A stretch of 64,000 bases of DNA from Vicia villosa (lineage: Eukaryota > Streptophyta > Magnoliopsida > Fabales > Fabaceae). This document shows positions 1 through 64,000 of this stretch, one piece after another; position 1 is the first letter of the stretch; every line of letters begins with the position of its first letter. The notes beneath the pieces are model-generated. The model worked only from the letters and a program-made list of their open reading frames with translations, was not told the DNA's origin and did no database searches. The translations under genes and the position numbers were made by a program. The stretch is taken from contig NW_026705187.1 in the NCBI RefSeq assembly GCF_029867415.1, positions 124,001-188,000 on the forward strand, given 5' to 3'.

Positions 1-1105
1 CGGCAACAATGTCAACAATGAACCATGATGATATATGCAATTCACAAGTAAGATTCCAACACATCACGACAAACATCTCATCATCACGTCACAAAAAACA
101 TCTCATCGATTCAACAATACAAACACAATTCAAATGCAATTCAAATGCGACTCAAATGTGACTTAAACTTATGCAAATGCATGTGGTACCATTTGGAGTA
201 AAACTCCCATGTCTCAAAATTTGCCATTAGGCACATGTCGCTATTTGCCATTAAGGCCTCGTCGCTTTTTCCATTAAAGCCACGTCTCTTTTTTGCAATG
301 GATGTGACTCAATGAATGCAACATCCACACAAACACAACATTTACAACAAATCACCAACATCGACTAAACATCTTTACTTTTATATTAATTCATCACTTC
401 TTAATCACGTCGCTAAGTTGTATCATCATACAACAATATTTCACTTCACAATACAACTTATCAACATTGACTATAGAGTCTGTAACAACAACAATTCCAC
501 ATACTAGTAACAACGACAACAATTTTGTCATATTAATAACAACAACAAATAATTCATCATGTTAACAACAAACATCAACAGTTCATCTTATTAACAACAA
601 CACCAACACGTTCTTCATATTAACATTAACCACAACAAATTCATCATATAAACAACAAACACCACACTATATAAATCAAGTAACATCATAACATGTTATA
701 TTTAACTTCATAATAAAACATATTTATTGTTAATTCATCACATGGCATCATTATCGGCTCATACATATCAAATACGCACAATTAATTGCATACAGCATAC
801 AACATCATTATTAATTGATACATATCAAACACATACAAAAATTATAATTCATATTAAATAATCTTTTAATACTTCTCAATTCACATCTTTACGGTACACA
901 AACATACACAAAACATTGGTCTTCACAAAATATCATTAAATCACATAATACAAACTAAGTAAAGTTCTCAATAATCTATTCAAATCATTATCATTAGATA
1001 GGAATTAATTTAAGCTTCACGGAGGTTCAAACGACACTTAGAAAAGAGTCACAGATCAAAAGATACATCAATTCAAAGTCTGAACAAGTTTTGCACAACA
1101 GGGTT

Positions 1106-1268
1106 CGCTTAGCGACCCTCCAGCGCGCTTATGGAAATACAATTTCAACAACCCCACTTCAAGCGGCTAAAAACGATAGCAAAGTGCAAATCAGGCACCG
1201 CTTAGCGAGCCTCTTTATTTTTCAAAATGCAACAGCGTCCGCTTAGCGGCCTCGCGTCCGCTTAGCGG
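1106..1268. promoter_or_regulatory. Cluster of CGCTTAGCG near-palindromes
   Basis: CGCTTAGCG occurs at about 1106, 1199, 1240 and 1259, the last two as CCGCTTAGCGG. The region is more GC-rich than its surroundings. Each copy is an odd-centred inverted repeat. The role is unknown; the position inside an LTR suggests a promoter-proximal array. Confidence 0.4.
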
Positions 1269-1724
1269 ATGTGCGATTGTGCAGAAAAACAGCAGAACAA
1301 ACAGGCCTGCACAATCACCCATCCACCACCCTAAACTCATTCTAAACAACAATTAAACACATAATCATGAAATCTATCATCATCTATCATCAAACATCAA
1401 TTAAAACACATTTCCAACCAAAAATTCATGCATTTTCATCATAAACCCTAAGGTTCTACATACCAATTCATGGATAGCAACACATAATTAAAATTTCTAT
1501 TAACACATCAAATTCATAGCAAACCATTCATCAATTTCAACATTCACCAACATCATCAACGTTGCAATTCTCTATACATTCATGGATTTCAACTATGAGA
1601 CCTAACATCTACCATACACATTATCCTGCCAACCCTTAGAGAGTAAGAACCCCCTACCTTAGCAAAAACTTCACCTTCTTCAATGGAGTTCGTCTCCTTC
1701 ATGCTCTAGCTTTCCTCTTTCTTC

Positions 1725-1775
1725 CCTTCTTTCTCTTCTTTCTCTTCTTTCTCTTCTTTCTCTTGTTCCTCTTCT
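1725..1775. repeat. TTCTTTCTC microsatellite
   Basis: About five tandem copies of a 9 bp pyrimidine unit (TTCTTTCTC) lie within the partial LTR. Confidence 0.8.
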
Positions 1776-2221
1776 TCCCACCAAAATAAGTTATGAGACT
1801 CAATCCCTAAAACTTTAACATTAACTATCTCACTAATGGACTTAACCCATAACCCATCCATTATGTTATATTTCTTCCACTTATGTCCAATTCATAATAT
1901 TCCTCTAATTACTCAATTAAGCAAAATAACACACATAAATAAATAATCACAAAACATAATGAATATTATTTCCAATAATATTCCACAATTACAGTCGATC
2001 CATAACGCAAATAATACCAACTCGCAATTGTATTTCTTCAACTAATCTGACCACAACATCACTGCTCAAATCAACACATTAATCCAATTACGCCTTTAGA
2101 ATAATACCGAAAAACTCCGACTTCAAATAATTTAATTAGATAATTAATTAAATTTCGTGCGTTACACAATGTATCTCAAATTTCCTTTGTTGTTTTACAA
2201 TTTAATACAAAAAAGAATAAA

Positions 2222-2391
2222 TTCATATCCAATGCAGATGCAATAATGTTCTTTCCCTTTTTTTCATATAACACTATCTTCCTGTCGTCATTATTCAAAG
2301 ATCCTTTCAACTTTGATTGTTCTATATTATTTATAATCGTTGTAGGAACGAATGCTCCATATCCAATAGCACCCCATATTTCTATGATGTA
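2222..2391 (-). pseudogene. Copia-type gag remnant
   Basis: The minus strand reads through about 57 codons without a stop. They contain IIEIWGAIGYGAFVP, then NNDDRKIVLYEKKGKNIIAS, then ALDMN. This follows the conserved plant copia Gag (UBN2/DUF4219-type) pattern and aligns with the Maximus Gag at 10298-10660 of this window (DRNIWTAIVNGPF, then WKARNILISALG). Only this block is recognisable; both flanks are decayed. It is a degenerate capsid fragment of a minus-strand Ty1/copia element and has no expected function. Confidence 0.6.
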
Positions 2392-2979
2392 TGAAAATTA
2401 TGTTGTAAAAGTTTATCTGATGTATGAAAATTATGCAATAAAAATTTCTAAGTTATTTTTTTAAACACTTGAAAAAATAGTAAAATTTTTTTTTGAAAAT
2501 TTGTGATGAAAAAGATTGTTTGAAATAAAAAAATTCTTCCTTTATATATATCATCGGATGCCTTTTAAATGAGTAGCAATGCTTGAAAAATATTCATGAT
2601 TAATTGTAATGATTGGAAAATGTTTCATGAACAATTGCATTGGAAAAATTTATACAGCTTCAGGAAGCAGTCGATAGTACTAAGAGATCAATCAATTATT
2701 CCATTCGCAACATTCAAAAATATGAAAAATTCAAAAGCATTGATTGATTGTTTTGGAGGATTGATCGATTGTGTGTGGGGGGTATTTTTCAAGGAAAATT
2801 AAGACCATACTATCGATTACACTTATGCATCAATTGACTGTTGCTTTTAAAAAAAAAACGCTTTTCAGAAACTGAGGAAAACCAACAACCGATTGCACCA
2901 ATGGATCAATTATTGTAACCTTTAAGAAATTGAATTTTTTTCCTTTTAAAAGATGTGTCTTAAATGAAAACCATACATG
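2392..2979. other. Gene-free stretch with repeated ATCGATTG-type motifs
   Basis: No gene is seen. Variants of AATCGATTG / ATCAATCAATT recur at about 2688, 2740, 2762, 2812, 2830 and 2887. In minus orientation this lies upstream of the gag remnant, so it may be what is left of that element's LTR. That is inference. Confidence 0.35.
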
Positions 2980-4532
2980 TACTACTACAAATAATATATT
3001 TTATGACAAAAATTTCACCTCAGTCAAAATAAAACCGAGGTATAATGCCAAGGCGCACCATATTTTATTTTTTAAAAAATAAAAACAACATATTCCCTCG
3101 GTTTTTAATATAACTGAGGAGAAAGACAACTCAGGACACACTTTAAATCTCTACTATTGTAGTTTATATTTTTATTTATTTATAAGTGTAAAATAAATTA
3201 TCTATCCCTTCGATTTTCGTAATAGTAAAGGGATAAAATAATCAGATTTTATTATAAGAGCACTCGTTAAACATATTTTACCCTAATCCATACTTATAGG
3301 TAGCCACCCCAAACTCATAATCATCTTTCTTTGGGATAGATTGCAAGATAGAAACAATTTTTCAATGTTCTTCTATCCTTGAACAAAATATTTTGCTGCT
3401 TTTGCAATCTACCTCACATAATAGTGTTTATGTTATTGTTATTATTTTTGTATTTTTGGAATAATGCTCAGTTAAAGAAGGTTGGAAAAGTTTTCTATGA
3501 TAGATTGTAAGTACAAAAAAACACTCTTGCTTCAGATTAAACAAGAAGCTTTTTCAATCTTTGAAAAGATATATGCAACAAAAAACCTGGAATTACAGCG
3601 ACGATGATGAATTTGAATTTTTTTATAAATATTTTAAGTAATCAATGTAATGTTTAAAAAAAAGATTATTCACATCGGTTTTCTTCTAAAAATAAGGGGT
3701 GAACATATTTTACCTCGATTTTTGTCAAAACTAAGGGAATAATTTTGGTGTGGTTATTAAGGATATTGATCACCTTTCTTAAACAAATCTTTGTCGTCTG
3801 TTTCATGACTATCAATATTTAAGACATTATCATTGGTGATCTGCGTGAATCATAAAAAACTTTCATTATAAAAGCATTCTGAATATCAAAAAGACCTTTC
3901 AGAATACCATTGTGAAGAATCATGAAGTGCTTGAAACTTTCTACATTTACCACTTTAAGGTTTGCCAAGAAAAGATTTCTACAATGGATTGCAAGAGCAG
4001 AATATTTGAATTTAAGGTTTGTATTCATATATATTTATTTGAGCAGAAAAACATCATTCATTTATCTAACACTTTTTTTTGTTTTATTTCAGAAAAAATA
4101 CATACAAAAGCAATTGAATTGATGCCTACACCCAATATTTTCTCTTCCCCAAAATTCGTCGATTTGAAGATCAAAATCTAGATTTTCACGAAAATTAATT
4201 TTTTTCTATGTAAACATTGTAATATTCAGGATAAACAATGTAATTTGCAAAAAAATAATTTACTAATATTTAAACAATGTAACGAGTTTAAAAAAAAATC
4301 TATCTTGCCCCTCTATTTTAGTAAAAAACTGAGAGGTATAATGCGCTAGTTCTGAAAATAATTAAAATGCAGATGCTAAGAATCAACCCATGTGCATATA
4401 ACTTAAGCCCTTGATTTTATATTAACCGAGGAGTAAAGGGGAAGCTTTTCATGACGCCATAATTTACCTCGCTACTGTAGCCCAAGTCAAATGCATTATG
4501 CGTCTGAGGTGAACGTATTATTTGTAGTAGTG
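2980..4532. mobile_element. Non-autonomous CACTA-superfamily element
   Basis: The left end TACTACTACAAATAATA (2980-2996) and right end TATTATTTGTAGTAGTG (4516-4532) are inverted repeats, 16 of 17 bases matching. The right end is the CACTACTACAAATAATA form of a CACTA terminus. Subterminal blocks near both ends carry CCTCGGTTTT / AAAACCGAGG-type inverted pairs (about 3015-3120, 3200-3235, 3665-3730, 4300-4470). No transposase ORF is visible in 1,553 bp. The expected 3 bp TSD is not evident (ATG left, GCG right), so the exact outer base is uncertain. Confidence 0.7.
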
Positions 4533-5107
4533 GCGAATGTTTAAGAAACATAGAATGATTTAGGTGAGAAAAATTTAAGCACCTAAAGCTTATATACATA
4601 TAAATTGCCTTATACCTTAATCTTCATGATTTAATCCTTTGATTTCAAAAGTTTATTCAGTCTTGATACTTGATTCCAATCTTTTTCTTCAGGGATAAAT
4701 TTTTATCTTCATCGACACTAAGCTAAGATAGATGAAGAACATCTTTTCACACATGTGAAAAATTACTAAATAAAGTGAAATATTACATGCATTTTTATTA
4801 TAAATTGCTTTGAAAAAAGTTAAACATTATTTTGCAATACAAATTATTAATATGTTATTATTAATTATTATTTTTTATATTCTTTAAAACTATCTTTCTC
4901 TTTAAAAAAATTATAAAATCTTTCATACTTTTTTTATCGTTTAAGGATGTGTTTAGTTTAGAAAAAAAGTTTAAAAGAGAGAAAAATATGAGAACAAAAT
5001 ATAAAATAGATACAAAAAAGAAGAGACATGGAGTAGACTTGTTGTATTATTTAGTATAAAAAAAAAGAAATAGAAAAGAAATAAATGTTAATTTTATTAC
5101 AAAGACT
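4533..5107. other. Gene-free AT-rich flank
   Basis: AT-rich sequence with no ORF, repeat structure or RNA gene that I recognise. It ends at the target site of the Maximus element. Confidence 0.5.
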
Positions 5108-5112
5108 TAAAT
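5108..5112. repeat. Left TSD (TAAAT) of Maximus-type element
   Basis: TAAAT directly precedes the LTR start and recurs at 19190-19194 directly after the 3' LTR. A 5 bp duplication is the normal Ty1/copia footprint and confirms the element boundaries. Confidence 0.9.
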
Positions 5113-5237
5113 TGTAAGAACAAGCATACACTCACAAATGAGTTTTAGATTCATGGCAAACATCACAAACAATCAAATACAAGCGCACAAGTGAATGACT
5201 CAAAGAAAATGAAGTTTTGACCAACTTTGCATCTGTC

Positions 5238-5540
5238 AGGTCGACCTAGTTCACAATCAGGTCGACCCAAACTGAAGCAAAAATTGCATACTTCTGTTAG
5301 GTCGACCCAGAGCTTCAGCAGGTTGACTCAAAGTGAAGCAAAAAACACCATGTCTCTGTTAGGTCGACTCATCCTCCATCCTAGGTTGACCTTAACTGAA
5401 GAAAAGTCTCGAGAACGCAACTTAGCTGACTTTAGGTCAACCTAAGCTACCAACAGGTCGACTCAACTGGAAGCAATTACAATTTGGCCAAATCTACCTC
5501 TGTTAGGTCGACCTAACCAACAAAGTAGGTCGACCTATCT
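5238..5540 (+). promoter_or_regulatory. AGGTCGACCT palindrome cluster in U3
   Basis: About ten copies or close variants of AGGTCGACC(T/C)A lie between 5238 and 5540, directly upstream of the TATA-like box at 5595. The 3' LTR has the same cluster at about 17822-18122. Several copies differ between LTRs by C/T or G/A changes inside the CpG (AGGTTGACC), as expected from loss of methylated cytosine. The array sits where enhancer-type repeats lie in retrotransposon U3 regions; the binding factor is unknown. Confidence 0.55.
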
Positions 5541-5593
5541 GCTCAAAACTTGCCAAACTTAGTGTGTTTTGCTGATACACAGATCCTGCTCCA

Positions 5594-5602
5594 TTATATA
5601 TT
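5594..5602 (+). promoter_or_regulatory. TATA-like box of 5' LTR
   Basis: TTATATATT follows the palindrome cluster; the 3' LTR has the same box at about 18180-18187. It is the best candidate for the LTR promoter core; the start site is inferred about 30 bp downstream. Confidence 0.5.
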
Positions 5603-5811
5603 CTTTCATGTCAGTTATTGCAATTCAACACCAACAACTGAAAGATACACAAAGGCTTCTCATCTTCGATCATCGACACAACTCCAACACAACTACACAC
5701 AATCATTTTTGCGTTGAGGGTTTGCGTTCAAGATCGATAACGTCCATGGAACGGAATTGAAGATTCCTAGTGGGTGAAGATTTGTGGGGTTTTTGGTGAA
5801 TAAAATCTACG

Positions 5812-5971
5812 GATTTTGCCCTCCAAGATTGGTGAATTTTGGGGGTTTTTATCAAGAGGCTTTATCAAAGATTCAGCTGAGTGTGAAGATTGAAGAACAA
5901 GGGTTAGAGGAATTCAATACACTGCAGCAAGGAAATCAAAGTGAAGCTCTTGGAAGACCTTGATCTGGCTC
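5812..5971. repeat. 160 bp direct duplication, left copy
   Basis: The LTR segment from GATTTTGCCCTCC to CTTGATCTGGCTC is present here and again at 9457-9616, one on each side of the inserted solo LTR. The copies differ at one base (GGCTTTATC against GGATTTATC). The 3' LTR has the segment once (about 18399-18557). Confidence 0.93.
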
Positions 5972-7542
5972 TTGTAACACCCCATTTCTACCCGGCAATT
6001 ATAATGCGGAAAATATCAGAGTATTTAAAAATTTCTCGACTCACAAATGAGGCGTCACATATTCACTTCAACAATAAATTACTTCATCGCATTTAGCGGA
6101 TACATAGCACTTTCTAAAACACAATAACTTCTTTTATTAATAAAACAACGGAGTCATGATTCTTAATTTTAGAATCAAGTAACATTTTAATCAGATAAAC
6201 AACATCATATTAATAAAGCAACTTCACTTAACATATCATCCTAATAAACCAGGATAATCACAATAAACAACAACACCATAAACATTATAAATCGTCCCCC
6301 CGAGTGCTACGTATCAGAGCGACAACCGACTCGATTAACGGCAACTAAATCTTCATACTCGAACACCTGCACGTTACCAATATAAAGGCAACGGCGAACA
6401 AGAGAAAAGGATGAGATATCAAATCATATAAGTGAGCGCATGATAAATTGTATATTAGGATTCAGGCATATATAGTTATCACATCGCAAGTATTAATATT
6501 GCCATACTCCTCATACCTTCACTAACTCACAAATCTCACATACTTTTCATCTTACTACAAGTCACAACACGTCATATTGACATCAATTATAAATATATCT
6601 CATTCATTTACTTTGCAAGCCAATTCACGATACATCACATGTATGAATCACAATTCTAGTCCTAAAACATCACCGCATATAAGTCATACATATAGTCACA
6701 AAACATTACATATAAGTCACGCAGCTAGTCACAAAACATCACATATAATTCACTTAAGACATGTTCAGTTAAGCGCATTCCCAAGTATTAATATCCTTAT
6801 ACTATTCACAAAATCATCAATTCAAATTTTCACATACATCCATCATTTAACAAGTCACGAAATACAATCACGACATAGGCACAAAACGTCACAACTATAA
6901 ATCACATATGACACATGGGACATGACTCGTGTATATGCATGTGGTACCAATCGGAGCTTCAGCCCCCGTCACCAATTGCCCAAATCTGAGGCACAAGGCA
7001 TAAGCCTTCGTCACTAATTTGCCAATCCAGGCCGTCACAGAGTATGCATATGAAATGTGACTCGACAAACAAGATAACACAGCATACTCATCACAATCAC
7101 ATATCGTCATGAGGCATAAGCCTATATCACAATCAATTACCATTATACGAGGTAATTCACGTCACCATAATGTTTCACCTTCACTTAGTCACAAAAATTA
7201 TCGTCAAAAATATATATACAACATCACGTATTACCAATCATCACAAACATCGTCATGTTTCGACACATCACAACAAACATATAATTTCAAACATTAACAA
7301 AATCATCACAACATCATCATGTTTCGGTATGTCGCAACAAATCAACACGTTGAGTCAATTCACATTAGTCTCATAATTCTCTATAAATTAGTCGCTTAAT
7401 CAACTCAATAACTCACTATAAACTAACCAAAATTATTCACCTAATATTCTCAAATTAATCAAATATATCCTACGTCACTAGCCGGTTATCTAATTTTCGG
7501 TTAAATCCTTAATATTCACGACTTTACGAATTTTCGGGGGTT

Positions 7543-7785
7543 TTTCTTTTTTTTTTTTTTTTTTTTTATTTTTTTTTTTTTTTTTATTATTTTTTTTTAT
7601 TTTTTTTTTTTTTTATTTTTTTTTTTTTTTTTTATTTTTTTTTTTTTTTTTTTGATTTTTTTTTTTTTTTATTTTTTTTTTATTTTTTTTTTTTTTTTTT
7701 TTATTTTTTTATTTTTTATTTTTTTTTATTATATTTTATTTTTTTTATTTTTTTTTTTTTTTTTATTTTTTTATTTTTTTTTTAA
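7543..7785. repeat. T-rich low-complexity tract
   Basis: About 240 bp of poly-T broken mainly by single A residues. On the minus strand of the solo LTR this is a poly-A-rich tract. Confidence 0.9.
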
Positions 7786-8165
7786 ACTTAGCTACTCCGT
7801 CAAATTTCATTAAATTCCGGACAATTAATTATACCACTTATTTCGGCTATTTCGATCAAACGGGACTGTTTTGTATTTTCTTAGTCCTATAACTGCTACT
7901 GTTTCTAATTAATTTCAAAATATGCATCTGATTCTAATTAATTTCAAAACTACTTCTATAACAGGGCAAGTGCATTTTCCTGTTATTGCTACCATACTGT
8001 TTCTAATTCTTCTAAGTAATTACTTACTTCAACTAGCATGAATAGGAGAAGGAATGAAACAAAACCAGATAAGGTATCATCTAATAAATCTTGCCGTGTG
8101 TCATAGTTAATTATATCTTCACACTTAATTACAATGTGACATTATTATTGTATTACCAAAAGCAG

Positions 8166-8271
<106 letters not shown>

Positions 8272-9456
8272 GATGCAAGAGATAAAGAATTAAACAACAT
8301 ATTGGACCCACTTAGGAAATGTGAAATCAATCATTTTAATGTAATCTAACTTATATTAATGAGAAAAGTCCATAAAAGTAGAAGGAAAACTAAAAGTATG
8401 TCTAATTATGATTGTACAATATATTATTCATTCTAGTTCTAGAATTTAAGAAATTATAAAATAAGTATCTATTCAAGTTATGGCAGATGCATTTTCATGG
8501 AATCACAAAATCCTCATTGGTGTCGTGCGGCACTCTACACTCTCCTACCCATACTTTGTTTTACAAACCAAATTCAATGTAATCACAAAACAAACCCACG
8601 CGAAATATCTTCCTATCAGCTCATTAAGCCTCAACATATCATTAATTTCCAGAGCGGTTCCAACTATTTTCCATTTAACCAACAGTAACAACAACATGAT
8701 AGAACTCAAAATGGACAATCAATTTCAACAACGATACAATCATTTTCAACAAGACACAGTAATGAAAACTATACCCCTAAACCCCACATACAATTGTTCA
8801 TGAGCCCCATTATAGGAAGAGAATCTCACCCTTACCTTATCAATTGAAGCAACTCAATGGGTCTTCAATTTGGCACCATGGATGGAAGTTTCTAAGCTTT
8901 GTTCATCTTCTCCAAGACCTGCCTCATTCTCTTCACAACTTGATTTTCCCCAAATGACAACACTACTCCTCTATCTCTAAAACCCTAATTTTATTCTTTG
9001 CAATTGGGCTTAGCCTTCACACTATTTTTCACAAACCAACTTAGGCCCAATAAGATAATTAATCCGAAATAACCAATATATCACTTTTAATAATATTCCG
9101 TCGATATAATATTTCCGACTTATAAATAATATTATTCTTAATATTATTCTTCGACCATCCGACTAGAAATTCAACTTTTACTTAATAAATTCAAAAACGC
9201 TTCTTAAAATAACACCGACAATCCAAATTCGACCAATATATCGTATTTCTGGTCTAATTTTAATTACTCAAAAAATTCCCAAAACTTCAAATATTATTCC
9301 AATAATATTTCTAATACTGAAAATATAAAAACTCTTGATTAAATATCAATCCTCTATCCCGAACTAATACCGACTAAATCATCTCAAAATATGAAAACTT
9401 CACTAAACACTCCGAACGTCTAGATTAAGCGAATAATCGAATTTCCGGGCGTTACA

Positions 9457-9616
9457 GATTTTGCCCTCCAAGATTGGTGAATTTTGGGGGTTTTTATCAA
9501 GAGGATTTATCAAAGATTCAGCTGAGTGTGAAGATTGAAGAACAAGGGTTAGAGGAATTCAATACACTGCAGCAAGGAAATCAAAGTGAAGCTCTTGGAA
9601 GACCTTGATCTGGCTC
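9457..9616. repeat. 160 bp direct duplication, right copy
   Basis: Second copy of the segment at 5812-5971. It starts at the first base after the GTTACA end of the solo LTR and runs into the rest of the copia LTR. Confidence 0.93.
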
Positions 9617-10244
9617 AAGATTAAGGGGGAAGAAGATTCAAAGGATCAACATAATTGGTTTATCGTTTATCGCTTTGTTATCTTCTTTGTATAAACTGTT
9701 TTCAATAATAATGAAAGACATCCCAATTCCCGTTTGGAATTGGGGGCAGATGTAGTCGTAGCGAGGACGATCGACGAACTGCCTGAACAAATATCGTGTT
9801 GTTATCGCTTTTGTCTTTTCATTTACGCTCTGTTCGTACTTGGTTATAATTGCAAACTGATCAACGATTCAAGTGTTAAAATTGTGTTTTAAGAACCTTC
9901 ATAAACATCACAATTCACCACATATTGAATCACAATCAATTTGGATATTATCACCAAGTGTTTGTGCTTTTGCTTTATCCATTATCAAAGCATTGCAAAC
10001 AAAGTTTATCAAATCAGAAGTTAATCGTTTTTCATTAGAGCAACGAATTGATTCTATAATCTTTCCTTTCATTGTTAATCCCAATTATCTTGTGGTTTTA
10101 TCACATATACAACCTTTTCAATAGCGGTCCGGATTAGACACGAGTCGATCCTGAATCGCTTTCGCTTAAGTTTGAAATAATTCCGAAAAACTCTGAGAGA
10201 TCTATTCACCCCCCTCTAGATCCTTAAGCCTAGCGTCTAACAAG

Positions 10245-10257
10245 TGGCATCAAGAGC
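10245..10257 (+). other. Primer binding site, initiator Met-tRNA type
   Basis: TGGCATCAAGAGC begins two bases after the 5' LTR end. It is a variant of TGGTATCAGAGC, the usual copia primer site complementary to the 3' end of initiator methionine tRNA, where minus-strand DNA synthesis starts. Confidence 0.85.
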
Positions 10258-10297
10258 TCTGGTTTATTCCGTGCTACGTGAAACACTTATTGGAAAG

Positions 10298-12036
10298 ATG
10301 GCTTCCGGACCTAAAGGGGCTCACAATAGAGCTCCAGTTTTCAACGGTGAAAACTATGGCTATTGGAAGGATTGTATGTGTGTTCACATCAATGCCATTG
10401 ATAGGAACATCTGGACAGCAATTGTCAATGGTCCCTTTCAGATCACCATGACAAATGCAGCTGGTGCCGTTGTTCCAAAACCAGAAAATACTTGGGATGC
10501 TGAAGATGAAAAGAGATATGGATACGATTGGAAAGCGAGAAACATTCTAATCTCAGCTCTAGGAGTTGATGAATACTATCGCGTTTCCCATTGTAGATCC
10601 GCTAAAGCTATGTGGGACACATTGCAAGTTGCCATGAGGGAACGGATGATGTCAAACTAGCTAGAATCAATACGTTAACTCAAGAGTTCGAACTCTTTCA
10701 CATGGAAGATGGTGAATCCATCGAAAACATGCAAAAGAGATTCGTACATTTGAAAAACCGTTTAAATTCTCTTGATAGACCTATTTCCAATGCAGTTGCT
10801 ACTAACAAAATCTTGAGATGTTTGAACAAGGAATGGCAACCCAAGGTTACGGCAATAAAGGAAGCAAATGATCTAAATACCTTAGACATCACCACTCTCT
10901 TTGGTAAACTAGAAGAACATGAACAACATCTTAAATGCCTTGACATGCATGAGAAAAGGGCAAAGAAAGATAAGAACATGGAGAAAGAGGTAGAGAAGAA
11001 GTCAATAGCTCTAAAAGCTTCAATCTCCAAGACCTCAAGACAAGAGTTAGAGGATAGTGATACAAATGATGATGAAGACTCCGATGATGAGGAAATGGGA
11101 CTGTTTGTGCGAAGATACAACAAATACCTAAAGAAAAATGGAGCAAAACATTCCGACAAAGGCTTGATCAACTATAGAAAGCAATCAAACAAGTTCAAAC
11201 AAGATGAGAATAACAAAGGAAAAATCAAAGGTCCTTGCTTTAATTGTGGCAAAGTCGATCACTACAAACCTGATTGTCCATACCTTAAAAAGGAGAAAGA
11301 GAAGAACCAAAGCAAAGGTCACAACAAATCTAGAAGAGCCTACATAGCATGGGAAAGTGATTCATCTAGTGAAAGCTCATCAAGCGATGAAGAAGAATCA
11401 GCAAACTTATGTCTTATGGCTCATCAACGCAAGAAAAAGAAACATGTAAGTCATCTTAAACCTGAACTTGTAGATAAAGTATCTCATTCTCAATTAAAAC
11501 TTGCTTTTGAAGAATTACATAGAGACGCAATTGAAGCTTTCAAACTTTTGGCCTCAAATAAGAAAATCTTTTCATATCTTGAATCAAAAGTTGAGAAAAC
11601 CGAAAAGGATATGGAAGCTTTAAAACAATCTATGCTAGATATTCAAAAAGATAAAGTTGAGATAGATCCTACATCATGGTTTGGTTGTGAGACATGTCAT
11701 ATTTGGAAAAAAGAAGTAAGAGATCTAAAAGCCAAATTAGACAAGGCTCTACAACCAAAAGTGACGTTTGCGGTTGATCCGAATAAGTTCAAAAGATCGT
11801 ATACTCCTTTATATAGTAAATACACTTTTGTACCAAAAGTATCAACTAGCAAAACAGCATATTCTCATCATATTACCTGTCACTATTGTTGCAAAAAGGG
11901 TCATACCATTGAAAAATGCAAATTTAGGAGGATTTTGGTTCCTAAAGGAGTATTTCAATGGCTTCCCAAGTGCAACAAATTATGTACTCACTACCAAGGA
12001 CCCAATGAAAATTGGGGACCTCCCTCTCTAAATTAA
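10298..12036 (+). pseudogene. Copia Gag polyprotein, frameshifted
   Basis: Gag forms the particle and packages the RNA. The likely start is the ATG at 10298 (MASGPKGAHNRAPVFNGENY). The first frame ends at 10660, but homology continues in the next frame from about 10634 (HEGTDDVKLARINTL), so a one-base loss lies near 10631-10634. Downstream are an acidic serine-rich segment, a CCHC zinc knuckle CFNCGKVDHYKPDC (about 11237), a coiled-coil-like stretch, and a second knuckle CHYCCKKGHTIEKC (about 11878). The frame stops at 12036, and pol continues in a third frame from about 12020, implying a further indel. Two zinc knuckles and the size fit SIRE/Maximus Gag. Defective. Confidence 0.88.
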
Positions 12037-15000
12037 TTTTGCAGGAAAAGTGTCTTGACATTGCCGAAAGGTTGTGGTTCCTTGATAGCGGATGCTCAAG
12101 ACACATGACAGGAGGCATATCACTTTTCGTTGAGTTTCACGCAAAGAAAAAGGGGTATGTCACCTATGGATATAACAATCGGGGAGCTATACTTGGTAAA
12201 GGAAGTGTAGGTAACCCCTCTACCACAACTATAACTGATGTATTGCTAGTAGAAGGTCTTAAACATAACCTCTTAAGTATAAGTCAATTGTGCGACAAAG
12301 ACTTTAAAGTAACTTTCACAAATTCTGGTTGCACAATAGAACATATTAAGAAAAGAGACATTATGTTTAATTGCTTAAGAGTAAACAACATCTATATGCT
12401 AAACTTGGACGAAGTATCTAAGTCAAGCACCAAGTGTCTAATTGCTCTAGGCGAAGACTCATGGCTTTGGCATAGACGCCTCGCTCACATTAATTTTGAC
12501 TTACTTAACAAGGTTGTCACAAAAGACTTAGTAATCGGCTTACCAAAAATCAAGTTTTCAAAGGATCATCTATGTGATGCTTGTCAAAAGGGAAAGCAAA
12601 CAAAAATCTCTTTTAAATCAAAGAACGTGGTTTCAACATCACGCCCTCTTGAACTCCTTCACATGGATCTCTTTGGCCCTTCAAGGACTAAAAGCATAGG
12701 TGGAAGCATCTATGGTTTTGTCATTGTCGATGATTACTCTAGATTTTGTTGGACAATCTTTCTACCTAGTAAGGATCAAACTTTTCCAGCTTTCACTCAA
12801 TTTTCAAGATTATGTCAAAATAAAATGAACACCAAAATAGTTGCAATTCGAAGTGATCACGGTGGAGAATTTGAAAACTATCTTTTTGAGAAATACTGTG
12901 ATAAACATGGAATTGAGCATAACTTTTCAGCTCCTAGAACACCACAACAAAACGGAGTGGTTGAGCGTAAAAATCGTGTTCTAGAGGAGTTGGCAAGAAC
13001 AATGCTAAATGAGGGTAGTCTACCTAAATATTTCTATGCTGACGCTATTAGCACAGCATGTTATGTTTTGAATAGGATACTGATACGTCCTATACTAAAC
13101 AAAACGCCATATGAATTATTAAAAGGTAGAAAGCCAAATGTGTCACATCTCCACGTATTCGGTTGCAAGTGTTTTGTGTTAAACAATGGCAAGGATAATC
13201 TTGGGAAATTCGATGCTAAAGCTGACGAAGGCATCTTTCTTGGTTATTCTCAATCTAGTAAAGCATATAGGATATACAACAAAAGGTTACTTATAGTAGA
13301 AGAGTCAGTACATGTGTCCTTTGATGAATCTTATGCAAAATGTGTCGAGAAAGGTATATCTTTTGGTAGTGCAGGCCCGTCTACTGAAGACATTGTCAAA
13401 GACAAGGAAGACGAAAATGAAAGTGTTGCAAAGGAGGATGCTAAGCAAGAGAAAATTGAGTCTCATGATAATGTGGAAAAAGAAAGCACCTCAAACAACG
13501 AAGAACTTCCTAAGGCCTGGACAAACGTAAAAGATCATCCAATCGATAACATAATAGGGGACATCTCAAAGGGCGTTACAACACGCTCCAAGATAAGTAA
13601 CTTTTGTCATCATTTTGCTTTTGTTTCACAAGTTGAACCGAAAAATGCTAAGGGCGCATTACTTGATGAGCATTGGCTAATGGCCATGCAAGAGGAATTA
13701 AACCAATTTAAATGGAACGATGTTTGGGACCTTGTCCCTCATCCGGGAGCACATCAAGTAATCGGTACTAGATGGGTTTTTCGTAACAAACTTGATGAAA
13801 ACGGAGTTATTACTAGAAACAAGGCTAGATTAGTAGCTCAAGGCTACAACCAAGAGGAAGGTATTGATTATGAAGAGACGTACGCTCCCGTAGCACGTCT
13901 CGAGGCTATTCGTCTCTTACTTGCTTACGCTTGTTCAAAATAGTTTAAGCTCTTTCAAATGGATGTTAAAAGTGCCTTTCTAAATGGATACATTAATGAA
14001 GAGGTGTATGTAGCTCAACCACCCGGTTTTGAAAATTACAAGTATCCAAACCATGTTTATAAGTTGAAACGTGCTCTATACGGTCTTAAACAAGCTCCTA
14101 GAGCTTGGTGTGAACGTTTAAGAAAATTTCTACTTAGCCAAGGATACTTTAGAGGTAAAGTTGACACTACTCTCTTCATTAAAAGAAAAGGTGAAGATGT
14201 ACTTCTGGTTCAAGTTTATGTAGATGATATTATATTTGGATCGACTAATGCAAAACTTGTCAAAGAATTTTCTAAGCTTATGCAGAGTGAATTTGAGATG
14301 AGTCTCATGGGAGAGCTGAATTTCTTCCTTGGCCTACAAATCAAGCAACTCAGTCATGGAACGTTTGTAAGTCAAACCAAGTATTGTACAGAGTTGCTTA
14401 AAAGATTTGGAATGAGTGAGGCAAAGGAGATTGACACACCTATGGCAACAAATAGTAACCTAGACAAAGATGAGAAAGGTAAAGAGGTTGATGTGAAATT
14501 GTACCGAGGTATGATAGGTTCACTATTATATCTCACAGCTTCAAGACCGGACATCATGTTTAGTGTATGTATGTGTGCAAGATATCAATCTTGTCCAAAG
14601 GAATCACACCTAAAAGCTGTAAAAAGAATTCTACGATATCTACGTGGAACTACTACATATGGCCTATGGTATCCTAAAGGTAATGAATGTTATTTGGTGG
14701 GATTCTCCGACTCCGACTTTGCTGGATGCAAATCCGACAGAAAGAGCACCAGTGGGACATGTCATCTATTCTCAAATTCATTGATAAGCTGGCATAGCAA
14801 GAAACAAGTATCAGTTGCATTATCTACCGCTGAGGCAGAATACGTAGCTGCCGGAAGCTGCTGTGCTCAGAAATTATGGCTCAAGCAACAACTCATTGAC
14901 TTTGGTATTAAGCTTGATCGTATACCTATCATGTGCAACAACACAAGCGCCATAAACTTGAGCAAGAATCCTGTTTTACACTCACGAACCAAGCATATTG

Positions 15001-15170
15001 AAATAAGGCATCACTTCCTAAGAGATCATGTAGAGAAAGGAGAAGTTATATTTGAACATGTAGAGAGCAAGAAGCAACTAGCTGACATCTTCACCAAACC
15101 TCTAGCAACAGAGCAGTTCTTCAAGATTCGTAGGGAATTAGGGATATTAGATATCTCTAATTTGAGCTAA
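12012..15170 (+). pseudogene. Copia Pol polyprotein (protease, integrase, RT, RNase H), one internal stop
   Basis: One frame, broken only by a TAG at 13941-13943. Counting from 12012: protease with [13 protein letters not shown] near residue 22; GAG-pre-integrase domain (LWHRRLAH, then CDACQKGK) near 150-190; integrase core with the acidic triad in [15 protein letters not shown] and NGVVERKNR (about 218, 282, 317); RT with RWVFRNK, MDVKSAFLNG, LYGLKQAPRAW and the active-site YVDD near 736; RNase H with FSDSDFAGCKSDRKSTSG and STAEAEYVAAG near 900-940. The domain order is Ty1/copia. The premature stop falls inside RT, between LLLAYACSK and FQMDVKSAF, so RT and RNase H would not be made from this copy. 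All catalytic motifs otherwise look intact. Confidence 0.93.
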
Positions 15171-15914
15171 ATGCGTTTGTTTTTCCTTAATTTTATTCCT
15201 TTACTTTATATATATTGATTATGCTCACGCTAACATCTCTTTTAGTATGAAGGTAGTTCATCATCAAATCAAGCATCATTCCACATTGACTAGAGGATTA
15301 TACTTCATTATACAAAATGATGACAAGATAGCTACAATTGAGAAAATGGTAACATGTTTGTTGTTCACTTCCAAAAAATTTATTGATACTATAATATGCT
15401 ATCAATTAACATGCTTATAGTGACGTTATACATGCTTTTCCATATCTCATTTACACACATATGTTGATCATCATTCTACATAACATATCACTTTTTGGAC
15501 ATACAAGCATGTAGAATAAGCATATCACCAACATTCATAAGCATATCTCTGCATTTCTAACATTTGAGGCAATTTAGGTCGACCTAATTCGTCTCTGCGT
15601 CGACCTACAGAAAATTTTCTCCCAATTAACAAAATTATGCTCAGTTACGTCGACCTACCCCTCTTTTAGGTCGACCTAATCTGAATTTTTTTTTGGGTCC
15701 TTCTGCTAGGTCGACCCAGCCTCCCTTTAGGTCGACCTACTGATACAAAATTTCCAAAATTGGGCCTGTTGGTCGACCCAGCCCATCTCCATCCATCTTT
15801 ATGCATCCATTTTTCATTCCTCCTCATTCCCAAACACTTGTGTACGGCCAACCCTAATTCTCCTACAGCAAACTCCTCAAATCATCCTCTTTCTCACACA
15901 AATTTCCTCCAACC
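15171..15914 (+). other. Pol to third-ORF spacer
   Basis: About 740 bp without a gene. The first part is AT-rich; the second part (15575 onward) holds the palindrome cluster described separately. Confidence 0.6.
15575..15782 (+). promoter_or_regulatory. Second GGTCGACC palindrome cluster, upstream of third ORF
   Basis: Seven copies of (A/C)GGTCGACC(T/C)A or close variants (about 15575, 15599, 15648, 15669, 15709, 15729, 15770) lie 130-340 bp upstream of the ATG at 15915. This is the same motif as in the LTR U3 cluster, at similar density. It may mark an internal promoter for the third ORF. The motif repetition is seen directly; the promoter role is inference. Confidence 0.45.
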
Positions 15915-17342
15915 ATGGCACCAAAATCAAGAAAGGGAAAGGAAATCGCATCTGGTTCATCTTCTCAACCGATAAGTGCTATAGCTCTTGTTCATCCTGA
16001 TTGTAGGGAAAACTTTGAGAAGTGGCAAATGAAAAGGAAAATTGTTAGGCAATATATCTATAACCCACATGTTGTCAAACATATGCATATTCCCGATGTT
16101 GCAAATTTGATTGAACACCAAAATATTCATCCATTGGTGCGATGTGACACTCCGTACTGTGAAAATACCGTTAGAGCTTTCTATGCAGGGTTCCAAAAAG
16201 GGGACGGTTGTAATTTCCGATTTAAGATGGGATCCAGGTCGCATGTTGTTGACAAACGGGCTTGGATAAGCATTTTTGGCCTCACACTTGTAGGAGATGA
16301 ATTCTGTATGGAAGACTGTGAGTTGCCGACCAATTATGATCATGTAGCCTACATGAGATCCATTCTCAAAGACCCTTTCGTCTTTGACAAGCCAAATGAA
16401 ACAATCACAGCTGGTCACTTAAAGAGAGATCCTAGGCTCCTAAATTGGATCATCTCAAGAGTCATTCGACCAAGAGCAGGAGGATTCTCAAGAATTGAAC
16501 GCAATGAAGTTGTGTTAATGTATCTGCTGCAAAACAGAACGCGTGTACACTGGCCACACTTTCTAGCTGCCAAGTTCCATGAAGTAAAGCAGAAAACTAC
16601 TGCTCTATGTTATGGTTCAATCATTCAAACAATCGTGAACCATTTCGGCATGAAGCTTGATAACTTGCCCTACATCCACACGCAACAGTCTCAAGACTTC
16701 TCCCAAACAACCTTAACCCTCATGGGATACCACTGAGATCCAAATAGGAAAACCTACTATCTCATTCAAAATGTAACCGGAAAGATCATATACAACTATG
16801 ACGATCCTACAGAGTTTGGTCCCCTTGCAGGTAATGATGAAGAAGGCAATGATCAAGACATAGCAAATGATGACGATCACACTATGGAAGATGTTTCACA
16901 TCATCCGGATCCAAACTGGCAATATGTTCCATCACAAGAAGAGGAAATCCCTTGGGGATACACAGCTCAACCTCAGCCGGATCAGTCCAACATCATTTCC
17001 ATGCTTGAAAATATGCAAATCCGTCAACAACAAAACTTCGAAGCACAGCAGCTCCAGTTCCAAAACATGCAACAACTTCAACAAGAGCGCTATGAGGAAC
17101 AACAAAGTCAGTATGCAACTCTACACCGCCTAGCTCAAGAGCACAAAATTGATTTTGAAACCTTTGCGTCTAATTTGATTGAGCGCCAGAATCGCCTTGA
17201 AGAAACAGCAGCAAATAAACATGCCAGTCTGAGCCAACGCTCCAACATCCTTAACACTTCTGTCAATGATCTACTGGAACAAGTTGAAGAGGATCGACCT
17301 CACAGATTCCACAGAGGACGAGGACGACGGGGCAGACATTAG
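15915..17342 (+). pseudogene. Third ORF of Maximus/SIRE element (plant transposon-protein-like), one internal stop
   Basis: Starts MAPKSRKGKEIASGSSSQ and reads in one frame to 17342, broken by a TGA at 16734-16736 (273 residues, then the rest in the same frame). The N-terminal part has a basic nuclear-signal-like start, NTVRAFYAGF and KRAWISIFGLTLVGDEF, resembling the 'putative plant transposon protein' domain often found in legume proteins. The C-terminal part is Gln/Glu-rich and probably coiled-coil (about 16990-17240), ending in the Arg/Gly-rich HRGRGRRGRH. SIRE-lineage elements carry an extra ORF here that has been called envelope-like, but I see no signal peptide and no hydrophobic membrane segment. 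Function unknown; domain name from memory of the pattern. Confidence 0.65.
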
Positions 17343-17698
17343 CAAGCCTTGCATATCATTAGTCGTCTCATTGCATTGCATTTCATTTCATATCTCTATG
17401 TTTTTTTTTTGTCTACCTTAATTACTTGACATTGAGCTTGGTTTTGTAACCTTAATTATGCCTGGATATTATATTGTGCCTTTCTATATCATATTTGATC
17501 TGCACTATTATGATATTGTCTTTCTATATTATTTTTGCCTTCTGCTTCTCTCTTTCTGTTTTCTAGATTTTTGATGTTGTCAAAGGGGGAGATAAATTGA
17601 GAGTACGGGGGAGCTAACGCATACAAGATATGAGCTGTGAATACGGGGGAGCGTTCGTCATTCAAGCAAATGTTTGCCATCATCAAAAAGGGGGAGTT
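17343..17698 (+). other. 3' untranslated region and polypurine tracts
   Basis: No gene. Purine runs recur: AAAGGGGGAGAT (about 17583), ACGGGGGAGC (about 17605 and 17643) and AAAAAGGGGGAGTT (17685-17698). The last directly abuts the 3' LTR and is the expected primer for plus-strand DNA synthesis. Confidence 0.8.
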
Positions 17699-19189
17699 TG
17701 TAAGAACAAGCATACACTCACAAATGAGTTTTAGATTCATGGAAAACATCACAAGCAATCAAATACAAGCGCACAAGTGAATGACTCAAAGAAAATGAAG
17801 TTTTGACCAACTTTGCATCTGTCAGCTCGACCTAGTTCATAATTAGGTTGACCCAAACTGAAGCAAAAATTGCATACTTCTGTTAGGTCGACCCAGAGCT
17901 TCAGCAGGTCGACTCAAAGTGAAGCAAAAAACACCATGTCTCTGTTAGGTCGACTCATCCTCCATCCTAGGTCGACCTAAACTGAAGAAAAGTCTCAAGA
18001 ACGCAACTTAACTGACTTTAGGTTGACCTAAGCTACCAACAGGTCGACTCAACTGGAAGCAATTACAATTTGGCCAAATCTACCTCTGTTAGGTCGACCT
18101 AACCAACAAACTAGGTCGACCTATCTGCTCAAAACTTGCCAAACTTAGTGTGTTTTGCTGATACACAGATCCTGCTCCTTTATATATTCTTTCATGTCAT
18201 TTATTGCAATTCAACACTAACAACTGAAAGATACACAAAGGCTTCTCATCTTCGATCATCGACACAACTCCAACACAACTACACACAATCATTTTTGCAT
18301 TGAGGGTTTGCGTTCAAGATCGATAACGTCCATGGAACGAAATTGAAGATTCCTAGTGGGTGAAGATTTGTGGGGTTTTTGGTGAGTAAAATCTGCGGAT
18401 TTTGCCCTCCAAGATTGGTGAATTTTGGGGGTTTTTATCAAGAGGCTTTATCAAAGATTCAGCTGAGTGTGAAGATTGAAGAACAAGGGTTCGAGGAATT
18501 CAATACACTGCAGCAAGGAAATCAAAGTGAAGCTCTTGGAAGACCTTGATCTGGCTCAAGATTAAGGGGGAAGAAGATTCAAAGGATAAACATAATTGGT
18601 TTATCGTTTATCGCTTTGTTATCTTCTTTGTATAAACTGTTTTCAATAATAATGAAAGACATCCCAATCCCCGTTTGGAATTGGGGGCAGATGTAGTCGT
18701 AGCGAGGACGATCGACGAACTGCCTGAACAAATATCGTGTTGTTATCGCTTTTGTCTTTTCATTTACATTCTGTTCGTACTTGGTTATAATTGCAAACTG
18801 ATCAACGATTCAAGTGTTAAAATTGTGTTTTAAGAACCTTCGTAAATTAAACATCACAATTCACCACATATTGAATCACAATCAATTTGGATATTATCAC
18901 CAAGTGTTTGTGCTTTTGCTTCATCCATTATCAAAGCATTGCAAACAAAGTTTATCAAATCAGAAGTTAATCGTTTTTCATTAGAGCAACGAATTGATTC
19001 TATAATCTATCCTTTCATTGTTAATCCCAATTATCTTGTGGTTTTATCACATATACAACCTTTTCAATAGCGGTCCGGATTAGACGCGAGTCGATCCTGA
19101 ACCGCTTTCGCTTAAGTTTGAAATAATTCCGAAAAACTCTGAGAGATCTATTCACCCCCCCTCTAGATCCTTAAGCCTAGCGTCTAACA
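17699..19189 (+). repeat. 3' LTR of Maximus-type element
   Basis: Uninterrupted 1,491 bp LTR, TGTAAGAACAAG to GTCTAACA. It includes the AGGTCGACC cluster (about 17822-18122) and a TATA-like box at about 18180. It is followed by the right TSD TAAAT (19190-19194). Confidence 0.95.
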
Positions 19190-19194
19190 TAAAT

Positions 19195-20135
19195 ATCTTT
19201 TGTTGAATTAAATTAATTTATCATTTTTTTATTAAATGTTTATTTTTTCTAGTTTAATTAATTAACTTTTAAATGCTAGTCTATGCTAAATAAACTACTT
19301 GATTTTATTTTTAACTTTTAATGTTAATTTTGTATTTCTTAATTAAATTTATTAATTTTATTATTAAAAACTTATTAGTTAATAGAATAGACTTTGTAAT
19401 CAATTTTAGATTGATTGTACTTTGTAATTAATAGTATTATTTCATAATCATTTTAAAAGAAACACGTATATATTCAGGAATACAATTATTATAAGGTCAA
19501 AATATAACAAAAATAAAAATTAAGTAATACACATATATTAATAAGTCATTTTAGAGAAAAACTTCTTCTCTTTCTAATTTGTTGTTTACGTTGTCGATTT
19601 CTGGTTGGCTTAAATATTTGTTGCTACTTTTAATTGAGTTCACATGCCAATTAAATTTAATTCCATTTCTATTTATAGCATACTCTTTTGGAAAGAGATT
19701 TTTTATGGTTGGGATATTTTTAGTTAGCTTTTTTTTAGTGTATGTAATACACATTAATTAGGTTTTACCACAAAATGTGGGACTGGATTAGATCTAAATG
19801 TTTAATTTTATGACAACGACTTAAGTATCTTTTGTTGAATTAAATTAATTTATCATTCTCTATATGAAATGTTTATGTTTTCTAATTTAATTAATTAACT
19901 TTTAAATGATAGTCTATGCTAAATAAACTAGTTAATTTTATAGAAAAGAAACATTAAATTAAGTGTTAAATTCTGATGTCAAAGAAACATATCTCTTCTA
20001 TAAATTAGACAAACCATATCACTCTCTGCTCACTACTCTCTCATCTCATTCTCTGCTCAGTGCTCACTACTCTCTCATCTCATTTTCAATATCACCTCTT
20101 TGTTTATAATTTTCTCTTTCAGAGAACAAAATAAG
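19195..20135. other. Gene-free AT-rich stretch upstream of SCPL pseudogene
   Basis: AT-rich. TTTTGTTGAATTAAATTAAT and the following block recur at about 19198 and 19830 (a diverged direct duplication of some 90 bp). Just before the SCPL start a CT-rich phrase (CTCACTACTCTCTCATCTCATT) is present twice (20029-20095). Confidence 0.6.
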
Positions 20136-21031
20136 ATGTTCAACAAACTTCTAACGTTCTTATTCTTATTTGTGTTCATATCCAGTATAAGAGGGAATTC
20201 CGGTTATGAGAAATACAAAATACTAAGTATGAACAATCAACCCTCGGTTGTTGATTTTAACCAATTTGCTGGTTTTATAACTGTGGACTATAAAAACGGA
20301 AGATCTCTGTTTTTTTATTTTGTTGAGGCTGAGGCTGATCCGGCTTCCAAGCCGGTGTTTCTCTGGATCAACAATGCAGGACCGGGCTGTTCTTCGTATG
20401 GAACTATCTTTGAGAAAGGGCCTTTTAGGCCAACAAGTGAAGGTGGGTTTGTGAAAAATCCACATAGTTGGAACCAAGGTAACTTACTAACCTCTATTTA
20501 ACTTTTCTATTTTGTATATATTTTGTACTCATTTTGCATTTTCTACCTTTGTAAGCTGCAAATATGTTATATTTGGATGCTCCTGCTGGTTTCGGATTTT
20601 CCTACTCCAACAACACTGCCGATTATTCATTAGTACTCAATGATGATTTTGCTGGTAATTATCATCTCATTCTCACTAATGCTTTTCAAACTTTATGTTA
20701 ACAGAGCTTAATTTTAGAAATAGTTTTGTAGTTTTGAATTCTTTTTTTGATATAACATATTAGTGAATTCTATTTCCAGCAAGGGATAACCTTGTATTTC
20801 TTCATCATTGGTTTAATGAATTCTCTCAGTACAAATCAAATGATTTGTACATCGGTGGGGAGAAGAATGCAGGTAGAGTCTTATCTTTCTCTTAAAAAAA
20901 TAGTATTCTCCTTTATTTCAAGGCTCAGTTGGTTTATGCCATGCATATTTGTTTGTGTATAGCCCGCCTTGCAGCTAATCTGGCAGAGCTTATTGTAAAA
21001 AACAACGAAAGCTTCAATCGGGCGTCGTGGT
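20136..21031 (+). pseudogene. Serine carboxypeptidase-like (SCPL, S10 family), decayed N-terminal half
   Basis: Exon 1 (20136-20478) encodes a hydrophobic secretion signal (MFNKLLTFLFLFVFISSIRG) and the S10 start: FNQFAGFITVD, SLFFYFVEAEADPASKPVFL, NNAGPGCSSYG, KGPFRP, NPHSWNQ. Exon 2 (20556-20654) gives ANMLYLDAPAGFGFSYSNNT. Exon 3 (20780-20872) gives DNLVFLHHWFNEFSQYK, then LYIGGEKNA. Exon 4 (about 20963-21031) gives RLAANLAELIVKNNESF. All junctions have GT/AG and keep frame. The family nucleophile lies in GESYAG; here it reads GEKNA, so the catalytic Ser is Lys, and the HY(V/I)P that follows is missing. The C-terminal half with the catalytic Asp and His is not found. Members act as secreted or vacuolar peptidases or acyltransferases. 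This copy should be catalytically dead. Confidence 0.8.
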
Positions 21032-21499
21032 GAGTCAATACATATTTTTATAATTGTTAAAGCACTGTATGTTTGATGAGAACAACAACTAATTTGTTGT
21101 TGATATTTTTGCAGGTGGGAAATTTTGGAAAATTTGTGTATTAATTTTATGGATTTGGAATTACTAAAGTACATCTATGTTTAAGGATTAATTTTTATGA
21201 TTATTTCTGGATCTGTAATAGGTTGGAAAATTCCGATAAGTATTTTTGGATCTGTACTTGTTATTAAAATATGTTTAATTGCTTTAGGTTGGAAAATTCT
21301 GATAAGTATTTCTGGATGTTTAAACAGAAAGAAAACTTTCCTTTGCAGGAACTTCATAGCGTTTCGAATAACTTACCTGATTTTCTTTTATTTATTCACT
21401 TGATCATGTACATCTTGGGTTCTTTTTGTGACAAGTCCAACATAAATGATTTAAAAATTTGGACTTTAAATAATCTGGCACAGGCCTTTAAGACGCTTG
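21032..21499 (+). other. SCPL downstream remnant, no clear gene
   Basis: Contains a donor GTGAGT after exon 4, an acceptor-like TTTTTGCAG at about 21116, and a short diverged repeat (TTGGAAAATTC, GATAAGTATTT) at about 21224 and 21290. A further exon could be drawn but matches nothing I recognise. Confidence 0.4.
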
Positions 21500-22213
21500 C
21501 AGGAATAATGTCGGGATTTCAGAAGCCGGACTTTTGGACCAGAACTCGTGGGTTTGGTCCTTGTACGTTGACACCACTATTTTGACAGAAATGGAGGCTG
21601 CAGAGGAACCGAATGTGAGGATTGCAGAAGCCGGACTTTCGGACCAGAACTCGGGGGTTTGGTCATTGGGCGATAAATCCACTATTTTGACAGAAATGGA
21701 AGCTGCAGAGTTCGCCAGTCTGCATTCCATCTTGCAGCATACATCAGTTCGTTTGGTGGCCTTCAACTGCAGGCTTTTCGGTTAAGTGGGCCTTCGAAAG
21801 GTTATCTAACGGGCTGGATCTGGTCTTAATCTTAAGTGTTGTAACGTTGGAATCTCTGAAGCTTATTTGGAAATCAAAGGCGCCGTCAAATATTCATGTT
21901 TTTGGATGGAGACTGATTCATTATAGACTTCAAACAAGGGATGAATTGAAAAATAATAAACAGTAGTAGAAAACTGGACTCATACAACAGCTTAGATGAA
22001 TTACAAGCAAAGATTGATATTTTGATTCATGTTTCAAAGCAGCTGATGTATTAATTCTCTCAGTTACTTTGAAAAACTAGATGAGTGTTTTAGAATTGAA
22101 GATTTTTTCTTTGTAATGTTTACAGTATAATAATGAATTCATGTATGTCGCTTAAGCTTTCATCCCTATCATTCTCTGGCAATGATCTTCAAATTGACAC
22201 AATCAGAAAAGTT
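21500..22213 (+). repeat. Dispersed repeat, copy 1 (LINE-type RT fragment)
   Basis: This segment matches 31834-32541 in the same orientation at high identity, from GGCACAGGCCTTTAAGACG (about 21479) to GATCTTCAAATTGACACAATCAGAAAAGTTAGT. Copy 1 also has an internal tandem duplication of about 107 bp (GAAGCCGGACTTT...GAGGCTGCAGAG, about 21524 and 21628) absent from copy 2. Confidence 0.8.
21585..21966 (+). pseudogene. RT zinc-binding (zf-RVT) domain fragment, copy 1
   Basis: Reading frames across this stretch give TILTEMEAAEFASLHSILQH, FVWWPSTAG and, from 21838, LESLKLIWKSKAPSNIHVFG followed by WRLIHYRLQTRDELKNN and a stop at 21964-21966. The FSVKSA and WKSKAPSN-HVFGWRL-TRDEL pattern is the zf-RVT domain at the C-terminus of plant LINE ORF2 proteins and their derivatives. 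The copy is frameshifted and lacks the RT core, so it is a dead fragment. Confidence 0.65.
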
Positions 22214-22978
22214 AGTTCACTGAAAAAGAAAAAACTAATATTAATTACTAATTATATTTTAACAACTAATTATTAGCCACATAAACCAACAATAAATAGC
22301 AATTAAATAAAGCAAAAGGTGTATGAATAAACTTGATCAAGAGAGGCTTGATGCTTAATATATGCGCATAAATGTATTAGAAAAACATACCAACATACAA
22401 AACATTAATAGCATAGACATTTCAATAATCACCTACGTTTCTCCAAATAATCTAATTAACACCAACACAAATCAAATTTATCCTTATAAATTTCAATAAA
22501 TAAAGATTGTCACATTAAAGAACCCAAGACATCATCATTCTTGAATAATCTTCAATGAAATCAAACCCAATTTTCAGATAAGTAATTTAAAATCCATAGA
22601 TTTTCTTGAAGATAACTATTATCCGAAATAAAATCTCTAATATGAAATTGCAAGTCTTTTAGTTTTGAAGCTTTTGACAATTTGCGTGAATATGCTATTG
22701 ATTATTCGTATATTTGTAATTTATTTGTTATTTTATTATTCGCGTGTTTGTAACTCATTCGCATTTATATAGTATTATGTTTCCTTAGGCTATTTAGCAT
22801 TGTATCCAAAGTTTATTGATCATTAATCAATTAATTAGATTGTTGGTCCATAATACAGTTTGTTTTTTTTAGCCTAGCAAGTTGGTTTTTATCATTTCAT
22901 CCGGTGTTGTTTGAATTAGAAGTTAGAACACTTAAATCTAGGTGTTAAGTTGTTTGATTCGAATAACGTAATATGTAT
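22214..22978. other. Gene-free AT-rich stretch
   Basis: No ORF, repeat or RNA gene recognised. It ends at the TGTTAGAAC boundary of the next LTR element. Confidence 0.5.
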
Positions 22979-23302
22979 TGTTAGAACTTGTGTTAGGGGT
23001 ATGCTACAAAACATGAACAAGAAGATGAAAACAGTACGATGAAAGTTGAACAAAATAAATTTTAAAGCGTGTGTTTACACTAAACTTTAGGTTCAATTTG
23101 TCCCCCACTAATTTATCTAAATTGGATGCAAATGGGTTGACCAGCAAATCCTCTTCAGGATACTTTGAAAACCTTAACATGAATCGCACATTCACATTAA
23201 GTTTATCGATCAACATTATTTTACCGAATAAAGTTTTCTCCTTTACTCTCGTGCACTAGAAAAATAAAGAAATGACTTAAATATGATTTTTGACTCTTAA
23301 AA

Positions 23303-23749
23303 TGTTGTGAATTCAATGCCACGAACAAAGTATAAAATAAGGGATGAATAAAGGACAAGGAAGAAGAGGAGAACACAAATATTGGTTATAACTGCTATTC
23401 TTTTACTTTCTCTTAAAACAAGATTACAAGTTTACAAGAATAACAAATAACCTCTCTCACCCTAAATTAGGATTTGCAGCTTAGCAATAATGAGAGACTA
23501 GTATGCTATTTATAATAAAACCTAACATACTAACTAATGGGCTTTTTCCACAAGGCCCATTACACAAGCCAACTTAATAAACAAGCTAACTCAACAAATT
23601 AGGGTTTAAACACTAAAACCTAGTTTAACATGCTAACAACCCTAGCATCTTCGAAACAAGCATGTGAACAACCTTCGACTTCATGCTTAACCCTGTCGAA
23701 CCAAGAAGCTACCCTTCGACCATACTAGAGTTCGATCCAATATCTCACA
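23303..23749 (-). repeat. 3' LTR of the nested copia
   Basis: Left-hand 447 bp LTR. The adjacent 23750-23765 is the purine tract on the minus strand (ATCCAAGGTGGAGATT). Confidence 0.92.
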
Positions 23750-23792
23750 AATCTCCACCTTGGATCTAACTCTACAACATCAAGGGAACAAA

Positions 23793-25547
23793 CTAGCTTT
23801 CTTCATGCAGCTTTAGCAACTGCATACAGTGGAAAAACTTGCAACTCGGTAATGTCTTGGTGATCATATCAGCAGCATTGTCTTCAGTTGAAACCTTCAG
23901 CACTTGGACTTCTCCACGCTCGATTACTCCTCTGACGAAATGCAGCCTCACATCATTGTGCTTAGTTCGCTCATGATAGGCTGAATTCTTCGACAGGTGT
24001 ATTGCACTTTGACTATCACATTTAACAGTGATACCTCGACCATGAAGTTTCAGCTCATTCGCAAAACCTTCAAGCCACAATGCTTCTTTCACAGCTTCAG
24101 TTAATGCAATATACTCCGCTTCAGTGGTTGATAGAGCAACAACCTTCTGAAGTGTTGCTTTCCAACTAATTGCTGTGCCAAACATAGTGAAAACATATCC
24201 AGAAATAGATTTCCTGGAATCCATACAACCTGCATAATTAGAGTCGACATATCCTCCAATTGCTGCTTTACCATCTTCACCCAAGGCTCCACCATAAATT
24301 AGGACTCTTTTCAGAGACCCATTTATGTACCTTAAAATCCACTTCAGTGCTTGCCAGTGAGCCTTTCCAGGATTCGCCATGTACCTGCTTACAAGACTTA
24401 CCGCGTATGCTATGTCGGGTCTAGTACAGACCATAGCATTCATCAAAGAACCAAATATATTAGCATATCGGATGCTATTCATATAGGCTCTTTCGACATC
24501 AGTACTGGGACACTGATCAATACTCAGCTTGAATTAAGGGTTTGTTGGAGTCACAATTGGCTTCGAATTCGACATACCAAACTTTTCAAGAATCTTCCAT
24601 AGGTATGCCTCTAGAGATAAACATAACTTAGACTTCTTTCTATCTCTTCGAATGTCAATTCCAAGAATTCTGGAAGCAGCTCCCAGATCCTTCATATCGA
24701 ACTCCTTATTGAGTTCAGCCTTCACCCTCGTCACATCTTCAACATTGTTGCTTGCTATGAGAATATCATCCACATAAAGCAATAAAATAACAAATGAATT
24801 ACCAGGTCGAAATCTGGAGTAAACGCAGTGGTCGAACTGACTTCTAATGAAACTTATGCATGCCATGAACTTGTCGAATCTCCTATTCCACTGTCGAGGA
24901 GATTGTTTCAGCCCATACAAAGATATCTTTAACTTGCACACATAACCTTCCTTCCCCTTTTCGACATACCCTTCAGGTTGCCTCATCAGGATCGTTTCAT
25001 CTAGATCACCATACAAGAACGCAGTCTTCACATCCATCTGTTCCAGTTCAAGATCGAACTGTGGCACCATGGCAAGCAACATTCGAATGGACCTATGCTT
25101 CACAACAGGAGAAAACACATCATTGAAGTCGACACCTTCTTTCTGAGTGAAACCCCTTGCAACTAACTTTGCCTTGTATCTTTTCGACGTCACTCCTTCA
25201 ATTCCTTCCTTAACTTTGAAAATCCATTTACAGCTGACTAACCTTGCCCCAGCAGGCTTTTTGATCAGTTCCCAAGTATGATTATCATGAAGAGATTTCA
25301 TCTCATCATCCATGGCCTTCAGCCATTCAGTCTTATTTCGACTCCTCATAACTTCCTTGTAGTCTCTAGGTTCTTCGTCTAGAACCTCACTTGCAGAGAT
25401 TAAGGCATAAGCTATAAGATCTGCATATCCAAGTATCTGAGGTGCCTTGATGACTCTTCTCGACCTATCTCTCGACAATAGGTAGTCATCGTCAGTTTCC
25501 TCAACTTCTTCAGCATCTTCTGCTTCTTCTTCGTTGGATGAAGGCAT
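23793..25547 (-). pseudogene. Copia RT and RNase H, one internal stop
   Basis: A single minus-strand frame from 25547 to 23793, broken by a TAA at 24534-24536. RT: CKWIFKVKEG, ARGFTQKEGVDFNDVFSPVV, QMDVKTAFLYGDL, LYGLKQSPRQW and the catalytic LLLYVDDILIAS. After the stop, RNase H: GYVDSNYAGCMDSRKSISGY, STTEAEYIAL and KCDSQSAIHLSKN, with the usual copia end KTLPSCKFFHCMQLL. The sequence style is that of the Tork/Tnt1 branch. Upstream protease and integrase are missing by deletion, and the first residues (MPSSNEEEAEDAEEVEETD) are a junction product. No function expected. Confidence 0.9.
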
Positions 25548-25625
25548 CTTCTCCGGTGAACTCCGGTGAACTTTTCAATCTCATACTTTGTTGAAGGCAT
25601 CTTCTCTACGCTCACCGCACCAATT
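25540..25625 (-). pseudogene. Gag N-terminus, deletion junction and leader
   Basis: The minus strand encodes MPSTKYEIEKFTG, the conserved copia Gag start, and then jumps into the RT linker. GAAGGCATCTTCTC occurs at 25540-25553 and 25593-25606, and CTCCGGTGAA is doubled at 25551-25570. Next to the LTR the minus strand reads AATTGGTGCGGTGAGCG, where a primer site is expected; it is not the usual TGGTATCAGAGC. Confidence 0.7.
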
Positions 25626-26072
25626 TGTTGTGAATTCAATGCCACGAACAAAGTATAAAATAAGGGATGAATAAAGGACAAGGAAGAAGGGGAGAACACA
25701 AATATTGGTTATAACTGCTATTCTTTTACTTTCTCTTAAAACAAGATTACAAGTTTACAAGAATAACAAATAACCTCTCTCACCCTAAATTAGGATTTGC
25801 AGCTTAGCAATGATGAGAGACTAGTATGTTATTTATATTAAAACCTAACATACTAACTAATGGGCTTTTTCCACAAGGCCCATTACACAAGCCAGCATAA
25901 TAAACAAGCTAACTTAACAAATTAGGGTTTAAACACTAAAACCTAATTTAACATGCTAACAACCCTAGCATCTTCGAAACAAGCATGTGAACAACCTTCG
26001 ACTTCATGCTTAACCCTGTCGAACCAAGAAGCTACCCTTCGGCCATACTAGAGTTCGATCCAATATCTCACA
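25626..26072 (-). repeat. 5' LTR of the nested copia
   Basis: Right-hand 447 bp LTR, followed by TSD TAAAA and the continuation of the host LTR (AATATATTAATTTCGTATATG), which is uninterrupted in the other host LTR copy at 28340. Confidence 0.92.
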
Positions 26073-26321
26073 TAAAATATATTAATTTCGTATATGTTTT
26101 CAGTTTGTACAATATCTTCTCATTTATAGAGAAAGTTGTGTCACTTGGTGGAGGGAAGTACTCAAAAATTGTCACAACCAAGATTCAAACTCACGACCTT
26201 TAAATACTTAAAACTCAAGTAACAACCATTACACTGACATGATTAATTGATATTAAAAAATTCATAAAATCAATTTAATAATTTCTACTTAACAATTAAA
26301 TATTTTGGAAATTCTCCAACA

Positions 26322-28014
26322 ATCCCCCACCATTTTCAAAATATATCTAAATCCATTATTAAGAAAATTTCATGGTTTCACATAAAGGTATCTTACAATT
26401 TGAACCATTACTTAGCAAGTCAAGTTTTCACTCAACCCCAAATAGATTGGTAGACATGTTTTGAACTAATTATTCATTTGAACAAGCGTGCATAACTTAC
26501 ACATGAAATCTCGGTACCATTGATCGATTTATTAATATGACACATTTAATAAGGCCTTGAGTCACATATCTCTTTCATGAGAATTTAAGAGTCAAGCCCT
26601 TGAACTCTATGAAGGCGCACCACTTCATTCTCATATAGGTAGACTATATCAGAAATGCACCCATAATCATGCATTCCAGCAAACATATGCTATATGTCTA
26701 TTAAGAGGAAAACCTCACCCAACCACATTTATTCTAATGGTCCAAGTACTTTTATCCCCTGGGATGTTATCTATCGTCAAGTACTTCAATCATTCTAATA
26801 GTTTACTTTCGTCATTGAACTCAAGACTTAATGTTAATCAAGTGTGAGTTGAGTTTCCACTATCGATGATTAATTAGATATGAGCTTGGTCCATGTCCCT
26901 AATGATGTCTTCGATATTTTCAATTATATCCAAATACATCATATTTTTGTGAATCCTTTCGTCAAAGAATTGCAAGATTTTCTAAACTTTAATAACCTTT
27001 CAATATTTACTATTTCAAATAGTCATGTCTATGAATATTTTATGTACTCTTGATAGAATTTATCAACTATCATCAAACCATGACACTTTTGTCATATTTG
27101 TACTATTATCATATTTAAAATACATTGTATATTCTTGATAGTTTTGACAAACTATCACCATGATACTTTTGTCATTCGTTTTGTCATATACATGAATTGT
27201 ATGTCATTTTTCATTTGCTGACCTTTTTAATTTGAAGTTTTACTTCCACTTAAATATATCCAAAATATATTTAATGTATAGCAATCGACAACCATGATTA
27301 TACAAACTTGTCACCACTAACTTTTATTTTATGAAATGAGTTCAAACATGTAATTCATATACTCCATATAAATACAACACCATAGAATTCATTTCTATTC
27401 TTTTAAAATAAATTATTTTCTTGCATAATAAATTATACAGTTGAAAAATATCATAGATATTTTTAACATTTCAGTTACATCATTATACGTTACCAATACA
27501 AGCACCGTATATTCATATTCATAATTTTTTTCTTCACCAAATTATTTCATCTAGAAATAGTGCATTATTAACTAGAATAAATTACTTACACTAAAGAATA
27601 ATCTTTAACATGCATTTTACATTCAAGTCTACACCATATACTAAATATATTATTAATTATTCAAATTCACAAACTTGAATATTTTATAAATCATGCATAC
27701 ATAAGTAATTATTATTTTTAACATATTTCACAAAAATTTAGAACATCACATAGCATATATTTAATTAAAATAGTTATGTACCTTTCACCCATTTAGGAAT
27801 AATCAAACATGTATGTTTATCTCTCTATCAAAGTTTCAACCATAAAGTAATCACAAAAATCATAAATTAAAATTCTATTACTTTAATTTTATTATAGTTG
27901 TGTACCTCTCAGGATTATCGAAAGTTATTATCATCTTCTTTGAAGTTGCATACTTTAATATTAATTGTAAATAAGGCATCAAATCAAAAAAATTCTAAAA
28001 TCAAACCAAATTAT
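26322..28014. other. Internal region of the small LTR element, gene-free
   Basis: AT-rich with no ORF above background and no recognisable gag or pol motif. Phrases such as ATACTTTTGTCATT and TTGATAG..TGACAAACTATCA recur (27040-27180). Confidence 0.45.
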
Positions 28015-28420
28015 TGTTAGAACTTGTATTGGGGGTCTGCTACAAAACAAGAACAAGAAGAAGATGAAAAAGGTACGACTAAAGTTGCACAAAATAAATT
28101 CCAAAGCATGTGTTTAAACTAAACAATAGGTTTGATTTGCCCCCACTAATGTATCTAAATTGGATGCAATGGGTTACCTAGTGAATCCCCTTCAGGATAC
28201 TTTGGAAACCTTAACATGAATCGCACATTCACATTAAGCATATCGATCAATGTTATTTTACCGAATAGAGTTTTCTCATTTATTCTCGTGCACTAGAAAA
28301 ATAAAGAAATGACTTAGATATGATTTTTGGCTCTTGAAATATATTAATTTCGTATATGTTTTCAGTTTGTACAATATCTTAATTTATAGAGAAAATTGTG
28401 TCACTTGGTGGAGGGAGGTG

Positions 28421-29190
28421 TTGTTCGAATCACTAGTTATTAGTCACGTTTATTTACTTTGGCGTTCAGACTTTCTCACGAAACATGGCAACGGATGAGT
28501 CTGAGTGACTTTGCTTTTCTCCATAGAACTCTGAAAGGACTCCTTAAGGTGTCACAATGGGCCATACTGAAATATTAGTGTGTTTCACTAAGTCTAAGTG
28601 AAAGGAGAACACTTAGAATCCGGTCTAGACACGTGTACAATTCGAAAAAGCTTCAGTGATTGGTGGCAGAAGATGTGGTGGTCACATGTGGCAACCAGAA
28701 GACAATGTGTTGACATGATTAATGACATTGCTCCCGTAAGACCGACAAGGATATATTTCGGAGGATAAGATAATGTACAGTTAGAAGGATGCGTGAGTGA
28801 CGGTGAAATGATCTATTATTGGTAATTGTGTTCCTTCAGATGAATTAGTCCTCAGCCAGAAAAGGCATTCAATGGTAGGCTTGGAAAGGAATGTTTGAAT
28901 TCGGGTATTTCCCTAAAATACCGATCTGTGTTGACTAAGACCAAGACCAAGACCATCGTTATCTCATATGTCTGCAGATGGATGTATATAAATGTAATCC
29001 CATCTTTCTCTGTGAATTAAAATTGTTGAGTACCTTCCAACTAATAAGTCTTTTGGTCGGGCATGAGTGAAGCACCTTGTGGGTATAGTTTTGAGAGGAA
29101 CTTCGGTATTAGTCTTTGATAAATTTGGGAGTGGAAAATATTTTATCAGCACTGAAGTGTGATGTTAGTGTTGGTATCAAAATCATAAAG
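28421..29190 (+). repeat. Possible copia-type LTR remnant with primer site
   Basis: After the truncated LTR a new sequence begins TGTTCGAATCAC (28422), has a TATA-like box GTATATAAATG (about 28982), and reaches TTGGTATCAAAATCA at about 29172, which resembles a Met-tRNA primer site. A clean CA end next to that site is not visible and no second LTR is present, so this is tentative. Confidence 0.3.
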
Positions 29191-29677
29191 TTCTATTCAA
29201 ATGATATTGTTTTTGTGACTTGTGATCTGAGTTATGAAAACAGTTGTGACCCGTGATCTGAGTTACGCGAAGTTGCAGGCTGCTCCTCTATGCCTAAAAT
29301 AGGATAGCTCAGGTTGGGTAGTATCTATTGCTAAAGGCTTCTCTTGTATCTCTGAGAATCAGAATTTTGCCTTAGCAGTCAGTAGGGAGTGCTAGGTTAA
29401 AGGGGTATCTTCCAGCCTTCCTTTCATGTACTCTAAATGTAATCTTCATGAGGTTATTACTCGAAGGAGTATATACCACTATGTATTCAGGTTTCTTCCG
29501 TATCCTGAAGTTAGGGTTATGTGGTTACTTAGTCCGATATGACTAAATAGTAATGTCGAACAAGATGTTGCGACATATAAATCAGATCTGACTGTTCCTC
29601 CTGATGTTGGCTTTGCCGTTGATCGTTCACCATTTCTACTAAATTTCGTCATAAATTCGGCATAAGATCGTCATACT
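29191..29677. other. Gene-free stretch
   Basis: Contains a short diverged tandem phrase (GTGACTTGTGATCTGAGTTA, about 29215 and 29246). Nothing else recognised. Confidence 0.4.
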
Positions 29678-31075
29678 TGGTAACACTTTGTGGTTGTTTT
29701 TAAGTGTTTTTCTTTGATTCATCTAGTTCTAGTTATTTTGTGTGCATTTTGTTTTTGTGCCACTTATCTTTGTCTATTAGGTGCTTTTGATCTCTCTACA
29801 TGGTGGTTGTAGGTTAATTCTGGATCAGATGGAAATTTCACAAGTGTTGGTGTAAAAGAAGCTGAAAATCATGACAAGCGTGTAGTATTTTGATCATAAC
29901 TGGAGCTTCGTAACTCAGAATGACGCGGTTCCGGTGGCAAAATTTCGCTAACGAAAAGGGCTACAACTTTGATGTTGAAGTCAAATCCAAATTATGAAGT
30001 CAGAGGCAGACACGGTCAGACCGTTTCAGATGACACGGCCGTGTCCAACCTGCTGAAGAATTCTCCCCAAAAGTGGCAGAAGCTGACATGGTCAGCCCGT
30101 GTCAAGTGACACGGCCGTGTCAGCCTGTGCGGACAGAAATTCTGTATTTTTTATGTTGTGATACTTTTAAAGTCCCGGGGGAATTTTTGGTATTTTGGCG
30201 GGGATCTGAAAACCTAGAGAAGTTAAAAGTGATTTGAGAGACAAGGAGAAGGCACTTTTTGCATCGTACGATAGAATTCCAGAAAGAGGAGAAGATAGCT
30301 TCATCAAGGGTTTCGGAGACGGAGAGATTCAACGGTGGACACCATTGAAGATCAAAGTTCCCAGTTATCTTTGTAATGTCTAAATTCTTTGCTTTGTGTT
30401 TCTTGAATATTATGAGAGGCTAAACCCCCAATGCTAGGGGGTGGTCCTGATTTGGTTTTTGTAATAACGATGAATTTGTGATTTCGTCAATACATTGGTT
30501 TATGTTATTCAGTTAAATTATGCAATGTTCTTAATATTTTCTTTATCGGTCAAATAAGGATTAATCTACGGCTAACAATACAGGACTGTAGTTGTTAGGG
30601 TTTGTGCATAATTTGATTATAGTAGATATCACCTAGGACTAGGGATACCCTATAATTACCACATAATCTTGATTATATAAAAGCTTGGTTTCAATTTAGG
30701 TTCCTAAGGACTTAGGATTTAGGTTGGAAGACCAAAGGTTTTCTCACTAAGAACTTAGGAGAAAACACCCTAAAGATGTGGTAACTGGTAACTGAATGTT
30801 ATGAACTTGTTGAAGAGATCTTAATTCTGAGTGTTGCATGCCAAATCAACCACTCACCCTAGCATCTCATATATTTGATAACAAAAATCAATTTATTTTC
30901 TCATTAATTTTTCTGTGCAAGGATTTAATCCACCAAAACCAAAACATTAGTTTTTGTTCAATTGAATTAAGATTAAGAAGCAGTATTTCCTACGTAGTCC
31001 TCGAGATCGATATTTGGGTTAAAACCCATTATTACTACATCGGTGAAAATAGTACACTTGCTATTTTTCCGATCA
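29678..31075 (+). repeat. Athila-like Ty3/gypsy LTR, probably solo
   Basis: From about TGGTAACACTTTG to TTTTCCGATCA. The 3' part has phrases typical of plant Athila LTRs: GGCTAAACCCCCAATGCTAGG (30420), CCTACGTAGTCCTCGAGATCG (30990) and TAGTACACTTGC just before the end. The primer site normally following an Athila 5' LTR (TGGCGCCGTTGCC type) is absent, so it is a solo or 3' LTR. No TSD is apparent. The palindrome GACACGGCCGTGTC occurs twice inside. The lineage call rests on remembered pattern. Confidence 0.45.
30032..30121 (+). promoter_or_regulatory. GACACGGCCGTGTC palindrome pair
   Basis: Perfect 14 bp palindromes at 30032-30045 and 30108-30121, with degraded half-copies nearby (GACACGGTCAGACCGT at 30009, CATGGTCAGCCCGTGTC at 30087). 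Role unknown. Confidence 0.6.
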
Positions 31076-31833
31076 GCCGTATTATGGCTGAAAAGGGGGA
31101 GAGAACGTATGAAGACAGTAAAGATTAAAGAAGAAATTAGAGATAGTGAAGATTATTAATTCTCTGAATTTTGTAATTGGCATTTATGTTTGGATAAATG
31201 TTGAAGCAGGTATAGCGGCAAGCAACAAAAGATTTGGAAATATTACTCCGGGATTTATCGTGTCCACAGAGATGGAGAGATGCCATTCAATAGTTTATAT
31301 AATTTTGAGTTTGGGTTTGAATGAACGAAAAATAAACAAAGATATTGACAGGAAAAAATAAACACATTCTTAGAAGAGAAATAACTTATCAGGTATGCAA
31401 ATATACTCACTCGTCTCAAACTTAAACTTATCGACCAGTTATACTCAACCTATGATACTCGTCCGTGTTATCACGTATCTCTCACATAACTGTCCATCTC
31501 TAGAGCACCTACGAGATCAACTCACAACTAAGGTTATCTCTAACACAAAGTCACGAGAACATCCATATTCTCGTGTCGGCGATCTCTCGCCCGCCGCTTA
31601 AACACGAAAGCATTAAGTACAGATACAAACAGTGAATGTTAGCTCTAAATCTATCTCTAGAGTTCAGAAACTAACAGATAATCGTCCTAGATAAAGATTC
31701 AAGCAATTTATCTCTAAAACAACCTAAATCCCCAACACATAACAAAAATCCAGGATAACAATCAACACAGATTTGTTAAGCAAGTTTTATATAACACCAT
31801 GGACGATAAATATACACAAGATTCGAGTAAATA
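31076..31833. other. Gene-free stretch
   Basis: Starts with a purine-rich run (AAAAGGGGGAGAG, about 31092). Short ORFs match nothing I know. Confidence 0.4.
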
Positions 31834-32541
31834 ATCTGGCACAGGCCTTTAAGACCCTTGCAGGAACCGGAGGTGAGAATTTCAAAAGCCGGACTTTCGG
31901 ACCAGAACTCGTGGGTTTGGTCCTTGGGCGATAACACCACTATTTTGACAGAAATGGAGGCTGCAGAGTGCGCCAGTCTGCATTCCATCTTGCAGCATAC
32001 ATTACCTAATCCATTGTTACAGGATCAGTTCGTTTGATGGCCTTCAACTGCAGGTTTTTCGGTTAAATCAGCCTCCGAAAGGTTATCTAACGGGCTAGAT
32101 CAAGTCCTAATCTTAAGTGTTGGAACGTTAGAAGTCCTAAAGCTCATTTGGAAATCAAAGGCGCCGTCAAATAATCATGTTTTTGGATGTAGGCTGCTTC
32201 ATTATATACTTCAAACAAGGGACGAATTGGAAAATAATTAACATTGGAATAAATAGTAGTAGAAAAAAAATAGTAGTAGAAAATTGGACTCATACAACAG
32301 CTTAGATAAATTACAAGCAAAGATTGATATTTTGATTCTTGTTTCAAAGCAGCTTTTTCGCTCTGCTTGATGTATTAATTCTCTCGGTTACTTTGAAAAA
32401 CTAGATGAGTGTTTTAGAATTGAAGATTTTTCTTTGTAATGTTTACAGTCTAATAATGAATTCATGTATATATGTCGCTTAAGCTTTCATCCCTACCATT
32501 CTCTGGCAATGATCTTCAAATTGACACAATCAGAAAAGTTA
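31834..32541 (+). repeat. Dispersed repeat, copy 2 (LINE-type RT fragment)
   Basis: Direct-orientation relative of 21500-22213. It lacks the 107 bp tandem duplication but keeps a piece lost from copy 1 (TACCTAATCCATTGTTACAG, about 32002). Confidence 0.8.
31925..32240 (+). pseudogene. RT zinc-binding (zf-RVT) domain fragment, copy 2
   Basis: Frames give TEMEAAECASLHSILQH, then TLPNPLLQDQFV, a stop (TGA, about 32036), WPSTAGFSVKSASERLSNGL, and after a shift LEVLKLIWKSKAPSNNHVFG and LQTRDELEN. This is the zf-RVT C-terminal domain of a LINE ORF2-like protein. Copy 2 keeps residues that copy 1 lost, so the two copies decayed independently. Confidence 0.65.
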
Positions 32542-32820
32542 GTAATTTCCACAAGCACTACACAGGCAGTGAATACATTTTAAAGTGACTTGGATAGACA
32601 ATCAATAGACTTTGATTTCCTTGTAGAGTGTAACCAACTTCTCATATTAAATTATGAAATATATAAAATATAGTAAATAAAATTGATTAATAGAGTGTAA
32701 AAATTAATTATTATATTTCATATTTTAATGTGAGAATTTGATTAATGTTATGTAATTTATTGTTTAATGAAATAATAAATTTGATTAATAAGTTATAAAT
32801 AAAATATGTAGTTATTAATA
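32542..32820. other. Gene-free AT-rich flank
   Basis: Nothing recognised; it ends at the CACTACAAGA terminus. Confidence 0.5.
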
Positions 32821-33228
32821 CACTACAAGATATACTCTCTCCAGCGACATATTTTAGCGATGTGATATATGTAGTTATTAATAACGTGGATCATTATTGC
32901 CAGTTGCGACGTGAAATCCACTTCGCAAACTATTTTTAAATTTTAAATAAGTTTATAGCCATAAAGTAATCAGGAATCAGACATTGGGGTATGTGAAAAA
33001 AGTTCCGATGTGAGATTCACGTCGCTACGTTAAGTTTATAAATTAAAAAAGAAAAAGCTATAACATTCATGTGGGGGGAAGATTCAAATTTTAAAAAATT
33101 TAGTTGTGATGTTAGAAATATGTCGCAACATTTAGAGGGAAAATTTAATGTTCCACTGAAGTGACATGGTGACAACATTGCAGGCAGAGACATTAATTAA
33201 GGTTGTCGTTGTCATGTTGCGACGTAAG

Positions 33229-36200
33229 TGTCGCACGCTCGCGCAAAATGAACAGAGTCGCCACCAATATATTTATCCCATAAGGGAAAGGAATACCAGG
33301 AAACCTAACAAAGGAAGGAACAGGGTCTTGCGACCAGAGAATCAAGGTACGGGAGTCGGTTACGCGAGGGGAAGGTACTAGCACCCCTCACGCCCATCGT
33401 ACTCGATGGTATCCACCTATGTTTGTTTCTATCTAAAAGGTGTATATCTACGTCTATGTTTATATGCGAAATGAATGCAAAATGTAGGGAAAATAAAGAA
33501 TTGTACTCGCACGGGCCCTACCCCGCTGCCTACGTATCCTTTTCAGGAATCAGAGTTACCGTAGCTCGGCTAAAGATTTTCTGTTTGTTTTTTGTGTTTT
33601 TTAGTTGGGCGGAGTTAAGGCTCGCGCTCTTGCATAAGGGATCGCCTAGGATGCAATAGAGCGGAGATAACATGCCCTTAGAAAGAAGAAAAAGAGAGAT
33701 TGGTTTGTGTCTTTTAGGGTAATTCCATGATGACAAAACCCACTACAAGGCTTCGCATCACTTCCTTACTTTGTTTTAAATCTGATCATTTATTAGTGTT
33801 TTATGTGTTTTTGGTTGATATTTTTTATGGGGATTTTAATTTGTGACTTAGATCATACCAAAAAGAATTTTGTTTTTTTTTTGAGTATTTAGAGAATGCA
33901 CATCGAGGTCTACACCACAATCGATTCTCTAAATAACGGATAAGAAATACATCGAAATCTACATTCCAATCATTTTTTTTCCGTTTAGTAGAAAAGAACG
34001 TACATCGGGGCCTACACCCCAATCATTTCTTTCCTACTACGTGGGGAAGAACGTACATCGGGGCCTACACCCCAATCATTTCTTTCCCACCATATATCAG
34101 AAGAGTCACGGTATGATCTTTGTCAGTTTTTTATTGAGTGTTTTAGAGTTAAAAAAGGAAAAGAAAATGAAATAGGGAACTAGTCTAACATCCTGATCTA
34201 TGTTATTCTAATCCTTACCATTACCTAAAGGAAATACTAGGGTTGAAGAATGTATCACTATATCAAACACATGAAATTATATACAAAGAAACACTGAACA
34301 AAGTGAATATTTACATACGAAAAGAAAATTCAATTGAAAATAGAAGGACAGCATCTAAAAAATCAAATTTAGGTTCTAAAACCCTTTAAACATCTCTAAT
34401 AGCACCTGCAAAAAGAAATCAAGGCCATTGCATAAATGCAAGCCAAATTATGGACAAAATTCACTTGGTTACCCATTTAGAAACATGCTTCAATCGGGCA
34501 TAGAAACATTAATGAAATTCTAATCAAAACAGAGAATTGGACTTTTATTTTTTATACACAACATCATACATGAGCCTACTGATATCACACAAAAAATGGG
34601 AATTTAATTCTACTCTTAAGACATTTAACAAAATTATTTCGTAAAACATAGAAAACATAAAAGGAGAATGAACACATGTGGAGAAAAGATTTATTAAAAA
34701 TAGTAAAACAATTCTAAAAATCTACAAAAAATGCCACAATTATCTACACATATAGAAGTACCCAAAATGTATTTTTGTTTATTTTTTATTGCATGGGAAA
34801 ATGACTTATAAAGCCAAAGTTATGAAGAAAAACAGATTTCAAACCAAAATACAATTCTGCCTAAACTAGGGGTGTAAAAGCAATGTTAGCCTGAACAGGA
34901 ATTAGTTGTAAGCGCGTTTGGGCCCAACGAATGGGGGTGTGGAAAACAACGTTGGCGCTAGGCCCAGCAGTTGTTTTTTATTGTTCAATCTTTTCATGTC
35001 CAAAAATGGTGGTGCGTGGGCCTGTATGGGGTGTAAACGGAATATGGTGGTGCAGTAGAAGTGAGGGCGCAAGGCCCATAATCAGAGGCCCAGGGATCAG
35101 TTTTTTGTTGTAGATTTTCTTAGTGCCAAAAAAGGCGTGGGCCTCAGGAGGGGTGTAATGAGCATTTCGTGGCCCAACAGTATTGTTTTCATTTTTGTTC
35201 ATGTTTCTTCATGCAAAAAGATGGTGATGGGCCAATAGGGGGTGGATGTAAGCAATTCGGGGCCCAATGTGTTTTATGATCCACTTGATTTATTCAGAAA
35301 TAATAATTAAAAACAATTAATAAAAAAGTAAATAGAATTGGGAACTTAGGGTTACCAATGTGACGTTCCCAATTCTCTTCTCCTTCCTCTTGCTCGCCGC
35401 CGCGAACAAAGCGTGTTCAACCTCTCTCGACTCAGCCGAACGGCGTGACGGATAACCCTCCCTCTCCGATCAAATCACCGGCCGCCGTGGATAGAGAACA
35501 CGCAACCATCGTCATCATCTCGTCTTTCGAAGTCTCTCCGATTCGAATCGTTCATCTGGAGCGCAGCGTGAAGATTGTCGAAGACAACCAGAGGAGAGTT
35601 CTTCAACTTCTTCTTGATTCTTTCTTGGCTTCGTCGCTTGTGAGTCGTCACGATATTGAAATTGCGGAGCTGTCGAGGGCGAATAATCACGAAGCCGGTA
35701 TAGGAATCGATCGAAAACGACTCTTCTGGAGATCGAATTCGCGAGATGGCGTGAGAGCGAGCAAAATACGAAGAAGAGATTTGAACCACTGAAGACTTGA
35801 ATCCGATTCGAGCTCGTTACAGGTATCGATCTCTGTTTGGACTCCCTTCCAATTTCTGTTATGTTCTTCTATTCTTCTCTCTTCGTCTTCTGTGTTCTTC
35901 TGAGCGGTGTGAGCGGAGGGATGTTGAGAGTTGTTGTTCGTTTGGTGTGAGGATGAAGGATGAAGTTGGAGGTTGGTGGTGAAGAAGGTAAGGAAGATGA
36001 TGTGATTGAAGCGCGAGAAGATTGAAAAGGTGAAGGAGGTGGATGAAGGTGATGGTGAAGATGATTGAAGTGATGAAGATGATGAAGATGATGATGAGTG
36101 GAGTGTGAGAATGGCGTGTGAATTGAGAGCGGAAGAGGATGAATAGTGCATATGAGCCTGTAACCTTGAGCTTTAGGGTGATGGTCCTGTTATATAGAGA

Positions 36201-38359
36201 TTTAGAGTGGTGAGAAATCAGTTAGAGATTGAGAAGTTTTGTGAGCCATTGGATTGAAATCGGTTAGAGAATTAAGGGTGGGGATCTGTCAGTTATGAAT
36301 TAGTTAGAATTCTGTTGGCTTGTTGGAAGGTGGTTAGAAGCAGTTAGTAATTTGTTAGGAGGAGGTTATAGGAATGAATTCTGTTATGTAAGTTGGAAGG
36401 TAGTTATGAATGAGATGGTTAGTTTCAGTTGGATTCAGTTAAGGTTGGTTACAAGCTGTTTTTTCTGTTACTGGTTATGAGCTGGCAATTAGAGTTGGTT
36501 ATATTTAGGTTTGAAAAGAAAATAGTTAGTTATAGGTTTTGTTTAGTTTGGATTTCTGTCATGAAGCTGAATTAGTGTGAACTGTTTTTGAATTCTGGTT
36601 TTGCTGCAGGTTGTGTTGATTTGAAGTTGCTGGCTGATCCATCTAGGATGCTACTGACTTTGAACAAGCTGAGTGACGCTGAATTGGAAATATTCACATT
36701 ATCGCAATGAGCTGAACCGTCATAGACGTAACAGGAGAATAGTTTCAGTTTGGATTCATTGACATGTCTATGCAAGTCTGTCCCGGGAATAAATTCTGTC
36801 ATGGCATGGATGTTGATTTCTTTTGCCTTGATGTTATGCTGCAAGTCTGTATAAGTGGCGAACATGTTCGAAGTTGAAACCATTAATTGATTCCTTGCAT
36901 TGTAGCTTCAGTGAGAACCAAAGGTTAGCTATGAATTCTGAACTTGCACAATTTCCCGAGCTTGTTGGCATTTCTGTTCTAGGGCTTCTCTTTCGATTTT
37001 CTTGTATATTGGATTGTATGCATGATGCGAAGTGAACATGTATGTAACTGTTTTGGTTTCGAATGCGGTTAGGGATTTATTGTAACTGGTTTATGCATGC
37101 TCTGTATGACATTGCTCTTTTTTTTTGTTCAGATGGCAGGCTGAGATTAAGTCGACACGATGGTAATTATCTTTGTTACCACTCTTTCCACCGATTTCTC
37201 TTTTCTGTTATGATAGGAAGCTGCTGAATTGTGTATGTATTATGACTGGTTATGCTGTTTTTCAACATGCAGGCAGCAGGTTGGCTCAATGAACGGGAAC
37301 AGAAGGTGGGCTTATGGTCATAAAGCTTGAAGATCGAAATAGCAAAATCGGAAGTGTGTCTAGAATAGGATTTGGATTTTTTCTTTGTAGTTTTTGATGT
37401 GAATGTCTCAGTGTAATAACATGGAATTGATTTTGTGTAATTGTGGATGAACTTTGGATGTCGTAATGATAATGGGAATTGAAAGAATGTATAGATCGAA
37501 TGAATTTGGACCTTAGTAAAGGGACTTGAAATGGATGTATAGACACTCGACTTTTGTATTGACTTATATTTCAACCAAATACAGATGAAGTTTTACTTCT
37601 ATTCTTTCCAACTTTGAATTTCTCTTCATGCTTCAATATCTACTATGAGTATAGAGCCTTTCAAATGAAATTACCCATATCCCATCTTGAATGAGGAGAT
37701 CCACATGACTTAGTTAGCAAATGTCAACCTTCCTAGGTCGACCTGTAGACCAAGTGTTAATTTATGCCGAATGGGATTATCTTTAGATCTCTTTCCTTTT
37801 TCTGAATTTGTCATGTCTTGGATGGAATGCTTCTCAATATAATAGCCACTTGAATAGTAATACTCAATATGAAGTAAAGTGGATTTCCAAGGATTCGGTC
37901 ACCAGAAAGTCAACCCTTTCTAGTTGACTTTGTTGACCAAAATTCAAACCTTTGTAGGAATAAACTTTATCTTCTCCTTTCACAATATGCATATAAAAAA
38001 TGGCTCTTATTCAACTTTGCATAGAAAATTCAACCGACTTGCCACCTTTAAATATACCATAACGCTTCTCTCGAAGTTCTTCATTAAGAAACTCAAGTAA
38101 ACATTAGTTGTACTAAGATAACTTGTATCTCAAATAACCACAACAAACCCTAGTCCAGTGAAGGTCGCGAGTTTTTAGTCCATCATCACCCGGTACAGAG
38201 AAATGAAACTCGACTCTTTCCCAGATCATTGATCCAATGCCAAGTTTATTGATTAATGAATGTATGATGTGTTAGATGACCTAATGGAAGGTATGCAGGT
38301 AACATGAGAAGCTTAAGCCAGTTAAAAGTTAAAGGGTAGGACAAATTTGGGGTATGACA
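33229..38359 (-). repeat. 3' LTR of Ogre 1 (left)
   Basis: On the plus strand from TGTCGCACGC to GGTATGACA. It includes a GAT-rich trinucleotide tract (about 36035-36095), a GC-rich block (35390-35830) and a TTGAC-rich segment (37720-38035). Confidence 0.95.
36188..36200 (-). promoter_or_regulatory. TATA box of Ogre 1 LTR (left copy)
   Basis: The minus strand reads CTATATAACAGGACC about 2.16 kb into the LTR. The right copy has the same box at about 47757-47769. The Ser-rich minus-strand ORF at 35687-36151 (and 47256-47720) begins just downstream and lies in the transcribed leader; it is probably not a gene. Confidence 0.45.
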
Positions 38360-38370
38360 GCTGCCCCTAT
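38360..38370 (-). other. Polypurine tract of Ogre 1
   Basis: The minus strand reads ATAGGGGCAGC directly before TGTCATACCCC of the 3' LTR, the typical Ogre plus-strand primer. Confidence 0.8.
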
Positions 38371-38683
38371 TTAACCGTCTTAAACCTGAAGGTGAGATTG
38401 GCGCTAGCCTTTCGAACATTCGAGGTAGAAGAAGATTAAATATCAAGACCTGAAATTTGTCCTAAAAAGATGGTATGAGTGTTATTCTTATTATTGTTTT
38501 GATATCTGCTGGGGAAAGAGAGTTTTCTGTTTTTTTCTGATGGAAAAGTTTACAGTGGGTAATGGGTTTGAATGGAGATAGCTTATAACGTGGTAGCGGT
38601 GCCGACACGGGGTTTTCAAAGAGAATGGTTGTATGAAACAATGATCGAAAGGAAAAGACTTCGTGCAATTTACGACTCAACAT

Positions 38684-39100
38684 CAGGAATAAGATCTCGT
38701 GGCGATCTATGACTCAACATCGAAAGAAGATCTCGTGGCGATCAACTCGTCAACAGAAGAAAAGGGAATAAGATCTCGTGGCGATCTCATGACTCAACAT
38801 CGAAAGAAAATCTCGTGCGATTTTCCACACTTTGGAAAGGAATAAGATCTCGTGGCGATCTTATGACTCAACATCGAAAGAAAATCTCGTGCGATTTTCC
38901 ACACTTTGGAAAGGAATAAGATCTCGTGGCGATCTTATGACTCAACATCGAAAGAAAATCTCGTGCGATTTTCCACACTTTGGAAAGGAATAAGATCTCG
39001 TGGCGATCTTATGACTCAACATCGAAAGAAAATCTCGTGCGATTTTCCACACTTTGGAAAGGAATAAGATCTCGTGGCGATCTTATGACTCAACATCGAC
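38684..39100. repeat. 74 bp tandem array in Ogre 1
   Basis: A 74 bp unit starting GGAATAAGATCTCGTGGCGA repeats with exact period at 38839, 38913, 38987 and 39061; less regular units precede it (38684, 38765). Each unit contains GATCTCGTGGCGATC and AAATCTCGTGCGATTTT, both near-palindromes. Tandem arrays just inside the 3' LTR are a known feature of Ogre elements and can seed satellites. Confidence 0.92.
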
Positions 39101-41639
39101 TCGACATCGAGGGACGGAAGAAGACATTGTGTCAGACACTCATCAGAGATTGAAGATACCTCGCATCGGCACCGTGGTTGGAAGAGATTTGAGATGTAGT
39201 AGCAGATATCAATCGGAATTTATAAGGACAACCTTTTGTGTGGGGATGTATTATTGTCTTGATTGAGTGATGATTTGTATTATCTGGCTTATGCTTTGTA
39301 TGCATGTTTGAATTTTGATGCATGGCGTAATGATCCCCTTTGATGGATATGCTACGCTTTTGAGGATGCAATGTTATATGCAATGGAAACTATATGCAGA
39401 GTGCCAAATAAAGGCCTTAGTGAGATAAACACCAGGGTGAATCCCCTTAGTGTTAAGGACCATGTGGAGGTGCCAATAGATGTTGGACTTTGATTTGTAA
39501 GATGCACTTTTCTTTGACTTGAAGAATGATTTCTGACTTCTCACCATGTGCCACTGCTTGGAGGATTTTCAGCTTAAGGAGATTCCCTCGATTCACTATG
39601 TTGGGGATGAGAAGTCCAAGTAACGAACCTTGATTAGGGAAGTAGAACAGCTCCTAGGAGAAATAAACTCCTGTGCTTGAGGAATGGAACAAACTCTCGG
39701 GTGAAAATAACTCCGTGTTTGGGGAGAGACCAAGTTTCCAGGAGCAATAAACTCCTATGCTTGGGGGGGGGGGGGGACAAGATTTTGCCCCAAGCTTCGT
39801 GACTTATGGAGGAATTTGCCCCAAAGGATCCTTGGAGAGATTTGTCGAATCTCGACTTAACTGCCCCAGATTGGTCAAACTCAAGAGATATTCCTCGACA
39901 TGATTGCCCCAGATTGATCAAAACTTGAAGAGATTTATCGACATGATTGCCCTAGATATGTTGAACTTGATAGAGATTCCTCGACTCAATTGTCTCAGGT
40001 TAGGTACATCTTACTAGAATCCTCAATCTTTCTTTGTTTTGAAGTCATACAAATATGGAAACAACTTTACCACGCTCAACGGAGTCTTCAAACTCTTCCC
40101 CTCAAGGTAATCAAGGAAAGCATTAACTGTTCATGCCCAACGGAGTTCTTTGGATAACTTGCCCCTTGATAATCAGTCTCTGAAACGATTAGCTTTTTAC
40201 TCCACGGAGTTCTCAAGTCTCTTGTGCTTTGACATGATCAAGTTGCTCACTGATTCTCATCCTGAAATTTCTTTGATGTTTAAGCAGATGTTTGTATGCA
40301 AAAGAATGTTAATTCTAGGAATGATAATTCTAATGCAAAGTGTACGTTAGTCTTGAAGTTTAACGAAACTTTTTTATTGAAATGAGGTTGCGACCTCTTG
40401 TGAATGGATCACTAGTTGACACAACCCCGATTTTTGCATGTAGAAGATAAAGCAAGCATACGATACCAACATGGAAATGAGTCTCGCTTCATTGGGAGTA
40501 AGTTAAACGCTATCTCATAGGGGTGTGCTTTCAAAATAACCCTACTTCAATTAGGACTTTTGAGGGTTGTAACTTGGCCAGGTTCACGGTTTTCAGAAAA
40601 CAAAGGATTTTAGGCTCAAAATTATTTGGTACCCACCCCCTTCGTGATGTTCTCCATTCCTAGGTTCAATTAACTCAACATGAGTGTTCACTCCTCACAA
40701 GGAATTTGGAATGGTTGAGGAATCAATGAGGTTTTTTGGACATGGCAGTCACTTCATCTCGCATTTTTGGTGTCTGATCACACGACTTTGTTCTTTTGAT
40801 AAGGATTTTTATTTTGTAATCCTTATTTTTCGCTTCTGTTTTCCCTAACTTTTGCCTGGACAAATTCTCTTGAATTTTATTTTGGAGTCCAGCGGGATGC
40901 CCTAACTTTTGCCTAAGTCACTTATTTTCATGTTATTGACTTAGCGGGCTCTCTTTTTTTTTATTCTCCTTTTTTGAACAAGTCGTGTGATATCGCGTTG
41001 CTCTCGATTTGTTTGAAATATTGTGACTGCCTCATTCTCTGATTGGTGAGGGATAACCATTGAGGCATCGTCTTCTTTTGACCTCTTGATGGAATAAGGA
41101 TAATCATTGCGGTTTTGAAATTCCTCAACCTTTTGAAGGATAACCCTTGTTGTATCCTTAGATGCATACCCTTTTGGTGAGTTTTGAACACTCGATCAAG
41201 TTAAATGAACACTACCCTGCCCCAAGGTTAAAATAAGGGTTTTTTATGATTAGAAAAGAAACTCCTTCTCCAGGGCTCAAAGGGGTTTACGAGGGTCTAT
41301 CTCCCTTATATCTCCGGTGTTTGGGGATTTGAAACAATGCCTGTACATCCTCAGTAGGGTTTTTATTCGAAAACACATGATTAGAGATTTTTCATTTTTA
41401 TCTTTCATCATTCTCCCTCAGCTTTTTGCATAAGCAAGCAATTAGTAAAGTTGGTATCGTAATGCCAAAAACATTTTATGAGTGAAAACGAATGGGTTTC
41501 TTCAAGACAAACATAAACAATGTATTTATTTTCATTCAGAAATTAACAAGTTTTTACATGCTATCAATGCTTAAACAAACAATGAAATGTTACAAATGAG
41601 AATGCAATAAAGAAACTAAATGAATGCCATTGTTGAGGA
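39101..41639 (-). other. Ogre 1 internal non-coding region
   Basis: No ORF with Pol motifs on either strand. Degenerate 50-60 bp repeats containing TTGCCCCAGATTG and CTCGACATGATT lie at about 39840-40010, a 14 bp poly-G run at about 39763-39776, and a CCCTAACTTTTGCCT phrase twice (40843, 40901), also seen in Ogre 2 at 60259. Confidence 0.6.
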
Positions 41640-42615
41640 GACTTGACTCCGTCTGGACTTATTGATCTTGAATACTTTTTGCAGTTCTTTCCAAACACTT
41701 CAGATTACTCCAAAAGAGAACTCCAACGAAGTCACCTATGAGTCGTAAACTTTTGCCTTGCTTTAGGGATTCGAGCAATGCGAGTGATGCAATGCTCAAG
41801 ATAAGAGTACGTCTTGCTTATCCCTCGTGCGGGAGCCCCAAGCATAGTTGCTAGAGTAGTAATCGCCATCCTAAATGGAAAGAATCTTGCACGACCATCA
41901 ACTCAAGAGAGCTACTTGTGGTGAAGAAGACCTAATACTAGAATCTTAACCAATTGCGATTCCAACAAACAAGGAAACGAATGGGCACAAGGCAATAGAA
42001 TCACATCAATTTGTTTCTCATATTCTTCTCGTCTCTGTTAACTAGCAAGGCACTGAGAAGGAGATCCTGAGAAAAGGCAACTGATATAAGAAGTAGAACC
42101 TTGAGAATGAGAAGCATTGTGAAGAACACTCTTGATTATCACACGGAAGAAGATTCTGACGAAGTCACCCAAGAATTTGTAATGCTTTAGGGATTCGAGC
42201 AATGCGAATGATGCGATGCTCAAGATAAGAGTGTGTCTTGCTTATCCCTCGTGCGGGAGCCCCAAGCATATTCATTGAAGAAGTATTTGCCATCAAACAT
42301 GGAGGAACCTTGTGTGGTCACCAAACTTAGAGAAGCTACTTGTTGCAAGGAGAGTTCAAACACCAACTGAAATACCAACCTCCACGAATACAACTGAGCA
42401 CAAGAACCTTGAAAATGAGAGATGTTTCTACAGAACAATCTTGATTACCCTTTTCGGAAAAGATTCTGACAAAGTTGCACAAGGACTTGTGGTGTTTTTA
42501 TTATTATTATACCAACGAGTTCAAGGAAGCAGCTTTCTACAAAACAGGAAATACTTGAAATGAGAACACAGAAAGGAAATGATGATTGCCATAGTTGAGG
42601 AGACTTGACTCCTTC
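41640..42615 (-). repeat. Tandem duplication of about 420 bp in Ogre 1
   Basis: TTTAGGGATTCGAGCAATGCG to CCCCAAGCATA occurs at about 41763-41846 and 42184-42270, within longer diverged copies that also share GAGGAGACTTGACTCC (41636, 42598) and GAGAAGCTACTTGT-type phrases. Position next to gag suggests a duplicated 3' flank of gag. Confidence 0.7.
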
Positions 42616-42657
42616 TGGGCTTATTTCTTTTTGTGACACTTCATGGAATACGGACAT

Positions 42658-43749
42658 TCACTTGGGCACGGGCATTCCGTTCACCCACATGTTTCCTCCT
42701 TGAAGGGTTATATGTCTCTCGTCGATCAACTGTTGCACCTTGGCTTTGAAAGCGTTGCAGTCCTCGGTTGAGTGCCCTGCTGATCCAGCGTGGTACCCAC
42801 ATTGCACATTAGGGTCATGCCCAGGTGGAAACGGGCGTGGTGGAGGTTTCAGAGATTTGGGGACCACCAATGAGCTTTGCACTAGATATGGCAGAAGTTT
42901 AGTGTATGTCATAGGAATCTGGTCCAGAGGAGCATTTCTTCGTCCCAAATTACTTCTAGGTGGGTATTCTTGTTGATGATTCTGTTCAGGTGTCTTCTCC
43001 CTTTGATTTGGTTGTGAAACAATCGGAGACTGATGAAGTGGGAAACCTGGAACCCAAGATGGTGCATTTGAAGTAGATCTGACATAGAAGCATGAATCAA
43101 CCTTTCTTTCCACCACATGTGGAACCCTGTTTCCTTGAACAATCATACCCTCGGGGGTGAACAAAATCACTTTTGAATCAATGAGGTCTTGAACTTGATG
43201 TTTCATCGCCTTACAATTCTCAATGTCATGGCCAGGTGCCCCAGAATGGAACTCGCATCGAGCATTGGCATCAAATTTGGGAGGACGCTTTTCAGGCGTA
43301 GCCAAATCTCGTAGCTTAATCAACTGAAGTTCCAGCAAGCGAGGAAGTAACTGAGCATAAGGCAACAGGATAGGATTGAGAACTCTCTGAGGTATCTTAG
43401 GCTTTTTCCCACGCATTTGGCCCCCTTGATTCATTCTAGGGACATGAACAGATTGACATGGAGATAATGGCACTTGAAATTGAGGGAGAGCTCCCTGAGG
43501 CATTCCATGAGTGGAAAGGAATCCTATTGGGAAGAAGGAATCAACAACTTCTGTTGCAGCAGCAGGAACAACATCACCTTCCTTCCTTAATACCGTCTTC
43601 AGAACTTCCATGACCAAGCTCAATTGAGTCTTCAACTGACTATTCTCCTCTTTTAGTGCATCCTGATTACGGACCAAGTCTCGCATCTCCAACATAAGAT
43701 GACCCATTTGTTCCTTCATCTCATCCATTTCCTCAGGGAGTTGTTCCAT
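42658..43749 (-). CDS. Ogre Gag-like protein, 363 residues, possibly truncated
   Basis: Gag packages the element RNA. The ATG at 43749 opens MEQLPEEMDEMKEQMGHLML, a coiled-coil (residues about 1-60), then a Pro-rich middle. Two similar zinc-knuckle-like modules of the form C-x2-H-x5-H-x4-C follow: CEFHSGAPGHDIENC with KHQVQDLIDSKVI (about 180), and CGYHAGSAGHSTEDC with KAKVQQLIDERHI (about 320), each preceded by a LLPxLxxxxL helix and a PP(K/R) linker. This is the Gag style of Ogre/Tat Ty3-gypsy elements. The frame is open, but the upstream capsid region and all of pol are missing, so it may be a deletion remnant. The stop is reached right after GNMWVNGMPVPK. Confidence 0.75.
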   Translation of the reverse strand: MEQLPEEMDEMKEQMGHLMLEMRDLVRNQDALKEENSQLKTQLSLVMEVLKTVLRKEGDVVPAAATEVVDSFFPIGFLSTHGMPQGALPQFQVPLSPCQSVHVPRMNQGGQMRGKKPKIPQRVLNPILLPYAQLLPRLLELQLIKLRDLATPEKRPPKFDANARCEFHSGAPGHDIENCKAMKHQVQDLIDSKVILFTPEGMIVQGNRVPHVVERKVDSCFYVRSTSNAPSWVPGFPLHQSPIVSQPNQREKTPEQNHQQEYPPRSNLGRRNAPLDQIPMTYTKLLPYLVQSSLVVPKSLKPPPRPFPPGHDPNVQCGYHAGSAGHSTEDCNAFKAKVQQLIDERHITLQGGNMWVNGMPVPK

Positions 43750-44775
43750 AGTTGATCTTGGAGTTGTGGCGGTGAGAAGTCAAATCTGTTGTTGATCTTG
43801 GAATCTGAATAGAAATGGTCCCATAAGTCTTTGAAAGAACCATGAAATGCATGATAGTATGAATGCATGTTTCATTTATGAGAGATCCTAAAGTCTTTTC
43901 TCACACTTTCATCTTTCTTTTTCTTTTTTTTTTCAAGGCTTTATTTTGTATAGAATATCTTTTCTTTTCTTTTTTGCTTTTCTATTTCCTTTTTCTTTTA
44001 CATATCTTTTCTTTTCTTTTCTTTTCTCTTTTTTTTGGAAATAGACTTTAGGATCTTTCATAAATGGAGTGGACAAAGCAATGATGTTATGCAATGCAAA
44101 AGCATGGGATCCTCGGTCCATATAATCTTAGTAACCACTGTACAATCCTCTGAATAACTGATATAGGTCAGATGTCATGAGATCAAAAGTCCGACATAAA
44201 TATTACAGAACCATAAGAACACTAGTCACCAACAGAACTGGATAGTCACCAACGGTACCTGTCATGTATATCCCTCCCCACTCACAGGTGAATCTAAGTC
44301 AGGGTAAGGTCAATATGGCAACCAGCGTTATCAGTCCTCCTGAGGCACCACTATTGTTGCATCTACATGCCAACAATGGTACCCCATTTGGACCTCGACT
44401 GGGCGTGGGTCTCATGATCGCACTAGACAAGACCTGACATCTCATCGGCGTCATGACTATCCACTCTATCCTAGGTGTCCTATGTGTCAACTCTGGCCTG
44501 GATATTGGGCCTTTTACCTCATAGAAATAACCCACCCAACCTGCAAACAGTGAAAATATATGGTCCCGAAGGGGATCCCAATCCAGTCCAGATGCATGCG
44601 GAAAAAAAACATGATATGCAAGCAGGAAAGTAAACAGGATATGCGAAACATAAACTAAATACATAAAATAAATAAATGCACGTATAGACAAAACATAGCA
44701 CACCCAGTAAATAAACAAACAAACAGATAGGCTAGGATCGACTCACTAAGGATGGACCCGCAATAGGTCTAGCAA
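43750..44775 (-). other. Ogre 1 leader region
   Basis: Untranslated leader between primer site and gag on the minus strand, with a long pyrimidine-rich tract on the plus strand at 43905-44035 (TTTTCTTTTC repeats). No ORF of note. Confidence 0.55.
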
Positions 44776-44795
44776 CATCCCCAGCAGAGTCGCCA
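44776..44795 (-). other. Primer binding site of Ogre 1
   Basis: The minus strand reads TGGCGACTCTGCTGGGGATG, two bases after the 5' LTR end. This is the arginine-tRNA-type site usual in Ogre elements. Ogre 3 has a variant at 63468. Confidence 0.88.
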
Positions 44796-44797
44796 GC

Positions 44798-47700
44798 TGT
44801 CGCACGCTCGCGAAAAATGAACAGAGTCGTCACCAATATATTTATCCCATAAGGGAAAGGAATACCAGGAAACCTAACAAAGGAAGGAACAGGGTCTTGC
44901 GACCAGAGAATCAAGGTACGGGAGTCGGTTACGCGAGGGGAAGGTACTAGCACCCCTCACGCCCATCGTACTCGATGGTATCCACCTATGTTTGTTTCTA
45001 TCTAAAGGGTGTATATCTACGTCTATGTCTATATGCGAAATGAATGCAAAATGTAGGGAAAATAAAGAATTGTACTCGCACGGGCCCTACCCCGCTGCCT
45101 ACGTATCCTTTTCAGGAATCAGAGTTACCGTAGCTCGGCTAAAGATTTTCTGTTTGTTTTTTGTGTTTTTTAGTTAGGCGGAGTTAAGGCTCGCGCTCTT
45201 GCATAAGGGATCGCCTAGGATGCAATAGAGCGGAGATAACATGCCCTTAGAAAGAAGAAAAAGAGAGATTGGTTTGTGTCTTTTAGGGTAATTCCATGAT
45301 GAAAAAACCCACTACAAGGCTTCGCATCACTTCCTTACTTTGTTTTAAATCTGATCATTTATTAGTGTTTTATGTGTTTTTGGTTGATATTTTTTATGGG
45401 GATTTTAATTTGTGACTTAGATCATACCAAAAAGAATTTTGTTTTTTTTTTGAGTATTTAGAGAATGCACATCGAGGTCTACACCACAATCGATTCTCTA
45501 AATAACGGATAAGAAATACATCGAAATCTACATTCCAATCATTTTTTTTCCGTTTAGTAGAAAAGAACGTACATCGGGGCCTACACCCCAATCATTTCTT
45601 TCCTACTACGTGGGGAAGAACGTACATCGGGGCCTACACCCCAATCATTTCTTTCCCACCATATATCAGAAGAGTCACGGTATGATCTTTGTCAGTTTTT
45701 TATTGAGTGTTTTAGAGTTAAAAAAGGAAAAGAAAATGAAATAGGGAACTAGTCTAACATCCTGATCTATGTTATTCTAATCCTTACCATTACCTAAAGG
45801 AAATACTAGGGTTGAAGAATGTATCACTATATCAAACACATGAAATTATATACAAAGAAACACTGAACAAAGTGAATATTTACATACGAAAAGAAAATTC
45901 AATTGAAAATAGAAGGACAGCATCTAAAAAATCAAATTTAGGTTCTAAAACCCTTTAAACATCTCTAATAGCACCTGTAAAAAGAAATCAAGGCCATTGC
46001 ATAAATGCAAGCCAAATTATGGACAAAATTCACTTGGTTACCCATTTAGAAACATGCTTCAATCGGGCATAGAAACATTAATGAAATTCTAATCAAAACA
46101 GAGAATTGGACTTTTATTTTTTATACACAACATCATACATGAGCCTACTGATATCACACAAAAAATGGGAATTTAATTCTACTCTTAAGACATTTAACAA
46201 AATTATTTCGTAAAACATAGAAAACATAAAAGGAGAATGAACACATGTGGAGAAAAGATTTATTAAAAATAGTAAAACAATTCTAAAAATCTACAAAAAA
46301 TGCCACAATTATCTACACATATAGAAGTACCCAAAATGTATTTTTGTTTATTTTTTATTGCATGGGAAAATGACTTATAAAGCCAAAGTTATGAAGAAAA
46401 ACAGATTTCAAACCAAAATACAATTCTGCCTAAACTAGGGGTGTAAAAGCAATGTTAGCCTGAACAGGAATTAGTTGTAAGCGCGTTTGGGCCCAACGAA
46501 TGGGGGTGTGGAAAACAACGTTGGCGCTAGGCCCAGCAGTTGTTTTTTATTGTTCAATCTTTTCATGTCCAAAAATGGTGGTGCGTGGGCCTGTATGGGG
46601 TGTAAACGGAATATGGTGGTGCAGTAGAAGTGAGGGCGCAAGGCCCATAATCAGAGGCCCAGGGATCAGTTTTTTGTTGTAGATTTTCTTAGTGCCAAAA
46701 AAGGCGTGGGCCTCAGGTGGGGTGTAATGAGCATTTCGTGGCCCAACAGTATTGTTTTCATTTTTGTTCATGTTTCTTCATGCAAAAAGATGGTGATGGG
46801 CCAATAGGGGGTGGATGTAAGCAATTCGGGGCCCAATGTGTTTTATGATCCACTTGATTTATTCAGAAATAATAATTAAAAACAATTAATAAAAAAGTAA
46901 ATAGAATTGGGAACTTAGGGTTACCAATGTGACGTTCCCAATTCTCTTCTCCTTCCTCTTGCTCGCCGCCGCGAACAAAGCGTGTTCAACCTCTCTCGAC
47001 TCAGCCGAACGGCGTGACGGATAACCCTCCCTCTCCGATCAAATCACCGGCCGCCGTGGATAGAGAACACGCAACCATCGTCATCATCTCGTCTTTCGAA
47101 GTCTCTCCGATTCGAATCGTTCATTTGGAGCGCAGCGTGAAGATTGTCGAAGACAACCAGAGGAGAGTTCTTCAACTTCTTCTTGATTCTTTCTTGGCTT
47201 CGTCGCTTGTGAGTCGTCACGGTATTGAAATTGCGGAGCTGTCGAGGGCGAATAATCACGAAGCCGGTATAGGAATCGATCGAAAACGACTCTTCTGGAG
47301 ATCGAATTCGCGAGATGGCGTGAGAGCGAGCAAAATACGAAGAAGAGATTTGAACCACTGAAGACTTGAATCCGATTCGAGCTCGTTACAGGTATCGATC
47401 TCTGTTTGGACTCCCTTCCAATTTCTGTTATGTTCTTCTATTCTTCTCTCTTCGTCTTCTGTGTTCTTCTGAGCGGTGTGAGCGGAGGGATGTTGAGAGT
47501 TGTTGTTCGTTTGGTGTGAGGATGAAGGATGAAGTTGGAGGTTGGTGGTGAAGAAGGTAAGGAAGATGATGTGATTGAAGCGCGAGAAGATTGAAAAGGT
47601 GAAGGAGGTGGATGAAGGTGATGGTGAAGATGATTGAAGTGATGAAGATGATGAAGATGATGATGAGTGGAGTGTGAGAATGGCGTGTGAATTGAGAGCG

Positions 47701-49928
47701 GAAGAGGATGAATAGTGCATATGAGCCTGTAACCTTGAGCTTTAGGGTGATGGTCCTGTTATATAGAGATTTAGAGTGGTGAGAAATCAGTTAGAGATTG
47801 AGAAGTTTTGTGAGCCATTGGATTGAAATCGGTTAGAGAATTAAGGGTGGGGATCTGTCAGTTATGAATTAGTTAGAATTCTGTTGGCTTGTTGGAAGGT
47901 GGTTAGAAGCAGTTAGTAATTTGTTAGGAGGAGGTTATAGGAATGAATTCTGTTATGTAAGTTGGAAGGTAGTTATGAATGAGATGGTTAGTTTCAGTTG
48001 GATTCAGTTAAGGTTGGTTACAAGCTGTTTTTTCTGTTACTGGTTATGAGCTGGCAATTAGAGTTGGTTATATTTAGGTTTGAAAAGAAAATAGTTAGTT
48101 ATAGGTTTTGTTTAGTTTGGATTTCTGTCATGAAGCTGAATTAGTGTGAACTGTTTTTGAATTCTGGTTTTGCTGCAGGTTGTGTTGATTTGAAGTTGCT
48201 GGCTGATCCATCTAGGATGCTACTGACTTTGAACAAGCTGAGTGACGCTGAATTGGAAATATTCACATTATCGCAATGAGCTGAACCGTCATAGACGTAA
48301 CAGGAGAATAGTTTCAGTTTGGATTCATTGACATGTCTATGCAAGTCTGTCCCGGGAATAAATTCTGTCATGGCATGGATGTTGATTTCTTTTGCCTTGA
48401 TGTTATGCTGCAAGTCTGTATAAGTGGCGAACATGTTCGAAGTTGAAACCATTAATTGATTCCTTGCATTGTAGCTTCAGTGAGAACCAAAGGTTAGCTA
48501 TGAATTCTGAACTTGCACAATTTCCCGAGCTTGTTGGCATTTCTGTTCTAGGGCTTCTCTTTCGATTTTCTTGTATATTGGATTGTATGCATGATGCGAA
48601 GTGAACATGTATGTAACTGTTTTGGTTTCGAATGCGGTTAGGGATTTATTGTAACTGGTTTATGCATGCTCTGTATGACATTGCTCTTTTTTTTTGTTCA
48701 GATGGCAGGCTGAGATTAAGTCGACACGATGGTAATTATCTTTGTTACCACTCTTTCCACCGATTTCTCTTTTCTGTTATGATAGGAAGCTGCTGAATTG
48801 TGTATGTATTATGACTGGTTATGCTGTTTTTCAACATGCAGGCAGCAGGTTGGCTCAATGAACGGGAACAGAAGGTGGGCTTATGGTCATAAAGCTTGAA
48901 GATCGAAATAGCAAAATCGGAAGTGTGTCTAGAATAGGATTTGGATTTTTTCTTTGTAGTTTTTGATGTGAATGTCTCAGTGTAATAACATGGAATTGAT
49001 TTTGTGTAATTGTGGATGAACTTTGGATGTCGTAATGATAATGGGAATTGAAAGAATGTATAGATCGAATGAATTTGGACCTTAGTAAAGGGACTTGAAA
49101 TGGATGTATAGACACTCGACTTTTGTATTGACTTATATTTCAACCAAATACAGATGAAGTTTTACTTCTATTCTTTCCAACTTTGAATTTCTCTTCATGC
49201 TTCAATATCTACTATGAGTATAGAGCCTTTCAAATGAAATTACCCATATCCCATCTTGAATGAGGAGATCCACATGACTTAGTTAGCAAATGTCAACCTT
49301 CCTAGGTCGACCTGTAGACCAAGTGTTAATTTATGCCGAATGGGATTATCTTTAGATCTCTTTCCTTTTTCTGAATTTGTCATGTCTTGGATGGAATGCT
49401 TCTCAATATAATAGCCACTTGAATAGTAATACTCAATATGAAGTAAAGTGGATTTCCAAGGATTCGGTCACCAGAAAGTCAACCCTTTCTAGTTGACTTT
49501 GTTGACCAAAATTCAAACCTTTGTAGGAATAAACTTTATCTTCTCCTTTCACAATATGCATATAAAAAATGGCTCTTATTCAACTTTGCATAGAAAATTC
49601 AACCGACTTGCCACCTTTAAATATACCATAACGCTTCTCTCGAAGTTCTTCATTAAGAAACTCAAGTAAACATTAGTTGTACTAAGATAACTTGTATCTC
49701 AAATAACCACAACAAACCCTAGTCCAGTGAAGGTCGCGAGTTTTTAGTCCATCATCACCCGGTACAGAGAAATGAAACTCGACTCTTTCCCAGATCATTG
49801 ATCCAATGCCAAGTTTATTGATTAATGAATGTATGATGTGTTAGATGACCTAATGGAAGGTATGCAGGTAACATGAGAAGCTTAAGCCAGTTAAAAGTTA
49901 AAGGGTAGGACAAATTTGGGGTATGATA
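44798..49928 (-). repeat. 5' LTR of Ogre 1 (right)
   Basis: Same length as the left LTR (5,131 bp) and nearly identical. Its minus-strand start has mutated from TGTCAT to TATCAT (plus strand GTATGATA at 49921-49928 against GTATGACA at 38352-38359). Confidence 0.95.
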
Positions 49929-50001
49929 GTAAGTCTCACGTGACAAAGTTGTGACGTGTTTCTCACATATTCTTATATCACTAGTACAAAAATATTAATT
50001 T

Positions 50002-50490
50002 ACACCCGTTTTTTTATTAAATTTACACCCGTTATTTTTAATAAAAATCGGGTGTATATCCACAGGGTGAGAAATGTCTAACGAATTTACACCCGTTATT
50101 TTTAATAAAAATCGGGTGTAATTGGACGTAATTACGTTTTTAATTACACCCTGTTTTAATAAAAATCGGGTGTAATTGGACGTAGTTACGTTTTTAATTA
50201 CACCCTGTTTTAATAAAAATCGGGTATAATTGGAATTAAATATGTTTTTAACTACACCCTATTTTAATAAAAAAGGGTGTAATTGGGCGTAATTACATTT
50301 TTAATTACACCCTTTTTTAATAAAAATCCGGTGTAATTGGGCGTAATTACGTTTTATTTACACCCTATTTTAATAAAAATCGGGTGTAATTGGGCGTAAT
50401 TACGTTTTTAATTACACCCTATTTTAATAAAAATTGGGTGTAGATACGTTCTTAATTACACCCTATTTTAATAAAAATCGGGTGTAAATA
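50002..50490. repeat. Subterminal hairpin array of element B
   Basis: About ten units of roughly 50-65 bp. Each pairs ACACCC(G/T) with (C)GGGTGT across TATTTTTAATAAAAAT-type AT stretches, forming stable hairpins. The middle units add a second perfect palindrome, CGTAATTACG (about 50128, 50342, 50394). Subterminal repeats bind the TNPA-type transposase protein in En/Spm elements. Confidence 0.85.
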
Positions 50491-50764
50491 CGCCATTTAT
50501 GAATGAACAATTATATTATATTTAAATCTATTTACACCCTATTTCATATACACCATTTAGTTATCTTTTATTTTCAGTCATAATATTTCAAATACTATAA
50601 AATCATACACATAAAAATCATATTTTAACTAAGTCATAATATTTTTAATATTAACCAAAAAATATACAAAATCATGTAGAGTCATAATATTTCAAGTACT
50701 ATAAAATCATACACATAAATATCATATTTTAACTAAGTCATAACACTTTCTTCATATATAAGTT

Positions 50765-50905
50765 TTTTTCTTCTTCTTTGGCTTTTGTTTTGGCAACATT
50801 TCTATGTCTTTATCCTCTTCAACCATTTGCATTTGATCTTGTAGATTTTGCTCCTCAACCTTTTTATTTTCAACCAGTTGCAAAAATATTTTAGCCCAAA
50901 GTTGC
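50765..50905 (-). pseudogene. Coiled-coil/basic tail exon of unknown origin
   Basis: The minus strand gives LLENKKVEEQ-type coding: QLVENKKVEEQNLQDQMQMV, then EEDKDIEMLPKQKPKKKKKT, ending in a stop. It is Glu/Lys/Gln-rich, probably coiled-coil, with a nuclear-signal-like Lys run. Such tails occur at the C-terminus of plant En/Spm-type transposase-associated proteins, so it may be a remnant of the element's own gene rather than a captured one. This is inference. Confidence 0.4.
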
Positions 50906-51113
50906 CCAAAGATATATGAAATGTTGAAACAAATATTAATTTATAAATGATACATAGAAAAAAATAATTAAAAATAGAATAAGATACTTTCACAAAGTCC
51001 TTTAATTTTGTTTATAATTGTAAAAGTTCATCGACAACAACATTGTTAGCTTATGGAAGCACACAACAACAGACAATCACAAGCATACAGAAAGGGCACA
51101 GAAAATTATGAAC

Positions 51114-51529
51114 CTTTGCTCTCTGCCTTAACCTTCAAAGCCAAATTCACAGCTGCATCAAAATACTCTGCTACCTTAACGAAATCCTCCTCAACAAATC
51201 CCCTTGAAGTAAGAGCCTTTTTCTTATATGAAAAGTTAAAGTAGTTATCGGGTTACCTTTTTCTTCAGATTCACCAAAACTAGATGATTTCCAGTCCCAC
51301 CGGAAACAAGTTCATAGCCTTTCTCACTCAAAGCCTGCAATATATTCAGTGTTAATTAATACACAACGGATTAATCTCTTTGGTCCAATAAGGAGACTGC
51401 TCTTGTGTTGATTGACTCCAATATTTATGAGAAGAGACTGCTGAGTTATCCTTTCTAATGTACCTGTGCAAATTTTGAGCTATTGCTGAGAACCTGCTCT
51501 TGATATGCTCTATACTCTGGAGTTGTAGC
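51114..51529 (-). pseudogene. Captured serine hydroxymethyltransferase fragment (mitochondrial type), three exons
   Basis: Three minus-strand exons in gene order. 51464-51529: [20 protein letters not shown] (then AQ). 51257-51334: [20 protein letters not shown] (then VNLKKK). 51114-51216: [20 protein letters not shown] (then [14 protein letters not shown]). The first two have proper AG/GT borders. They match the C-terminal half of photorespiratory SHMT, which makes serine from glycine and methylene-tetrahydrofolate. The residues between NLK and ALTSRG (about 45 in SHMT) are missing; only 40 bp separate exons two and three. The PLP-lysine region and the whole N-terminal half are absent. This is a captured, non-functional piece. 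Confidence 0.85.
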
Positions 51530-51861
51530 CTGAATCCACAACAAAAAAAATCAAAAGATATTATCACTTAATGAATATGCATTACATATGGTACACACAC
51601 TCAGTCAGTATCACTATAAAACTTGGTCACTCTTCAAATAAACAGAAAAACGTTAGAAACTTTTCTCTAGTTTTATGCTTTCTATCAAGAAATGCATCAT
51701 GATAACAAAGTCTATCGATTTAAGCTACATGGTACTCAATAGTGCTTTGCGCGAAGAGGTGTATTGGGAAAAATCCTAATCACACGTAGATTGAATATAG
51801 AACCCAAGAACAATTAACAACGGCAACAAGAGAAAGTTGAAGGTACAGAAAAGAAATTTAC

Positions 51862-51949
51862 CTTTTGTGACATTGGGATGGTTAGTTTATACCAAACAAA
51901 AACTTCTTGTGTAAGTTCATGCCTGAGAGCAGCAATTTCAACTTCTGTC
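51862..51949 (-). pseudogene. Exon-like fragment of unknown gene
   Basis: 88 bp between a minus-strand AG acceptor and GTAAATTT donor. One frame is open: TEVEIAALRHELTQEVFVWY then KLTIPMSQK. I do not recognise it; it lies between the SHMT and KORRIGAN pieces and may be a further captured exon. Its acceptor side forms one arm of a 17 bp inverted repeat (51934-51950 / 51998-52014). Confidence 0.4.
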
Positions 51950-52068
51950 CTGCACCCCGAGTCCATCATTTTAACTGATTCTAATTACCTTCAATCCGGA
52001 CAGAAGTTGAAATTCAAGTTCAGATTCAAACTCAAATTATAGTTTCGAGAAAATCTATACTTGACACT

Positions 52069-52177
52069 TCCAACCATTGCTCCTGTGATGTTGTTAGGAT
52101 TTCTGTTAGGGGTGTCGCGCCACTTCCAACCACCAGTGCATGAGTAATTTTTGTGATTATTTGGAATTGATGCACCT
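52069..52177 (-). pseudogene. Captured KORRIGAN-type GH9 endo-1,4-beta-glucanase exon
   Basis: After a TTTTTTCTTCACAG acceptor the minus strand reads [20 protein letters not shown] then [16 protein letters not shown]. This is the C-terminal catalytic-domain segment of the membrane-anchored KORRIGAN glucanases, whose family pattern is RGASIP-N-V-Y-C-GGWKWRD-PNPN-I-GAMV-GPD. Those enzymes act in cellulose synthesis at the plasma membrane and Golgi. After GAMVG the sequence departs from the family, so the fragment ends there. The rest of the gene is absent. Confidence 0.82.
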
Positions 52178-52262
52178 CTGTGAAGAAAAAACCTGCTATA
52201 ATCAGAAAAGGGTAATGTGAATATAAAAAATTCCAACTTCCTTTCAAATAGAAAGCATTAAC

Positions 52263-52356
52263 TTGAGAAGTCATCAAGCCAGAATTAGAAACCTCAGTAT
52301 CCTTATGTAGAGGTTGTCCAAATGCATCTGATAAAACAACATCTAAAGAAAAATTC
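52263..52356 (-). pseudogene. Exon-like fragment of unknown gene
   Basis: 94 bp between a minus-strand CAG acceptor and GTTAATG donor, open in one frame: NFSLDVVLSDAFGQPLHKDT then EVSNSGLMTSQ. I cannot place it. It does not match the KORRIGAN segment next to it, so it may come from a fourth gene. Confidence 0.45.
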
Positions 52357-52982
52357 CTGCGACATGATGTCTGTGCCAAATTATATAAAGGCAAGGATGA
52401 AAATAAAGTTTAAACTAGATGGGAAAGTTAACAGCATTAAAAACTTGGCACAACTTGTAAAGATCTCAAAAGTATAACCATATGAAAGAAAATGGTGATT
52501 GTCAATAGTTGCATTTCTAGAAATGCAATCAGTATGTGAACACTAAGAATATTAATAATTACTAACATTTCTAGAACTACAATCAGTATTGTACCTAAAT
52601 AAAGTAGCTCCACTTTAATTGGGTTTGGCCTGTCATATTGCAAAGATTCATAGTGAGGTATACTATATTAATTTTGTATAATGAATTGGTGTTATTTTTC
52701 TTACATTCTATTACCAAAATTGTTTGAATTATCTAAATTGTTGTGATTTGCTAGAATGTTATATTATAGGTGATCAAAACCTTGGGCCACTAACTGTGAT
52801 TGAACTGACATCCAATAATCCAAACAAGCACTAAATCCCCACTCAAAAAAAGTGCCACTGTAATATCTAGTTTATAACTAAAATTGTATATACGCTTAGA
52901 TACAACAATCTAATTAATAACTAACACTGCTAAGAAAGACATTATAACTATGTCTTATATTATAAATGATAATCATACTTAC

Positions 52983-53326
52983 CTACATGTCAATTGAAGT
53001 CCCCGTAGTTAGAAAAAAATTCCGAGCAGCAAGTCTCTAAATGGTCTTACGTCTGCTTCAATCTGGGTCCTGAAACTTGTCTCTGCTAGGATTGCCCCAG
53101 CTAAAAATGCTCTAAGCTGCATTGCGACATTACATTCAATTGTCACACATGTATTCAATTTTAGGATTTACCATAATTCCAAAGTCAACCCAAGAATGAA
53201 ACACTGCATTGAAAAATATTGAATCGTATCACTGAAGCCCAGTTTCTGAGTGAGTAGTAAAGTCCCAGCAATAGTCAGCAAGCAAAGAGCAACAAAAGCC
53301 TCTGAACTTCTTGTATCTGCAACAAC
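52983..53326 (-). pseudogene. Captured KEA3-type K+/H+ antiporter fragment, two exons
   Basis: Minus-strand exon 53225-53326: VVADTRSSEAFVALCLLTIA then GTLLLTQKLGFSDT. Exon 52983-53116: LRAFLAGAILAETSFRTQIE then ADVRPFRDLLLGIF, and after a one-base shift LTTGTSIDM up to a GTAAG donor. This is the conserved transmembrane core of plant KEA antiporters (CPA2 family); RSSEAF-ALCLLT-AG and GFSDTLGAFLAG are KEA3-like. KEA3 works in the thylakoid membrane. The upstream exon's donor is mutated (ATTC instead of GT), and the frameshift and missing ends make it non-functional. Confidence 0.83.
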
Positions 53327-53820
53327 CTGAATTTCATCAACACTTCATTTAATATAATATTCATTTATTGGAAACATATTATCAATTAATTTAGTTGAGT
53401 TAAAAGTATACCTATCTAAAGCAGCTATTTATATCATAACTTAAAAATAGTTAAAGAAATAAATTAGTTACTCCTAACTAGCACATACTCCTATTGTTGG
53501 ACAATAGTTTCTTCTTATTTTTTTATAGCCTAACTAACAAATTTGGAATCGAAATTATAAACCTGTAAGAGAATAGTGATGGTCTCAATTAAGCTCTCAA
53601 GCGCGCCGTAGTCGATCCTCCGAACTCCAAATTTCTGGTTTGACTTGGTTCACCGCTGCAGCAACTCTTGTTTGCTTAAATATTTTCCAATTCAACGCAT
53701 TAATATTCAATCTTAGAGCCACCCAAATGCAGACAACCATTTCACATGTTTTTATGACATTGCATAATGTCGCCCTCGGTTTTGTGAGACGCAAACTGAC
53801 TCTTCTTTTGCTTTTTGAGT
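53327..53820 (-). other. Element B remainder with a possible further exon
   Basis: On the minus strand RIDYGALESLIETITILLQ is followed by a GTTT donor-like site (about 53563-53620). It could be another captured exon; I do not recognise it. The rest is AT-rich. The sequence is cut at 53820 by Ogre 2. Confidence 0.35.
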
Positions 53821-56800
53821 TGTGAAAATCAGAGAGTCGCCACCGACTTTTATTTTATCCAATTAAGGAAAGGTTTATAAAAGAAACAGAAAAAGACCTT
53901 TAAGAGATTTTGGGTAAGGAGATAGGTTATACAAAGGGAAGGTGTTAGCACCCTTTGTATCCATGGTTATCCATGGGCTCTTAGTTGCTTGGCTCACTTC
54001 TTTGAATCGTTTGTCTTGCCTTTAAATGCTTGTATGTGGTTTTAAAATACCTTTGCAAATTAACTTTGTAATGATCCTTGTGCGGATGTATACACAGTGT
54101 TTTGTTTTTCGAAAGATGTTTTGAAAAAAGATCTTTAACTTCGTAATGATCCTTGTTTGGATATATACCAAGTATTGTCTTTTTTGAAAGTTTTGTTTTG
54201 AAATACGGTGAATATGTGAGACATTTGTTGTTTTGATTTGAGCAAGCAATTAGGAGGTCTATCTTATATTTATAAGGTCTTTTCCTAATTCTTTTAGAAA
54301 ATTCTCCTTTTACCAGATGTAAACAAAAGTTTGAATTCGTATTTGAAACAGTAGAATTTGATTTTTTGAAAAGAGTAACAAAGGGATTACCCTAAGAGGT
54401 GCAAGTGTGATTGTGTTTTGATTCAGATATTTTGTCTTTGAATTTAGTGATCTAACGCTTCAGTTTTTATCTTTGACATACACGCAGTTTTATATATACA
54501 AAAATTAAAGTGCGGGAATGTAAAATGGGGAAAGTAAATCTACGCTATTACATCGATTGTGCGAGAAATGTAAACTACGCTATTTACATGAATTTGACAA
54601 CCTATACACTTATCTAGGAATTTTAAATTGCAATAAGATAAAAGAAAAATTTTTGGATTTTTTGTATGGTTGATTTTAATTAGAATTAATGCATGATTAA
54701 TTTAATTAAAATGAGAAAAAGGTAGAAATAAAATTTAAACCTAAACATTAAGTTTAAAATATGTTCAAAATACTTGTCAATTAATTTTAAAATAAAACTA
54801 ATTTTTTTGGAATTTTTGAAATTGATTTGAAAACTATTAATTTAAATAATATATATTTATACAAATAATTATACAAATAATTAAAACTTAAAGAGAAAAT
54901 TATACTAAATATGTGCAAAATTAGTCTATAATATATAAACTAAATTTAATATAAAGAACAATTTTTTTTTATTTTTGATTGGTTGAAATAATTAAAAAGC
55001 AAATATATAAATATATACTAATTAATTATGCAAAATATTTTAATTATTAAAAAAAATAAAATATTTTTGTGTCAAAAATTAAAGCAATATTTTACCGACC
55101 TAAAAATATTTTTTATGCATTTTTCTGATTTTTAAATAATTTTAGAAGTTAAATTAAATAAAATAGAAAATAATTTAACTTGTGATCCTGTGTGATAATC
55201 AGTGGAGTCCATGGTATGGATGTGCATTCGTGAGCGTAGGATGAATTTTTTAGATGCATCTAGTGGCTTAGATTAAAGGGAACATGATATAATGATGAGA
55301 CTGCTTGCACTGAATTCAAAGAGAATTCAAATTTCTGATGGGGTCCACACGCGCCAAAACTGGCCAATGAAGAAGCAAGGATTGGCCACGCATGCAGTCA
55401 AACGTTCCACACCACTATTCATCTTCTTCTTCCTTTTTCCTGCGGATTTTGCTGCGGATTTAGCAGCCAAATTACATGCGCATTTTTCTTTATTTTTTTC
55501 ATGCTTTTTGAAACCTACAAAAACGTGGAAATGAATTACCAAGAACAACCCAGGTCTACTAAATAGCATGCTGGAAGTTCATTGGTGGTGTTAGTTTTGA
55601 TTAAAACCCCCTCCATCTATGAAAACGAAAGCTTTGCATCCTTGGAGTTCAAAAATGGCACATGATGCTTTAGGGTGTATGGCTCATATATGATACGTTG
55701 GATCATCTCTAAATCATGGTATGAACCCATAGAAACCATTAGATTACATTGAAAAGCATTAGAACACGAGATATTAAAATTGGAAATTTAATAGAATATG
55801 GAAGAACGGCTATGCATGTTCTATGTACAAACAAGCAAGACTATTGGTTGGAACCTGTTCTATAATAGCCCAGGAGAAGATTGAAGTGTTTATTTGAGGT
55901 TGATATGAGCTTATACAAGGAAAACGAAAATGTACAAAGTATGTGATATTTTGAGATTTTATGAACTTCTTTGCTATATTCTTGCTAATTTTTCGTGTCT
56001 CTTCCATTGATGAAGTGTGCTACTTCATTTATAGGCAAAGATGTGCTTAAAATTGAAGCTAAGAAGCATTGATGAGCTTTGTTGAATTTTTGACTTGTTT
56101 AATATATTAAGCTTTGAATTCAAGCTACCATAGCTTGATTTTTCCACACCTCTTGCCCTAGGCCTGCCTTGTAGCTTTCTTGCTGCAGAATTGGATCAAT
56201 TTTGGAGGCTTTAGCTTAAGAATCAAGCATTGCATCATTATTCTTTACCATTTCTTTTTCAATTTAATCTTAAATGTAATAAAATTAAACCAAAAAAGAA
56301 ATAAAAATGTTATGGGCCTTAGGTTTGTTGTGGGAGGCCCTTAACATTGTTAGAATCATGTTTGGATCATGAAAACTTGGCCCCTTTTGGAAAAAAAACA
56401 TTTTTGATCAATGTTGGTTTCATGCATTTTCCCAAAATTTAGCCAACTTCAACAAGGCATAAATCTCTCAATTTTTATCATATGAAGGAGTTCTTGTACT
56501 TTTTAGAAACCTCAAGATGTCCTCTACAAGCTACTTTGGAAGCATTTTTGCATTTGGAGAAGTTATCTTGATGTTATGGCCTTTGACAAAAAACCACTTT
56601 TTGTTGACTTTGAAAATGACCTATAATGTCTTAGCTCATATTTTCCAAATGGTGAATCCAATGACCATAGGACCAATTGCATTTTAAAGATAATTGAATT
56701 TCCTTAAAAATGAGCCTTGGTTGGAATTTTTTTGATGAATGATGAGAGAGTTATGGCCAGTCAAAGTTCAGTTGACTTTTTAGGAGAAAACCCTAATTTT

Positions 56801-58484
56801 GAAACTTAGGGTTTTGCTGATTTCTGAGATTTTCTTGATGAATTTTGATCAACCACTAGTCAAATGATGAATCCTTTGACAAAATATGGATGTTGACAAA
56901 AAATTTCATTTTTGACTGTCTGTTGACTTTTTGATCGTACGAGTCGTCTGTTGACTGTTTGAGCTGTCGATTGCGCGTCCGAGGGAATCGAAGTATGAAA
57001 ATTTGTCTGGTGGTACTTTGAGACATATGGAGGTACATTAAATCCATTTTAAGTCTAAAAAAACTTGTTCTCCTGATAAAAACAAAAACCCTAGTTAGGG
57101 ACTGTTTGTGTAGGAGACAGTCGAGCGTACCTGATTTTTGTGCAGTGCTGAGTCTTTGCTGATCTTGTGATTGTCAGAAGACTTATAGGACAAAAATCTT
57201 GGAATTTTGAAATGTGAAAGATGGATTTGATTGATGGTACAAAACACGGAGAAACGTGCTGTCACCGGGTTTGACTGTTAACTGGCTGTTCGGGTATTAA
57301 CGTAACAGTTAAAGTGAAAATTCAACAGTTAAAGTTAATTTTTCTTTTTGTTTTTGTTGTGTTAATGGTGAGAAATTATTTACATGATTTGTTAGAGAAA
57401 CACAAACATAATAAATAATTAAAGTACACTGTACGAGAACAAAATTACCGTCAATAATAAGACTGAAAGGATTTAATGCACAAAAAAAATAAATATTTTA
57501 ACTAGCAATAAACACATATAATATTATCTTACTAGTTAAATGACGATATAATAGATAGTGTAATACTTAATACTGACAGTACAAATATTACCTAAGCAAA
57601 CGTAGTAAACAGCACGGTAAATATAAAGAACGGTACATTCTAAAAACAGAAGATAGGACAAACTTTACATATGACGATTAATAATCCATGCTATGACCAA
57701 CAGAAAATAGATAATCGGAAGTGTAACCATCGCAGTTCCGCATTTTTCAGGACTATGCAGACAGAAGAAGGACATGATCACCGTAGCAATGGTGATGACT
57801 ATAAGAAAAAGTGTCTCCATCCACTTTGCCATTTTTTGCCGGGGAAGAAGAGAAAATAGATATGAGGTAGAAATTTGAGAGATTGAATGAAATTTGATGT
57901 GAGATTTTATGGAAAAAATGAGAGGTATTTATAGAATGAAAAGAAGGATAGAGACGTTGGGGAATGAAGTCATTCCGTACAAAAAAGGAAAGTTTGAGTG
58001 GTAGTAGAATTTGAAAGAAATGGTATGGTAGGGTTTGAAAAGAGAAATGTGTAGAATAAAGTTAGGATTTGATTTGAAAGAAAGAGATTTGAAAAGATAG
58101 AAAGATATTTTGAAAATAATAGAATATAGTACAAAAATTAGTGGGAAACAATAATAATTTAATTGTTACCAATACAATCTGAATCCCCGGACTCTGCGCC
58201 TGCAAAAGATTTAATTCTGTACCAATTGCGTTAGTACTATTTATCTGTAAATAAATCTCAAATAGATAGCGTGTGTGAAGTGATAAACAGTAATTGGCGT
58301 TTGTGTAAGAATAAATTCAACAGCGAGCCAAAGTACCGAATAAGAAAAATTCTAAAAACCAAGTATTCAAAAATCAGGATATTTATGGAATAAAAATCCA
58401 AGATTATATGAAACTCCCAATTTTTAGACAGAAGTCTGTTGCCTTCTTTTTGAAAAAGATGTGGGCAAATTTTGGGGTATAACA
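53821..58484 (-). repeat. 3' LTR of Ogre 2
   Basis: The plus-strand left end TGTGAAAATCAGAGAGTCGCC resembles the GAACAGAGTCGCC end of Ogre 1. TATA-like boxes on the minus strand are CCTATAAATGAAG (about 56023-56036, the likelier by analogy with Ogre 1) and CTATAAATACC (57924-57934). No gene inside; many TTGAC motifs at 56590-57290. Confidence 0.85.
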
Positions 58485-58734
58485 ATTGCCCCTATTCAAT
58501 CTTCTTAAACCTGATTGGAATCTGAAGGTAGAAGATGATTGAATATTTAGATGCCCTGAAATTTGCACTTACCTCCACCGACAGTGATATTGGAAATTGC
58601 ATTTGAATGTCGTCTGAGAAATGTTGTCTGCAGATCGAACCATTGCCTGAGATGGGCCTTCAGATGCCATCTGGAAAATGTGTTGATGGTTTGTTCATCA
58701 GAATGAATCCATTGATTATATCTTGATGAAGGAT

Positions 58735-59160
58735 TTGAAAACCTCTGCGTTGACCGTTACGGAACCGTCCGAGGTTACCGCTTTAAATCTTTGAGGTTGA
58801 TTATTACAGAACTGTCCAAAGTTTCTGCTTCGAATTTTTGAATGCTGATTGCTACAGATCCGTCCGAGGTATCTGCTTTTAGATTTTGAAGATTGATCAT
58901 CGTGGAACCGTCTGAAATATCGGCTTAAATCTGAATGGTAGATCATGAAGGAACCGTCCGAGGTATCAACTTAGATCTGAAGGTAGATCATGAAGGAACC
59001 GTCCGAGGTATCAACTTAGATTTGAAGGTAGATCATGAAGGAACCGTCCAAGGTATCAACTTAGATCTGAAGGTAGATCATGAAGGAACCGTCCAAGGTA
59101 TCAACTTAGCTCTGAAGGTAGATCATGAAGGAACCGTCCAAGGTATCAACTTAGATCCGC
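58735..59160. repeat. 45 bp tandem array in Ogre 2
   Basis: Five regular 45 bp units starting GATCATGAAGGAACCGTCC at 58941, 58986, 59031, 59076 and 59121, preceded by older diverged 50-60 bp units sharing GAACCGTCCGAGGT (58757-58930). Since 45 is divisible by three, the array reads as an open frame of VDHEGTVRGINLDLK repeats on the plus strand, antisense to the element; this is not taken as a gene. Confidence 0.92.
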
Positions 59161-60275
59161 GTTGCTTGTTTAGAATTAGAGCTCTTCAGAGTGAATCTTT
59201 GGTTTGATTATATCTGAAAAGAATGCTCGTGATTGAAGATAACTTGCTGAGGATATTCGTCCACCTGAAAAATCAAGTTAGTGATATGCAATGTCATGAT
59301 GCATGTAATGTATATGAGATTTTTGAACTAAAGGAGAAATATGCATGTTATGTATGCGTTTGTCATGAAACATTATATGATATGTATGAATATGCGTATG
59401 ATGTATGATGCATGATTTATGCAGTTTAGAGCGTATCAAACTTCTAGTTGGGAAAATAAATCCCTGCTTGCTATTTTGGAAACGATGGCATTATGAATGT
59501 TGACGATCTTCGCTACCCTGCTTGAGTACACTCAGCTGGGGAACTTTTTTACGGACCAGGGTGCTCTGTTGAGGGATCTTTGACTACCGCTTTGGGATGA
59601 GAGGTAATTTGAACATTCTGATTTTGATGCCCTTTGAATGGGAATAAGAAAGATGCATAATCCTCCGATGCACTATTTGACCAAGCCTTGTTGTGGAGAC
59701 CACACCTTTTGGGGATAGTGATCTTGAACAGCCCTGCTGGGGAATAAGGTTTCTCGAATCACCTTGTTGGAGGGAAAAAATCTCATAGAGGAATTTGCTG
59801 AGAAATACGTCTCTGTTGGGGAATTTTCCTCTGAAACTGGTTTCGGGATGATGTCCAGATGATTGGGACACTACCTGAATGCTATTCCCTTGTTAATCAT
59901 ATTCAAATGCATATGTTCATTCAAAATTATCATTGGGACGTTTATGCATTCAAAACAGAAAAAGTGAAAACATTGATTTTAGCGTGAATTGTGTTGATTT
60001 TGAAAGAGGGCCATAACAGGCGGATTAGTACAAGGAGACAACAATCCTAGTAGTAGGAAATTGTCATAAAACTTTGAAAAGTAAAATAGCTATGTGGAAA
60101 CAATCCAGTCAAGTTTCAATTCTGCTATTGCCAATCTGTCTTCGAGTATCTCATCCCTCACTTGTTGGAAGAAAATGATTGGACCGATTAGTGCCTTTGA
60201 TGTGTTGAACCTTGAATGTGAGTAAATAGCCAAACGGGACATAGTCGTATGCTTTATTCCCTAACTTTTGCCTAG
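59161..60275 (-). other. Ogre 2 internal 3' region
   Basis: No Pol motif. Short diverged phrases of the type TGCTGGGGAATTT recur at 59530-59830, as in the matching part of Ogre 1. Confidence 0.55.
60271..60275. repeat. Candidate left TSD of Ogre 3 (CCTAG)
   Basis: The five bases before TGTCATACCCC. The partner would lie beyond the right edge. Confidence 0.4.
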
Positions 60276-60538
60276 TGTCATACCCCAATTTTTGACCCTA
60301 AGATCATACATCAATTGCATTCAATCATCAATCAAAAGCACCATTGTGAGGCTTTGTCTTTGATACTGTGATTATCTCTGAGGGGAATCATCAAGCACTT
60401 TTAGATTTTTATTTGTTTAGTGCTAACCAAAAATCAAAAAAATATGTGTTTTGTCTCTTTTGTTTATATTTTACAGGTGAAAGATCGGGCAAAAGTCAAA
60501 ACAGTGCAAGAAAACAATTTTTGAAAATTTGGAGGTGG

Positions 60539-61359
60539 AAATCGATTTAACCCTGTGGGAAATCGATTTCCTGTGTGCAAAATTCAAAAAAAAATATAAG
60601 GAGGGAAGCTTGACATCATTTTGGCACCTTTTATTTGATCATTTTACCAATTTTCCACCTCATCAAAATTAACTCCTTCATTAAACCCACTTAAACATCA
60701 TTTTACCATTTAAATCCCACTTTAATTACCAATTAACCACAAATTAATTACCAAACACAAAAAGACCAATTTGCCACTACTCTTGCTCCAATTCTATAAA
60801 TAGAGACCTCTACTCTCTCATTTCTCAAGCTTTGAGAGCCAAAAAACCCCTTGCAATTTCTCTCCTCATCCCTACCAAATTCACCAAAGCTCTTTATTCT
60901 TTCATAAAGTTTGTGAGTCACACCTTGAACCTCACAAACTTTGAGCTAAACCACCATCCATTTCACTCTTTTTTCTTCAATTGTTGAGAGATCAAGATTT
61001 GTGTTGGTGATTATTGAAGTGGATCTAAGTTTTGTTCAAGAATTGGTAATTTTCATCATCCTTTTCCATCTACCATAATGTGATTCTTTGTTGTTTGTGT
61101 TCAATGCATCTTTGATGCTATATTGGTCCTATTTGATGGTGATTTGATGGAAAATTTGTGCTCCAATGAATATGTGATCATAAGGTGTTTGTATGTTTGC
61201 CTAAATCAAGTTTCAAAGTTCATAATGCTGTTATTTTGAAAACTGTGCGCAGGAAATCGATTTCCTACAGAGGGAAATCGATTTCCACTCTGTTTTTTTG
61301 CGCCAGATCTGAATTCTGCAGGCAGGAAATCCATTTCCTACAGAGGTAAATCGATTTCC
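60539..61359 (+). promoter_or_regulatory. GGAAATCGATTTCC palindrome cluster
   Basis: Perfect 14 bp copies at 60559-60572, 61252-61265 and 61273-61286; near copies at 60538-60551, 61325-61338 and 61346-61359. Two pairs are spaced exactly 21 bp (61252/61273 and 61325/61346) and share a CTACAGAG linker. One group lies upstream of the TATA box, the other downstream in the transcribed part. Confidence 0.7.
60794..60803 (+). promoter_or_regulatory. TATA box of Ogre 3 LTR
   Basis: CTATAAATAG about 520 bp into the LTR, followed by a CT-rich start-site-like region (CCTCTACTCTCTCATTTCTC). Confidence 0.6.
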
Positions 61360-63467
61360 AGTGAGGCAGAATGCTTGTTTTTGCTATTTTTGACTTGTTT
61401 TTGGTTCTAACTCTTCTTCTACTCCATTCTTTTGATATTTTCTTTGAATCACAAACTAGAGGCCTAATTTCTCTCTAATTTCAATGGACTTGGGGCGTCG
61501 ATAGGATGAGAATCCAAATCCGCAAAATTATGTGATTGAAATTATGGATGAAAGGAGCTTTTACTGTGGTTCCATCTTTTGTTTCTCTTTATTTTGATCG
61601 ATGAAAGTCTTAATACTTTGAGAATTCTTATGGATTCTTATGGATTCTTAGTAAAGACTAGATCACTCACCATTTTTCTTTTCGTGCGGTATTTCTTTCG
61701 GAGAATGATCTACATATCATTCCTCTCGCATGCATTAGCACATAAAGTTTTGACCGGCCTCGTTGTAGGGTGATTTCTACATAAATCACCTGGCGATCTG
61801 CTTAACATAGCGCAATATTTCGTGTCCCGAATCAAAAGATCAAATATGGAAGAGAATTGTATGCGGTTGATTTAAGACTTATGGAAATTTATCGTGTAGT
61901 CGCTATGATTCTATCAAGCTTCTGATAAGTTTCCATTGAATTTAAATCCGAGTACATCCTTCACTCACCATCGATCTTCATTACTAACTTTGATAACATA
62001 CTTGACAAGTTTCAAGATGGTTATCTTTAACATCTAACAATTGACTTTAATTTTCGTACTTCTATTATATTGCTCTTTATATTTCTCGCTTTATCGCTTT
62101 ATTCTATCATTTCATCATATTTACATTCCGCTATTTTTCCTTTGTCCATTTGGACGTTTATGTTCCGCTATTTTCTCTTTGTCCATTTGGACATATGTTT
62201 ATGTTTCCGCCATTTTCTTTTTGTCCACTTGGACCATACTTTACTTTTATGCTAAAACACTAATAAATAACAAAAATCTAAAAAACACTTAAGGCTCTTT
62301 TTTGGACTATTGGTTACTATCCCTAGCATTTCGGAGATTCGGACTTATGGACTTAGCGCCTCTGGACCCTTATTCTGTTAATTACTCTGCTGTTATTCTG
62401 TCTGTCTGGCATTGGATTGTTGTCTGTTTATGTGTGCAGGTATTTCCTTGAAAGCCCTTGATGGTTAATTCCAAGGCATTGATATAAGGATTTTACCCGA
62501 AAACAGCCGTTACTCTGCCCGATTTTCGCCAGAATTTTAATGTGCTTAATGCGAAATGGTGCTAAGATAATAAGTTCATCTGGATCCCCAAGTGATAATG
62601 TTGGTTTAGTATTGATATTTCAAAGGACGGGAAATCTACCTTGGCTCATAATGTCAAGTGTTGGCTTTTTATTTCGGTTAGACCGTTCTTTTCCTTAGCT
62701 TTTATTTTACGCATTAGGATAGCCTCTTCATCTCCTCCCACTTCTTAAATTTTCAAAATCTTCTCCCTTTTTCAAAATATTCTTATGTTTGCAAATCTTT
62801 TCAAAACCTTTTTCTTAAAAATATCTTTTGCCCTTAGTGGCCTTTTTCTCATTTTCTTCAAAAGTTTAGACACTGTTAATTGTCGAAACGAGTGGTTATA
62901 CCCCACGATTTTGAAATTGATTGATATAATGAGATCTTTTCCGCGTGAGAGAGCTAGTGGCATACTCGTCGATTTTATCCGATTTGGAGCCCTTCTTTCA
63001 TTTGCGATGCAAAGAACTCGTTTGTTCTCATGCTCAAGATCAATGGCTGAGTATTTCTCTCCAACGATGATAAAGTGTTTATTCGTTTTAAAAAATGTTT
63101 TCCCTAAAGCGGAACTACATTAGCTCTGACTTCTCCATTGCACCGAGGAGGTATGTAGGCACAAAGCTTAACGCTTTGCCGAGCTTATTTTAAAAATAAA
63201 ACAAACCCGTTTTTTAGCACACACGACACAGATTTTCAAAAAGGTTCCTGTAGAGTACCACAGATATGAGGGGTGCTTAAAACCTTCCCCTTGTATAATC
63301 AACACCCGAACCTGAGTTCTCTTTCTTGTTTTAAAAACAAAACTTTGGGTTTTACGTTCTTTTCCCTTTTCCTTTGAAAAAATAAAGCGCGGTGGCGATT
63401 TCAAACGGAATATTGATACGAGTCAATCTCATGGCTTCGATATCAGATTTTCCCCGCTACAGAAAAA

Positions 63468-63486
63468 TGGCGACTTCACTGGGGAT
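63468..63486 (+). other. Primer binding site of Ogre 3
   Basis: TGGCGACTTCACTGGGGAT, six bases after the LTR end. It is a variant of the Ogre 1 site (TGGCGACTCTGCTGGGGAT), differing at three positions. Confidence 0.82.
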
Positions 63487-64000
63487 TCTGTTTTAAGTGT
63501 GTTAAGCCTATTTTTGTTTATCTGTGTGTTTTTATCTGTATATATTGTTGTGTGCTTTGTTTGTTTATTTTCTTTTTTTTTCTTTTTGGTGCTCGATGGT
63601 TCCTCTGTGATGAGATAAAGTTCTAACTCGAACTTTGGTGAGTAACTTGAGATAGGAGGTGGTAAGACCAATAGTCGCATGTCAGGAGAAATCCTTACCA
63701 TGAGCGTCATATGGTGGAACCCCAATCAGTGGAGGCCTCATGGAAGGTAGTAGAGGTTGTTACGAACCATCGTGATAACGCTATTACTTTCAATAGTGAG
63801 TGTCCGTAGAAGCTGAATGGCCTAGAACCTTTTAACCAATCTAAGCCTTTTTAGGATGTAGTGCAGAAACAAGATCAAGTACCAATTTGAGCTTGTTGTC
63901 ATGCGATACTATGCTCAGACGAGGTCGTTTTAGGCATATTATTGGCGCCCATGAGCAATTGTGCGTGCCGGTAATATCCGATAGAAGATTGAAAACTCTG
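63487..64000 (+). other. Ogre 3 leader
   Basis: Untranslated leader after the primer site. No ORF of note within the window. Confidence 0.55.

Follow-up and report, generated by a model that had tools for sequence, protein, structure and literature searches.

The CACTA-type element that begins at position 49979 of the window, a 64,000-nt stretch of the Vicia villosa genome, is almost certainly the decayed copy of a multi-copy, non-autonomous Pack-CACTA element carrying a patchwork of host genomic DNA. Behind its near, hairpin-rich end lie pieces of SHMT, Z, KORRIGAN (KOR), Y and KEA3, all in minus sense. The initial annotation had proposed fragments of at least three unrelated nuclear genes; this is exceeded, as six pieces have separate donor-like loci. 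The far end of the window copy is missing, thus its membership of the Pack-CACTA class rests on its copies elsewhere.

The near end opens with a terminal inverted repeat beginning CACTA (49979–49991, plus strand), preceded by TAT (49976–49978), the left copy of a presumed 3-bp target site duplication that has no right copy, the far end being lost. The motif CACTAGTAC at 49979 is present as an exact copy only once in the window. A search for other genomic copies of this end, proposed in the initial annotation, gave 581 exact matches (301 + 280) to the 15-mer CACTAGTACAAAAAT in 2,034,964,285 bases on 1,888 contigs, against 13 (9 + 4) for the reversed control. A subterminal array of TTACACCC/GGGTGTAA hairpins follows at 49998–50550, with a period of about 54 bp (54 bp × 7.4 copies by TRF). 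Folded as single-stranded DNA, 49979–50560 reaches −120.5 kcal/mol (z −13), and 0 of 100 shuffles were as good, so that the strong hairpin array noticed in the initial annotation is borne out. The region conserved between family members spans 49979–50765, and seven of the eight loci examined carry the subterminal region of the window at ~80–92 % identity; in the eighth, L002, such repeats are absent from the stretch read, which lay beyond the BLAST matches listed. The CACTA end and its hairpin array are part of a high-copy family. Many members have only the terminal region in common with the window. A lysine-rich open frame adjoins the near end on the minus strand (50752–50940); it is also present in L016, L030 and L034 and had no Pfam match. 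The near-end frame ending IYEESVMT was considered as a transposase exon and rejected, since relatives carry aldolase sequence at that place.

From the far to the near end the captured pieces run TFB2, X, KEA3, Y, KOR, Z, SHMT, and the six with a matched locus (all except X) read towards the near end. The common minus orientation claimed earlier for the SHMT, KEA-type antiporter and KOR pieces stands. Four SHMT exon pieces were recognized on the minus strand: 50991–51011 (translation TKLKDFV), 51112–51216 (ending KAESKG; PDB 1.4e-12), 51257–51334 (ending NLKKK; Pfam 2e-07, also PDB) and 51465–51529 (Pfam 0.0036 alone), the second and third with L031 as donor-like locus. Joined, the SHMT exons reach 1.9e-17 in Pfam, and their best PDB matches are SHMTs, including ‘SHMT 2, mitochondrial’ (6smn). 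Piece Z (51659–51978, minus) includes a possible exon at 51862–51949 that ends in AAG followed by GTAAAT; its donor-like locus L037 matches the L030 copy at 88.4 % over 320 bp. The antiporter piece (52810–53349, minus) comprises exons at 53225–53326 and 52982–53116 with an intron, and contains a frameshift, a lost splice donor and a stop. Pfam (5.3e-12) and KefC in PDB (4e-10) place it in the antiporter family, as annotated, and we take the subtype to be KEA3; donor-like L032 is 88.6 % identical over 543 bp to the L030 copy.

The exon-internal GH9 piece (52069–52187, minus) is weak by itself, with a Pfam value of 0.093 in one search and no match in another. However, 110 of 111 of its bases in the window are identical to the genomic gene L035 (97.5 % over 119 bp to the L030 copy), whose exon is GH9 by Pfam (9.6e-35); the family is thus secured through the donor-like locus, and the subtype is presumably KORRIGAN. 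Piece Y (52180–52619, minus) consists of an exon at 52293–52370 and flanking intron, and donor-like L033 matches the L030 copy at 89 % over 444 bp. We take Y to resemble a plant SH2-domain protein, an identity that a Pfam profile search left unconfirmed. Piece X (53540–53740) looks exon-like on the minus strand by eye and has partial matches elsewhere at 82–96 %. Of the two or three unplaced exon-like pieces in the initial annotation, Y and Z each match a locus of their own, but X has partial matches only. Recognizable splice borders were likewise claimed for most pieces; several native-looking sites do persist, but the KOR 3′ border is not native and the KEA3 donor is lost. A further captured gene, absent from the earlier account, lies outside the window on the same strand: TFB2, a TFIIH subunit, with exons matched by Pfam (3.6e-11) and by ‘General transcription factor IIH subunit 4’ in PDB (4.3e-07).

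The donor-like loci are L031 (SHMT), L032 (KEA3), L033 (Y), L035 (KOR), L036 (TFB2) and L037 (Z), of which 1.1–2.5 kb each was read. They lie apart, which rules out a native gene cluster as the source of the array. K2P distances to L030 are 0.062 for TFB2, 0.072 for Y, 0.080–0.093 for SHMT, 0.089 for KEA3 and 0.113 for Z, and 0.026 for KOR, the latter based on 119 bp of exon only. Set against 0.020 between the window and L030, these values make it most likely that the pieces were captured before the copies spread. The low KOR value might mark the most recent capture, but it could also reflect constraint on the donor exon.

Two complete copies were found. L030 (contig C1) is 6,529 bp long, has both CACTA ends and the target site duplication TTG/TTG, and is colinear with the window at ~97 % identity on both sides of the retrotransposon site (K2P 0.020 over 3,206 sites). 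L040 (contig C1345) is 5,611 bp long with both ends, TGT/TGT and the same gene order, and has three internal gaps of about 150, 280 and 380 bp, one of them common to the window. In both copies the two ends carry terminal inverted repeats beginning CACTA. Matched 3-bp duplications are present in five of the six elements with both ends (L030, L040, L017, L019 and L020), the sixth, L014, having ATT/AAA. The ends of the family are asymmetric: a hairpin-rich near end of ~790 bp and a far end that differs from it and is conserved for ~260 bp. Both ends, matched duplications and the same order in L030 and L040 indicate that the composite moves as a unit, and the different target sites (TAT left of the window copy, TTG and TGT) that these are separate insertions. 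About one third of the Vvill1.0 assembly is unplaced, and heterozygosity is given as the cause in the part of its description drawn on here (PMC10659084). Copies located on unplaced scaffolds may in some cases represent haplotigs, but the window copy, L030 and L040 each have their own target site.

Other elements share blocks with the composite in other combinations: L034 from the near end into Y, L039 SHMT and Z, L014 SHMT, and L038 KOR. Additionally, Z recurs at 93–94 % in 8 further loci and KOR at 97–99 % in 7 loci other than the donor (L039 and L038 being those read among them); counts of loci with parts of the array are lower bounds, as 40 of 637 candidates were scored. This sharing points to exchange of blocks between relatives. 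No transposase family was found by Pfam at E ≤ 0.01 among 263 open frames of at least 40 aa in five elements including L030; in the elements scanned, the family is non-autonomous, without a transposase domain between the ends. A dynamin-like piece in L034 and a TIM14-like piece in L014, both presumptive names, were set aside as Pfam gave no confirmation.

The window copy has been interrupted. Its sequence stops at 53767, with CATAA (53763–53767) being the left target duplication of a nested LTR retrotransposon on the plus strand (53768–64000 in the window); the element had been thought to reach 53820, but 53768–53820 is LTR. The retrotransposon is ~39 kb long with 4.7-kb LTRs (5′ LTR 53768–58484; 3′ LTR to 92751 in window-equivalent coordinates) and CATAA on both sides, and L030 reads through this site without insertion. 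The captured TFB2 piece lies behind it, up to ~94048, near which similarity to the complete copy ends after an internal gap of ~970 bp. The last ~290 bp, including the far end, are lacking, and a search of the window and of 100 kb to its right detected no such end. A region at window-equivalent 95.7–97.7 kb, considered as a far end, was read as another CACTA family. At a substitution rate of 1.3e-8, the divergence of the two LTRs (K2P 0.014) gives an insertion age of about 0.6 million years. Split by the retrotransposon and without its far end, the window copy should no longer move.

An alternative in which the CACTA end forms a small element of its own, adjoined by an unrelated pseudogene cluster or Helitron cargo that contains the gene pieces, is extremely improbable. 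The missing far end in the window and the many genomic matches sharing only its terminal part would suit such an arrangement, but in L030 and L040 the array is bounded on both sides by CACTA ends, and the duplications flanking these match. The separate-element alternative is thereby refuted unless both copies are misassembled. They also reject the case that the initial annotation had named as refuting its reading, in which the end and hairpin array form an element ending before 50760. It is also very unlikely that the array is a chimeric gene evolving under selection, with spliced transcripts produced from the element. The co-orientation of the matched pieces and the persistence of several native-looking splice sites would fit a gene of this kind. 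However, the window and L030 share two KEA3 lesions, a 1-bp deletion and a GT-to-AT change at the first 5′ splice site, which make a useful KEA3-derived product unlikely; in the window, the second KEA3 exon ends in TAG where L032 reads Q. Against a chimeric gene also speak the absence from SHMT of an exon present in the donor-like gene and the loss of TFB2 exon sequence in the window. The captured pieces look like passengers rather than a gene in the making.

The junctions bear on how the composite grew. Several pieces keep introns; thus DNA, not mRNA, was copied. Y and KOR meet at a common TCAC. The L035 exon continues uninterrupted across this junction; the splice-like AG at the KOR 3′ border was thus created by chance in the fusion. 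In L030, an exon of SHMT has been deleted between two GTTCAA repeats, a junction gone from the window in a further deletion, and 17 bp of Z sequence recur in inverted form in the KOR–Z gap. Growth was most likely by aberrant gap repair, a route suggested by three junctions: the breaks left after excision would have been filled with copies of other loci, and switches of template at short matches would have produced the 4–6 bp microhomologies and the inverted filler. Growth by fusion of neighbouring Pack-CACTA insertions, with the outer ends re-mobilized, is rather unlikely in its place, but it is the published model for Pack-TYPE elements of Arabidopsis, rice and maize (in the parts of PMC8903248 consulted), would agree with the sharing of blocks in different combinations and is also compatible with the junction marks. 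On the other hand, short pieces with matches at many loci abut at 4–6 bp matches in the junctions checked, the exact motif CACTAGTA occurs once only in L030, at the near end (exact matches searched), and fusion alone does not predict a single orientation. The composite then moved as a unit, as its copies show, which occupy different target sites and have matched duplications. It probably exchanged blocks with relatives, and an autonomous relative presumably provides the transposase in trans. The window copy has been split by the ~39-kb retrotransposon and has lost its far end.

Gene capture seems to be heavy in this family and mostly of one orientation. In L030, each of the six matched pieces reads towards the hairpin-rich end. 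The bodies of L030, L014, L017, L019 and L020 contain 146 open frames of 40 aa or longer on the strand with that sense and 117 on its complement. With a Pfam cut-off of E 1e-5 or better, chosen after the lists were inspected, nine families were found on the former (Usp, aldolase, NTF2, aldo/keto reductase, GATA, cytidine deaminase, NUDIX, peroxidase and RRM) and one on the latter (proteasome, in L014), a ratio of 9:1 over five elements (two-sided sign test 0.02). These elements are L030 and the first of a positional list rather than a random sample, blocks are shared among relatives, and L014 has unmatched duplications. The cytidine deaminase match is overlapped by a deaminase model. Weaker Pfam matches (0.0005–0.009) comprise 6 families on the hairpin-ward strand, including SHMT and Tfb2, and 5 on the other. 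Left out of the count were L034, with Ca-ATPase and PH pieces, which shows no far end within its 7 kb; L016, L018 and L021, with none seen in their 10 kb; and L040, as a copy of L030. A possible, still tentative, reading is directional gene capture, whereby nearly all pieces that are acquired or retained have their coding sense towards the hairpin-rich end, either via repair copying coupled to the direction of transcription or via loss of antisense inserts that are silenced or block transcription. The family might accordingly be a one-way exon collector trading exon blocks among hundreds of elements. A literature search found no report of one-way capture in CACTA elements in the parts of the sources available. 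Should the 9:1 bias hold genome-wide, one could test whether the one-way arrangement of host exons in some plant transposons arises from capture itself or from later selection.

Pack-CACTA elements with captured host genes are an already known kind, and the directional bias is the part worth pursuing. The comparisons that follow draw on parts of the papers cited; a 2026 review, likewise in part, also supports membership of this kind. Chenopodium CACTA elements have captured host gene fragments, but these are single fragments in the 5′ region beside transposase domains, with no multi-gene array in the part of that account used here (PMC8978399). Stepwise capture is reported for maize Helitrons (PMC3288121). 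Pack-TYPE CACTA elements of Arabidopsis and maize consist of non-autonomous ends around captured coding DNA; their described growth is by fusion of neighbouring insertions (PMC8903248), whereas the vetch junctions also suggest template switching. The soybean element Tgmt*, a 20.5-kb CACTA, has asymmetric ends with 24 repeats in 732 bp and 12 palindromes (PMC2613891); it resembles the vetch family in the long hairpin array at one border but is putatively autonomous, with a transposase. In the Tpn1 family of Ipomoea nil, 339 CACTA elements (mean 7,081 bp), mostly non-autonomous, have conserved ends and interiors replaced by captured host sequences, and a chimeric transcript is known (PMC5105172), a parallel from another lineage to conserved ends around captured host DNA; the part of that account used here makes no mention of how the captured genes are oriented. 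The likeness extends to Tgm-Express1, the soybean CACTA element of the wp allele, similar in size at 5.7 kb, which has captured exonic and intronic segments from five unrelated genes; these are included as additional exons in the spliced wp transcript (PMC1947982). Its pieces may also share one orientation, although this we infer, the word ‘orientation’ being absent from PMC1947982. Tgm-Express1 holds different genes and is one mutant allele with transcript data, whereas the vetch element, known here from sequence alone, has six matched genes, several genomic copies and donor-like loci. Such captured pieces can be called as genes, a caution for annotators. What the vetch family adds to these systems is a donor-matched series in a crop legume (donor-like genes, complete composites, partial relatives and a dying copy), from which capture steps can be read at the junctions.

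The CACTA element of the window and its relative at L034 (C6:105325631-105332630) have sequence in common from the hairpin-rich near end up to Y, one of the captured gene pieces. Past Y, the L034 relative has exon pieces of a Ca-ATPase and a PH-domain gene on the same strand, and no far end was found within its 7 kb. In the relatives L038 and L039 an aldolase piece adjoins KORRIGAN-type GH9 (KOR) or SHMT pieces; in L038, one open frame spans KOR and aldolase.

To the left of the CACTA end lies an LTR retrotransposon (33229–49928, TSD GTAAG), with a gap of approximately 50 bp between the two. Its LTRs are 5.1 kb each and 99.8 % identical (K2P 0.002), and this retrotransposon is very young. The CACTA element is split by another retrotransposon, and nested inside that one is a second LTR pair of 98 % identity, at 60276–63461 and, beyond the window, 75309–78464.

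A further element, at 5112–5971, 9457–10242 and 17698–19189, is of Copia type; its frames, at 12009–15170 and 15858–17342, were named by eye. The 5′ LTR of this element seems to be interrupted by 3.5 kb of inserted sequence, accompanied by a 164-bp duplication.

Right of the window, locus L012 contains a CACTA-like remnant (window-equivalent 95700–97667). The remnant has TTTATAGTG at an end and TTAGTGACGTGATTT in its hairpins, and looks like a different CACTA family from that of the window element.
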